In this document: piece after piece, positions 1 to 51,267 of the stretch
Position numbering within the stretch: position 1 is the first letter of the stretch
How the letters are laid out: each line of letters starts with the position of its first letter
DNA from: Chloroflexota bacterium
GTDB lineage: Bacteria; Chloroflexota; Anaerolineae; JAAEKA01
NCBI GenBank assembly: GCA_029558955.1
Contig: JAKQCW010000329.1
Coordinates: 1-51,267, forward strand
DNA: 51,267 nt
Direction of reading: 5' to 3'
Position numbers and translations under genes: made by a program
The notes under the pieces: model-generated
Seen by the model: only the letters and a program-made list of their open reading frames with translations
Database searches by the model: none
Told to the model about the DNA's origin: nothing

Positions 1-2457
1 CTCCTCCTCCTCTTCCTCGCCGCCTACATCTTCGCCGGCTGGCTGCACCGCCGCGGCCGGCCTGACTGGCGCAGGGATGTGCTGGTGGCCGGGCTGCTGG
101 CGCTGGCCTGTGTGGGCTATTTCTGGCGCGTCCTGGTGGGCGATTCTTTCATGCCGGCCGATGGCGGCGATCTGATCTCCTTCCTCTGGCCCACCTACCG
201 CTTTGCCGCCGAGAGCTTGCAGGCCGGCCAGTGGCCGCTGTGGAATCCACATCTCTACAGCGGCGCGCCGCACGTGGCCGATATCCAGGCCGGCTTCCTC
301 TATCCGCCCAACCTGGCGCTTTTTCTGGCCGTGCCTGATTTCGGCGCGCTGGCCATGCAGGGGATGAGCATCCTGCACCTGTGGTGGGCTGGCCTCGGCA
401 TGGTTGTGCTCTTGCGCAGCCTGCGCAGCAGCGACGCCGACGGCCAGCCGCGCAGCCTGGTTGGCCGGCCGGCCGCCCTGGCCGCCGGCATCGCCTTCGC
501 CTTCTCCGACCCCTTCTGGATCCACTTCGGCAACCTGAACCTGATCGCCGTGGCGAGCTGGCTGCCCTGGGTGGCGGCCTGTTATGCGCGGGCCCTGGAG
601 GGGGGCGGGCCGGGGCCAGGTGATCGCCGGTCGCTGGCCTGGGCCGCTCTGGGGGGCGTGCTGTTGGGCATCGCCACGCTGGCCGGCCACATCCAGTCTA
701 CCCTCTTCGTCGGCGTGGCGGTGGTCTTGTATGGGCTGTTCTGGCTCTACTTTGAACTGCAAGCGCCGGGAGCGGCAGCGCGGCCGGCCGTGCTGCGCCT
801 GGCCGGCCACACGCTGCTGCTGGCCTTGGTAGGCTTCCTGATCGCCGCGCCGGTGCTGCTGCCCGCCGTGCAGCTTGCCGGCGCCACGGCACGCGCTGAC
901 TGGGACTACCAGCAGACCGTGGGGTATTCCCTGTCGCCGGCCCAGTGGATCGGCCTGGTGATTCCTGGGTTTTTCGGCCGCGGGCCGCAGCTGCACTGGG
1001 GCCTCTGGCCGCGGGTGGAGGTGGGCTACATCGGCATTCTGCCGCTGGCGCTGGCGGCGCTGGCGCTGCTGGGCCGGCGCAACCGCCACACCTGGACCTT
1101 CCTGGGCATCGCCGGCGTCGGCTTCCTGCTGGCGCTGGGCATCTACAGCATTCCACACGGCTGGCTGAGCCTGCTGCCCGGCTTCGACCTGCTGCGCGCG
1201 CCGGGCCGTTTTGTGCTGCTGATGAGCTTTGGCCTGGCCGCGCTGGCCGGCGTCGGCTTGCAGGTGCTGCTCAGCCCCATCGGCGACTCCGAAGCCTGGA
1301 AGGCGTTGACGCGGCTGAGCGGCGGGCTGGGCTGGCTGTCCAAGGCCGTTGCCGTGATCGTCATTCCCCTGACCTTTGCCGCCCTCTTGCTGGCGCAGGA
1401 CCGCGATCCGGCGGTCTATGTGCGGGTTGCGGTGGCCGCCATCGCGGTCATGCTGGCAGTGGCCTTCTTGTGGGCCAGTTGGGCGCTGGTGGCCGGCCGG
1501 CGCGCCGGCTGGGCCCGGCCGCGCACCGTGGCCGCCCTGGCCATCGCGCTGATTTTCATCGACCTGGCCAGCACCGGCGCCTACAACGACCTTGGCAGCA
1601 GCGACCCAACCGCCACCTTCGAGCAGCCGGAAATCGTCGCCTTCTTGCAGCAGGCTGGCGGCGATGAACCCTTCCGCATCGACGCCCGCACCGGCGTCGA
1701 CCAGCTTTGGCAGCCCAACACCGCGCTGCTGGTTGGCCTGGACGACGTGTGGGGGGGCGACAACCCGTCCATGTTCGCCCCCTACGAGCGCTACTGGGAG
1801 GGCATGGGCAGCCGCTCCAGCCGCCTGTATGATTTCCTCAATGCGCAGTTCCTGATCGGCGCCAAGGATGTCGAGCTGGACTGGAGCAAGTTCGAGCTGG
1901 CCTTCGACGGCGATCCTGAGCTCAACGTCTACCGCAACCGCGACGCCCTGCCGCGCGCTTTCGTCGTGCATGAGGCGCGCGTGGTCAGCGGCGCGGACGC
2001 AGCCGAAGAGGCCTGGGCCGCCGTGCAAGATCCGGACTTCGACCCGGCGACGCAGGTGGTGATCGAGCCGGGCGACGCCCAACTGCCCAGCGTCACGCCG
2101 GCCGCCGGGGAGGAGTCGGTGCGCTGGCTGCAGCGCTCCGACAACGAGCTGGCGCTGGAAGTGACGGCCGCGGCCCCTGGCTATCTGGTGCTGAGCGAGG
2201 TTTGGTACCCTGGTTGGCAGGCCGAGACCCTGCTGGCCGGCCAGAGCCAGGCCGGCCAGCCGCAGCCGGTGCTGCGCGCCAACAGCACCTTTCGCGCCAT
2301 CCCCCTCTGGCAGGCGGGCACGCAGGTGGTGCGCCTGCGCTTCACGCCGCCGCTGTGGCGCGTCGGTCTGGCGGCCGCGGCGGCGACCCTGCTGGCGCTG
2401 CTGGCCGCGGCCCTGGTCCTCTGGCGCAAGGGGGCGGCGCGTCGCAGCGCCCCGTAG
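1..2457 (+). CDS. YfhO-family multi-pass membrane protein, 5'-truncated by window edge
   Basis: The frame is open from base 1 and no convincing start lies inside the window. The GTG at 79 is an internal possibility only, because the upstream codons also read as a hydrophobic segment. The N-terminal part carries the pattern typical of YfhO-like proteins (DGGDLISFLWP, then WPLWNPHLYSG, then ADIQAGFLYPPN), followed by about ten hydrophobic segments. After roughly residue 500 comes a soluble extracytoplasmic domain, then one last membrane helix at the C-terminus (around residues 765-785). YfhO relatives are predicted membrane glycosyltransferases or polymer-modifying proteins; the substrate here is unknown. 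It is the only plus-strand gene and converges on the cytochrome operon at a shared terminator. Family assignment is fairly firm; function is inferred. Confidence 0.8.
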   Translation, partial: LLLLFLAAYIFAGWLHRRGRPDWRRDVLVAGLLALACVGYFWRVLVGDSFMPADGGDLISFLWPTYRFAAESLQAGQWPLWNPHLYSGAPHVADIQAGFLYPPNLALFLAVPDFGALAMQGMSILHLWWAGLGMVVLLRSLRSSDADGQPRSLVGRPAALAAGIAFAFSDPFWIHFGNLNLIAVASWLPWVAACYARALEGGGPGPGDRRSLAWAALGGVLLGIATLAGHIQSTLFVGVAVVLYGLFWLYFELQAPGAAARPAVLRLAGHTLLLALVGFLIAAPVLLPAVQLAGATARADWDYQQTVGYSLSPAQWIGLVIPGFFGRGPQLHWGLWPRVEVGYIGILPLALAALALLGRRNRHTWTFLGIAGVGFLLALGIYSIPHGWLSLLPGFDLLRAPGRFVLLMSFGLAALAGVGLQVLLSPIGDSEAWKALTRLSGGLGWLSKAVAVIVIPLTFAALLLAQDRDPAVYVRVAVAAIAVMLAVAFLWASWALVAGRRAGWARPRTVAALAIALIFIDLASTGAYNDLGSSDPTATFEQPEIVAFLQQAGGDEPFRIDARTGVDQLWQPNTALLVGLDDVWGGDNPSMFAPYERYWEGMGSRSSRLYDFLNAQFLIGAKDVELDWSKFELAFDGDPELNVYRNRDALPRAFVVHEARVVSGADAAEEAWAAVQDPDFDPATQVVIEPGDAQLPSVTPAAGEESVRWLQRSDNELALEVTAAAPGYLVLSEVWYPGWQAETLLAGQSQAGQPQPVLRANSTFRAIPLWQAGTQVVRLRFTPPLWRVGLAAAAATLLALLAAALVLWRKGAARRSAP

Positions 2458-2496
2458 GGTGGCGACCGCCCCGACCGTCACGGATGCTGAACGCAA

Positions 2497-2522
2497 AAGC
2501 CCCGGGCCATGGCCCGGGGCTT
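2497..2522. terminator. Bidirectional rho-independent terminator
   Basis: A perfect 26-nt palindrome (arms AAGCCCCGGGCC and GGCCCGGGGCTT) lies between the convergent YfhO-like gene and the cytochrome c gene. On the minus strand the stem runs into TTTTGCGTT. On the plus strand it is followed by GATTGTTGTT. This fits termination in both directions, with the better T-tract serving the cytochrome operon. Confidence 0.85.
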
Positions 2523-2548
2523 GATTGTTGTTGGCGGGAGGGGGAGGC

Positions 2549-3391
2549 TCAGGTGGTCTCGCCGCCGCGGCCAGAGAAGGCCACGACCAAGAGGATGACC
2601 ACCACTACCACCACCAGCACCAGCAGCAGCATCAGCCAGTTGAAGCCGCCGCTGTCGCCGGAGCTGGCCGCGGGTGTGGCCGTCGGCGCAGCCGTCGACG
2701 GCTGGGATTGGCTGGGCATGGAGACGATGAAAGCCGAGATGTCGTCGATCTCGCTCTCGGTCAACGGGCCGCCGTAGCTCTGGCTCCAGGCCGGCATGGC
2801 CGTGTTCTCGATCCCCTGCGCCACCGTGGCCCGCACGAACTGCTGCGGGTCGATGCTGGCAAAGCCCTTGTCCAGGTTGGCGCCGGCGCGGCCCTGTCCA
2901 CCCTCGCCGTGGCACATGGCGCAGTTCGCGGCGAAGAGCACCTTGCCCTGGGTCGGGTCTCCCGTGGCGCCGGGCACCGTGGGCACCGGCGTCACCGGCA
3001 TGGGGGTCGCCGTGGGGGCCATGGGGCTGCGGCCGCCGCTCAGGCTGGCGACAAAGGCCACCACGTCCTCGATCTCCTGCTCGTTCAGCGGGCCGCCATA
3101 GGCCTGGCTCCACGGCGTCATGGGGGTGTTCGACACGCCCTGTTCGATGACGGTGCGGGTGAAGGCCGTGGGGTCGATGGCCGGCCAGTCGTTGGAGAGG
3201 TTGACGCCCACCCGGCCCTGGCCCTCGGAGCCATGGCAGACGGCGCAGTTGGCGTCGAAGATCTGCGAGCCGCGGGTGATGTCGCCCTCTTGCGCCCAGG
3301 CCGTCGAGCTGACGACGATCAGAAGCAAAGACGCCAGCAGGCATGCGCCGAGGACGCGGGCAAGGCGAGAGTGCGGATAGGATCCTGACAT
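2549..3391 (-). CDS. Dihaem c-type cytochrome, exported, C-terminally anchored
   Basis: The 280-aa protein has a signal peptide (about residues 1-33, ending AWA). Two homologous class-I cytochrome c domains follow, with haem sites CAVCH (49-53) and CAMCH (157-161). Probable axial methionines are Met91 and Met199, each in a (T/A)MPxW- or TPMTPW-like context. The domains are joined by a Pro-Thr linker, and a strongly hydrophobic helix (251-272) should tether the protein to the outer face of the membrane. The ATG start has AAGGAG seven bases upstream. It is the last gene of the Rieske/cytochrome b operon and should carry electrons from that complex. The two domains are clearly an internal duplication (both contain SQxYGGPL). 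The terminal acceptor is unknown. Confidence 0.9.
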   Translation of the reverse strand: MSGSYPHSRLARVLGACLLASLLLIVVSSTAWAQEGDITRGSQIFDANCAVCHGSEGQGRVGVNLSNDWPAIDPTAFTRTVIEQGVSNTPMTPWSQAYGGPLNEQEIEDVVAFVASLSGGRSPMAPTATPMPVTPVPTVPGATGDPTQGKVLFAANCAMCHGEGGQGRAGANLDKGFASIDPQQFVRATVAQGIENTAMPAWSQSYGGPLTESEIDDISAFIVSMPSQSQPSTAAPTATPAASSGDSGGFNWLMLLLVLVVVVVVILLVVAFSGRGGETT

Positions 3392-3467
3392 GGTGCGTCT
3401 CCTTGGGGCTGCGAGCCCGGCTGACAGGAGGGGCAGAATGAGCCCATCCTGTCAGCCGATGCGGCGC

Positions 3468-4271
3468 CTATTCCAGCGTCATCAGGTATTGAACCAGGCC
3501 GTCCAGCTCAGCCGGCGACAGCAGCGTGCCAAAGGTCTGCGGCATCAGGCCAGCCGCGCACGGGCCGGTGGGGCATTCAGGCACCAGGTAGGCGTTGGGG
3601 TTGACGATGGACTCGTGGATGTACTCTTCCGCCGACTGTCCCGGCACTGTGCTGCCCGCGCGGGAGGCGATGCCGGTCATGCTGGGACCGACGATCCCAG
3701 CGCCGCCTGGCTCGCCGTGGCAGCCCGCACACCCCTTGGAGGTGTAGAGCGCCTGGCCCAGTTCCACGGGGGAGGCGTCCGAGGGAATCGGGGTTGGCGT
3801 CGGCTGGGCCGCTTGCCCTTCGCCGCCCACCGCAGTCGCTTCCCAGTTCAGGATAAAGGAGGCCACGTCGCTCACCTGGTCGGGGCGCAGGGGGCCGCCG
3901 TACTGCTGGCCCCAGGTGGCCATAACGGCGCTGTACTGGCCGCTGCCCACAGGCCGACCCGCGTTGACGGTGCTTTCGATGAAGGTGCGCTGCGACCCGA
4001 CATAGCCCACCTCTTGCAGTCGGGTGGTGAAGAACTCGGGTGAGTTCAAGGCTGGCGCCACGCCGGGAATGCCCTTGCCTTGCACGCCATGACAGCCGAC
4101 GCAGTTGGCCTCGAAGATCATGGCGCCGTTTTCGACAGCGCGGGCAGAGAAGTCAGCCTCTTTGGCAGGCAGGCGGTTGGGCTCATCACGCGCCACGAAC
4201 AACACGAAGATGCCGGCCATCAGCAGCATTGTGACGATACCCGTGGTGATCTTGATCATTGTGTTGTTCAT
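3468..4271 (-). CDS. Dihaem c-type cytochrome, N-terminally anchored
   Basis: The 267-aa protein begins with an uncleaved-looking membrane helix (about residues 6-27). Two cytochrome c domains follow, with CVGCH (57-61) and CAGCH (181-185). Likely Met ligands are Met117 (AVMATW) and Met243 (GLMPQTFG). A PTPTPIP linker separates the domains. It starts five bases after the cytochrome b stop, so the two are surely co-transcribed. It probably takes the cytochrome c1 role in the complex, accepting electrons from the Rieske cluster, while the downstream dihaem cytochrome relays them onward; that division of labour is inferred. Its first domain shares the WGQQYGGPL motif with the neighbouring cytochrome, so the four domains look related by duplication. 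Confidence 0.9.
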   Translation of the reverse strand: MNNTMIKITTGIVTMLLMAGIFVLFVARDEPNRLPAKEADFSARAVENGAMIFEANCVGCHGVQGKGIPGVAPALNSPEFFTTRLQEVGYVGSQRTFIESTVNAGRPVGSGQYSAVMATWGQQYGGPLRPDQVSDVASFILNWEATAVGGEGQAAQPTPTPIPSDASPVELGQALYTSKGCAGCHGEPGGAGIVGPSMTGIASRAGSTVPGQSAEEYIHESIVNPNAYLVPECPTGPCAAGLMPQTFGTLLSPAELDGLVQYLMTLE

Positions 4272-4276
4272 AGTCG

Positions 4277-5953
4277 TTACCGGTTGTCGTAGTCTGCTTG
4301 GTCGTGGATGTAGAAGGTCTTCTCGAAGGTCTGCTCGGTGCTGCCTTCCGGCGTCCAGAAGACACGCGCGGTCACCTTCTTCAGGCTATCCTGCCAGTTT
4401 TCGATGATCAACTTGCCATAGCCGTTGGGCAGACCGGGGTCAGTCGCCAGCAGATTGGCCAGATCCTCTTGCTGGGCAGGGGTCGGGTTGCGTACCTTTT
4501 CCAGCTTCGCCACCTTCTCCTCGTGGCGCTCCACGACTTTCATGTGCTCCTCGTGGATCAGGTCGGCGAAGAGCACCATCAGTTTTTGGGTCTCGAAGCT
4601 GGCTGCGCTGTTGTCGTTGCGCGTGTCCCATTCGCCCAGCGTCAGCTTGTCCCAGTCAGTTTGACGCACCGGGCCGGCCTTTTCCTCCGGCAGCATGATC
4701 TGCACCACCTCCTCAGCGGGCGGCGATTCGACCATGAAGTAGGGGGTGCCCATCCAGGTCAACACCACCAACAGAGACATGGAGAGCATCCAGAGGGCGA
4801 TGGCCACCGGACGGTCCTTGGCCTTGCGGCTGGGGTTGAAGTCGATGTAGGGGATGATGGCCAGGAAGCCGAAGACCAGCGTCGGCACGATCACACCCAT
4901 GATCGTGGGGTCGCCCAGCTTGAGCAGGCCCTGGATCCAGAGGAAGTACCAAGGCGCTTCCGTGTGCAGCGGGGTCTTGTTGGGGTTGGCGTGATGCTCC
5001 AGCGGCGCACCGGGGTAGATGCCGAAGATGATCAGCGCCAGCAGGATGAAGGTCACCAGACCCAGGAAAACCATCTCGTCGGTGAAGATATCAGGCAGGT
5101 AGTAGCGGCGTTTGTCGGCTGGAACGCGTTTGGCCGTGTCCTGGCCCACCTCTTCTTGCGACGAGGGGAGCGAGATGCCCACCCGCACCACTTTGTAGTA
5201 GTGGATGAAGAAGACGAAGATGATGGCCAGCGGCACGAAGAGCACGTGCAGCAGATAGAAGCGCAGCAAGCCGCCTGCGCCGATGCTGGGCGCACCCAGC
5301 AGCAGCAGCTTGGCCTGGGTGCCCACCAGCGGCGCCTTGTCTGCCATGCTGGTGCCGATGGTCACCGCCCAGTAGGCCAGTTGGTCCCACGGCAGCAGGT
5401 AGCCGCTGAAGCTCATCAACAGGGTGGCCAAGAGCAGCACCACGCCGGTCAGCCAGGTGAACTGGCGCGGCTTCTTGTACGAGCCAGTCAGGTAGGTGCG
5501 CACCATGTGCAGGAAGACCACGATGACCATGCCCTCGGCGCCCAACCGATGGATATCGCGCACGAACTGGCCGAAGGGCACGTTGGTCATGATGGTGATC
5601 ATGTCCCCGTAGGCGCGCTCGGGCGTTGGCGCGTAGAAGATCATCAGGAAGATGCCGGTGATGGTTTCGAGGATGAAGAAGTAGGTGCTGAGCAGTCCTA
5701 ACCGAAAGGTATGGCCGATCTTGGTCACCGATTGGTGATAATAGCTCGGCTTGATGTGGAACCAGAACGACTCCGAGTGGACTGTCAGGCGGGGGTTGGG
5801 CCGTCTCGGCTCATCGCCTCGGGCCAGCGCGCGCAGGTCATTCCAGTTCATGCCCGTCGTCAGACGGGTGATCAGGACGTCGAGTTGTCTCAACATCCAC
5901 TGGAACAGACCCTCTTTGCGGATCTCCTGGGTTACGTTGTTGATCACACCCAT
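4277..5953 (-). CDS. qcrB: Cytochrome b of bc/b6f-type complex, fused N- and C-terminal domains
   Basis: The start is the ATG at 5953, which has AAGGAG nine bases upstream. The frame extends to 6019 but would overlap the Rieske gene. The 558-aa product has bis-haem ligands His135/His149 (helix B, H-x13-H) and His236/His251 (helix D, H-x14-H, the spacing typical of cytochrome b6). The subunit-IV-like half follows (about residues 290-402). Where quinol-oxidising cytochromes usually have PEWY there is APWY (333-336), a variant known in some menaquinol-type complexes. After the last membrane helix (about 402) comes a charged soluble tail of about 155 residues, unusual for the family. It oxidises quinol at the membrane together with the upstream Rieske protein. 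Confidence 0.93.
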   Translation of the reverse strand: MGVINNVTQEIRKEGLFQWMLRQLDVLITRLTTGMNWNDLRALARGDEPRRPNPRLTVHSESFWFHIKPSYYHQSVTKIGHTFRLGLLSTYFFILETITGIFLMIFYAPTPERAYGDMITIMTNVPFGQFVRDIHRLGAEGMVIVVFLHMVRTYLTGSYKKPRQFTWLTGVVLLLATLLMSFSGYLLPWDQLAYWAVTIGTSMADKAPLVGTQAKLLLLGAPSIGAGGLLRFYLLHVLFVPLAIIFVFFIHYYKVVRVGISLPSSQEEVGQDTAKRVPADKRRYYLPDIFTDEMVFLGLVTFILLALIIFGIYPGAPLEHHANPNKTPLHTEAPWYFLWIQGLLKLGDPTIMGVIVPTLVFGFLAIIPYIDFNPSRKAKDRPVAIALWMLSMSLLVVLTWMGTPYFMVESPPAEEVVQIMLPEEKAGPVRQTDWDKLTLGEWDTRNDNSAASFETQKLMVLFADLIHEEHMKVVERHEEKVAKLEKVRNPTPAQQEDLANLLATDPGLPNGYGKLIIENWQDSLKKVTARVFWTPEGSTEQTFEKTFYIHDQADYDNR

Positions 5954-5975
5954 TGCGGTCGACTCCTTGAGAGGG

Positions 5976-6674
5976 CTATACCGGTTGGCCCTTGATGACG
6001 ACGCCGGTATCCACCACATACTCGGCTGTGGCTTCCACGGTCAGCGCCTGGCCGCCGGTGGTCGTCTCTTCCACCACCTGCCCGTTGACCAGCTTCTGCA
6101 TCTTGAACTGGTCCAGGGAGCGTGGGGCAGGACCTTCGATGTACTGGCCATCCTTGACGAACTTCGAGCCGTGGCAGGGGCATTCGAACCGGAAGGTCTG
6201 GTCCTTCCATTCGTAGAGGCATCCCAGGTGGGTGCAGACGCGGTAGAGCGCCCGCACGCCATCGGCGTCGTTGCTCAGCCAGAACTGGCCTTCGAGATTG
6301 CGCATGGGGGGTGCATCCACCGCGGGCATGGAGGCGCCTGCGCCCAGCGGGAAGATGCCGCCGAATTCGCCTTCCTTGAAGCGAGGCAGTGCAAACAAGT
6401 AGGTCGCAACGCCTGCTTCCACCAGGACAACGCCTAATGCAGCTCCCCAGGCATAGTTGAGGAACTCACGACGGGAAAGAGGGGGAGCAGGCGGCTTAGC
6501 GGTCTTCTTGGCGGCTTTCTCCTCTTCCTTCTGCTGGCGACCTGATTTCAAGTACTGGCCGCGGTCGCCGCGGTATTCGGCGCCGCCCGCCGTCTGTTGC
6601 TGCTTGGTTTCAGCAAACTTCTGCTGTTCCGGGCTTAGTTCCTCGCCCGGGCCAGAGGATTTTGGATTGGCCAT
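5976..6674 (-). CDS. qcrA: Rieske [2Fe-2S] iron-sulfur protein
   Basis: The 232-aa protein has cluster-binding motifs CTHLGC (147-152) and CPCHGS (165-170). Cys147, His149, Cys165 and His168 are the expected cluster ligands, and Cys152/Cys167 the disulfide. A hydrophilic N-terminal region of about 65 residues precedes a Tat-like SRREFL (67-72) and one membrane helix (about 72-95). This is the usual topology for a Tat-exported, membrane-anchored Rieske subunit. The ATG start has AGGAGG ten bases upstream. It is the first gene of the four-gene oxidoreductase operon and lies about 145 nt downstream of a consensus promoter. The long N-terminal extension is longer than in typical qcrA/petC products. 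Confidence 0.95.
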   Translation of the reverse strand: MANPKSSGPGEELSPEQQKFAETKQQQTAGGAEYRGDRGQYLKSGRQQKEEEKAAKKTAKPPAPPLSRREFLNYAWGAALGVVLVEAGVATYLFALPRFKEGEFGGIFPLGAGASMPAVDAPPMRNLEGQFWLSNDADGVRALYRVCTHLGCLYEWKDQTFRFECPCHGSKFVKDGQYIEGPAPRSLDQFKMQKLVNGQVVEETTTGGQALTVEATAEYVVDTGVVIKGQPV

Positions 6675-6825
6675 TTAATGTTGACCTCCTGCACACGTCT
6701 GAGCTTGAGAGGATACAGCGCTGCATCCATAGGATGTCGGGCAAAAACACTGCGGGACGTTCGCTGGCCGGTCATCGCTTGGGTAATCGCGCGGCGCAGC
6801 GATGGGGTTTGTAATGGATGGCGCG

Positions 6826-6854
6826 ATTATAGCACGCGCCTAAGGCATTGTCAA
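6826..6854 (-). promoter_or_regulatory. Consensus sigma-70-type promoter for the Rieske/cytochrome b operon
   Basis: On the minus strand, TTGACA (6849-6854), a 17-bp spacer and TATAAT (6826-6831) match the housekeeping consensus at every position. TGC before the -10 also makes it an extended -10. Transcription would start near 6819, leaving a leader of about 145 nt before the Rieske ATG at 6674. Confidence 0.85.
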
Positions 6855-6890
6855 AAACATCACTTTCCTCCAGTGTTACGACACACCGCG

Positions 6891-7325
6891 TCATGGCTCT
6901 CTCTCGACCCGGCCGCGCAACTGCTTGGCCTGGCTGCGCCGTCGCTTGGCCTCCAGCCGTTGCCGGCGGGCGGTCGCGCTGGGCCGCGTGGCTCGGCGCG
7001 CTTTGGTCGGCCGCAACGCCGCAGCCAGCAGACGCCGAAAACGCTCGATCACGTCGGCGCGGTTGTCGAACTGGCTTCGCCCGGCCTGTGAGACCAGGTG
7101 CAGCACCCCCTGTTGGTCCAGCCGCCCTCCCAGCCGGCTCAGGGCCAGCCGGCGCTCTTCCTCGGTCAGGCTGGGCGAGCCGGCCAGGTCGAAAAGCAGC
7201 TCCACCTTGCTTTCGGTGCGCTGCACATGCTGGCCACCGGGTCCGCTGCTGCGCGCCGTGCGAAAGCTCAATTCGCTGAAGGGAATGGCCACCTGGTCAC
7301 TGATTTGAACGAAATCTTCAGCCAT
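6891..7325 (-). CDS. arfB: Peptidyl-tRNA hydrolase ArfB/YaeJ (ribosome rescue)
   Basis: The 144-aa protein has the class-I release-factor catalytic motif GPGGQHVQ and lacks the codon-recognition domains of RF1/RF2. It ends in a Lys/Arg-rich tail, which in ArfB enters the mRNA channel of stalled ribosomes. It hydrolyses peptidyl-tRNA on non-stop complexes. The chosen ATG at 7325 begins MAEDFVQISDQ; the frame is open further upstream but only inside the preceding gene. It starts five bases after the lipoprotein stop, so it is probably translated from the valS-lipoprotein message. Placing a rescue factor in a T-box-controlled valS unit is suggestive but may be chance. Confidence 0.9.
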   Translation of the reverse strand: MAEDFVQISDQVAIPFSELSFRTARSSGPGGQHVQRTESKVELLFDLAGSPSLTEEERRLALSRLGGRLDQQGVLHLVSQAGRSQFDNRADVIERFRRLLAAALRPTKARRATRPSATARRQRLEAKRRRSQAKQLRGRVEREP

Positions 7326-7330
7326 TTTCG

Positions 7331-8297
7331 TCACGGCGCGGTGGGCAGCGGCGCGGTTTCGGTCAGCGGCGCGGTCGCGGTCAGCGGCAACGTGGCGGTG
7401 ATGGGCGCCGGCGGCGGCGCGAAGGGCAGTGGATCGATGCGGTCGATGCGCAGTGAGCGCCGGTGTTCGCGATAGTCGGGGCAGGGGGGATCGGCATAGG
7501 CCACCGTGCGGTTGCGGAAAAGCGCCACGCTGTAGGTCGCGCCCCGATGGGTCAACAGGCCATCCTCGCCCGGCAGCAGCGACAGCTCGTCCTCCCCCCA
7601 ACGCACCCCCAGCGGCAGCGTGGTGCGACTCTGCACACAGGCGCTCTGCGCTGGGGACGCGGGCACGGCCGGGCAGACGCCGGCCCCGTTGATCAGTTGC
7701 AGGCCCAGGACGTCGTCCTGCTCGTCCACGTCGGTGCGACCCAGAAAGAGCAACCCAGCGTCGTCATAGACCTGCAGCTCGTAGCCCTGGCTGGCGGGGA
7801 TCAAGCTGCGCGGGTCGGCCGGGCTTGTCGTCGCCCTGGGCGTCGCCGGCGGCTCGATCAGATCAGCCCAGGCGATGAAGCGGTAGCTCTGGCCCTGGAT
7901 CAGCGGCGGCGGGTCGCCTTGGTAGTCCAGCCAGAGGGGAATCCCCTCGCCCATCTCGCGCAGCAGGAAACGGCGGTGCGGCTGCAGGGCCGGGCTGTCA
8001 TCCTGGCCAACCACCGTGGCGTGGAACTCGATCACCTGACGGTTCTGATAGGCGGCCAGCAGCTCCGACGGCTGGCCGCGCTCGACCTGGGGCAGCAGCA
8101 GCCAGGTCTGCACCGCGCCGTCGCCGCGGCACTGGTCGGGGATCGTCGCGGGCGCGGCCGCGCCCTGGGCTGGCATTGCTGCCGGCTCGGCGGCTGGCCG
8201 GGTGCAGCCGCTGAGCCCCAACAGGAGGATGACCAGCAGGCCGGCCCGGCTGGCGCCGTTGCGTCGGGCGCGCCAGCCCAGCCGACCTGCTGCGGCC

Positions 8298-8314
<17 letters not shown>
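7331..8314 (-). CDS. Predicted lipoprotein of unknown function
   Basis: The ATG at 8314 has GGAG nine bases upstream and overlaps the valS stop by 17 bases; an in-frame TTG at 8329 is the alternative start. The 327-aa product begins with an Arg-rich n-region, a hydrophobic stretch and lipobox LSGC (Cys37), so it should be lipid-anchored outside the membrane. The mature part contains several Cys residues and mixed beta-type segments, and ends in a low-complexity Pro-Thr-Ala tail. I recognise no family. The short beta-rich stretch around VIEFHATVVG...YRFIAWADL could be a small barrel, but this is a guess. It is co-transcribed with valS and arfB. Confidence 0.7.
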
Positions 8315-11105
<2,791 letters not shown>

Positions 11106-11145
11106 GATAATTTCCTCGCGATGAAGGCTTGTTGTTTTGAAAGCT

Positions 11146-11294
11146 GACGCACCTAACGCTCTGGCCGGTCTCCTGACCGAGCCAGCCCGCCGTGTCACTG
11201 ACGCACCTAACGCTCTGGCCGGTCTCCCGACCGAGCCAGCCGTGTCGCGACGCACCTAACGCTCTGGCCGGTCTCCTGACCGAGCCAGCCCGCG
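11146..11294. repeat. Three-copy tandem hairpin repeat (54/49-bp units)
   Basis: Units begin at 11146, 11200 and 11249, each starting GACGCACCTAACGCTCTGG. Each contains a hairpin: CTGGCCGGTC, a TCCT/TCCC loop, then GACCGAGCCAG, with one bulged A. They fill most of the gap between the methyltransferase and valS. The core is the same as in the arrays at 20535 and 39696. Not CRISPR: the units abut without spacers. Confidence 0.9.
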
Positions 11295-11313
11295 GTCGCC
11301 CGTTCGACGGCTG

Positions 11314-12087
11314 CTAGCCTTCCTTCCTGGCCACAATCACCAGCCGGCGACTGAAGACGTCGAACGGAAAGGCATCCGGCGGCGACGCCAGCGCGCCGTG
11401 GTAGGCCAGCGGCGTCAACCCGGCCTGGCGCAGCATCTGCGACAACTCGGTGGCCGTGTAGACGTGCACCTTGAAGAAGACGCTGCGGCGTTCGCCGCTG
11501 TCGTCGGTCCACAGCATCATCTCGGTGTTCATGCCGCTGATGGGGTCAAACTGGCGGCTGGTGCAGACCAACAGATCGTCCACTTCGAACCAGTCGGTCT
11601 CGCGGTAATCGGATATCACCCGGTCGCGGTGGGAGAGGTCGATGATGAACAGCCCGCCCGGCTTGAGCACCCGCGTCACCTCCGCCAGCACCTGCTGGTT
11701 GTCCTCGGGGGCTTCGAAGTAGCCAAAGGCGGTAAAGACGTTGATCAGCGCGTCGAAGCGTCCAGACCACGCCGCGGGCAGTTGGCGCATATCCCCGCGG
11801 CAAAACTCCAGGGCCAGGCCCGTCTCGGAGGCGGCCTCCTGCGCCTGCTCCAGCAGCAGGGGCGACAGGTCGAAGCCTGTCACGCGGTAGCCGACTTGCG
11901 CCAGCGGGATGGCAGTGCGGCCAAAGCCGCAGGCCAGATCCAGAATCTCGCCGTCGTCAGGCGCGCCATGGCGACTGAGCAGCGCGGCCAGCGCCTCGGC
12001 CTCCTGTGCGGTGTGCAACGGCCCGCGGGCCTCGGCAAACAGGGTCAGGTATTTCTCGTCGAACAGCTCTTGCCACCATTCTGCCAT
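11314..12087 (-). CDS. Class I SAM-dependent methyltransferase
   Basis: The 257-aa soluble protein has a standard Rossmann methyltransferase core: motif I ILDLACGFGRTA (about 48-59), an acidic residue after beta-2 (GFDLSP), motif II GDMRQLP, and the post-motif VLKPGGLFIIDLSH. These suggest small-molecule methylation, but the substrate cannot be read from the sequence. ATG at 12087 has GAGGTGATC just upstream. It lies directly downstream of a valine T-box and upstream of valS, so its transcription should depend on uncharged tRNA-Val. It could act on a tRNA, an amino-acid-related metabolite or something unconnected that was inserted into the valS unit. Confidence 0.85.
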   Translation of the reverse strand: MAEWWQELFDEKYLTLFAEARGPLHTAQEAEALAALLSRHGAPDDGEILDLACGFGRTAIPLAQVGYRVTGFDLSPLLLEQAQEAASETGLALEFCRGDMRQLPAAWSGRFDALINVFTAFGYFEAPEDNQQVLAEVTRVLKPGGLFIIDLSHRDRVISDYRETDWFEVDDLLVCTSRQFDPISGMNTEMMLWTDDSGERRSVFFKVHVYTATELSQMLRQAGLTPLAYHGALASPPDAFPFDVFSRRLVIVARKEG

Positions 12088-12128
12088 CGGATCACCTCAT
12101 GCGCGCAGGAAAAAGCTCGTTACCGCTC

Positions 12129-12183
12129 CGGCGCCGGACACTTGCACTCGCTCTGGCCAGGATGAATCAAGTGCCCGGCGCCG
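12129..12183 (-). other. Long hairpin between T-box terminator and methyltransferase
   Basis: Arms at 12129-12144 (CGGCGCCGGACACTTG on the plus strand) and 12168-12183 pair over 16 bases around a 23-nt loop. The single mismatch on the plus strand becomes a G-U pair in the minus-strand transcript, so the fold favours the methyltransferase mRNA. A TTTTT tract follows about 13 nt after the stem, too far for a classical terminator. Its role is unknown. Confidence 0.6.
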
Positions 12184-12196
12184 ATGGCTCAGCAGT

Positions 12197-12463
12197 AAAA
12201 AAAGCTCCCTTCGTCACAAGGACGAAAGGAGTTTTCGCGGTACCACCTTGTTTGACAACCGGCCATGCGACCGGTCGCCCACTCGAAGCTGTAACGGGCT
12301 CACCCGGAACGGCCTACTGCCACGGCATGGTTTCGGCCCATCGACTCGCCGGCGACCTTCAGCGGCGCTCACGTCCGGGCAGGCTCTCAGTCGCTGGCCT
12401 GCCCTCCCTGGCGACGGCGTTCCGCTTACTCCTCCGGTTCACAGTCGTTGCTCCTCTTCGATT
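12197..12463 (-). promoter_or_regulatory. T-box riboswitch, valine specific (specifier GUC)
   Basis: In the minus-strand transcript Stem I closes with CGACU (12443-12447) pairing AGUCG (12342-12346), then CCGG pairing CCGG. The specifier loop follows, with the conserved AGUA motif on its 5' side and UGAAG-GUC on its 3' side. The GUC at 12354-12356 is a valine codon. The loop is capped by an AGCGG/CCGCU stem. Further out are an AGGGAG bulge and an 8-bp distal stem GGGCAGGC/GCCUGCCC. The T-box sequence AAGGTGGTACCGCG lies at 12236-12249. It is followed by a terminator stem (12205-12215 with 12221-12231) and seven U residues (12197-12203). Uncharged tRNA-Val should favour antitermination and so expression of the downstream methyltransferase and valS. 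Confidence 0.93.
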
Positions 12464-12469
12464 GCGCGG

Positions 12470-12498
12470 ATTATAACGTAGCTGGCGCGTGGAGTCAA
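12470..12498 (-). promoter_or_regulatory. Promoter driving the T-box/valS unit
   Basis: On the minus strand, TTGACT (12493-12498), a 17-bp spacer and TATAAT (12470-12475) form a near-consensus promoter. The expected start near 12463 lies just 5' of T-box Stem I. Confidence 0.85.
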
Positions 12499-12520
12499 GC
12501 CGCGGCCGCGGCGCTGGCAG

Positions 12521-13096
12521 CTACTGCATGAGCCAGTTGGCCAACTGGGGCAGCAATCCCGCGCCGGCATAGGCCAGCAGCACCATGCGAATGGTCTTGC
12601 CGGCGATGCAGGCCGCCAGGAAGAGGCCAACAGGGAAGCGCAGCGCGCCGGCCGCGATGCCGGCCACGTCGAAGGCCGGGTTGGGGATTGCCGCCGCGGC
12701 AAAGATGAACCAGGCGCCGTAGCGTCCCATCTGGCGCGCGGTCCAGTCGTAGCTGGCCTGGTTCTCGATCATGCCGCGGCCGCCGTAGCCGACCAGATAG
12801 CCGCTGAGCTCGCCCAGGCCCGCGCCCAGGCCCGCCGCCAGCCCCACCAGCAGCGGGCTGGCCATGGTTCCGCCCATGGCGAAGGTCAGGGCGAAGGCCG
12901 GCATGGGCAGGATGATGGTGGCGCCGCTGACCAGACTGGCCAGGAAGATGCCCAGATAGCCATAGCGCCCCAGGCCGGCCAGGGAATCGCGCAACAGCAG
13001 CGCTCCCACCGTCAGCCCGATGAAGATCAACAGCGCGGCGGTCCGCAGGGCGGTGGTTTGGGCTTTTGTGGTCTGCCCCAGACGGGGGAAGGGCAT
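12521..13096 (-). CDS. VTT/DedA-type (SNARE-associated) membrane protein
   Basis: About 191 aa from the ATG at 13096. The frame is open to 13204, but that upstream stretch holds two stable hairpins, one of which looks like the previous operon's terminator. No good ribosome-binding site marks either start. The protein has about five hydrophobic segments and the VTT-type pattern LASLVSGATIILPMPAF, GAGLGELSGYLVGYGGRG and a conserved Pro near AAAIPNPAFDVAG. It resembles the YqaA/YdjX branch rather than classical DedA. These proteins are implicated in lipid scrambling and membrane homeostasis; the role here is inferred. The gene ends just before the T-box promoter. Confidence 0.8.
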   Translation of the reverse strand: MPFPRLGQTTKAQTTALRTAALLIFIGLTVGALLLRDSLAGLGRYGYLGIFLASLVSGATIILPMPAFALTFAMGGTMASPLLVGLAAGLGAGLGELSGYLVGYGGRGMIENQASYDWTARQMGRYGAWFIFAAAAIPNPAFDVAGIAAGALRFPVGLFLAACIAGKTIRMVLLAYAGAGLLPQLANWLMQ

Positions 13097-13111
13097 GGGA
13101 GCGAATTGCGC

Positions 13112-13143
13112 CACGCCCCCGCGCGCGTGCGCACGGGGGCGTG
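13112..13143. other. GC-rich hairpin upstream of the VTT protein gene
   Basis: Ten-base arms CACGCCCCCG and CGGGGGCGTG (13112-13121 and 13134-13143) surround a 12-nt CG-rich loop. No T-tract follows on either strand, so it is not an obvious terminator. It sits 15 bases upstream of the chosen ATG and could affect translation initiation. Confidence 0.5.
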
Positions 13144-13171
13144 AGAAGCACCAACGATCCTTGAAACGAAG

Positions 13172-13206
13172 CGTTGCGCCGATCAGCGTGTCTGATCGGC
13201 GCAACG
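13172..13206 (-). terminator. Terminator of the tandem-cyclophilin gene
   Basis: A perfect 15-bp stem (13172-13186 with 13192-13206) with loop CGTGT lies 17 bases after the cyclophilin gene's stop. On the minus strand it runs into CTTCGTTTC, a weak T-tract. It also shows that the longer VTT frame (to 13204) would start inside a hairpin. Confidence 0.7.
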
Positions 13207-13223
13207 TCGTCTACGATTCGAGG

Positions 13224-14594
<1,371 letters not shown>

Positions 14595-14632
14595 GAGAAA
14601 GGTACCTCCAATAGAATGGTAGATCGGTGACT

Positions 14633-15982
14633 TTATGCTGCTGAGGCGGTGGGCAAGGGCGCACCCAGTCGGATCACCCGTCCGTTGCAGTCAGCCAGCG
14701 CTCTGGTGACGTTGACGGCGTCGATGACGACGGGACAACCTTCGACCACCTGCCGGTAGTCCAAATCGGTGTGGCCTGTGATGATGGCCACGGCGTCGGC
14801 CGCTGCCAGCCCGGCTGCCAGCGGCGTCGAGTGCAGCGTCACCGTGGCGCGGTGCAGCACGCTGCCGCCGACGGTGAAACTGGACACGTAGGGGTCATGA
14901 TACTCTACTTTTGCTCCAAAGTCCAACAGGAGTTCGATGACGCGCTGGGCCGGCGAGTTGCGCGCGTCGTCGATATCGCGCTTGAAGGCCACCCCCAAGA
15001 CCAACACGTTGGCGCCGTAGAGCGCCTTGCCGTGCAGGTTCAGCCCGGCCGCGATCTTGCGCACCACATGCTCCGGCATGTCGGCGTTGACCTCAGCCGC
15101 CAGCTCGATGAATTTGGTGTAGAAATCGAACTCCCGGGCCTTCCACGACAGGTAGTAGGGATCGACCGGGATGCAGTGGCCGCCCACGCCGGGGCCGGGG
15201 GTGAAGGCCATGAAGCCGAAGGGCTTGGTGCGCGCGGCCGCGATCACCTCCCAGATGTCGATGTTCATGCGCTCCATCAGCACGGCCAGCTCGTTGACCA
15301 GCGCGATGTTGACGCTGCGGAAGATGTTTTCCAGCAGCTTGGTCATCTCGGCCGCCCGCGGCGTGGAGACGGCATGAACCGCGGGGGTCAGGTGGCTGAA
15401 CAGGGTGCAGGCCAGCTCGGTGCAGGTTGGGGTCAGCCCGCCGACAACCTTGGGGGTGTTGTGGGCGCTGTACTGCTGGTTGCCCGGGTCGATGCGCTCC
15501 GGCGAGAAGACCAGGTGAAAATCGTGGCCCGCCCGCAGCCCGCCCCGCTCCAGGATCGGCTGCACGATCTCCTCGGTGGTGCCGGGGTAGGTGGTGCTCT
15601 GCAGGATGACCATCTGGCCGCGGTGCAGGTGGGGGGCGATCCCCTCGGCCGCGGCGATGATGAAGGCCAGATCAGGCGTCTTCATGGCGTCGAAGGGGGT
15701 GGGGACGCAGATCAGCACGATGTCGGCCTCAGCCAGACGGCTGTAGTCGCCGGTGGCCTGCAGCGCGCCGCTGCCCACCAGCCCGGCCAACAGGTCGGAT
15801 GGCACGTCAGGGATGTCGCTGTGGCCGCGGTTGACGGCAGCCACGCGCTGCGGGTTCACGTCCAGGCCGAGCACGCGGAAGCCGGCCTGGGCGAAGGCTG
15901 AGGCGTGGGGCAGGCCGACGTAGCCCAGCCCGATAACGCAGATAACAGCTTGCTTGGAGGTGATTTTTGCGTGTAGCTCCAT
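14633..15982 (-). CDS. wbpA: Nucleotide-sugar 6-dehydrogenase, WbpA-like (UDP-GlcNAc/UDP-ManNAc dehydrogenase)
   Basis: The ATG at 15982 has AAGGA six bases upstream; the longer frame would run through a hairpin. The 449-aa product has the NAD-binding GLGYVG (18-23), the conserved Lys214 (EMTKLLEN) and the catalytic Cys270 in [21 protein letters not shown]. That wording matches the UDP-N-acetylhexosamine dehydrogenases (WbpA/WecC group) better than UDP-glucose dehydrogenase. [13 protein letters not shown] near the C-terminus also fits. It oxidises C6 of a UDP-N-acetyl sugar to a uronate for surface glycan. The WbpB-like dehydrogenase at 20848-21882 would take the next step, so the pair suggests UDP-GlcNAcA-derived sugars. 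Substrate choice between GlcNAc and ManNAc is not certain. Confidence 0.88.
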
Positions 15983-16019
15983 GTTTTCCTTCGATTCGTT
16001 GGTGTCGGACTCTTGGCAG

Positions 16020-16042
16020 AAAGACCGCTCCGGCCGGTCTTT
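16020..16042 (-). terminator. Hairpin between initiating transferase and wbpA-like gene
   Basis: Arms AAAGACCG (16020-16027) and CGGTCTTT (16035-16042) form an 8-bp stem around CTCCGGC. The minus-strand message ends the stem in TCTTTCTG, so it could terminate or attenuate transcription between the two genes. Confidence 0.5.
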
Positions 16043-16073
16043 GCGCAGCCCCCGGGGCCGCCAATGGGTGCAG

Positions 16074-17102
16074 TTACTCGTAGCCCACCTTGGTCTCCAG
16101 CCACCAGATGACATAGATGGCAATGCTGGCCACAGCCATCCCCACCAGATAGCCCTCGATCACGGTGGCTGTGGTGATGAAGATGCTGATCATGCCGAAG
16201 ATGCCGCCGATCAGATAACAGAGCAGCACGGCCTCGCGCTTGGAGCCGGTGACGCGCGCCAGCCGGTGCGAGATGTGATCCTTGCCCGGCGTGGTGAGCG
16301 GGTTCTTGCCGCGCCGCAGCCGGGAGATGACCACCAGCGTGGTGTCCAGGATCGGCAGGCCCAACGCCAGCACCGGCGCCATCCAGGTGACGATGTCGAC
16401 GTTGGCCGGAAAGCGCAGCTTGATGCCGATGGCGGCCAGCACAAAGCCGATGAAGAGCGAGCCGCTGTCGCCCATGAAGATGCTGGCCGGGTTGAAGTTG
16501 TAGAAGAGGAAGCCGATGCAGGCGCCCAGCAGCGCGGCCGACAGCGCGCCCACCAGGTATTGGCCGCTGAGCGCGGCCAACAGCAGAAAGAAGCCGGCCG
16601 CCACCGTGGCCACGCCGGCCGACAGCCCATCCATGTTGTCCAGGAAGTTGAGCGCGTTGGTGATGCCCACCACCCAGAAGATCGTCGCCAGCCAGTTGAC
16701 CCAGACCAGGGAAAACATCTGCACCTGCACGCCGCTGAGGATCAGAATCGCCGCGGCCACCACCTGCACCAGCAGCTTGGGCAGCGGGTTGACCGGGCTG
16801 CGGTCGTCGATGCCGCCGATGACCGAGACCATGGTGGCGCCCAGCATGATGCCGGCCAGCTCGTTGATGCGAAAGCGGGCGCCCAAGAGCAGCAGCGCCA
16901 GGATGAAGCCCAGATAGATGGCCACCCCTCCCAGCCGCGGCATCGGCGCCGCATGCACCTTGCGCACGCTGGGCTGGTCGACGAAGCCGAAACGCCAGGC
17001 GACGCGCCGGACCACCGGCGTGGTCACCAGCACCAGCAGCAGGGCAGTCAGGGCCACCAGGATGTAGACGCTGGTGGGGTGAACGGCCAGAAAAGCGATC
17101 AT
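16074..17102 (-). CDS. Polyprenyl-phosphate sugar-1-phosphate transferase (WecA/TagO/MraY superfamily)
   Basis: The 342-aa integral membrane protein has about ten hydrophobic helices and all family motifs: [18 protein letters not shown] (42-59), the Asp-Asp pair at 99-100, [12 protein letters not shown] (152-163), FMGDSGS (209-215) and the HIxHR-type HISHR (276-280). Such enzymes transfer a sugar-1-phosphate, usually GlcNAc-1-P, from UDP to undecaprenyl phosphate to start glycan assembly on the cytoplasmic face. The HISHR form and the surroundings favour WecA/TagO over MraY. Its ATG overlaps the stop of the upstream O-antigen-ligase gene by four bases (ATGA), implying coupled translation. Confidence 0.92.
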
Positions 17103-20100
17103 TGTAGCTGTTGAATCAGCGCTTCCAGGGTGGCCCGATCGTCGGCGTTCTCCACCACGGTGAGGGCCTGCTGGGCATAGCGCAGCGCCGTGGCGGCGTC
17201 GCCCTGCTGTGCGTAGAGCGCAGCCAGGTTTTGCAAGGCGCCGGCGTCGGTGGGGCGCAGCTCCAGCAGGGCCAGGTTCTGCTCGATGGCCTTGTCGATC
17301 TCGCCCTGCTCGGAATAGAGGAAGCCCAGCAGGCTGCGCAGGGTGACGTTGCGCGGCGCCACCTCGACTCCCTGCTCATAGGTGCGGATGGCCTCGTCGA
17401 TCTGGTTGGTGCTGCGGTAGAAGTCGCCCAGGCGGCGGTAGGTCTCGGCGTAGCGCGGGTCCAGCCGCAGCGAGATCATGAACTGCTCCAGCGCCTGGCT
17501 GGGGTCGCCGGCCATCTGGTAGGCCGAGGCGTATTCGTTGTGCAGGTGGGCGGCGTTGGGGCTGAGGCGGGTGGCCACCGAGTAGTAGTCCAGCGACTTC
17601 TGCACGGCCGCGGCCCGTTCCCCGGCGTCGGCCAACTGCGCCCAGGCCAGGTAGAGGCGGCCCAGGTTGGCGCTGTGGTCGGTGTTCATCGGGTTCAGCT
17701 CCTGGGCCCGCAGCAGGGAGCGTTCAGCCTCGCGCAAGGCCTGTTGCCGGTCGCTCCCCGATGCCCGGCGGGCGCGCTCCAGTTGGGCGCGGCCCAGGAA
17801 GAGATAATAGTAGTCCTCGCTCGGCTCTTCGTCCAGCGCCATCTGGTAGAGGAAGATGGCCTCATCGAAACGGTCGGCGTTTTCGTAGGCCTGGCCCTGC
17901 TTGAAGATGGTGTCGGCGCGCACCAGGCTGACGTTGACTTCGAAGATGAAGACCAGCGCCAGGATCGGCAGGACCAGCCCGGCCGCCGCCGCCAGCCAGC
18001 CGCCCGATCCCAGCCAGGCGCTGCCCTTGTTGGGCCGAACCCACCAGATCAGGCCGGCCAGCAGGGCCAACAGCAGCAGGATCACCACATAGTAGGTGAC
18101 AATGTGGTCGGCGGCCATGACGGCGACCTGTTCCACCGTGACGGCGCCGGTCTGTTGCAGGCGGGCATCGCGGGCGACGCCGCCGGCATGGATCAAGCCG
18201 AAGACCAGGAAGATGCCCAGGCTGATGGCCGAATAGAGCAGCGCACCCAGGCCCAGCCAGCGGCCCGTGGCGTCTTTGCGGCTGCGGGCAACGTCGAACA
18301 GGGCGATGAGCATCCCCACCAGCCAGACAAAGAGCACCATCCACAACAAACCGAGGCTCACGACCCGCTCACGTTCGACGATGCGGGTGGTGAAGGCGCT
18401 CACGAAGACGGCCAGCGGGCTGGACTGGCGCAGCGCCAGCACGTTGGGGTTGATGATGTAGTCGTAGGCCAGGGTGAAGAGCACCATGCCCATCACGGCG
18501 GCATAGACCGTCACCTCGGCCCAGGGGAAGTGGACGCCGCGCTCGCGGCCGGCGGGCGCGGTGGGTGCAGCCGCTCGTTTGCCCTTGGCCGGCTGGCTGC
18601 CCTTGCCGGATGAGGGGCGGGCGGCGCTGGCCGGCGCCTTGCGCTCGGCCGCAGGTGCAGCCGCCTGCTCCGGCTGCGGGGCATCCAACTGCAGCCAGTT
18701 CATGCCCAGCGCCGCCAGCACCGCGCTCCAGATCCAGAAATAGGTGCGGGTGGCGGCGATGGCGATGCCGAAGTGGATTTCGATGAAATGGGCGATCAGC
18801 GTGGCCAGGATGGTCATCACCAGCAGCTCACGCCGGCCCATGCGCATGGGCAGCCCGCGGCGCTCGTTCCACAGCGCGGCGACGGTGACGTAGAGGATCA
18901 CGCCGGCGATCAGGCCGGCCGGCAGGCTGATGCCCAGCAGCACCCAGTCGCCCCGCAGCCCGAAGGGGATCAGCCCGCCCAGCGCCGCGCCGGCCAGTGC
19001 GGTGAGCAGGAAGGCCCAGCGCTGGCGGCGGGTGCGAATCAGGCCCAGCCATTTGAGGCTGTAGTAAAACAGGCTGATGAACAGGGTCATGTAGGCCACG
19101 AAGCCCAGCGCGCCGGTGATGACCAACGAGTCGAAGGTTTCGTTGTGGGAGCGGTCGGGCGAGGCGTTGCGCGATTCGTGATAGGCCAGGTCGGGCGGGT
19201 AGAAGCGGTTGAAGGCGACCCACATGGCCTCGGGGCCATAGCCGACCAGCGGCCGGATCGCGTTGATGGCGTCGGGCTGCATGGCGGTGACCGAGCTGTC
19301 GCCGGAGAGATTGGGGTGCTCCAGCGGCTCGTGCGGCGCGACCAGGCTGCTGGCGCCCTGCCAGATCAGCGTGCGCACGCGCGCGGTGTTGGCCTCGAAG
19401 TCCAGCGCCGTGCCCAGGCGGCCGATGGTCGGGTTGCTGCGCAGCGCCGCCAGCGGCGAGTTGGACAGGTTGAAGACCACCAGAAAAGCGACCACCGCCA
19501 CGGCCAGGCCCATCATGGCCAACCAGCCATAGCTCAAGACTGCACGGGCGCCGCTGCCCAGGCTTTGGTTCTCCTTGGCCCAGGCGCGCACTCCCAACAG
19601 GCCGACCAGGCCAAAGAGGTAGAGGCCGGCCAGCAGACCCAGGAAGGGGCCGCGGCTCTGGGTGTAGAGGATGGTGAGGCTCTGTACGGCCAGAATGAAC
19701 AGGTAGCAGCCGGCCAGCACCGCAGCGCCCACGCCGCTGCGCCCCTCTTCGCTGCGCAGCAGGCGACCGAAATGCGACAGGGTGCGCTGCAAGGTCAGGA
19801 AGAAGGCCATCAGCAGATAGGCCGCCACGAAGATGGCGTTGCCCATGTTGGCGGCCACGCGGCGCTGCACATCGCCTCCCCAGGGCAGGGGATCCAGCCC
19901 GCCGTGCTGCAAGATGCCGTAGATGGCGATGGGCAGGCTGGTCAGGATGATGGCGTAGGCCATGCGTCGCCACTGTTCTGGCCGGCGCAGATGGCCCAAC
20001 ACCAGGAAGAAGATCACGATGTAGGAGAGCGTGGTGTAGGTTCCCTGCATGCGCTGATAGGAGCCCATCAGGCTGATGCGTGGGGTCAACGAAAAGAGGG

Positions 20101-20410
20101 TGCTGATCAGATAGGCCAGCACCAGCAGCAGGGTCGGCAGTACCAGCGGCGTGCTGCGCATGCGCTGCCAGAGCGAGGGCCGCGGCTCGCCGGTGCTTTC
20201 CGCCGCCGCCGGCCGGCTGCGTCCATCGTTGATGACCTTGACCAGCCAGGCCGTCGCCATCACCAGGGCGATGGAGCGCAGCAGGCTGATCTTGTCCGGC
20301 TCGAACACCCGACTGGAGTGGACGTTGAAAAAGAGGGGCGTGACAATCAACGCCGCCAGCCAGCCCGCTTCGATGAATGCCTCACACAGGCGCGATAGTT
20401 TCGTGGTCAT
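17099..20410 (-). CDS. O-antigen-ligase/polymerase-like membrane protein with C-terminal TPR domain
   Basis: The 1103-aa protein opens with many membrane helices. A Wzy_C/O-antigen-ligase signature sits near [17 protein letters not shown], with a large loop after it ([14 protein letters not shown]...[17 protein letters not shown]). Low-complexity Ala/Pro/Lys sequence is followed by further helices. From about residue 830 come several tetratricopeptide repeats (for example [26 protein letters not shown] and later A-W-Y/F-x-L repeats). Such proteins polymerise or ligate surface polysaccharide outside the membrane; the TPRs probably recruit partners. No Shine-Dalgarno sequence precedes the ATG at 20410, and an extended -10 box lies only nine bases upstream, so the message may be leaderless. 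It overlaps the downstream initiating transferase by four bases. Confidence 0.85.
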
Positions 20411-20418
20411 GAGGAAAG

Positions 20419-20427
20419 ATTATAGCA
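20419..20427 (-). promoter_or_regulatory. Extended -10 promoter, possibly giving a leaderless mRNA
   Basis: The minus strand reads TGCTATAAT (20419-20427), a perfect extended -10, with no good -35 box at 16-18 bp. The expected start falls at or within a few bases of the ATG at 20408-20410, where no ribosome-binding site is present. Confidence 0.55.
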
Positions 20428-20491
20428 CAGGTGATGGGGAAACAAATAGATGGCAGTGCGCGCAGCGATTTCAAATGTGATGGCTGCCATA

Positions 20492-20515
20492 TTGGAGTCG
20501 AGCCTTTAGGCGGGT
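20492..20515. repeat. Dispersed short palindrome, copy 1
   Basis: TTGGAGTCGAGCCTTTAGGC followed by GGGT. It is nearly identical to 23338-23361. The two copies differ at paired positions (GCCT-tt-AGGC against GGCT-tc-AGCC), so base pairing is retained by compensatory changes. Confidence 0.65.
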
Positions 20516-20534
20516 CGGCGCGCTCAATTCTACC

Positions 20535-20836
20535 GCTCGGGCCGGTCTCCGACCGAGCCCGCCGTTGCCTACCACTGACGCTCAGGCCGGTCTCCGACCG
20601 AGCCCGCCATTGCCTACCACTGACGCTCAGGCCGGTCTCCGACCGAGCCCGCCGTTGTCTACCATTGATGCTCAGGCCGGTCTCCGACCGAGCCCGCCGT
20701 TGTCTACCACTGACGCTCAGGCCGGTCTCCGACCGAGCCCGCCGTTGTCTGCCGCTGACGCTCAGGCCGGTTTCCGACCGAGCCCGCCATTGCCTACCAC
20801 TGACGCTCGGGCCGGTCTCCGACCGAGCCCGCCGTT
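20535..20836. repeat. Seven-copy 45-bp tandem hairpin array
   Basis: Units start at 20535, 20580, 20625, 20670, 20715, 20760 and 20805; the last is cut to its 32-bp hairpin part. Each carries the core GGCCGGTCTCCGACCGAGCC, which folds as GGC-CGGTC, TCC loop, GACCG-A-GCC with one bulged A. A GTTGTCTACCACTGACGCT-like linker follows. Divergence between units is a few substitutions. The array occupies most of the gap between the WbpB-like gene and the O-antigen-ligase gene. Because 45 is a multiple of three it creates spurious open frames. Function is unknown; transcription pausing, mRNA protection or a REP-like selfish repeat are possibilities. Confidence 0.95.
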
Positions 20837-20847
20837 TTCACCCGCGA

Positions 20848-21882
20848 TCACGCGCCCGGTGCAGGAGCGTCCAACCTGACCTCCCGCCCCGTGGCCGCAG
20901 CCTCATAGATGGCCAGCACCAGGGCCAGGGATTTGCGGGCTTCCTCGCCGGGGGTGCCGGGCGCGTGGCCATCGCGCACGGCCAGGGCGAAGTCGCGGAT
21001 CACCTCGCGGTGGCTGTAGCCGTAGACCGAAGGGGGATCGACCCGCTGGCTGGTCAGAATCTCCGCCTCCAGCTCCAACTGATCGCGCACCTTCCACAGG
21101 GTGATGCGGTTGAGCGCGGCGCCGCCCACCTGCACCGAGCCATGCTCGCCGAAGAGAGTCACCGAGCCTTCCAGGTTCTGCGGCCAGGTCAGGGTCGATC
21201 CCTCCACCGTGCCCAGCGCGCCGTTGGCGAAGCGCAGCACCGCCACCCCCACATCCTCGGCCTCCATCTGATGGGCCAGTGTGGCGGTATAGGCCTGCAC
21301 CGACTGCACCGGGCCCATCAGCCACTGCAAGGCGTCGATGTGGTGGATGCTCTGGTTCATCAGCGCGCCGCCGTCCATGGCCCAGGTGCCGTGCCAGCCA
21401 TCCTCGTAGTAGGACTGCGGCCGGTACCAGCGCACGCAGGCGTTGCCCAGGTAGAGCCGGCCCAGCAGCCCGGCGTCCACCGCCTGCCGTAGCTGCTGCA
21501 TGGGGGAGTTCAGGCGGTTCTGCAAGACCACGCCCAGCAGCCGGTTGTTGGCGCGGGCCGCGGCAATCATGCCATCGGCGTCGGGCAGGCTGAGCGCGAT
21601 GGGTTTCTCCACCAGCACATGCTTGCCGGCCTGCAAGGCGTCGATGGCCACCTGGGCGTGCAGCCCGCTGGGCACGCAGACGCTGACCGCGTCCACGTCT
21701 GGCCGGGCCAGCAGCTCATGGTAATCCTGGTAGGGGTCGGCGTGGTACTCGTCGCCAAAGCGGCGTGCGCGTTCGAAGCGGATGTCGGCGGTGGCCACCA
21801 GCCGGGTCTCGTGCAACTGTCCGATGGATTGGGCATGGCGCGGCGCAACCCGGCCGCAGCCGATGAGGGCGAAATGGATCAT
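20848..21882 (-). CDS. Gfo/Idh/MocA oxidoreductase, WbpB/WlbA-like
   Basis: The 344-aa protein has an N-terminal Rossmann NAD-binding motif (GCGRVAPRHA, 8-17), the catalytic EKP (92-94) and the sugar-binding region VRWYRPQSYYEDGWHGTWAMDGGALMNQSIHHIDAL. That last pattern is characteristic of UDP-N-acetyl-2-amino-2-deoxyglucuronate dehydrogenases (WbpB/WlbA), which oxidise C3 before transamination. The WbpA-like gene 5 kb downstream would supply the substrate, and the DegT-type aminotransferase at 44002 could act next. The ATG overlaps the stop of the upstream glycosyltransferase by four bases. The 45-bp repeat array begins 12 bases beyond its stop. Family is certain, substrate probable. Confidence 0.85.
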   Translation of the reverse strand: MIHFALIGCGRVAPRHAQSIGQLHETRLVATADIRFERARRFGDEYHADPYQDYHELLARPDVDAVSVCVPSGLHAQVAIDALQAGKHVLVEKPIALSLPDADGMIAAARANNRLLGVVLQNRLNSPMQQLRQAVDAGLLGRLYLGNACVRWYRPQSYYEDGWHGTWAMDGGALMNQSIHHIDALQWLMGPVQSVQAYTATLAHQMEAEDVGVAVLRFANGALGTVEGSTLTWPQNLEGSVTLFGEHGSVQVGGAALNRITLWKVRDQLELEAEILTSQRVDPPSVYGYSHREVIRDFALAVRDGHAPGTPGEEARKSLALVLAIYEAAATGREVRLDAPAPGA

Positions 21883-23105
21883 AGCTCGGTCAATAACTGC
21901 TCCAAGGCCCGCGCCTGGGCCTGGCGCGAGTGGTGTTGTTCGGTGTAGCGGCGACCGTTGCGGCCCAGGCTGCGGCCGCGCTCAGGCTGGGCCGCCAGGG
22001 CGCGGATGGCCTCGGCCAGGGCGGCCGGATCCTCGGGTGGAACGTACAGGCCGCCCTGTGCAGCCTCCAGAGTGCGGCGCGCCTCGCCGTCGATGCTCAG
22101 GAGCAGGGGCAGCTCGCAGGCCCAGGCGTCGAACATCTTGCTGGGCAACGCGCCCTGGAACAGCTCCAGTTTGCGCAAGGGCACGATGGCGGCATCGGCG
22201 GCCGAGAGGATGGCCGGCATGGCCGCGCGCGGCTGCTCCGGCAGCATCAGCACATTGTCCAGGTGCAGCTCAGCAGCCAGCGCGTGCAGGTCGGCCTTGA
22301 CCGGCCCCTCGCCCACCAGGACGAAGCGCACGGCCGGCTCGTTCCGCAGCCGGTCGGCCGCGTGCAGCAGCGTCTCCAGCCCCTGGGCGATGCCGTGGAT
22401 GCCGGCGTAGACCGCCACGAAGGCGTCCGGCGCGAGGCCATGCTCGGCGCGGAATTGCTGGCCCAGCGCAGGCTGGCGCTGAAACAGCTCCGTGTTGGCG
22501 CCGTTGGGGATCAGAGCCAGCTTGCCGGCCGGGAAGCCCCGTTCCAGCAGCCGCCGGCGGATGCCCTCGGTGACCACCACGATGCGCGAGGCCCGATTAT
22601 AGCACGTTTCTTCCAGCCTGCCAGCCCAGGCGATGGCGCGCGGGCTGTTCAGCTCCCCCAGCGCCACGGCCGACTCCGGCCACAGGTCGCGCACCTCGAA
22701 GACCAGGGGCGCGCGTTTCAGCCGGTGCAAGGCCAGCCCGGCCGCGCCGACGAAGAGCGGCGGCGAGGTGGCATAGACCACGTCGAAGGGGCCGGCCGCA
22801 CGCAGCGCGCCCACCAGCGTCGCATCGGCCATGTAGCTCAGGTAGAAGGCCATGCGCGTCTTGAAGGTCTTGTTGGGGGAGGCCTTGACCCACACCCGCA
22901 GCACGTCGATGCCATCCAGCGTGCTCTGCTCGACCCAGCGGCCGCGGTAGGCTGGCGGCACGATGCCCGACGGGTGGTTGGGAACCTCGGCGATCATCGT
23001 CACCCGATGTCCGGCCAGCACCAGCCCGCGCGCCATCTCATAGGCCCGCGTCTGCGTCGCGCCGACCTCGGGGGGGAAATACTGGGAGAGGTAGAGGATG
23101 TGCAT
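21879..23105 (-). CDS. Family 4 glycosyltransferase (WbuB-like)
   Basis: The start MHILYLSQYFPPEVGATQTRA at 23105 begins exactly at the first beta-strand of the GT-B fold. The frame continues to 23165 through an inverted repeat. The 408-aa product has the WbuB-type N-terminus, a central linker and the C-terminal donor-binding region with EQPRAAMPAILSAADAAIVPLRK and a following Glu-containing segment. WbuB-like enzymes transfer amino sugars such as N-acetyl-fucosamine onto a lipid-linked acceptor. No clear ribosome-binding site is visible. It overlaps the WbpB-like gene by four bases. It marks the left polysaccharide-side flank of the defence island. Confidence 0.85.
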   Translation of the reverse strand: MHILYLSQYFPPEVGATQTRAYEMARGLVLAGHRVTMIAEVPNHPSGIVPPAYRGRWVEQSTLDGIDVLRVWVKASPNKTFKTRMAFYLSYMADATLVGALRAAGPFDVVYATSPPLFVGAAGLALHRLKRAPLVFEVRDLWPESAVALGELNSPRAIAWAGRLEETCYNRASRIVVVTEGIRRRLLERGFPAGKLALIPNGANTELFQRQPALGQQFRAEHGLAPDAFVAVYAGIHGIAQGLETLLHAADRLRNEPAVRFVLVGEGPVKADLHALAAELHLDNVLMLPEQPRAAMPAILSAADAAIVPLRKLELFQGALPSKMFDAWACELPLLLSIDGEARRTLEAAQGGLYVPPEDPAALAEAIRALAAQPERGRSLGRNGRRYTEQHHSRQAQARALEQLLTEL

Positions 23106-23119
23106 AGCGGTGGACAGGT

Positions 23120-23175
23120 GGGCCAAACGTTGGTTGAGTAGCCTTCTGAGGCGTATCGAAACCAACGTTTGGCCC
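23120..23175. repeat. Perfect 16-bp inverted repeat with inner palindrome
   Basis: GGGCCAAACGTTGGTT (23120-23135) and AACCAACGTTTGGCCC (23160-23175) pair perfectly around a 24-nt loop that itself contains GCCT-tctg-AGGC. It lies just upstream of the WbuB-like gene. The inner GGTTGAGTAG...CGTATCGAAACC shape resembles intergenic palindromes I recall from other high-GC bacteria; that is unverified. Confidence 0.8.
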
Positions 23176-23477
23176 GCCGGCTGAGCAGTTACCCGAAATC
23201 AACCTGGCGCAGTGGCCAGTCTCCAGCCGAGCCACTCGGGAGCTCAGACCGGGAGCTCAGACCGGGAGCATTGTACACCAGACTCGCCGCAGATGCGGTT
23301 TCGCCAGCCAGCCCGCTGGCGCAAATCTCTCAACAGTTTGGAGTCGAGGCTTCAGCCGGGTATTGAACGCCAAAGCCGGTCAGGGGGCGCGCAACGATCC
23401 CTCCTACTTTGAACAAATGGAGTTTGAATGACCTGGCTCTTCTTGAAAGCAGCGGTTCTTGTCCAATGATTTAGACA
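23176..23477. other. Non-coding junction with decayed repeats between polysaccharide and defence genes
   Basis: No credible gene was found. It holds a degenerate copy of the dispersed hairpin core (GTGGCCAGTCTCCAGCCGAG at 23212-23231, closing with CCAC), and two 13-bp direct repeats GGGAGCTCAGACC (23238-23250, 23251-23263). It also holds a small hairpin GCCAGC/GCTGGC (23303-23320), a second copy of the 20492 palindrome (23338-23361) and about 115 bases with nothing recognisable. No terminator follows the cysteine desulfurase stop. Confidence 0.6.
23338..23361. repeat. Dispersed short palindrome, copy 2
   Basis: TTGGAGTCGAGGCTTCAGCC followed by GGGT. It matches the copy at 20492-20515 except for paired, compensating substitutions in the stem. 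Confidence 0.65.
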
Positions 23478-24644
23478 TCACCCTCTGCTCAACCGTTTCC
23501 ATCCATCGATCAGGCTTGCAGCAGCTCGTTCGACCTCAACAAGCTTAAGTCCCCGCCCCAGACTGGCCCTGACAGTTCCTTGCGCCGCCTTGCGATCCAG
23601 ACCAATTGCCTGTAAGACATGGGACGGCTCGACCGCCCCCGATGTACATGCCGAACCGGTGCCCAACATAACCTCAGGCACATTGAGAAGCAGCGCATCC
23701 GCGTCAACGTCAGGAAATACCATACTGCTGGTATTCGGCAATCGGCTATCGGGGTCGCCGTTGATCATCAAGCCAGGAACAGCAGCCAACAACTGAGCTT
23801 CTAGCAGATCGCGCAATTGGGCAAGTTCATGTGCTTCCCGGGGCAATTCCTCAGCGCACAGGCGGCACGCTTCTCCCAAACCCACAATCGCTGGAACATT
23901 TGTCGTGCCTGGCCGCAGATCTCGCTCTTGGCCACCGCCGTAACAAAGCGGCTCAATGGGCATGGACCGACCGCCGCCTCGAACGAACAGAGCGCCAACG
24001 CCTTTTGGGCCATAGAGTTTGTGGGCGCTGAGGGAGAGCAAATCCACCCCCCAATTCAGAACATCAACCGGGAGCTTGCCGACAGCCTGAGCGGCATCGC
24101 AGTGGACGATAACGCCGTGCTCGTGGGCGATGTCAGCGATGGCCTCTATCGGTTGTATGACGCCAATTTCATTGTTAGCTGCCTGGATGGAGATAAGCAG
24201 TGTGCGATCGGTGACCACCTCACGGACTGCATCCAACGCAATGTGCCCCAAACCGTCGACGGGAAGGACGGTTGTCTCGAAACCTTCGCCTTGGAGCTTC
24301 TTGCACGGTAGCAACACAGCCTTATGCTCGATGGCACAGGTGACAATGCGATTACGATGGTTTCTATCAGCCATACGAGCAAGACCTAGAATGGCCAGGT
24401 TGTTGCTCTCTGTTGCGCCGCCCGTGAACACAATCTCCCCGGGCTGCGCGTTGATCAGCGCCGCTGTCTGCGCGCGCGCCTCATCCACAGCTTGGGCGGC
24501 CAATCGACCCTGCAGATGAAGGCCGTTGGCCGGATTGCCATAGATATGAGCGAAGAAAGGCAGCATCCGTTCGATGACGCGCAGATCGCAGGGCGTCGTA
24601 GCGTTGTAGTCGAGGTAAATCGGTTCCATGGGTGTTTGTGGCAT
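23478..24644 (-). CDS. Cysteine desulfurase (NifS/DndA-like) of the defence operon
   Basis: The 388-aa PLP enzyme has cofactor Lys209 (SAHKLYGPKG), His107 stacking on PLP (CAIEH) and the catalytic Cys333 in GTGSACTSG. It would release sulfane sulfur from cysteine as a persulfide. It is the last gene of the nine-gene defence operon, four bases after brxL. Placed with a PAPS-reductase/DndC-like protein, it most simply supplies sulfur for DNA phosphorothioation, as DndA or SspA does. A housekeeping IscS role is less likely because no iscU, iscR or suf genes are nearby. The IscS-versus-DndA assignment rests on context, not on a diagnostic residue. Confidence 0.9.
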   Translation of the reverse strand: MPQTPMEPIYLDYNATTPCDLRVIERMLPFFAHIYGNPANGLHLQGRLAAQAVDEARAQTAALINAQPGEIVFTGGATESNNLAILGLARMADRNHRNRIVTCAIEHKAVLLPCKKLQGEGFETTVLPVDGLGHIALDAVREVVTDRTLLISIQAANNEIGVIQPIEAIADIAHEHGVIVHCDAAQAVGKLPVDVLNWGVDLLSLSAHKLYGPKGVGALFVRGGGRSMPIEPLCYGGGQERDLRPGTTNVPAIVGLGEACRLCAEELPREAHELAQLRDLLEAQLLAAVPGLMINGDPDSRLPNTSSMVFPDVDADALLLNVPEVMLGTGSACTSGAVEPSHVLQAIGLDRKAAQGTVRASLGRGLKLVEVERAAASLIDGWKRLSRG

Positions 24645-24648
24645 GAAT

Positions 24649-26085
24649 TCACTGGATGCCTGTCAACTCGTACTGAATCGTCTCGTCATACTGTCGATAT
24701 TCAGCATCCAACATATACAACTGGTCCCATACTAACTGACGCAGTTCCACTGCTGGACGGACGCAATAGATATCGTATTCTTCAGAGCTGACCTGACCGT
24801 GAGGAAACTGCAGCTTCATCAAGCCGCTGGCAATCATGCGGACGGCATCTTCATTGCGTTTGTAAAGCCGGCTGCCCTTCAGCTCAATAGCGCGAGCGGC
24901 GTACTGATTGGTGCTGGTATCTTCGCGTAAAGCCAACAGAGCATCGCCAAAGAAGTCTGACTTCAATCCAACCCCTTGAGCAAATGACCCTCCACTCAAC
25001 TTGCCAACTTTCCAGCCTGGTACGATGCCACGTAGTCGGTCAATGAAGGCAGTCTCCTGCAGGAAAGTAGGCAATTCCCTTACCAGGGGTGAGAGTATCG
25101 GACGTTGTTGACTGTCAAGCATAATGTTCGCCAGCATGACCAGACTGCAATCGCTGGCCGTTTCATACAAGCCGCCGCGCGTCAACCGTCCATTGGCCAA
25201 GAAACCCTTCAATCCACCCACGACTTCCTGGGGTTTTTCGAATTTGAGCGTTTGGACTTCATCCAAGACAACTACGGAAAAACGCGCCAGCAGCCCCCAT
25301 TGACCGCTGGCATTGTTGACAAACAAGACTGCCGGGGAAACGTTGCCACCGCTCAGCAGTCGCACTCGTGGATTGATGTTCTCATATAGATAGCTCTTGC
25401 CGGTCCCTTTTGGAGCCAGCTCGAGCAGGTGAAGGTTCTTTTCGACGAGAGGAAGAAGTCTGCAAAGGAGATAGGTCTTCTCCAGTTCGTCAAACGCCCA
25501 AGGATGGTAGCCCATCGATGTCAGCAACAATGCGCGCCATTCGTCTGTTGAAAAAGCTTTGCGCTTTTCTTGAAAGATCGCAAGGTTGACAGAAGCCTGC
25601 ATGGGCCTGAAGGATGTCAGAGCAATGCCCTCCTGTGTCTCCATCAGCTCAGCCACACCCCACATTCCTTGTTTCAGCAGGTCGGGGTATTGGTCAACAA
25701 TTCCATCAGCGATGTGAACATCGGCTAAACCAAGTAATTTGAGTTGCGCGGCGCGTTCTCTCACTCGACGGGTTAGTACGACCTCAACTTCGACCGGTGT
25801 AAGTACTTTGACGACATCGCCGTTGAGCAAGCGATTCTTGATGATCCTGGTTTCATCGGGACGCGGGATAAAACGGTCAGCCCAAGCCTGGATTTTGCCC
25901 AATTCCTCTGAACTTATGGCGCCCTCGCCGGGGGCAAGGGTATCGAGAACCCATTCCGCGACATAGGCCGGGACATTGCGCTTGTTCAATTGACTGGCTG
26001 GCAGACGACGCTTGTCCATGGCGAGACGGCCGAAGATCTGACCGACTTTTTCATTGAGTCCTTCGAGGGTTAGTAGGTCGTTCAT
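24649..26085 (-). CDS. brxL: BrxL-like AAA+ ATPase (short form)
   Basis: The 478-aa protein follows the BrxL pattern: an N-terminal DNA-associated region (LPASQLNKRNVPAYVAEWVL), a middle region ending HPWAFDELEKTYLLCRLLPLVEKN, then Walker A APKGTGKS (224-231), Walker B VVVLDE (271-276) and sensor-like FIDRLRGIVPGWK. BREX type 1 BrxL proteins, as I recall them, are near 680 aa with a Lon-protease-like C-terminal domain. Here the protein ends soon after the AAA+ module, so that domain is missing or unrecognisable. BrxL forms DNA-binding rings needed for BREX defence. The ATG overlaps the pglZ stop by four bases. Confidence 0.85.
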   Translation of the reverse strand: MNDLLTLEGLNEKVGQIFGRLAMDKRRLPASQLNKRNVPAYVAEWVLDTLAPGEGAISSEELGKIQAWADRFIPRPDETRIIKNRLLNGDVVKVLTPVEVEVVLTRRVRERAAQLKLLGLADVHIADGIVDQYPDLLKQGMWGVAELMETQEGIALTSFRPMQASVNLAIFQEKRKAFSTDEWRALLLTSMGYHPWAFDELEKTYLLCRLLPLVEKNLHLLELAPKGTGKSYLYENINPRVRLLSGGNVSPAVLFVNNASGQWGLLARFSVVVLDEVQTLKFEKPQEVVGGLKGFLANGRLTRGGLYETASDCSLVMLANIMLDSQQRPILSPLVRELPTFLQETAFIDRLRGIVPGWKVGKLSGGSFAQGVGLKSDFFGDALLALREDTSTNQYAARAIELKGSRLYKRNEDAVRMIASGLMKLQFPHGQVSSEEYDIYCVRPAVELRQLVWDQLYMLDAEYRQYDETIQYELTGIQ

Positions 26086-28256
26086 AACTCCAGGTCCTTA
26101 AGGAGAGTATCATCACGCTCATAGAGACTCATGACATCGATCTCCGCCTCTACTGCCACGTCGAATATCGCGCCATTGGGTTGGCGCAGCAGCAGGGTAG
26201 CTTTCAGCGGCAAATCAGCCTTTGTTGGCCATGGAGCCAGGCGCAGCTCAAATTCGCCCTTGCCTACTGGTGAGATATTCTGGTGAATGCGTGTTTGTGC
26301 ATCAGGTTGGTGTGACAGCGAGACTGCGATACATTCCAAGCTCACTTGGCTCGGATTTGTGATGTCGATCGTTAGTGTACCGGTTGCCTCCGCTTCGCCC
26401 GATCCCTTTACCGCTATCAAGAGGTTAGGACGCTGCGCGTCGCGGTGGAAAACAAACCAAGGAACGATGGCCTCCTCAGGAAAGAGGCCACCGTGCGGAA
26501 ATGGCTCATATCCGCTGCGATCGCCTTGAAAACTCTCTTCGCCCAGTGCGATCAGCATATCTTCCGTCATTCCAAAGCGCTGGCCATGAACAGCGATCTG
26601 GCCGGCAGCTTCGTCCAGTGAAAAACCACTTTCGTCAAAACTCCGATTTAGGTGTCCCCAGGCCAATCTTCCATGTGCTTGCATTCCACTTGGAACTGGC
26701 AGGCGTCGGGGCGATTGTGGATTACAGAGACGGCCATGGTCGCTGGTGACAATGATGTGCAGCTTTATGTTGGCTGGCAGTTTCTCGACCACCTCTTTGA
26801 GTGCCAGAAGGATCGATTCCAGTTCTGCCCGTACCTGGCGCTCTCGTTTGACATCTCCTTCAAAATGGTAGGCTTTGTCCGGCTGCCCGACGCGCCAGAA
26901 AATTAGGTCGCCCGGTTGTGCGTTTTTCAGTTCTTGACGTGGTGAGCTGGTATCCGGCAAGATCGTTCCTAAAGGTGTTGACTCGGAAGCCAGATACGGC
27001 GGAACCCCTTTGAGCAAGGCAGGTTTGGCAAATTCTGTAACAGTCGGCAACGGCGAGAAACAGTAGGACTTTTGTTCCAAAGTCAGTCGCCCTGTCTTTG
27101 CAGATAGCAGATCGGCCAAGTCCTGGGCATCCCAAGCAGGCAGGCCATCTGGAATGACGCATAACGTGACCGAATCCTTCGACGTTTGGAGCAATTGTGC
27201 AGATCGTTGAAAGGATATCCATCCCGGCTGCAATAGCCAGAGAGAATAGTGTTCCAGGTACCAGCGCGCAAAATCGTAGGCGAGGCCTTGAACGAGCTCG
27301 GCAGCGCGCTCGTCACCATCATTCGCTTGCCAGCGTCGAAAGGGCAAATACTCTGAGATGAACCACGTCAATACACCTGCTTCTGTTTGTGGCAGAGGAG
27401 ATGGCTCGGGCGGCGGCAAGATGTTTGTCAAAGCCGAGAACCATTCTGAGGAGAGATAGGGTTGCAGGTCCCACAGAGTTGTGGAGGTTAAGCGCCGGCT
27501 GTTGTTAAGGAAGAATTGCGCCGCGCACTCCGCCAACTCACGCCGGAGGCCAATGGGTAGCGGGAACGAGAGCATTTCCTCGAAGAAACGCCCGCCGGAG
27601 GCAATCAACCGTTTCATCCACTCGTCTTTGATCTCATGCAACAAGTCATTCGGCAATGCGAGGGGAAACTCGCCCAGTGCGGAAGTCGAGTGATGGCTGC
27701 CCAGACCCAACCAGTCAAGAAGTTGTCGTTTGGCTTGGCCCCGATCTCGAGCACTGTACGCCACGGCCTCTGGCAATTGTCCAGCTTCTCTTGTCAGCAA
27801 GGCGGCAAAAGTCCGCAGGATGACGGCTTCGCCTGCATCCGGCTCGTGAGAACAGAACCATAACAACCACCGAGCCGAGTGTTCACTGGATGGTGCGAGT
27901 TGCCAAAGCGTGACTTCTGATGGATAGCATCGACGAAGGACAAATTCGGCAGACACATCCTCCGGCAATACATTGCTCTGACCAACCCGCTGTGCAAGTA
28001 TCTTGGCCTGATTGTCGGTCAGTGCTGGGAATATGCGCATGAGAGCGGAGCTCAGCGACTCTTGGTGGAGATATGGACGTCCACGCAGTCGGTAGAACGC
28101 TTCTGCCCAAGCGCACAGTCTCTGGCCCTGAATCAGGATCGGTGTGTCATCTGTGGCGTGCCTTAGGAATTCGACCTCACTTGCAACGACACGGAATCCA
28201 GGTGGCGCAGGGAGGTCACCCTGACGGTCAAGCAATATCTCATTCATCCTGGTCAT
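26082..28256 (-). CDS. pglZ: PglZ-domain alkaline-phosphatase superfamily protein
   Basis: The 724-aa product has an N-terminal helical region and a PglZ domain from about residue 360. Visible motifs are VIPDGLPAWD (368-377, metal-binding Asp370), SPLPTVTEFAKPALLKG (401-417), TSDHGR (504-509) and AHGRLAWG (527-534). A beta-rich C-terminal domain follows (about 590-720). PglZ is a universal BREX component and a predicted metal-dependent phosphodiesterase or nuclease-like enzyme. The start is ambiguous: ATG at 28256 overlaps brxC by 17 bases, while ATG at 28247 overlaps by 8. It overlaps brxL by four bases. Its sequence is much shorter in the N-terminal half than some type 1 PglZ proteins. Confidence 0.9.
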   Translation of the reverse strand: MTRMNEILLDRQGDLPAPPGFRVVASEVEFLRHATDDTPILIQGQRLCAWAEAFYRLRGRPYLHQESLSSALMRIFPALTDNQAKILAQRVGQSNVLPEDVSAEFVLRRCYPSEVTLWQLAPSSEHSARWLLWFCSHEPDAGEAVILRTFAALLTREAGQLPEAVAYSARDRGQAKRQLLDWLGLGSHHSTSALGEFPLALPNDLLHEIKDEWMKRLIASGGRFFEEMLSFPLPIGLRRELAECAAQFFLNNSRRLTSTTLWDLQPYLSSEWFSALTNILPPPEPSPLPQTEAGVLTWFISEYLPFRRWQANDGDERAAELVQGLAYDFARWYLEHYSLWLLQPGWISFQRSAQLLQTSKDSVTLCVIPDGLPAWDAQDLADLLSAKTGRLTLEQKSYCFSPLPTVTEFAKPALLKGVPPYLASESTPLGTILPDTSSPRQELKNAQPGDLIFWRVGQPDKAYHFEGDVKRERQVRAELESILLALKEVVEKLPANIKLHIIVTSDHGRLCNPQSPRRLPVPSGMQAHGRLAWGHLNRSFDESGFSLDEAAGQIAVHGQRFGMTEDMLIALGEESFQGDRSGYEPFPHGGLFPEEAIVPWFVFHRDAQRPNLLIAVKGSGEAEATGTLTIDITNPSQVSLECIAVSLSHQPDAQTRIHQNISPVGKGEFELRLAPWPTKADLPLKATLLLRQPNGAIFDVAVEAEIDVMSLYERDDTLLKDLEL

Positions 28257-31200
28257 CCATTAACTGTTGCAACTGCACCAGACAACGGCGGCGAGTCTCT
28301 CTATCCCGGATTTCTTGGAACTTTGCTTCGATAAGTGCAACCAAGTCATTCTCCAATTGTCGCTGCAACGACTGCTTGATCTCAGCCAGCTGGCTACGGC
28401 CACTATCATCGAGAAATGCAGGAGGTGACTCAACCTGGCGCAGCAACGCGCCGGGGCTTTCGCCGCTGACTTGGCGCCGCGCCAAGGTATCCAACCAATT
28501 GCGCGCTTCTGCGGCCTTGCGTTTCCGCACATCCAGGGTCTCTGCCTTCTTGATTTCCAGAAGCTTTTGCTGGACAGCGCTCAGCCAAGCGCCGTATGTC
28601 GTCTCGATATCAAGTATTTTCGCCTCAAGCGCGTCAAGCTCGGCCGGAACGTTGCGTGGGAAACGGTCGAGCGCTTTAAGGTCTTCAAAGAAGTCAAGCA
28701 AATGCTGGATTCTTGCCTGAGCTTCCAGCAGCAACGTGTGAAGAGGGGTGTCTTGAACTTGCGACAAGTTACTCAGAAGCTTGTCGCGCTGTTGACGTAG
28801 TTCCTCGCGTGTAACAGCGCGCTCAACGGCCTGAGGCAGCACCGTTGCGAACCGTTCGTACTGTAGAATTCGGTCTTCAATTTCGGACGACTTCTGATCG
28901 CGCAATCGCGCTGTCTGTGGCGAAAGGTCAGTCAAACTCGCCAGTTCCGAGCGGTACTCATACAAATCGCGCAATGCCGCGGATGAACGCATGGTTTTCA
29001 ATCGGGCGGCGATTGTCTTTTCACCTTCCAGTTTCTGCAACTCTGCATGGCGTTGAGCCAATTGTTCCAGGGCCTCGTCAATTTGGTGCGCCCATTCAGG
29101 ATAACGCGCCAATTCTTTGCGAACATTTTGAAGCACTCGCTCATGTGCCTTATATTCGCTCAGATCAGCAAGGGCGCTATATCTGGCACAGTACCCGAGC
29201 AATGCACCTTGCACTGCCGCATTCCACTGCTTCTGCAACTCTGCCAACGATGGTCGCGTTGCATCAACGAACGAGAGCGTAGGGATGGAACCAAAGGAGT
29301 GCTGGAGTCTCAGAAGCTTGTTGATGTCACTTGTTTGCAGTTCATCAAGCAGAGTGCTTGTCTTGGCGTCGTACTCCTGAGCCTGGCGCAGAGCTCCTTC
29401 GAGGCGTGGCTTTTCTCGCAAGATGTTCTCGCGTGTGCTTTCTGGCAAACGCGGATTGGTGAGCATCGTTTCCAGATCAGCTAGAGCCTCATCAGCTTCG
29501 GCGATGGTAAATCGTTCGCTTTGGCGGACCTTGTCAACCACAGCACTGACCTGTGCAAACAATTCGTCTGACTTGGACCGACTGATGCGCAACGGAGTGA
29601 CCGTGCTGACTCGATTGAGAAAATCCTGGGGCCTCTTAGAGTCATCGAAGAGTTGTTTAAGTTGACTCGGCGCAATCACCTTGCCAGACAAGGCTAATCG
29701 AATCTCATGCTGGTTATAGCCAATCCACGAAGCCAACAACAAGACTAAGGTGTTATAGTCATGACCGTAGGGTGGATTCAGGAGAGTGAGCAAAACCGGG
29801 CCGACAGCGACATCATTGCATCCAGGTCGATATGTTGAGTCCAACAAATCCCATGCATGTTTCAAATCAATGGATTTGGGAGGCTGAATGGCGTAGGTGT
29901 CGGCGGATAGCAGCCCCCATTTCTGGGTCAGGTACAACGTGGAGAGCTGGTACTGAATGTCTTTACTGCCCAGGTTCCGAATACTGTTTCCGGCATTGTC
30001 GCTGACAAGCCAAAGGGTGACATTTTGGACGGCTTTGCGCAGGTTGTTAGGGCCTTTACCGCCAACCGAAAACTGACTGAAGAATTCCACCCGATACGCG
30101 TACGCCTGGCGGTAGCATTCTGACAGAACGGTTTTGAGTGAACGATCACGAAGAGTCTGCACGGACGCACGATACGCACCAGGCAGTACGAAATCAGCCA
30201 GCTCCCGGGGAATATCGGCAGGATATCTCCGATCTTCGATGAGTTTGTCCAGTGTCTGCTGAAAACTGTTCTGCGCCAGCCCTAACTCTTGCTGGTACAT
30301 GACCGAACCGACTTTCTCTCGGTCCGTCGAGGTGAGTTTCTCGATCGCAATCAATCGACGGGTGGCCTCGACTAGGTCCGGAACTGCGCGCCTGGGTAAC
30401 ATGATTATCACTGGTAGTGGATGGGAAGTTGTTGCAACAACCTCATCCAGAATGCCCTGTGCGGTCTGACGGACTCCTATCTTCTCATCTTCGGTCTGCG
30501 CCACCAACCAAACTACCAACCCGCGTAGGCCCTCTTCGATGCCATTCATGTGAGCTCGATAAGGCTGAAGCAGACTTCTGAGTTCTTCGGCAGTAAACGT
30601 GGAAGCGGCAAGAACAACCTGCTTCGGCGCCCAATCAGATGCATAGCCACATTCGGACGCGTGACCGAACTTGAGATTGACCGATGGTGTCGGCACCGCT
30701 GATGCGATCTTTTCCATCACGGCGCGGTCAACCGGTGTTGCCTCGACCGCTTTCTGAATTAGCTCCTCAACTTCCTGCGGGCGTGAGGCGGCGGGATGGA
30801 GGTAGGTTGCTTTACTGATCGGGTCAGCATAGGCGACTCTAAGTGCTACGAGGTCTTTGATCCCCTTTTTTACGGATGGGCCATCCAATCCACTGATGTG
30901 GGTAAGCAGTTCGATTTGTGCACCGGATCTGGCTTTCAGATTGACTGCTTGCTGGACAAACAGGGCCTGCAATAGTTTGCGTTCGTCATCGCTCAATGCT
31001 CTGGGCGCAGTCTCCAAAGCATTTCGATAGGCAGCATGCCACTTCTTCGAGAGCTGCTCGCCAAAGAAATCTACCAACGCGATGGGATAGACAAAATTTG
31101 GTATGCCAGCTTCTTGTGCAGGCTGGCCGCGCACATCTTCCCAAGCCCGGCGCACAAACTGCAGCGCGGTGCGCGGGTTCTCGCCGGCGCCGGTCTCGAA

Positions 31201-32454
31201 GTTATGAGCGGACAGGATGGCCGTGGTCAGCGGGTGGAGCGGAAAGCAGCCCTTGGCCACTCTTTCCTCGAACGCCTCAGGATTCCAGCGCAGCTCGGTG
31301 GAATATCGCTTGCCAAAGTGTTCATAGACAATGGTTCGTACCTGAGTTAGCCATCCCTTGATTTGGGGGCGCCAGACCTGCCAATTGTTCTCGTCTTGCC
31401 TGAGATAGGCTGCCAGCACACTTTCCATCAGTGAATACAGACTGGCGCGCTTATCCTTAGGCAAACGTTCCAACTCTTTCTTGACATCCTCGCGTCGTTG
31501 GCCTTGTGAGTAGGCCTCGGCTACCGTATCCACGTCCTGCTGTGAGAAAGCCAGAAAGACGCTCTTGCCCTGCCGCTTCGATATGCCGTTCAGCATCTCT
31601 TGCAACTTGCCGGCCGAGCGCGATGTGGCATATTTCTGGAGGAACAGGCTGAACTCATCGAATAAGACCAGCAGTCCACCCAGTTTATTCGGTTTGCAGA
31701 CATCATCCACTGCCCACAATACCAGATCCTCGAGGCTGATATCACGGCCAAAATCGGGATACATGCCGGTTAAGTGCTTTGCCAGCTCGCGCACTTGTTC
31801 GTAGGCGCCTTGACGACGCAGGCTGGCCGAAAGGCCTGGCAGGTCCGTGTGCTGGGTGGCCAAAAACGCTTCGGCTCTCTGCTTCTCCTCTTGGCGCAGG
31901 CCGTTGAGCCATTTCTCTGCGTTTTGATACCAGAATGGGATCTCAACGTTGCGCGTGGAATCGTGCTCCGTGAGAGCCTGCTCCAGAGCACGCACGAAGC
32001 CTTCCTGGAGATCGCTAATCGCATCACCCTGCAACCGTACGACCAGAAACTCGCCTTTGCTGCGCTTGAAGTCGCGGTAACCTGCCCACTGGGATGAATT
32101 GCTGATCGATTGTTGCAGACGCTCGAGAACGATGGTCACCTCGTCCGAGGTCGTTGGTCTGGCAAAGAAGTTCGCCAGCGCAAGCGCCAAATGGCTTTTC
32201 CCGCGTCCGTAATTGGCTGTGAGAACAATTCTATTGTCGTATCGTTCGACCGTGAGGGCGGTCTTCAGCATGTCAACGACATCTGTCGCGGCCAGGTTGC
32301 GTTGAGCGGCGCCTATGGTGGCAGGAGCCTGAGTAGTGAATATGTACTTCCTCAGCAATTCCTTGTTGAGCGCAGGATTTTCGTAGTCGCTCAATTGGAC
32401 GTCCGAGCGAAAATCCCCTTGCAGATCCATGCTGACTAACTCTTCGATGAGCAT
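28240..32454 (-). CDS. brxC: BrxC/PglY-like giant P-loop ATPase (DUF6079-type)
   Basis: The ATG at 32454 has GAGGG six bases upstream. The 1404-aa protein has Walker A ANYGRGKSH (80-88), Walker B LLVLFDE (261-267) and a long C-terminal half (about 1000-1404) rich in Leu, Glu, Arg and Gln that reads as coiled coil. Length, P-loop placement and position immediately before pglZ all fit BrxC/PglY, the large ATPase shared by all BREX types. Its molecular role in BREX is not settled; DNA remodelling or loading of the modification machinery is plausible. Local GC is near 50%, well below the flanking glycan genes. Confidence 0.88.
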   Translation of the reverse strand: MLIEELVSMDLQGDFRSDVQLSDYENPALNKELLRKYIFTTQAPATIGAAQRNLAATDVVDMLKTALTVERYDNRIVLTANYGRGKSHLALALANFFARPTTSDEVTIVLERLQQSISNSSQWAGYRDFKRSKGEFLVVRLQGDAISDLQEGFVRALEQALTEHDSTRNVEIPFWYQNAEKWLNGLRQEEKQRAEAFLATQHTDLPGLSASLRRQGAYEQVRELAKHLTGMYPDFGRDISLEDLVLWAVDDVCKPNKLGGLLVLFDEFSLFLQKYATSRSAGKLQEMLNGISKRQGKSVFLAFSQQDVDTVAEAYSQGQRREDVKKELERLPKDKRASLYSLMESVLAAYLRQDENNWQVWRPQIKGWLTQVRTIVYEHFGKRYSTELRWNPEAFEERVAKGCFPLHPLTTAILSAHNFETGAGENPRTALQFVRRAWEDVRGQPAQEAGIPNFVYPIALVDFFGEQLSKKWHAAYRNALETAPRALSDDERKLLQALFVQQAVNLKARSGAQIELLTHISGLDGPSVKKGIKDLVALRVAYADPISKATYLHPAASRPQEVEELIQKAVEATPVDRAVMEKIASAVPTPSVNLKFGHASECGYASDWAPKQVVLAASTFTAEELRSLLQPYRAHMNGIEEGLRGLVVWLVAQTEDEKIGVRQTAQGILDEVVATTSHPLPVIIMLPRRAVPDLVEATRRLIAIEKLTSTDREKVGSVMYQQELGLAQNSFQQTLDKLIEDRRYPADIPRELADFVLPGAYRASVQTLRDRSLKTVLSECYRQAYAYRVEFFSQFSVGGKGPNNLRKAVQNVTLWLVSDNAGNSIRNLGSKDIQYQLSTLYLTQKWGLLSADTYAIQPPKSIDLKHAWDLLDSTYRPGCNDVAVGPVLLTLLNPPYGHDYNTLVLLLASWIGYNQHEIRLALSGKVIAPSQLKQLFDDSKRPQDFLNRVSTVTPLRISRSKSDELFAQVSAVVDKVRQSERFTIAEADEALADLETMLTNPRLPESTRENILREKPRLEGALRQAQEYDAKTSTLLDELQTSDINKLLRLQHSFGSIPTLSFVDATRPSLAELQKQWNAAVQGALLGYCARYSALADLSEYKAHERVLQNVRKELARYPEWAHQIDEALEQLAQRHAELQKLEGEKTIAARLKTMRSSAALRDLYEYRSELASLTDLSPQTARLRDQKSSEIEDRILQYERFATVLPQAVERAVTREELRQQRDKLLSNLSQVQDTPLHTLLLEAQARIQHLLDFFEDLKALDRFPRNVPAELDALEAKILDIETTYGAWLSAVQQKLLEIKKAETLDVRKRKAAEARNWLDTLARRQVSGESPGALLRQVESPPAFLDDSGRSQLAEIKQSLQRQLENDLVALIEAKFQEIRDRETRRRCLVQLQQLMDDQDE

Positions 32455-32472
32455 ATTACCCTCTTGGCGTGA

Positions 32473-32937
32473 TTATTCTATGGCGCCATCGGCAAGCAGC
32501 GCCGCGTAGCGTCGTTGCAGAGCAGCGGTGAGTATTTCTGTGGCCTTCTCGGGCACGGTCAAAATCAACTTGGTACGCGGGTAGGGCAGGCCCTCCAGCG
32601 CGTCGCGCCAAAAGCGTTCGCGCTCGTCTGTCTCCAGACCCAGTAGCAGCACATCGAGCGTATGGACCAACAGGCAGTCTCGTCCGTGCAGTTGGCGAGT
32701 AAGTTCGTACAACAGTTGGGTGAGGTTTTGGTAGCCGTCTGCCCGCGTCAGACCGGAGAATCGCGCCCCTTCTGGCAGAGTTCGCAAGTAGGCATCTCGT
32801 GCGTCCAACGGCTCGACTCCCAGGCGAATGGCGATCTCGTCCTCTTGACCCAGGTAGTGGTGGGGTAGCAACCAAACGCCCACGCCTGTCCGAGCGCCGG
32901 GTTGCCGCAAGAGGTCACGCAGTTCCCGGATATCCAC
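32473..32937 (-). CDS. Small defence-operon protein, unknown; weakly BrxF-like without Walker A
   Basis: The start is a GTG at 32937 with GAGGG about nine bases upstream, three bases after the previous stop. The 154-aa soluble protein has an internal hydrophobic strand DCLLVHTLDVLLLGL followed by PRTKLILTVPE. This strand-plus-strand arrangement recalls the Walker B and sensor region of BrxF from BREX type 3, but no GxxxxGK(S/T) P-loop exists. It could be a degenerate BrxF-like ATPase that partners BrxC, or an unrelated adaptor. Its place directly upstream of brxC is the same as brxF in type 3 systems, as I recall it. I do not recognise it securely. Confidence 0.7.
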   Translation of the reverse strand: MDIRELRDLLRQPGARTGVGVWLLPHHYLGQEDEIAIRLGVEPLDARDAYLRTLPEGARFSGLTRADGYQNLTQLLYELTRQLHGRDCLLVHTLDVLLLGLETDERERFWRDALEGLPYPRTKLILTVPEKATEILTAALQRRYAALLADGAIE

Positions 32938-32940
32938 GTC

Positions 32941-33738
32941 TTAACCCTCGTACAGCTTTTGGAGCGCGTATTCGGCGCTAGGTTGTAACAGCACGACCTG
33001 GTATGGCCGCGAGATACGATACAGATCGACCATGCCCTCCTGCTTGAGCTGCAACAAGAGTTGTATCAGCCGATCTTCGCCCAGGAGAAAGGTGGCGGCG
33101 AAACCACCGTGAACCAGGTCGTCCAGATTGATGGTCAGACGACCGCTGAAGTTGGCAGACCAATAGTCGGCCAGGGCATAGCCCAAGGCCCAAGTGTCGG
33201 GCGCATCGACCGTGGGGACACGATACGTGGCGTCGCTGCCTTCTTCCAACAGACCCAACCGCGCCAGCCCATCGGGCTTGACATAGGTGCCTGTAAAGAC
33301 GGTCACTGTGCTGCGCAGCGAGCGAGGCGCTGGGATATTGCCGGTTTCTTGGGCCAGAAAGCCGGTCAGATCCGCCACCAGGTCATCGGCGTTGAACATG
33401 TTTCCCGGCACGAAACGCTGGCGCACCAGAAAGTGCCAGAAGGCGGTGCTGCCGTGTGGCGCCGAAAGATGGTAATGCAAGAGCCATTGAGTGGAGGGCC
33501 GCTCCAAATACGGATCCCGTGCTACAGCATACTCTCCCAGATGTGTCAGCTGATTGCCCTTTGTCAATAATCCTGCTCGCATGGCATAGCGGGGCATAGC
33601 TTCTTGATAAACCGTTCCAAGATCTGTGGATCTCGCCAGGTCATTTTGCTTGAATCCGGGATGTTCATGTGCAACTACAAGTACTTTCGAGACCGAGGAA
33701 CGCGAAAACGAAAACGTGCGATGGAATGTCAGACTCAT
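32941..33738 (-). CDS. DUF4007-like protein, second paralogue
   Basis: The 265-aa protein opens with FHRTFSFSRSSVSKVLVVAHEHPG and a helix-turn-helix-like segment (LARSTDLGTVYQEAMPRYAMRAGLL). It then carries DPYLERPSTQWLLHYHLSAP, which aligns with DPFLEDPGTLWLLHWQLATN of the DUF4007 protein at 37961-38899. That shared block is my main evidence for homology. The usual DUF4007 opening (FxGHExFxxRxxWLKK) is replaced, so this copy is divergent. It starts nine bases after the PAPS-reductase stop, with GAGG upstream. DUF4007 proteins are, from memory, frequent neighbours of Dnd-type sulfur genes; their function is unknown, possibly DNA binding. Confidence 0.7.
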   Translation of the reverse strand: MSLTFHRTFSFSRSSVSKVLVVAHEHPGFKQNDLARSTDLGTVYQEAMPRYAMRAGLLTKGNQLTHLGEYAVARDPYLERPSTQWLLHYHLSAPHGSTAFWHFLVRQRFVPGNMFNADDLVADLTGFLAQETGNIPAPRSLRSTVTVFTGTYVKPDGLARLGLLEEGSDATYRVPTVDAPDTWALGYALADYWSANFSGRLTINLDDLVHGGFAATFLLGEDRLIQLLLQLKQEGMVDLYRISRPYQVVLLQPSAEYALQKLYEG

Positions 33739-33747
33739 GGACTTGCC

Positions 33748-34569
33748 TCACAGATGGCAGATCAGACAACCTTCATCGGCGGATGCGTCGATGGAGAAAA
33801 TCTCGATCAGTGCTTGGTCGGTCTTGTGCTTTGGCGTGTTTCTGCGCCGGCTATGCTCGGCCTTGATTTCCGCTACACGGTTCGGATTGGACAACTCCGC
33901 AAGGCTTTCCCTTTGAGACCACGTGTATCGCTCGCCAGTCTCCTCATCGCTTTTTTCGTAACCTTCGGCGAGTGCGTAAAGATCTGGATGATTCTCTAGC
34001 AGACCTACCCATTCGATCTTCTGTTGAAAGAAGCAGAAATAGCAGCCCGATCGAGAACGCCAGTTGTAATATGCTGGCAGTCCTAGTCCGCTCTCGTCCA
34101 GAATCCGCACAATATCATCTTTCTTAAGCCCGGCATCAATGAATGGATACTTGGGATTGATATTTGGTTTGGTCGAAATATATCCTTTGCGATGTGGCTC
34201 ATCTGCCCGTATCCCGATGTAGCTGTAGCAAAGATCATCACCAACGTATTTCTCAAAGGGTTTGATCTTGAGGTAGTCAGTGCACCACCTGACTTGAGGG
34301 GAAGGAAGGAAGCCACGTCGAGCCATCAATAATTCATCAAAACCCTTTCCATCGTGTTTCAGAAAGGCAATTTCCTTTCCCAGGAACGCTTCCAGTTTCC
34401 TTAGATAATCGTATGTTTCTGGCAGTTCTTGCTCAGTATCACAAAAGACATACTCAAGTACTGGTATCCTGTCTCTCATGTAGATTGCCAGCGCCGTGGA
34501 GTCTTTGCCGCCTGACAGGGAGAGAATATGTCGGACGGGACCGTCTTTGGATGGATCGACAGTGGTCAT
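33748..34569 (-). CDS. brxP: PAPS-reductase/DndC-like ATP-pyrophosphatase (BrxP-like)
   Basis: The 273-aa protein has the PP-loop SGGKDS (19-24), the family block VRWCTDYLKIKPF (93-105) and five conserved-looking cysteines: Cys96, the pair Cys176/Cys179 (CYFC) and the C-terminal pair Cys268/Cys271 (CLIC). These could hold an iron-sulfur cluster as in DndC. PP-loop enzymes adenylate a substrate before sulfur transfer. With the operon's cysteine desulfurase this predicts sulfur insertion into DNA. A PAPS-reductase-family protein beside BrxC, PglZ and BrxL is the hallmark of BREX type 4. ATG at 34569 has GAGG seven bases upstream. One counted line (34141-34200) is 40% GC, the most AT-rich gene sampled here. 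Confidence 0.9.
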   Translation of the reverse strand: MTTVDPSKDGPVRHILSLSGGKDSTALAIYMRDRIPVLEYVFCDTEQELPETYDYLRKLEAFLGKEIAFLKHDGKGFDELLMARRGFLPSPQVRWCTDYLKIKPFEKYVGDDLCYSYIGIRADEPHRKGYISTKPNINPKYPFIDAGLKKDDIVRILDESGLGLPAYYNWRSRSGCYFCFFQQKIEWVGLLENHPDLYALAEGYEKSDEETGERYTWSQRESLAELSNPNRVAEIKAEHSRRRNTPKHKTDQALIEIFSIDASADEGCLICHL

Positions 34570-34605
34570 TATCGCCTCATCATGTCTACGCGGTAGAACA
34601 CAACT

Positions 34606-37600
34606 CTAGTATTCGCGCAGCAATGTGCTCAACGCCGCCCGAACAACTTCTGGGTCATCATCGCTGGTCTCAATAAATCCCTTCAAGTCCTCAACAATCC
34701 GCCTGCTGCGCATCTTCTGTTCCGCGCTTAATTCTGCCTCCGGGTCGTGCCCGTTGCGTTCGTGCTTGAACAGAGTGCCCAGCGTTTGCGCCTGTTCGGC
34801 AAACCAGTCGCTGTCACGGTCCGTCCAGTTGCGCACGGGGCGGCTGGCTGCATAGGCCAACGCACTTTCCAGGGCATGTTTGGCATCGGGAGCTTCGGCC
34901 GCTCGCTTCAGCAACGGCGCCAGCGTCGACTGTCGGACTCTTGGGGCAAGCTCATTGGCCAGCTCAAGAAACTGCTGCCAGCCGTCGTCATCGGTCGGCA
35001 GGCCGCAAGCCATCAAGAGTTGGTTGCGCGCTTCCAGCATGAGACGCGGGGTCGTTTCATTGAGCTCCAACAGCGTCGAGTTCAGGCCCTGGAAGAACCG
35101 CTCGACATCCCCAGTCTGAACCGCATCGGAGTCGGCAAAGGGCGCGACGCCAAATATCTGGGGTAACTCCGTCAGCAGCAGCACCTCCGGAGACTGCGCC
35201 CGTTCGATGGCATGGCGCGCCTCCAGAGTCGTGGTTGACAGCCGCTGCGTGCGCCAGGCGTGTTCGGGCAAGGTTTTCAGACGCCTGATCAGATCGCGCA
35301 CCACAGACAGCGCGGTGGGCTGCACGCCCAGTCCGCGGGCAAGTCGTTCGATCACCACCGCTCGTGCGCCAACGACGCGGCAGCCAGCCACAGCAAACAG
35401 TTCAGGGCGGCGTATCAGCACTTCCCAATCGGCAACCGTAGGTTCCGGCGACAACGTCCCCTGTTGGTAAAGCGTGGTCTCGTCACGATGCACTTGCATG
35501 AAAGCGCACAAGAGCACCGGCAGCACGCCGTCGGTCAGACCATAGGGTGGAGCCTTGAGCAACTCGAACAGCGCATCGACGGGGCGCGGTTCGGGATGGT
35601 CGCTGAACACGTAGTCGGCCAGTGCGTGCCAGGCAGGCAGAAGTTGGCCGGGATCGTCAGCGATGGGCGCGCTGAGACGCCATGCGCCGTCGGGCCCTGA
35701 CTGGTGCAATCCGGTAGCCTTCAGCAAGCTTTCGTACATGCTGCGCTCAGGCGGGTAGCCCTGGATGCCAAGTTGAGGGTGATCGGCGCGGGTCAGCATG
35801 GCCTCGATCAGATTGCGCCTGGCCGCCGCCCCCTGCGATGAGAGTGTGCGCCGATTGATCAATTCGTTGCGCAGCCGCGGGCTGGCGGGGTAGAGACCGT
35901 CGCACACTTGCGACAGCAGATGGGAAAGTCCACGCGCGGTCTGGACCGTCACATCGCGGCCCTGATGGTACCAGCGGCATCCGATATCTTCGCCTAGGCG
36001 CTGGATGGTTAGGGAATGCTCCAAGTCAGCGCGAACCAGAGCCTCGATCGCGCCAACGCGCGTGCGGAGCTCCCGTCGCGCGACTGGGTCATCGCGCAGT
36101 TCTGGCGTGTTATCCTTGATCCAGTGCAGGTTGCGTAACTCGCTGAGCAGGTCCGCTAACCGGGTCGTGCGCTCCGTGATTCCAACCACCAGATCGGCCT
36201 GATCCCGCACCGACGGCTGCGATGCCCAGGCGATGAACTGTCGGGTATCCGCGGGGCTGGCTGACAGGCAGAGCAAGACAACGCCGCTGGCGCCAGGGCC
36301 GCCAGAAAGCGAGGCTAGATCCAGGTTGACCATGTCGACGTAGCGGATATCGAAGAAACGCTGGACGCCTGTCTGGAAGCTGTGCCGTCGCGCTGTTGCC
36401 GGCTGGGGCGGCAGGTACTGCTGGATAGCTGTGGCAATGCTAAAGCTTCCGCCGACTTGCTTCGAGGCTTCCATTAGTCGCTCGTCGATGTCGACGTCGC
36501 TGCCCTCCCACACGGCAAAGGTGCGGTTGTAGCGCCGGTGGACGATTAGTGACTGCGACCGCAGCAGGCCGATGGCATGGCGAATCTCCTCGTCGCTACG
36601 CGCGGGCCTGCGCAGGGTGAACAGCACGTTGTCTTCGTTCGCCTGCACATGGCTGATTTCGGCCAGCCAATTCAACAGGCCGATGGTCTTCAGAGTATCG
36701 ACCGCCAGTGGAGGTAGGTCAATCGCACCGTTGAGGCGCTCCAGCGTCTCAGTCAGCGAACGCGCCCGCGCCGAACCAAAGATGCGTCCCTGGTAGTTGG
36801 CCGCCAGATAGTCAAACAAATCGGACAGACCGATGACCGATGGCAACCGATGTCGTTCGATATGCTCCTGAAAGCCGTACGGTTCCAGTGAGGTCAGGTA
36901 AGCGAAGATGGATCGCTCATTTTGCGCCAACTTGCGGAAGACATGAGGCAGCGCGACCAACGCAGCAGGGTGAAACGGATAGGCTTCCTGGCACAGCTCG
37001 ATGAATTGCTGCTCACTCAGGAGGCTTGGGCGCCAGCCGGCTGCCGCAGCATCTTGTGCGTACTGCTCAAGAACTGGCCGTATCTTCTGCAGCGCTGCCG
37101 GATTCACGGGCTCCAGGGCGTTGGCCAATAGCCGCATTTGCTGTCCCGGCGGCTCTTGAAAAGCAATATCCTCAAAACGTCCCTGAACCTTGGCCCATTC
37201 GCGTTGGCTGATGCTGTCGAGGTTGCCGGCGTAGCGATCAAATCCCTGGTGAAGAATACCAACCAGCACCAAAGGCGTCTCTCCACTGCGGTTGGCAAGC
37301 TCAGCCAGTTCTTGCAGCAGGAAGATGTCCGTCCTATCAGGGTGAGCCGAGCAGTACTCCAACAGCTTGCCCATTTCATCTACGAGGAGGAGGATACCCT
37401 GATAGCCTGTTTCTGGGAGTCGATTCAACAGGGATCGCAGCCAATCTGCGAGCACCCGACTCCCGACATCTGCCGGCCAGGCGGCCTGAGCAGCCAATAG
37501 ATCGCCAATTGCGGCGTCACGGCCCAATGGCTCCAAAGCTTTGCACAGACCCTGTGTCAGACACTGCTGCACTGGACCCCGATAACCCATCACGGGCACC

Positions 37601-37968
37601 GGAAGCAAGCCTCGGGTATCGGTGGAATGAGCTATCGAAACTGCTCGTTGGGCCAGAATTGGGTCGACTTCCTGTAATTGCTTGAGAGCAAAGGCATGGG
37701 CAGGCAATTCGGTCGCCATCAGATTCAGCAAGAACAACCCGAAGTAGGACTTTCCCGACCCATATGGCCCAGTAAGCGTCCATGCCCGAGTGATGGTCGT
37801 GTTGTCAACCCGGTTGAGCACGCGTTCCAGCGAACGGCGCGCTTGGACTGTCAAGCTGTAGCCCTCCGCAACTGAGGATTGCTGAAGGTCACGCTCGACG
37901 TTGACCGAGCGCACGCCGCCCTGGCGAACCCGGACGACGGAAGCGATGCCCAAGGATCCATCAGTCAT
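34606..37968 (-). CDS. Large P-loop ATPase of the defence operon (not BrxC)
   Basis: The ATG at 37968 (MTDGSLGIASVV) overlaps the DUF4007 stop by eight bases; the open frame to 38082 lies wholly inside that gene. The 1120-aa protein has Walker A GPYGSGKS (67-74) and Walker B GILLLVDE (191-198), followed by AAA-type helices (YPFHPAALVALPHVFRKLAQNERSIFAYL) and a long alpha-helical remainder. That YPFHP...LP segment also occurs in BrxC-like and DUF6079-like ATPases, so it is probably a distant relative. It lacks BrxC's C-terminal coiled coil. One sampled line (35281-35340) is 72% GC, very unlike the PAPS-reductase gene next to it. It may power DNA scanning or translocation for the sulfur-modification or restriction step. 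Confidence 0.8.
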   Translation of the reverse strand: MTDGSLGIASVVRVRQGGVRSVNVERDLQQSSVAEGYSLTVQARRSLERVLNRVDNTTITRAWTLTGPYGSGKSYFGLFLLNLMATELPAHAFALKQLQEVDPILAQRAVSIAHSTDTRGLLPVPVMGYRGPVQQCLTQGLCKALEPLGRDAAIGDLLAAQAAWPADVGSRVLADWLRSLLNRLPETGYQGILLLVDEMGKLLEYCSAHPDRTDIFLLQELAELANRSGETPLVLVGILHQGFDRYAGNLDSISQREWAKVQGRFEDIAFQEPPGQQMRLLANALEPVNPAALQKIRPVLEQYAQDAAAAGWRPSLLSEQQFIELCQEAYPFHPAALVALPHVFRKLAQNERSIFAYLTSLEPYGFQEHIERHRLPSVIGLSDLFDYLAANYQGRIFGSARARSLTETLERLNGAIDLPPLAVDTLKTIGLLNWLAEISHVQANEDNVLFTLRRPARSDEEIRHAIGLLRSQSLIVHRRYNRTFAVWEGSDVDIDERLMEASKQVGGSFSIATAIQQYLPPQPATARRHSFQTGVQRFFDIRYVDMVNLDLASLSGGPGASGVVLLCLSASPADTRQFIAWASQPSVRDQADLVVGITERTTRLADLLSELRNLHWIKDNTPELRDDPVARRELRTRVGAIEALVRADLEHSLTIQRLGEDIGCRWYHQGRDVTVQTARGLSHLLSQVCDGLYPASPRLRNELINRRTLSSQGAAARRNLIEAMLTRADHPQLGIQGYPPERSMYESLLKATGLHQSGPDGAWRLSAPIADDPGQLLPAWHALADYVFSDHPEPRPVDALFELLKAPPYGLTDGVLPVLLCAFMQVHRDETTLYQQGTLSPEPTVADWEVLIRRPELFAVAGCRVVGARAVVIERLARGLGVQPTALSVVRDLIRRLKTLPEHAWRTQRLSTTTLEARHAIERAQSPEVLLLTELPQIFGVAPFADSDAVQTGDVERFFQGLNSTLLELNETTPRLMLEARNQLLMACGLPTDDDGWQQFLELANELAPRVRQSTLAPLLKRAAEAPDAKHALESALAYAASRPVRNWTDRDSDWFAEQAQTLGTLFKHERNGHDPEAELSAEQKMRSRRIVEDLKGFIETSDDDPEVVRAALSTLLREY

Positions 37969-38899
37969 GGCAATAATATCGATCCAGCAGGCTGATGGCC
38001 GCGCGGCCCAACTTGTCTTCGGTGAACTCGTCCAGATAAATCTGACGCAGGCCAGCCGTCTCTTGAAATCGGAGTCGTCCATCGGTCAGGTCGGCCAAGA
38101 TTTCGAGATGTTCAACCACACTGTTCTCGTCAAGCTTGAAGATCTGGCCAGGACTGCCCTCGTGATAGATACATTCGTCAATGGCAACGGTCCTGCGCGT
38201 ATGGACGACTTGAGTCAGAAATGACAGCAGCGCGTACCCAAAGATTGGAGTTGCCAGCGTGGGCTTGGGCCCCATGCTGAAACGATAGATGTTATCGTCA
38301 GCGATGAAGCGCAGCAGGCCCAAATCACTGAGGGGGCAATCGAAGCCCTCGTCGCCAGCTAGGGACGAGACTCCTCGCATGGCCGGCACATAAGTGCGTA
38401 CGCAGCAGTCGATCTCGCGCTCAATCGTTCCCTGCGTTGTGACCACGCCCATGGCATCCAGCCGCTTGCCCACGAACATGGCCATTTGCTTCTTGTTGAA
38501 CTCCGGCTCGTAGAAAGCTGAGAAGACAAGATGCCACACCAAGCCACGCACCATGTTCGTGGCAAGTTGCCAGTGAAGCAACCAAAGGGTGCCGGGGTCT
38601 TCGAGAAATGGATCCCATCCTGTGTCGCCTAGAAGACTCGTGCCGAGAACAGTAGGCTGCAAGCTTCTTGCTCTTCGGTCAGTTGTCGCCTCACTCAAAA
38701 CATCTGTGGCCAAACACCAGTGGCGGATTGACCGCACCATGTTCTTACCCACGCCCAAGACGACCAATGCTTCATCGTCGCTGAAAATGGCCGGGTTGTG
38801 CGACGTTGCATCAATGCCCTTTTTCAGCCAGGAGTCACGAAAAACAAACTTTTCATGGCCTCCAAAGATTGGCTTGAGGCGTTTTTCTTGCACACTCAT
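37961..38899 (-). CDS. DUF4007 family protein, first gene of the defence operon
   Basis: The 312-aa protein starts with the diagnostic FGGHEKFVFRDSWLKKGID, then GVGKNMVRSIRHWCLATDVL (helix-turn-helix-like) and DPFLEDPGTLWLLHWQLATN. These are typical of DUF4007, a family I know from gene neighbourhoods of Dnd-type phosphorothioation genes; its biochemical role is not established. GGAA lies about nine bases before the ATG. A promoter is found 75 bases upstream, which makes this the leading gene of the island. It overlaps the large ATPase gene by eight bases, suggesting a stoichiometric partnership between the two. Confidence 0.85.
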   Translation of the reverse strand: MSVQEKRLKPIFGGHEKFVFRDSWLKKGIDATSHNPAIFSDDEALVVLGVGKNMVRSIRHWCLATDVLSEATTDRRARSLQPTVLGTSLLGDTGWDPFLEDPGTLWLLHWQLATNMVRGLVWHLVFSAFYEPEFNKKQMAMFVGKRLDAMGVVTTQGTIEREIDCCVRTYVPAMRGVSSLAGDEGFDCPLSDLGLLRFIADDNIYRFSMGPKPTLATPIFGYALLSFLTQVVHTRRTVAIDECIYHEGSPGQIFKLDENSVVEHLEILADLTDGRLRFQETAGLRQIYLDEFTEDKLGRAAISLLDRYYCHD

Positions 38900-38973
38900 G
38901 TGCTGAGTTCCAGGCTTGGCGGAGATGATGTCCCACTCTTACACAGTGAGTAGGTTAGAGGACCAGCGGGCGC

Positions 38974-39002
38974 ATTGTAAACGATGCGGCCAGTTGTAGC
39001 AA
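38974..39002 (-). promoter_or_regulatory. Probable promoter of the defence operon
   Basis: On the minus strand, TTGCTA (38997-39002), a 17-bp spacer and TACAAT (38974-38979) match 4/6 and 5/6 of the sigma-70 consensus. Transcription would begin near 38967 and leave a leader of about 68 nt. No other promoter-like pair was noticed inside the nine-gene operon, where gaps do not exceed 36 bp. Confidence 0.6.
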
Positions 39003-39095
39003 AACGTGGCACGCGATGCTTTGACGAAGGATGGATTGACGCGCTGTCCCCTCCAAGCTGACAGCTGCCTGAGTGAAGGCCGCGGCCAGTCTGGC

Positions 39096-40463
39096 CTACA
39101 GCATTGCCCGCTTCTTTGCCGGTCGGCTCAGCTCTGCCACCAACGCCAGCAGCTCTTGCTCCAGCGCCTGCCAGTTGTACTGGGTCTCGAAGGCGCGGCG
39201 ACCGTTGGCGCCCAGGCGGCGGGCTTCGGCTGGATCGTCCAACAGCCGGGTTATGGCCGCGGCCACGGCCTCTACGTCGCTGGGATCCACCAGCAGGCCG
39301 CAGTCGGCGCCGGCCACCACGGCCCGGTTGGCGGGGAAATCGCTGATGATCACCGGCAGGGCGCAGGCCATGTACTCGAACAGCTTGACCGGCAGCGCGA
39401 CGGTGTAGCGTTCGATGGGCTGCAACAGGGCCAGCGCCACATCGGCCGAGGCGAGCTGATCGGGCACCTGGTCGAACTGCACCCAGCCCACCGGCTCCAC
39501 CTGGCTTTCCAGGCCGGCCACGGCCTGCCAGAAGGCCGCCTCCTCCCCTTGATTCGTCCACGCGCCCAAGAGACGCAGCCGCGGCCGCCGCCCCTGCGCT
39601 GCCAGCCGCTGCATGGCGGCGGCGATCACCAACAGACCACGGTCGGTGGAAAAACGCCCGGCATAGACCAACTGGCCAGCCTTCCCGCTCTTGCCGCTGT
39701 GGCCGGTCTCATCGCTCTTGCCGCTGTGGCCGGTCTCCGACCGAGCCACGCCCGCCTCGCTGTGGCCGGTCTCATCGCTCTTGCCGCTGTGGCCGGTCTC
39801 CGACCGAGCCACGCCGCGCGCAAAGTCCCCAGGCGGGTAGTGTCCGATGATCACCACGCGTCGATTGTGGTAGCGGCGGGCGATGCGCTCATCCACGGTG
39901 ACCACGGCCGCCGCGCTGCGGCTCAACAGCTGCTCGGCCGCCGCGATCAACGGCAGCAGCACCTTGCCGGCCAGTCCGGTCAGCCGCGGCCGCTGCAGCT
40001 CGGTGTAGTACTCGTGCGCGTCGTAGATCACCGGCCGGCGCCGGATCTTGGCCCACAGCCAGCCGGGCGGCAGCGTGTCGAAGTCGTGGCAGTACACCAC
40101 GGCCGGCCGCAGCCGGTTCAACTGGCGCCAGGCATGCAGCCAGAAGCGGGGCAGCCGCAGCGCCTGGCGCAGCCCCGCGCCGTAGCTGGAGCGCACATCC
40201 TGCACCCGCTGCACCATGAACGCTCCAGCGGGCCAGCGCTGGCCGCTCTGCGGCTGCGCCGGGCTCTGTTCCTGGCTGAAACCGGGCTGCACCAGCTCCG
40301 CCGCCGGGTACTTGCCCTCGCGATCCCAGGCGATCACCGTCACTTCGTAGCCAGCCTCAGCCAGCGAGCGCGCCTCTTTCAGCACGCGCGGATCGGGCCG
40401 GAAGGCGTTGGACAACAGCATCGCCACCCGAACTGGCTCCGTTTGTCTCGATTCGTTGCTCAT
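39096..40463 (-). CDS. Family 4 glycosyltransferase with in-frame repeat insertion
   Basis: The ATG at 40463 overlaps the upstream flippase stop by four bases. The 455-aa GT-B enzyme starts RVAMLLSNAFRPDPRVLKEA. It has the acceptor-domain segment YDAHEYYTELQRPRL and the donor-domain segment LPVKLFEYMACALPVIISDFPANR, where the Glu binds the nucleotide-sugar ribose. Between the two domains, after GHYPPGDFARG, lies a 21-residue repeat beginning GVARSETGHSG, present almost twice. It is encoded by the same hairpin core found in the intergenic arrays. The insert falls in the interdomain linker, so the enzyme may tolerate it. Substrate is unknown. This gene flanks the defence island on the right. 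Confidence 0.85.
   Translation of the reverse strand: MSNESRQTEPVRVAMLLSNAFRPDPRVLKEARSLAEAGYEVTVIAWDREGKYPAAELVQPGFSQEQSPAQPQSGQRWPAGAFMVQRVQDVRSSYGAGLRQALRLPRFWLHAWRQLNRLRPAVVYCHDFDTLPPGWLWAKIRRRPVIYDAHEYYTELQRPRLTGLAGKVLLPLIAAAEQLLSRSAAAVVTVDERIARRYHNRRVVIIGHYPPGDFARGVARSETGHSGKSDETGHSEAGVARSETGHSGKSDETGHSGKSGKAGQLVYAGRFSTDRGLLVIAAAMQRLAAQGRRPRLRLLGAWTNQGEEAAFWQAVAGLESQVEPVGWVQFDQVPDQLASADVALALLQPIERYTVALPVKLFEYMACALPVIISDFPANRAVVAGADCGLLVDPSDVEAVAAAITRLLDDPAEARRLGANGRRAFETQYNWQALEQELLALVAELSRPAKKRAML
39696..39815. repeat. Hairpin repeats inside a glycosyltransferase gene (63-bp unit, almost two copies)
   Basis: Copies begin at 39696 and 39759. The second is identical to the first over 57 bp (to 39815). 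Each unit has two GCTGTGGCCGGTCTC starts and one complete hairpin core GGCCGGTCTCCGACCGAGCC. The 63-bp period keeps the reading frame. This is the same core as the arrays at 11146 and 20535. Confidence 0.92.
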
Positions 40464-41929
40464 CGTCTGACCTTGCCGGCCATTTGCCGGGCCAACTGCG
40501 CCGCGCGCGCCTGCTCGCCCGGCGTGAAAAAGCGCGTCAACCACAGCAGCAGGGGCAGGCTGGCCAGCAGGAGGAGGTCCAGGACCATGCTCACCCACAC
40601 GTTGGCTGTGGGAACCAGCCGCCAGCTCACCATGAACAGCGCCAGCGCGACGAGGATCAGCCGCAACAGTCGGCCCCACTGATAGTGTACCGGGTAGATG
40701 CGCTGTCCGATGACCAGGGCCATGATGAAGAGCACCGTGAAGGCGGCCAGGGTGTTGATGGCCGCGGCCATGACGCCGAAGCGCGGCGCCAGCAGCAGGT
40801 TCAGCCCGATGTTCAGCGCCGCGGCCAGGATGGTCAGCGCGGCCACCCAGCCGGTGCGCTTGCGAAACAACATGCCGTTGACCGGGAAGAAGTAGAGATA
40901 GCGCATCACGTAGCCCGCGGCGATCCAGGGCACGATGGCGGCCGCGCCCCAGTAGGCTGGCGTGGCCATGATGCGGATCACCTCAGGCGCCAGCATGGCC
41001 ACGGCCAGCGCCAGCAGCACCATCAAGGCCACCTGGTAGGTGATGAAAGAGCCGATCATGGAATCGTTCTTGCGCTCGCCCGCGTTCTGGTAGAAGAAGG
41101 GTTGCCAGGCATTGTTCAGCGCCATGGCGATCAAATTGAGCAGCACGCCGAACTGATAGCCCAGCGTGTAGAGACCCAAGGCCTCGCGTGAGACCAGCCG
41201 GTCCAGCACGATGCGGTCGGAGACGTTCAGACCCCAAGTGCCCAGGATGAAGGGGAGCAGCGGCAGGCTGAAGCGCAGCGAGGAGCGCAGCAGCGGCCAG
41301 GAGAAGCTCAGTGCGCCGGCCCGGCCCAGCACCCACAGCGCGGGCAGGGCCATCACCGCGGCGGACAGCAGTTGTCCCCAGAGACTGCCCAGCGCGCCCA
41401 GCCCCAGCCCGACCACGAAAAGGATGATCAGCGCCGTGGTCAGGCCGAAATCGACCAGGCTGAAGGAGATGAAATAGAGCGCCTGCTGGCGGGCGCGCAG
41501 GAGCTGCAAGGCCAGCACCGACACCACGGTGATGCCGGAGTTCCAGATCGTCAGCAAAACGAAGGGGCGAAAAGGGGTGTTGGGCAGCAGCCAGCCGAAG
41601 ATGGCGGGGCCAAAGAGCGTCAACAGCAGCGCGCCCAGCAGGCCGCTCAGCAAACCGAAGAGGGTGATGGTGCCCACGTAGCGGCGCAGGGTGGCGTCAT
41701 CCTCCTGATAGTCGAAGTAGAAACGCACCAGCGCGGCCGGCAACCCCAGCGCCATCAACGCCGACAGCAGGGCAAACACCGGGCTCATCACCCCCAGGAT
41801 GGCGTAGTCGGACACCGTCAGCAGCCGGGTGTAGATGGGCAACAGCAGGAAGGAGAGGCTGCTGCGCAATACCTCGCCGATGGTGTAGAGCGAGGACTGG
41901 CCGGCCAGTTGCTTGCCTTTGGCGAACAT
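40460..41929 (-). CDS. Polysaccharide flippase (Wzx/MOP superfamily), first copy
   Basis: The ATG at 41929 lies three bases after the upstream stop and begins MFAKGKQLAGQSSLYTIGEV. The 489-aa protein has about twelve to fourteen hydrophobic helices and the MOP-family pattern at the N-terminus (SLSFLLLPIYTRLLTVSDYAILGVMSPVFALLSALMALGLPAALVRFY). Such proteins move undecaprenyl-diphosphate-linked oligosaccharide across the membrane. A second flippase of the same superfamily lies at 47341, which hints at two glycan products or a merged locus. It overlaps the downstream glycosyltransferase by four bases. Confidence 0.88.
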   Translation of the reverse strand: MFAKGKQLAGQSSLYTIGEVLRSSLSFLLLPIYTRLLTVSDYAILGVMSPVFALLSALMALGLPAALVRFYFDYQEDDATLRRYVGTITLFGLLSGLLGALLLTLFGPAIFGWLLPNTPFRPFVLLTIWNSGITVVSVLALQLLRARQQALYFISFSLVDFGLTTALIILFVVGLGLGALGSLWGQLLSAAVMALPALWVLGRAGALSFSWPLLRSSLRFSLPLLPFILGTWGLNVSDRIVLDRLVSREALGLYTLGYQFGVLLNLIAMALNNAWQPFFYQNAGERKNDSMIGSFITYQVALMVLLALAVAMLAPEVIRIMATPAYWGAAAIVPWIAAGYVMRYLYFFPVNGMLFRKRTGWVAALTILAAALNIGLNLLLAPRFGVMAAAINTLAAFTVLFIMALVIGQRIYPVHYQWGRLLRLILVALALFMVSWRLVPTANVWVSMVLDLLLLASLPLLLWLTRFFTPGEQARAAQLARQMAGKVRR

Positions 41930-41931
41930 GG

Positions 41932-43071
41932 TCAATGCTTCTCCCCGGAAATGGAGGGTGTGGGCTGGGGTCGTTGGCCGGCCGCCAGGTGCTGGTAGAT
42001 GGCCTCGTAGCGCGCCAGGCACAGGCGGCGGTCCGCCCGTTGCTGCACCAGACGCACGGCCGCGGCTCGAATCGAGGCGTGCAGCGCCGGGTCGTCCAGC
42101 AGACGCACGATCGCGTCGGCCAGGGCGTGGGCATCCCCCACCGGCGTCAGCAGGCCCTCCTGTTCCTGCCGCACCCAGGCGCGCAGCGACGGCAGATCGC
42201 TGACCACTGGCGCCGCGCCGCAGGCCATGGCCTCCAGCACCGACTGCGGCGCGCCGTCGGAGGAGGGCACGGAGATGACCACGGCGGCCTGGCGGTAGAG
42301 GTCGGCGATGGCGCGGTCATCGGGCAGATCGCCGACATAGGCGACCGCATCGGCCGCCCCGGCTGCGGCCACCTGCCGCCGGAACTCGGCCAGCAGGCCG
42401 GCGTCGGCGCTGTAGGTGCGGATCATGAAGCGGGCGTCGGGCCGCCGGGCCAGGACCAGGGGGATGGCCGCGGCCACGGTCAGCGGCTGATAGACCGGCT
42501 GCACGCCGCGGATGCTCAACACCAGCGGCCCCGCCTCTCCTGTCATGCTGAGGGCCGCCGAAGCATCCCCTGGACGAAACACCGTCGTGTCCACGCCCCA
42601 GGGCGCCAGCTCAATTCGTTGGCGATCGGCCCCCAGCGCCAGCGCCGCCTCCAGCAGGGGCTGGGAGACGCAGGTGATGTAATCGGCGCGGCGCAGGGTC
42701 CAGCGGGCTAGTTGGCGTTGCATTGGGGAGCGCGCCGGGCCCAGCAGCAGGTCCGAGCCCCAGGCCGTCACCAACAGGGGGCGAAAGCCGGCCGCCGCGC
42801 CCAGCCAGCCGGCGCTGGCCACCTGATGCGCGTGCAGCACATCGGGCTGGATCTGCCGCACCAGCCGGCGCACCGCCTGCGCCCAGACGAGATAGCGCAG
42901 CTTGGCCGCGTTGTTCTGTTGGGTCAGATCGTGGAAGGCGGCCCCGGCCGGCGGCTGTGCGGTCAGCGTCTTTTCGCCGATCAGGTGCAGATCGTGGCCC
43001 AGGTCGGCGAAATGGCGCACCCAGCGGCGGGTGTGGATGCTGTTGGGGTTGGCGATGAGGCAGAGGCGCAT
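41932..43071 (-). CDS. Family 4 glycosyltransferase
   Basis: The 379-aa GT-B protein opens MRLCLIANPNSIHTRRWVRHF, a typical acceptor-domain start. It continues with DVLHAHQVASAGWLG and LVTAWGSDLL. The C-terminal donor-binding stretch is VVISVPSSDGAPQSVLEAMACGAAPVVSDLP with the expected Glu (VLEAMACG). Like other GT4 members it should transfer a sugar from a nucleotide donor to a lipid-linked acceptor at the inner membrane face; the specific linkage cannot be read. AGGA precedes the ATG. It sits 34 bases after the GT2 gene's stop and just before a flippase. Confidence 0.88.
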   Translation of the reverse strand: MRLCLIANPNSIHTRRWVRHFADLGHDLHLIGEKTLTAQPPAGAAFHDLTQQNNAAKLRYLVWAQAVRRLVRQIQPDVLHAHQVASAGWLGAAAGFRPLLVTAWGSDLLLGPARSPMQRQLARWTLRRADYITCVSQPLLEAALALGADRQRIELAPWGVDTTVFRPGDASAALSMTGEAGPLVLSIRGVQPVYQPLTVAAAIPLVLARRPDARFMIRTYSADAGLLAEFRRQVAAAGAADAVAYVGDLPDDRAIADLYRQAAVVISVPSSDGAPQSVLEAMACGAAPVVSDLPSLRAWVRQEQEGLLTPVGDAHALADAIVRLLDDPALHASIRAAAVRLVQQRADRRLCLARYEAIYQHLAAGQRPQPTPSISGEKH

Positions 43072-43105
43072 GAAGGGTCCTGGCAGGCGGTTGCGGGGGG
43101 CGCGG

Positions 43106-44005
43106 CTAGTGCAGCCGCGCCTGAACTGCCCAGAGCGAGTTCTTGAGCAGCGCGCGCCGGGGAATGTCGGGATCGGCGGCCAATTTCCAGGCGTAGCTGG
43201 CGGCGCCGCGATAGTCCTGCTCGAGCAGCAGCGCGTTCACGGCCTTGAAATGCCAGCGCGCCAGGCTTTGCTCGATCTGTGGCCTGTAGGCTGGGTCCAG
43301 ATTGTCGTAGAAAAGCCTCAGAATCGTCAGAATCTGCCGGCGACGATCCGAGGAGACCTTGGGCGACCAGACCCCGCCGGCATGAACCCGGTACACCGCC
43401 ATCACCTGGTCGATATAGCCGATGTCGCCGTGCTGGGCGTTGAGCACGTGCAGCGGCCAGTCGCCGGCCGGCGCCTTGAGATACCAGTCGGGGAAGCTGT
43501 CGAACAGGCGATTGCGGAACATCACTGAGCAGGTGGGGATCATGTTCTGTTCCAGCAGATCCTCCAGGGTATAGCGGGCGCGGGCCGCCCGCACCACTTT
43601 CGTCGTGTGCGGGTCAGCTTCGTCGCGGGTTTCGACGGCATGGAAACAGATCGAGTGGTCAGGGTGTGCGTCCAGAAAATCCACCTGCTGTTGCAGCTTG
43701 TGGGGCGAGGTCCAGTAGTCGTCTCCCTCCAGAATGGCGATGTAGTCGCCGCGGCAGGCGCGAAAGGCATCCAGGAAGTTCTGGCGTCCGCCGATGTTGC
43801 GTTCCCGCAGGATGGGCTTGATCTGATCGGGATAGCGGCGCTGCCAGGCGGTCACGACCGCGCGCGTCTGGTCGGTGGAACAGTCCTCGGCCACCACCTG
43901 CTCCCAGAGGAAGTCAGTCTGTTGGGCCAGCACGCTCTCGATGGCCTGACCGATGTACTGCTCATGGTTGTAGGTCGTGGTCAGCACGCTCACTTTGACG
44001 CTCAT
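43106..44005 (-). CDS. Family 2 glycosyltransferase
   Basis: The 299-aa GT-A protein has the standard start VSVLTTTYNHEQYIGQAIESVL, the first acidic motif AEDCSTDQT, and the metal-binding DxD-type LEGDDYWTSPHKLQQQ. APAGDWPLHVLNAQHG supplies the later conserved Asp. It lacks membrane helices. It adds one sugar residue in the polysaccharide pathway; donor and acceptor are unknown. Its ATG overlaps the aminotransferase stop by four bases (ATGA). Confidence 0.9.
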   Translation of the reverse strand: MSVKVSVLTTTYNHEQYIGQAIESVLAQQTDFLWEQVVAEDCSTDQTRAVVTAWQRRYPDQIKPILRERNIGGRQNFLDAFRACRGDYIAILEGDDYWTSPHKLQQQVDFLDAHPDHSICFHAVETRDEADPHTTKVVRAARARYTLEDLLEQNMIPTCSVMFRNRLFDSFPDWYLKAPAGDWPLHVLNAQHGDIGYIDQVMAVYRVHAGGVWSPKVSSDRRRQILTILRLFYDNLDPAYRPQIEQSLARWHFKAVNALLLEQDYRGAASYAWKLAADPDIPRRALLKNSLWAVQARLH

Positions 44006-45216
44006 GCCGCGCTCCGGGCAGGCGCGGCCAGGCGCGCGCTGATCTCCGCGCCGTGCTCCACCACAAAACGAATCAGTTGGCTGATCTGACTGATCGCCTG
44101 GGCATCGATGGCCGTGCCGGTGGGCAGGATCAGCACCCGTTGCGTCAACTGTTCGGTGACCGGCAACAGCAGCCTCGCGTGGGGGAAATAGGAGCGGTAG
44201 GGCTCCATCTGATGACAGCCAGGGTAGAAATAGCGCCGGGCGCGCACGTTCTCCGCGTGCAACACCTGCACCAGATGATCGCGGCTGATGCCGCTGGCCG
44301 GCGCATCGATTTCAGCGGTGATGTACTGGAAGTTGTTGCGCTCCTGCGGGTCATAGCGCAGAAGGCGCAGCCCAGATACCTCCGCCAACTCCCGATGATA
44401 GTGTTCGTAGTTGCGCTGATTGATCGCCACGAATTCCGTGAGGCTCTCCAGGCCGGTCAGCCCCATCGCGGCCGAGACCTCGCTCATCTTGCCGTTGGTG
44501 CCGATGTAGATGACCCGATCCAGGCCCGCAAAGCCGAAGTTCTGCATCAGGCGGATCTTGGCGGCCAGCGCATCGTCGTTGGTGGTCACCGCGCCCCCCT
44601 CGAAGGTGTTGAAGAACTTGGTGGCGTGGAAACTGAACACCTCGGCGTCGCCGAAATTGCCGATCATCTGGCCGCGATAGGAGCAGCCAAAGGCGTGGGC
44701 CGCGTCGAACATCAGCCGCAGGTTGCGGCGGCGGGCGATGTCGGTCAACGCGTCCACCGCGCAGGGCTGGCCCCAGACGTGGACGCCGACGATTCCGGTG
44801 GTGCGCGGCGTGATCAGCGCCTCGATGCGCTGCGGGTCCAGGTTGTGGCTGTGTGGCTCCACGTCGCAGAACACCGGGGTGATCTCCTGCCATTGCAGGG
44901 CATGGGCGGTGGCGACGAAGGTGAAGGCGGGGACGATGACCTCGCCGCGCAGTTCCAGAGCGCGCGCCGCGATCTCCAGCGCCACCGTGCCGTTGCACAT
45001 GGCGATGCAGTGCTTGACCCCCAGGTACGCGGCCAACTGCTGCTCCAGCTCCTCGACAAAGGGCCCGTGATTGGTGAGCCAGCGGCGATCGAGCATGTCG
45101 TCGATGCGGGCCAGCAGGCGCGCCCGGTCGCCGACATTGGGCCGTCCCACGTGCAAAGTCTCGGCGAACGCGGCCGGGCCGCCGAACAAAGCCAGATCTT
45201 CCAGGGAGCGTTTCAT
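44002..45216 (-). CDS. DegT/DnrJ/EryC1/StrS-type sugar aminotransferase
   Basis: The 404-aa PLP enzyme has the cofactor Lys200 in FSFHATKFFNTFEGGAV, Asp171 and His174 in FDAAHAFG, and the dimer-contributed segment NNFQYITAEID. It transaminates a keto-sugar nucleotide. Two donors are plausible: the 3-keto product of the WbpA/WbpB-like pair (as WbpE does), or a 4-keto sugar from the LegB-like dehydratase at 49611. The RRYFYPGCHQMEPYR ending recalls 4-amino-4,6-dideoxy-sugar transaminases, which slightly favours the second. Both neighbours overlap it by four bases, so translation is tightly coupled. Confidence 0.9.
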   Translation of the reverse strand: MKRSLEDLALFGGPAAFAETLHVGRPNVGDRARLLARIDDMLDRRWLTNHGPFVEELEQQLAAYLGVKHCIAMCNGTVALEIAARALELRGEVIVPAFTFVATAHALQWQEITPVFCDVEPHSHNLDPQRIEALITPRTTGIVGVHVWGQPCAVDALTDIARRRNLRLMFDAAHAFGCSYRGQMIGNFGDAEVFSFHATKFFNTFEGGAVTTNDDALAAKIRLMQNFGFAGLDRVIYIGTNGKMSEVSAAMGLTGLESLTEFVAINQRNYEHYHRELAEVSGLRLLRYDPQERNNFQYITAEIDAPASGISRDHLVQVLHAENVRARRYFYPGCHQMEPYRSYFPHARLLLPVTEQLTQRVLILPTGTAIDAQAISQISQLIRFVVEHGAEISARLAAPARSAA

Positions 45217-46097
45217 GCTGACACCCCTTTGCTTTCGGGAGTCTGCGCGGCGCGCGGCGCAGTGGAGCGGCAGATCAACAGCGGCCGGCGATAGAACTCC
45301 CCCTTGAACTGCCCCAGATGATAGCCCGCGATCGCCTGGCTCAGCGCTGCGCTGTCAGGCTGCGGCTGGCCGGCCGCGGCGATCAACGCCGGCGGCAGGT
45401 TCCGGTAGACGATGTCGCCGCGCTCGTCACGCGTGGCGAAAGCCAGCGCCTGCACCTGCCAGCCGCTGCGACCCAGCACGTCGGTCAGCCACCGCACCAT
45501 GCCGGCCTGGTCGTGGGGATCAACGATCGGCTGCGCCTTGTCGCCCCCCCAGTTGTAGCCCATCTGAAAGACCAGCCGCGACCCCTTGCCGGCCAGCTTG
45601 CTCAGATAGGCCTGGGCGTAGGGGGCCAGCGCCTGCGGCCCGGCCACCAGGCCGCGGTCGAAATCATGCCCCGCGTGGTGGAGCACATTCAGGTGCAGCA
45701 GCACGTCGCAGTGGGGCAACTGGTCGATGGCGGCCAGGTCCACCGGCTGGGCCTCGACCGCGACGTTGCCCAGCTCGAAGGCATCCACCACCAGGCGGAT
45801 GAAATCGACATGGTTCGGATGGCTCTCGTAGGCCACGAAGCTGCAATCGGGATGCCGGTGCGCCAGGGAGAGGACGAAGAAGCCGGTGTTTGCGCCGATA
45901 TCCGCCACGGTTTGGTGGGCTGACAACTCCAGCGCCGGCGTCAGCCAGGCATAGCGCGCCCGGTCGCCGCGCCAGCTCTCGTCGATGGTCTCCTGATAGC
46001 CCAGGGCTTCCTGCACGAACGCGGGCACATTTTGATAGTTGGCGTGCTTGGAGCTGTCCCCATAGAGTTGTTGCAGTTGTTGTTGCAGTTGGTTCAT
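45213..46097 (-). CDS. Class I SAM methyltransferase in the glycan cluster
   Basis: The 294-aa protein has SAM motif I VADIGANTGFFVLSLAHRHP (about 64-83), then an acidic beta-2 end (VAYESHPNHVDF) and LLHLNVLHHAGHDFD. The N-terminal stretch is Gln-rich (QLQQQLQQLYG). Its shape is between FkbM-type sugar O-methyltransferases and tRNA-wobble-like methyltransferases. The surroundings make sugar or lipid-glycan methylation likely. No membrane segment was seen. It overlaps the aminotransferase by four bases. Confidence 0.8.
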   Translation of the reverse strand: MNQLQQQLQQLYGDSSKHANYQNVPAFVQEALGYQETIDESWRGDRARYAWLTPALELSAHQTVADIGANTGFFVLSLAHRHPDCSFVAYESHPNHVDFIRLVVDAFELGNVAVEAQPVDLAAIDQLPHCDVLLHLNVLHHAGHDFDRGLVAGPQALAPYAQAYLSKLAGKGSRLVFQMGYNWGGDKAQPIVDPHDQAGMVRWLTDVLGRSGWQVQALAFATRDERGDIVYRNLPPALIAAAGQPQPDSAALSQAIAGYHLGQFKGEFYRRPLLICRSTAPRAAQTPESKGVSA

Positions 46098-46110
46098 GGT
46101 GTAGCCTGGT

Positions 46111-47334
46111 TCAGGCGGCCGGCGCGTGCCCGCGGTCGCTTGGTCTGTGCTCTGTCAGCCGGCGGCGCGCCGCCGCCTTCAATTCATGCAGGAAGAGGCC
46201 GGCCGTGTCCCGCCGGGCGTAGACATCGCTGCGCAGGTGGCGGAGCACGGCCCAGGTCCGGCGCCGCGGCGCACCGTCGTGCCAGCGCAGCGGCTTGCCC
46301 GCGGCCCAGGCCTCTGCCATGCCGCCCAGCCACAGATAGGCGGCCGCTGGCTGCACCGGCGCCGGGATGGCGCGCGGCGGCAGCGCCAGTTGATCGTCGA
46401 TGAATGCGTCGATCAGGGGGCTGCCGGCGTTGAGCAGAAGCTGGAACGGCCCCCAAAATCTGGGGTTGAGCTCGATGAACACATAGCCATCGCCCTGGCG
46501 GATGATCTCGATCATGGCCAGGCCCCAGAAGCCGAGCCCTTGCAGGATGGCGATGAACTGCGCGCTCACCGCTTCACGGTGTATCTGGGCCGCCTTGGCC
46601 AGCACGATGGACTTGCCCGCGGGCTGCTGGGCCAGGTTCTGCTGCGACCAAGCCGTCGCCTGGCCGTCGCGGGAGAGGTAGTATAGCAGATAGAAGCTGG
46701 GTCCGGCAACAAATTCCTCGAAGTAGAAGTCGGCCATGGTCTCGCTGCTGCGAAACGCGGCCAGCTCAGCGGCGTCGAAGATCAAATGCGGGTAGAGCGA
46801 TCGCTTGTCCGCGGTGACGTTGGTGCGCGGCTTGGCCACAAAGGGAAATTTCGGACGCGTCTCCAGAGTTATGGCGGAGGGAACGGCCACCCCCTGGCGC
46901 TGGCAGATGCGCGACATGGAGTGCTTGTCCGACACGCGGCGGTACAGGTCGAGGTCCACCAGGGGAATGGTGCAGCCGAGGCCGGCGAAAAAATCGCGGT
47001 TCTCCAGCAGAAACAGGTTGAAGTACTCGGATGTCGGGCTGACCACGAATTCCTGCACGCCGGTCTTGCCGCGGGCCTCGGCGATGCAGCGCGCCAGGTC
47101 GGCCAGATCCAGGCGATCCAGGTCGCGCACGGCTGCCACCTGGCGTCTGTAGCGGGTGCGCAGGATCGGGTCATCGGCTGTGCGCGCCACGATGCAGATC
47201 TCCAGGCCGCGGGCGGCCAGGGCGCGACAGAAGGCCACGACGGCGCGGGTGTTGGAGCCGCTGAAGATCAGGAAGGCCCGGCCCGCGCCGGCCGGGCCGC
47301 GGCGGATCGGGGTCGTTTCGGGGGTGTCGGCCAT
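46111..47334 (-). CDS. ATP-grasp domain protein
   Basis: The 407-aa protein has a pre-ATP-grasp Rossmann part (FLIFSGSNTRAVVAFCRALAARG), a central domain with FPFVAKPRTNVTADKR (nucleotide-binding Lys), and the metal-binding C-terminal segment GYVFIELNPRFWGPFQLLLNAG. ATP-grasp enzymes ligate a carboxylate to an amine or thiol through an acyl-phosphate. In a glycan cluster it could attach an amino acid to an amino sugar or uronate, but this is inferred from context only. It is 13 bases upstream of the methyltransferase and six bases after the second flippase. Confidence 0.85.
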   Translation of the reverse strand: MADTPETTPIRRGPAGAGRAFLIFSGSNTRAVVAFCRALAARGLEICIVARTADDPILRTRYRRQVAAVRDLDRLDLADLARCIAEARGKTGVQEFVVSPTSEYFNLFLLENRDFFAGLGCTIPLVDLDLYRRVSDKHSMSRICQRQGVAVPSAITLETRPKFPFVAKPRTNVTADKRSLYPHLIFDAAELAAFRSSETMADFYFEEFVAGPSFYLLYYLSRDGQATAWSQQNLAQQPAGKSIVLAKAAQIHREAVSAQFIAILQGLGFWGLAMIEIIRQGDGYVFIELNPRFWGPFQLLLNAGSPLIDAFIDDQLALPPRAIPAPVQPAAAYLWLGGMAEAWAAGKPLRWHDGAPRRRTWAVLRHLRSDVYARRDTAGLFLHELKAAARRRLTEHRPSDRGHAPAA

Positions 47335-47340
47335 CGCGGG

Positions 47341-48846
47341 TTAGCTCTCGGGCGTTTCGCCTGGGTTCTCCGAGCTGGCCAGGGGGGCGGCCGGGGGCGT
47401 CGGGGGGCGCAGCCAGCGCAGGGAGCGGCGCAGCATGGCCAGCGTGGACCGCTCGAAGGCCAGCAGCAAGCCCAGGTAGCAGGCCGAGAAAAGGGCGATC
47501 TTCACGGCTGCGCTCCACCAATCGGAGCTGGGATGGGGGGTAAGGCCGGCCACCAGGCCGGCGGTGACGGCCAGCCCAGCCGCCAGCGCGACGCCGGGCA
47601 GGCCAAAGATCTGCCGCGCCGAGAAGTCCACGTAGCGGCGCGCCTGCACCATGAGCACGCCAATGCCGATGACCAGCATCAGATCGATGGCCAGGGCCAC
47701 GCCGGCGATGCCAAAACGAGCGCCCAGCACGAAGAGGCTGACGATCAGGATGAGCAACTGCGCCAACCGGACGCGAACCACCAGCTCAGGTCGGCCCATG
47801 GCGATGAACAGGTCGCTGACGGTCATCTTGATGGGATCCAGCAGGGTGAATATCAACATCAGCCGAAAGGCTTCCAGCATGGGCAGCCACTTGTCGCCCA
47901 GGAAGATGCGGATGAACTCCGGCGCGATCAGGGCCAGCACGCCGGCCAGGAAGAAGCCGCTGCGCACCAGCAGGGCGTTGGTGCGAAAAAAGGCCTGCGA
48001 AAGACGCAGGCGGTCGCTTTTCAGCTCGGCGTATGTGCCGCCCGCGACCTGGTTGACCGGCGCGGCCAGGATCTTGCGCGGGTAGGTGGCGAAGGTGTAG
48101 GCGCGCGAATAGTAGCCCAGCGCGACGTTGCCCAGATAGCGCTGCGTCCAGAGATCATCGACGCGATCCAGCGCCATCAGCAGCAGGCCAGCTATGACAT
48201 TGCGACTGCCAAAGCGCAGATAGTAGCGCACGGTAGCCCGCTGCCAGGCCAGGCGCAGCCGCCACACCGGCCGCCAGATCATCAGGCCGATGATGCCCAG
48301 CAGCATGGAGACGATATCGGTGGCCAGCAGCGCCCACAGGCCCGCGCCCAGCAGCGCCAGGCCAATGGCCACCACGGTGGTGGTGGTGGCGTCCAGGAAC
48401 TGCAAGACGGCCAGCCGGCGGTGGATCACCCGGCGCACCAGGATGAGCCGCGAGGTTTGCGTCAGCTCATCGCCCACCTGGGTCAGGGTGAGGACGATCA
48501 GCGCCGTTTGCCGCCCGCCCTCAGCGAATCGAAGGGCAAAGAGGAGCATGGCCGCCGCCCAGACCAGCGTGAAGAGCAGCTTGACGGTGAAATGGACTGC
48601 CGCGGCCGGGGCTTCATCCTCGGTCTCGGCGCTTCGGTGCAGAAACGCGCCCCCCATGCCAAAGGAGGCAAAGACCGCGGTCAAGGTCACCAGCGCGCCC
48701 GCGCCCACATAGACGCCAAATGTCTCCACCGGCAGCAGGCGCGCCAGCAGCACCGAACGGACAAACAGCACCGCCATGCCGGTCATGCTGCCTGCCACGT
48801 TCCACCCCACGGAGGAAACGCTGCGTCGGGCCAGATCGTTGCTCAT
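47341..48846 (-). CDS. Polysaccharide flippase (Wzx/MOP superfamily), second copy
   Basis: The 501-aa protein has about twelve to fourteen hydrophobic segments and the start SVSSVGWNVAGSMTGMAVLFVRSVLLARLLPVETFGVY. That is characteristic of the lipopolysaccharide-biosynthesis flippase branch (Polysacc_synt). It belongs to a different branch from the flippase at 40460. A Pro-rich C-terminal tail (PPTPPAAPLASSENPGE) extends past the last helix. It should export the lipid-linked repeat unit assembled by this gene set. Confidence 0.88.
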   Translation of the reverse strand: MSNDLARRSVSSVGWNVAGSMTGMAVLFVRSVLLARLLPVETFGVYVGAGALVTLTAVFASFGMGGAFLHRSAETEDEAPAAAVHFTVKLLFTLVWAAAMLLFALRFAEGGRQTALIVLTLTQVGDELTQTSRLILVRRVIHRRLAVLQFLDATTTTVVAIGLALLGAGLWALLATDIVSMLLGIIGLMIWRPVWRLRLAWQRATVRYYLRFGSRNVIAGLLLMALDRVDDLWTQRYLGNVALGYYSRAYTFATYPRKILAAPVNQVAGGTYAELKSDRLRLSQAFFRTNALLVRSGFFLAGVLALIAPEFIRIFLGDKWLPMLEAFRLMLIFTLLDPIKMTVSDLFIAMGRPELVVRVRLAQLLILIVSLFVLGARFGIAGVALAIDLMLVIGIGVLMVQARRYVDFSARQIFGLPGVALAAGLAVTAGLVAGLTPHPSSDWWSAAVKIALFSACYLGLLLAFERSTLAMLRRSLRWLRPPTPPAAPLASSENPGETPES

Positions 48847-48894
48847 ACGGGTAGGTCACGTTGCCCACAGGACCTGCGGGCTACGGACTCCAGC

Positions 48895-49608
48895 CTACGA
48901 ATGCAAGAGCCGGGGCCGCATGGCCTCGAACTCCTCCACCGCCTGCTCGTAGTCGTCGTGGCGGCCGATGTCCAGCCAGTAGCCGTCGAAGGGAAAGGCC
49001 AGCACCGGCCGGCCCGCGGCCATCAACCCCCGCACCAGGTCGGGCAGATCCAGATACCGGCCGGCCGGGATGAAGTCCAGCACGGCCGGCTCCAGCACGT
49101 AGACGCCCATGCTGACCTGGTAGCGCTGGATCGGCTTCTCGATGTAGGCGCTCACCCGGCCATGGGCGTCGCTTTCGATGATGCCATAGTTGATCTGCTG
49201 CTGACGCTGATGGGTGGCGATGGTGGCCACGGCGCCGCTGGCCCGATGGTGCGCGGCCAGCGCGCCGAAGTTCAGGCTGGTCAACACGTCCCCGTTCATC
49301 ACCAGAAAGGTCTCGCCGTGGCGCAGCCCCTCGATCAGGGCCAGCGGGCCGGCCGTGCCCAACGGCTCCTCCTCGCGCGAGTAGCTCAAACTGAGGCCGA
49401 ACTTGCTGCCGTCGCCGCAATAGGCCATCAGCAGCTCGGCCAGATGGCCCACGGCCAGGGTCGCCTGGCCAAAGCCGCTGGCTGCCAGTTGGCGCAGCAC
49501 CACCTCGATGATGGGCATGTCGCCCAGCGGCATCAGCGGCTTGGGCAGCACGGTGGTATAGGGGTGAAGGCGCCGGCCTTTGCCGCCGGCCAGGATGACT
49601 GCGTGCAT
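48895..49608 (-). CDS. Sugar-phosphate nucleotidyltransferase
   Basis: The chosen ATG at 49608 starts MHAVILAGGKGRRLHPYTTVLPKPLMPLG, the classic NTP-transferase signature (GGxGxRL, then PKP). The frame upstream of it overlaps the LegB-like gene. The 237-aa length and lack of a hexapeptide domain resemble HddC/RmlA-type enzymes. LVMNGDVLTSLNF provides the metal-binding Asp, and YIEKPIQRYQVSMGVYVL the sugar-binding Glu-Lys-Pro. It activates a sugar-1-phosphate with an NTP, probably for the sugar handled by the adjacent dehydratase; the nucleotide used cannot be told. Confidence 0.9.
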   Translation of the reverse strand: MHAVILAGGKGRRLHPYTTVLPKPLMPLGDMPIIEVVLRQLAASGFGQATLAVGHLAELLMAYCGDGSKFGLSLSYSREEEPLGTAGPLALIEGLRHGETFLVMNGDVLTSLNFGALAAHHRASGAVATIATHQRQQQINYGIIESDAHGRVSAYIEKPIQRYQVSMGVYVLEPAVLDFIPAGRYLDLPDLVRGLMAAGRPVLAFPFDGYWLDIGRHDDYEQAVEEFEAMRPRLLHS

Positions 49609-49610
49609 CG

Positions 49611-50600
49611 CTATACTTCGTAGACGCCAGGTCGGTAGCGGCTCAGGTTGCCAGCCAGCCACTCGACGGTGCGGGCCAGGCCCTCGTCCAGCGTGACCCG
49701 CGGCCGCCAGCCGATCAGCCCGGCCGCCTTGCGGTTGTCGGCCCACAGGCGCAGCACCTCGCTGCCGGCCGGTCGCATGCGCTGCTCCTCGCTGACGATG
49801 GGCAGGTCGCGGCCGACGATGCGCAGGATCTTCTGCGCCAGCTCGCCGATGGAGATGGTGGCGTCGGCGCCGATGTTCACCTCCTGGCCGATGGCCGCGT
49901 CGTGCGTCGCCATGCGCATGAAGCCATCCACCGTGTCGGCCACGAAGGTCAGATCGCGCTGCGGCGTCAGCGAGCCAAGGCGGATCTCCTCCCGGGCCAA
50001 CGCCTGGGTGATGATGGTGGGGATCACGGCGCGGGCTGACTGGCGTGGGCCGTAGGTGTTGAAGGGGCGCAGCGTGGCCACCGGCAGCTCGAAGGAGCGC
50101 ACGAAGCTCTCCACGATCTTGTCGGCGCCGATCTTGCTGGCCGAGTAGGGCGACTGGCCTTGCAGCGGGTGCTGCTCGTCGATGGGCACATACTGCGCGG
50201 TGCCGTAGACCTCGCTGGTGCTGGTGTGGACGATGCGCCGCACGCCGAAATCGCGGCCGGCCATCAGCACATTGGTCGTGCCCAACACGTTGACCTCGAT
50301 CACCTCGCGCGGGTGGACGTAGGAGTAGGGGATGGCGATCAGCGCGCCCAGATGAAAGACCGTGTCGACGCCTTTGACCGCGCCGCGCACCGCCTCCACG
50401 TCGCGCAGGTCGCCGCTGATCACCTGCACCGCGGCCAGCTTCTCCGGCGGCAGCAGGCTGAGCATCCCCACATCCGCGCGCGAGATGTAGCGCACGAAAG
50501 CCCGCACCTGCGCGCCTTCGTCGATCAACCGTTCCGTCAAGTGGCTGCCGATGAAGCCACCGGCGCCGGTCACCAATACAGTGCGGTTAGTCCAGTCCAT
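49611..50600 (-). CDS. legB: NAD-dependent 4,6-dehydratase, LegB-like (SDR family)
   Basis: An AAGGAG lies directly against the ATG at 50609 but nine bases before the ATG at 50600, so 50600 is the start (MDWTNRTVLVTG). The 329-aa protein has NAD-binding GAGGFIG (12-18), catalytic STSEVYG (127-133) with Tyr152 and Lys156 (PYSASK), and RPFNTYGPRQSARAVIPTIITQAL and LGSLTPQRDLTFV. These closely follow LegB, the nucleotide-GlcNAc 4,6-dehydratase of legionaminic acid synthesis. No legC, legG, legI or legF homologue was identified in this window, so the 4-keto sugar may instead go to the aminotransferase at 44002. It is two bases upstream of the nucleotidyltransferase. Confidence 0.88.
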   Translation of the reverse strand: MDWTNRTVLVTGAGGFIGSHLTERLIDEGAQVRAFVRYISRADVGMLSLLPPEKLAAVQVISGDLRDVEAVRGAVKGVDTVFHLGALIAIPYSYVHPREVIEVNVLGTTNVLMAGRDFGVRRIVHTSTSEVYGTAQYVPIDEQHPLQGQSPYSASKIGADKIVESFVRSFELPVATLRPFNTYGPRQSARAVIPTIITQALAREEIRLGSLTPQRDLTFVADTVDGFMRMATHDAAIGQEVNIGADATISIGELAQKILRIVGRDLPIVSEEQRMRPAGSEVLRLWADNRKAAGLIGWRPRVTLDEGLARTVEWLAGNLSRYRPGVYEV

Positions 50601-50697
50601 GAAAGTCATCTCCTTAACAGCTACCCTGAGCTTACCATCGGTCGAGCAGGCGTCTGCGCCATACCGAGACCTCCGTGCGACCCGTCAATCGCCCGCC

Positions 50698-51267
50698 TCA
50701 CCTCGCAACAGCGCCTGCCTGCTGATCACTCATCGCTGCCAAAACCAGCGGCAGCATCTCGCCGGCCGGCCCCGCCAGATAGACGTGGGCCAGGTCGGTC
50801 AGGTCGCTTTCCTCCGGGTTGACCTCGATGATGCGGGCGCGGGCGTGCCATGCGTTGTAGGGCAGGCTGGCGGCTGGCTGAACCACGCCGCTGGTGCCGA
50901 CGATCAACATCACGTCGCAGGCTTCGGCGGCAGCCACGGCCCGGTTGAGGACGCTGTAGCTCAGGTTCTCGCCGAACCAGACCACGTCGGGCCGCACCAA
51001 GGCCTGGCAGTTGGGATGTGGACAGAGGGGCGGCGTCGCCTTCTGGTCGGCCAGGTCAGCCATGCTCAGGTTGCCATGTCCGCGCAGGCATTTGAAGCGG
51101 TAGATGTTGCCGTGCAGCTCCAGCACCTGGTGACTGCCGGCCCGGGCGTGCAGCCCATCGACATTTTGGGTGATGACCGTCACGTGAGGCAGCAGCGGCT
51201 CCAGCCCGGCGATGGCGCGGTGGCCCGGGTTGGGCTGGGCCTGCTCGACCAGTCCCAGGCGGAACTG
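50698..51267 (-). CDS. Sirtuin (Sir2/CobB family) NAD-dependent deacylase, 5' end beyond window
   Basis: The reading frame stays open to the window edge and reads QAQPNPGHRAIAGLEPLL before ITQNVDGLHARAG, so the gene is truncated at its N-terminus by the window, not by mutation. The catalytic His is in LELHGNIYRFKC. The NAD-binding features QNVDGLH, RPDVVWFGE and IVGTSGVVQPAASLP are intact. The zinc site is unusual: after FKC the expected second Cys of a CxxC is replaced (CLRGH), while the second pair is CPHPNC. A His may substitute, or zinc binding may be weakened. The product would remove acyl groups from lysines using NAD. It is outside the glycan operon proper, 97 bases upstream of the LegB-like gene. 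Confidence 0.92.
   Translation of the reverse strand, partial: QFRLGLVEQAQPNPGHRAIAGLEPLLPHVTVITQNVDGLHARAGSHQVLELHGNIYRFKCLRGHGNLSMADLADQKATPPLCPHPNCQALVRPDVVWFGENLSYSVLNRAVAAAEACDVMLIVGTSGVVQPAASLPYNAWHARARIIEVNPEESDLTDLAHVYLAGPAGEMLPLVLAAMSDQQAGAVAR

What the first reader, a model, noticed from the sequence alone, without database searches (positions are those of the whole stretch)
23478..38899. Nine-gene BREX type 4-like operon with a sulfur-modification signature
Seen: DUF4007, 1120-aa P-loop ATPase, PP-loop PAPS-reductase-like protein, second DUF4007-like protein, 154-aa protein, BrxC, PglZ, short BrxL and a cysteine desulfurase, all minus strand with overlaps or gaps of at most 36 bp. 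Known: BREX type 4 is defined by a PAPS-reductase-family protein with BrxC, PglZ and BrxL and no PglX methylase; Dnd/Ssp systems pair a cysteine desulfurase with a PP-loop enzyme to phosphorothioate DNA. Inferred: this operon marks self DNA with sulfur and uses BREX machinery to block phage. The extra ATPase, both DUF4007 proteins and the small protein are not part of the minimal type 4 set.
Basis: partly seen in the sequence, partly recalled or inferred. Interest (0 to 1): 0.92.

Follow-up and report, generated by a model that had tools for sequence, protein, structure and literature searches.

The report
Sulfur-marking operon with BREX defence arm
Nine bacterial genes, kept in the same order in at least 23 related loci from several phyla, appear to join a kit that writes sulfur marks onto the cell's own DNA to a separate BREX-type kit that attacks unmarked phage DNA, a layout that matches neither of the two published systems it resembles.

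Summary
In detail: nine minus-strand genes at 23478-38899, overlapping or at most 36 bp apart. The reading 'BREX type 4-like' is only partly right. The operon is a full SspABCD phosphorothioation set (SspB, SspC, SspD, SspA) plus a separate BREX-like cassette: second DUF4007 protein, a P-loop-less small ATPase-fold protein (BrxB-like), a 1404-aa ATPase whose predicted fold best matches solved BrxC, PglZ and short BrxL. Canonical BREX-4 loci fetched for comparison have four genes, one ATPase and a fused BrxP; the window's PglZ scores 25 bits against a BREX-4 cut-off of 140. The 1120-aa 'extra' ATPase is SspC; the 1404-aa protein is the real extra. All nine genes keep this order in 23 distinct loci, including Thermomicrobium roseum DSM 5159. 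The two halves separate: in an acidobacterium the writer genes lie on the opposite strand; in two cyanobacteria the cassette sits beside dndC/dndD instead, and nine of nine cassette-bearing cyanobacteria without adjacent ssp genes carry dndC and no DndH. Most likely a phosphorothioation-guided BREX with its own restriction ATPase. Phosphorothioation and defence are untested. New variant of a known kind.

The parts
37961..38899 (-). Gene 1, SspB (DUF4007), 312 aa; putative DNA-binding subunit of the phosphorothioate writer
   Evidence: Pfam DUF4007 260 bits; PADLOC SspB 280 bits
34606..37968 (-). Gene 2, SspC, 1120-aa AAA+ ATPase (Walker A GPYGSGKS at residue 67); equivalent of the single BrxC of canonical BREX-4
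   Evidence: PADLOC SspC 1013 bits, BrxC model PDLC02478 837 bits; profile match to BREX-4 BrxC E=1e-26; motif
33748..34569 (-). Gene 3, SspD, 273-aa PP-loop (SGGKDS) PAPS-reductase-like sulfurtransferase
   Evidence: PADLOC SspD 367 bits, BrxP 32 bits, DndC 21 bits; Pfam PAPS_reduct
32941..33738 (-). Gene 4, second DUF4007 protein, 265 aa, BrxA-like DNA-binding candidate of the restriction cassette
   Evidence: Pfam DUF4007 71 bits; conserved directly before gene 5 in the cassette loci whose contig covers it
32473..32937 (-). Gene 5, 154 aa, ATPase-like fold without a P-loop, BrxB/BrxF-like (inactive STAND candidate)
   Evidence: No family hit; conserved in 33 loci; AF2 pLDDT 91; Foldseek hits weak (E>=0.08) but nearly all P-loop ATPases; no Walker A; matches a small P-loop ATPase at the same locus position in sister systems, hhalign E=0.0014 but probability only 18%
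28240..32454 (-). Gene 6, 1404-aa BrxC-like AAA+ ATPase (YGRGKSH, LFDE), restriction-arm ATPase absent from canonical BREX-4
   Evidence: AF2 of residues 1-760 pLDDT 87; top six Foldseek hits are BrxC chains of 9zll and 9zdx, best E=1e-8, probability 1.0; profile match to SspC 3e-21 and BREX-4 BrxC 2e-21
26082..28256 (-). Gene 7, PglZ, 724 aa, with invariant DG...D, PTxTxxxK, DHG and HGGxxPEE motifs of the metal-dependent nuclease fold
   Evidence: PADLOC PglZ PDLC02549 328 bits; all NCBIfam BREX PglZ types below cut-off; motif alignment; catalytic-domain match to BREX-4 PglZ 2e-12
24649..26085 (-). Gene 8, short BrxL, 478 aa AAA+ protein
   Evidence: TIGR02688 486 bits, cut-off 329; solved BrxL 8emc E=3e-58; clade separate from BREX-4 BrxL
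23478..24644 (-). Gene 9, SspA/DndA-type cysteine desulfurase, 388 aa, PLP lysine in AHKLYGPKG, catalytic-Cys candidate in SACT
   Evidence: PADLOC DndA 479 bits, SspA 474 bits; motifs

Best explanation
A two-part phosphorothioate-based BREX defence operon. Writer arm: SspA (gene 9) takes sulfur from cysteine and passes it to SspD (gene 3); SspB (gene 1) binds DNA and the AAA+ ATPase SspC (gene 2) drives insertion of a non-bridging sulfur at a short motif in host DNA (inferred from the characterised SspABCD homologues). Restriction arm: the second DUF4007 protein (gene 4, BrxA-like) binds DNA; the P-loop-less 154-aa protein (gene 5, BrxB-like), the BrxC-fold ATPase (gene 6) and PglZ (gene 7) form a core complex like the BrxC-BrxB-PglZ complex solved for type I BREX; BrxL (gene 8) is the DNA-bound AAA+ ring. 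On DNA without the sulfur mark the complex is released to nick or block phage DNA through PglZ and BrxL; marked self DNA is spared. Shown here: gene content, families, fold, motifs, conservation, and separability of the two arms. Inferred: sulfur chemistry, complex formation, nuclease activity, and the sign of the signal (absence of the mark triggers attack).
For: Strong Ssp family matches for genes 1, 2, 3 and 9. BrxC fold for gene 6; PglZ and BrxL matches with intact motifs. Conserved nine-gene order in 23 distinct loci from Chloroflexota, Thermomicrobiota, Bacteroidota, Thermodesulfobacteriota and Cyanobacteriota. The arms are separable: writer genes on the opposite strand in an acidobacterium (L065); cassette beside dndD/dndC and a DGQHR (DndB-type) gene in Fischerella and Nostoc (L139, L140). 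Nine of nine cassette-bearing cyanobacterial genomes without adjacent ssp genes hold dndC, against 57 of 194 background genomes; none has a true SspD or a DndH. BrxL of the Dnd-associated cassettes falls in two places inside the cyanobacterial Ssp-associated clade. Type I BrxC-BrxB-PglZ is a core complex (PMC13326643); [quoted passage not shown] SspABCD writes single-strand phosphorothioates (PMC8092258).
Against: No measured phosphorothioate or phage data for any member. The BrxB identity of gene 5 rests on a P-loop-less ATPase-like fold, locus position and a weak profile match (E=0.0014, probability 18%). Which ATPase serves which arm is inferred. The nine cyanobacteria are related, so nine of nine is not nine independent events, and in only two of them was dnd shown next to the cassette. 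Dnd marks both strands and Ssp one, so one reader module accepting both is not obvious.
Confidence: 0.7

Rival explanations
1. It is simply a long-form BREX type 4 operon: one integrated machine in which both ATPases, both DUF4007 proteins, PglZ and BrxL act together in marking and defence, as type I BREX needs several subunits for methylation.
For: NAR 2026 (PMC12839542) describes type 4 as SspB-, SspC- and SspD-like proteins with PglZ, BrxL and often a cysteine desulfurase; the gene order and tight overlaps suggest co-expression; SspC and gene 6 are homologous.
Against: Canonical BREX-4 loci have four genes, one ATPase and fused BrxP; PglZ is far below the BREX-4 cut-off; BrxL forms a separate clade; writer and cassette separate or are swapped.
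Confidence: 0.17
2. The cassette senses phosphorothioates as an activating signal (as SspE does) instead of sparing marked DNA; genes 4-8 are silent without the mark and harmless in unmarked cells.
For: SspE works this way with the same writer (PMC8092258); the cassette is usually linked to a writer.
Against: SspFGH with the same writer and, by analogy, BREX act on unmarked DNA; no SspE-type protein is in the operon. Sequence alone cannot settle the sign.
Confidence: 0.2
3. The operon's marking has become regulatory and the BREX-like genes act in genome maintenance and not in phage defence.
For: In the window the operon lies among polysaccharide-synthesis genes, not a defence island; orphan phosphorothioation systems with regulatory roles are reported (PMC8092258).
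Against: Patchy spread across phyla, location on a megaplasmid beside type III-B CRISPR in T. roseum, intact PglZ and BrxL motifs.
Confidence: 0.08

Closest known systems
BREX type 4 (brxPCZL)
   Same: PAPS-reductase-family protein, SspC/BrxC ATPase, DUF4007 module, PglZ and BrxL, no PglX; reported to make phosphorothioates (cited in PMC11931770 and PMC12839542)
   Different: Type 4 has one ATPase and fused BrxP; the window has two ATPases, two DUF4007 proteins, separate SspD, an added 154-aa protein and a PglZ outside the type 4 model
SspABCD-SspFGH and SspABCD-SspE
   Same: Same four-gene writer SspA/B/C/D
   Different: Restriction partner is a BREX-like cassette; no SspE, SspF, SspG or SspH model matches any window protein (the SspF, SspG and SspH models do ring on a control locus)
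BREX type 1 (BrxA/B/C/X/Z/L)
   Same: Cassette parallels BrxA, BrxB, BrxC, PglZ and BrxL in order and predicted fold
   Different: PglX methyltransferase is replaced by a whole Ssp writer; DUF4007 in place of BrxA; PglZ and BrxC very divergent
Dnd phosphorothioation (DndABCDE-FGH)
   Same: Sulfur mark; in cyanobacteria the same cassette accompanies dnd genes
   Different: The window operon has no DndC, DndD, DndE or DndFGH

Membership tests
BREX type 4 | BrxP: fused DUF4007-PAPS-reductase protein of about 780 aa | tested here: not met
   Gene 3 is a 273-aa stand-alone SspD (367 bits) with only 32 bits to BrxP; six canonical loci fetched as controls carry a 771-790-aa protein in that place
BREX type 4 | One BrxC-type ATPase | tested here: not met
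   Two ATPases, genes 2 and 6; canonical loci have one
BREX type 4 | PglZ of the BREX-4 subfamily (NF033445, cut-off 140 bits) | tested here: not met
   25 bits; 0 of 201 genomes of the host phylum exceed the cut-off, 7 of 249 Bacillota do
BREX type 4 | BrxL present and PglX absent | tested here: met
   TIGR02688 486 bits, cut-off 329; no methylase gene in the operon or among the flanking genes scanned; but BrxL lies outside the BREX-4 clade
BREX type 4 | DNA phosphorothioation by the system | not testable with these tools
   Needs mass spectrometry
BREX (general) | PglZ plus a BrxC-type ATPase | tested here: met
   PglZ PDLC02549 328 bits, motifs; gene 6 fold matches solved BrxC. Sequence-level BrxC hit for gene 6 is weak (E=2e-5)
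SspABCD phosphorothioation writer | SspB, SspC, SspD and a cysteine desulfurase | tested here: met
   280, 1013, 367 and 474 bits
SspABCD phosphorothioation writer | Single-strand phosphorothioate at a short motif such as CCA | not testable with these tools
   Needs mass spectrometry or PT sequencing
SspABCD-SspE / SspABCD-SspFGH | SspE or SspFGH restriction partner in the operon | tested here: not met
   No SspE/F/G/H model hit in the nine proteins; positive control for F, G and H on L048
Dnd system | DndC/DndD writer | tested here: not met
   Gene 3 has 21 bits to DndC against 367 to SspD; met only in related loci L139 and L140

The most novel reading that the evidence does not exclude
A distinct class of phosphorothioation-guided BREX in which restriction is a self-contained plug-in cassette (DUF4007-BrxB-like-BrxC-PglZ-BrxL) that reads sulfur marks made by either of two different writers, Ssp or Dnd, so that marking and attack, entangled in other BREX types, use separate ATPases.
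Probability: 0.45. Interest if true: 0.75.

Novelty: new variant of a known kind. Interest (0 to 1): 0.62.

Why it matters
In type I BREX the same subunits take part in marking and in attack, which has hidden how restriction works (PMC13326643). Here each job seems to have its own ATPase and DNA-binding protein, so the two can be deleted apart. About 84% of surveyed sspBCD sets had no known restriction partner (PMC8092258); this cassette is a candidate partner for some of them, and for dnd sets without DndFGH. Named cultured strains carry it or its cassette (Thermomicrobium roseum DSM 5159, Anaerolinea thermolimosa IMO-1, Levilinea saccharolytica KIBI-1, Fischerella muscicola PCC 7414), so the claim can be tested directly.

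Tried and rejected
Single-protein scans of genome contigs and viral contigs with gene 6 gave no relative; the alignment-based genome scan worked, the viral one did not, so phage carriage has no support. BREX-4 membership was tested against six fetched canonical loci and rejected. SspE and SspFGH partnership rejected. A sequence search of solved structures with gene 6 gave nothing significant; fold search did. Foldseek for the 154-aa protein gave only weak ATPase-fold hits, so BrxB is a reading and not a finding. An unbiased cyanobacterial association test failed for lack of power: only two of 194 drawn genomes hold a true cassette ATPase. The BREX-4 phosphorothioation paper (PMC12914056) is not held in the library. 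HerA-anchored BRC and DUF499 BR systems (PMC12839542) were considered: no HerA/FtsK or DUF499 match in the nine genes.
Full report
OBSERVATION. Nine minus-strand ORFs fill 23478-38899. Order in the direction of transcription: DUF4007 (312 aa), 1120-aa ATPase, 273-aa PP-loop protein, second DUF4007 (265 aa), 154 aa, 1404-aa ATPase, PglZ (724 aa), BrxL (478 aa), cysteine desulfurase (388 aa). Gaps are at most 36 bp. The eight flanking ORFs scanned are a TPR membrane protein, an oxidoreductase, polysaccharide-synthesis and glycosyltransferase genes and a DegT-type aminotransferase; the operon does not sit in an obvious defence island.

WHAT EACH GENE IS. PADLOC scores: SspB 280 bits, SspC 1013, SspD 367 (BrxP 32), second DUF4007 as SspB 60, none for the 154-aa protein, BrxC E=2e-5 for the 1404-aa protein, PglZ 328, BrxL 687, DndA/SspA 479/474. 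Pfam and NCBIfam agree where they have a model. The 154-aa protein has no match in Pfam, NCBIfam, PADLOC or PHROGs. Its frame is conserved in 33 loci, it has no Walker A, its AlphaFold2 model is confident (pLDDT 91), and its structural neighbours, though weak (E 0.08 and up), are nearly all P-loop ATPases. In a sister group (Ktedonobacter and others) the small gene at the same position is an ATPase with an intact P-loop in most members; the two profiles align over most of their length with E=0.0014 but low probability. I read it as the inactive STAND protein that BREX calls BrxB or BrxF. For the 1404-aa protein, residues 1-760 were modelled (pLDDT 87). The six best PDB matches are chains of 9zll and 9zdx, the Acinetobacter BrxC-BrxB-PglZ complex and BrxC dimer (best E=1e-8). 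Its profile also matches SspC (3e-21) and BREX-4 BrxC (2e-21). PglZ keeps invariant DG...D, PTxTxxxK, DHG and HGGxxPEE motifs. By alignment with a type I PglZ the motif Thr and His appear to fall where T538 and H741 were shown necessary for full nuclease activity (PMC12205998); I did not align to that exact protein.

CONSERVATION. A scan of genome contigs with a six-sequence alignment gave 59 loci. Local HMMs show all nine families in the same order in 25 loci; L014/L054 and L015/L075 are the same genomes fetched twice, so 23 are distinct, the window included. They lie in Chloroflexota, Thermomicrobiota, Bacteroidota (Hymenobacter), Thermodesulfobacteriota and Cyanobacteriota. Armatimonadota loci carry genes 1-8 without the desulfurase; many other loci are cut by contig ends. 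Thermomicrobium roseum DSM 5159 carries all nine on its megaplasmid, next to a type III-B CRISPR locus; Pseudanabaena galeata has the same layout with insertions. In 400 genomes of the host phylum the PglZ model PDLC02549 scores at least 300 bits in six genomes, all of which also carry gene 6 or a piece of it. No viral contig gave a relative.

NOT BREX TYPE 4 AS DEFINED. The published gene set for type 4 is brxPCZL (PMC11931770). Seven of 249 Bacillota genomes pass the BREX-4 PglZ cut-off; I fetched six of these loci. Each has BrxP (771-790 aa), one BrxC (1169-1395 aa), PglZ and BrxL. The type 4 BrxC scores 53-97 bits with the SspC HMM and 0-25 with the gene 6 HMM. The window's PglZ reaches 25 bits against a cut-off of 140 and aligns with type 4 PglZ mainly over the catalytic domain. 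In a BrxL tree the nine-gene loci plus the Dnd-associated and split loci are one side of a 99/96 branch, and the BREX-4 rows are one side of a separate 100/100 branch (midpoint root, long branches flagged by the tool).

TWO ARMS. In an acidobacterium (L065) SspB, SspC and SspD lie on the opposite strand, downstream of genes 4-8. In Fischerella and Nostoc sp. S13 the cassette is followed by convergent dndD and dndC (TIGR03185 737 and 749 bits; TIGR03183 725 and 732 bits), a DGQHR (DndB-type) gene and a phosphorothioation-associated protein; the Nostoc copy lacks BrxL. Nine cyanobacterial genomes have the cassette without adjacent ssp genes. All nine hold dndC; none has a true SspD (the best hits, 34-41 bits, are the dndC genes) and none a DndH (hits of at most 69 bits, mostly in short HerA-like frames). 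In the phylum draw 57 of 194 genomes have dndC above 130 bits. With independence the chance of nine of nine would be about 2e-5, but these species are related, so this is support and not proof. Only two of the nine show dnd beside the cassette. In the tree the Dnd-associated BrxL rows fall in two places among Ssp-associated ones, which suggests more than one exchange of writer.

MECHANISM. Best reading: SspA, SspB, SspC and SspD write a sulfur mark on host DNA, as in characterised Ssp systems (PMC8092258); genes 4-8 form a BREX-type restriction machine that attacks or blocks DNA lacking it. The BrxC-BrxB-PglZ core complex of type I (PMC13326643) fits the adjacent genes 5, 6 and 7. Steps shown: gene identities, folds, motifs, order, separability. 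Steps inferred: sulfur chemistry, complex formation, nuclease action and the sign of the signal. The SspE-like alternative, in which the mark activates the effector, stays open.

NOVELTY. The parts are known. PADLOC (2023) already holds full-length PglZ, BrxL and SspC/BrxC models that fit genes 7, 8 and 2 well, so such loci have probably been collected as BREX; the 2026 survey (PMC12839542) counts 457 type 4 taxa and may include some of them unremarked. I found no description, in the papers searched, of the two-ATPase, two-DUF4007 layout or of its pairing with dnd genes; the supplements and the BREX-4 phosphorothioation paper could not be read. I rate it a new variant of a known kind.

Noticed in passing
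window 11144-11293, 20534-20836, 39695-39815: Tandem repeats of 45-63 bp sharing a GGCCGGTCTC...GACCGAGCC core lie in three separate arrays, on either side of the operon; one runs inside a predicted glycosyltransferase ORF.
   Followed up: no
L102 1-19225: A Bacillota locus combines SspG and a DndH/SspH-like protein with a DUF4007 protein, a gene-6-like ATPase, BrxP, SspB, SspC and a desulfurase: another mix of Ssp, Dnd and BREX parts.
   Followed up: partly
L018, L019, L021, L022, L098, L099: Sister loci carry DUF4007 - small P-loop ATPase - large BrxC-like protein - PglZ (about 780 aa) - BrxL, some with SspD, SspB or a desulfurase nearby: a second phosphorothioation-linked BREX-like lineage.
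   Followed up: partly
L089 13924-14583; L093 at about 13885: In Trichormus and Anabaena the PglZ gene is only about 220 codons long and lacks the catalytic domain, while BrxL after it is intact.
   Followed up: no
L101, L103, L104, L105, L107: Oscillospiraceae and other Bacillota loci have a 570-600-aa PAPS-reductase protein, SspB, SspC and a desulfurase with no PglZ or BrxL detected; in the two examined (L101, L103) a 727-730-aa protein and an ATPase-like protein follow.
   Followed up: no
L132 17497-19701, L134 17759-19900, L137 17509-19683: Three canonical BREX-4 loci have a 713-734-aa gene upstream of BrxP; the one in L137 matches a phage-integrase N-terminal domain.
   Followed up: no
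L037 3010-5124: Pseudanabaena galeata plasmid: a phosphorothioation-associated putative methyltransferase (TIGR04096, 839 bits) is encoded beside the Ssp-BREX operon.
   Followed up: no
L140 5785-9706: In Nostoc sp. S13 the cassette lacks BrxL, PglZ is short (636 aa) and the convergent dndD ends 23 bp beyond it.
   Followed up: no
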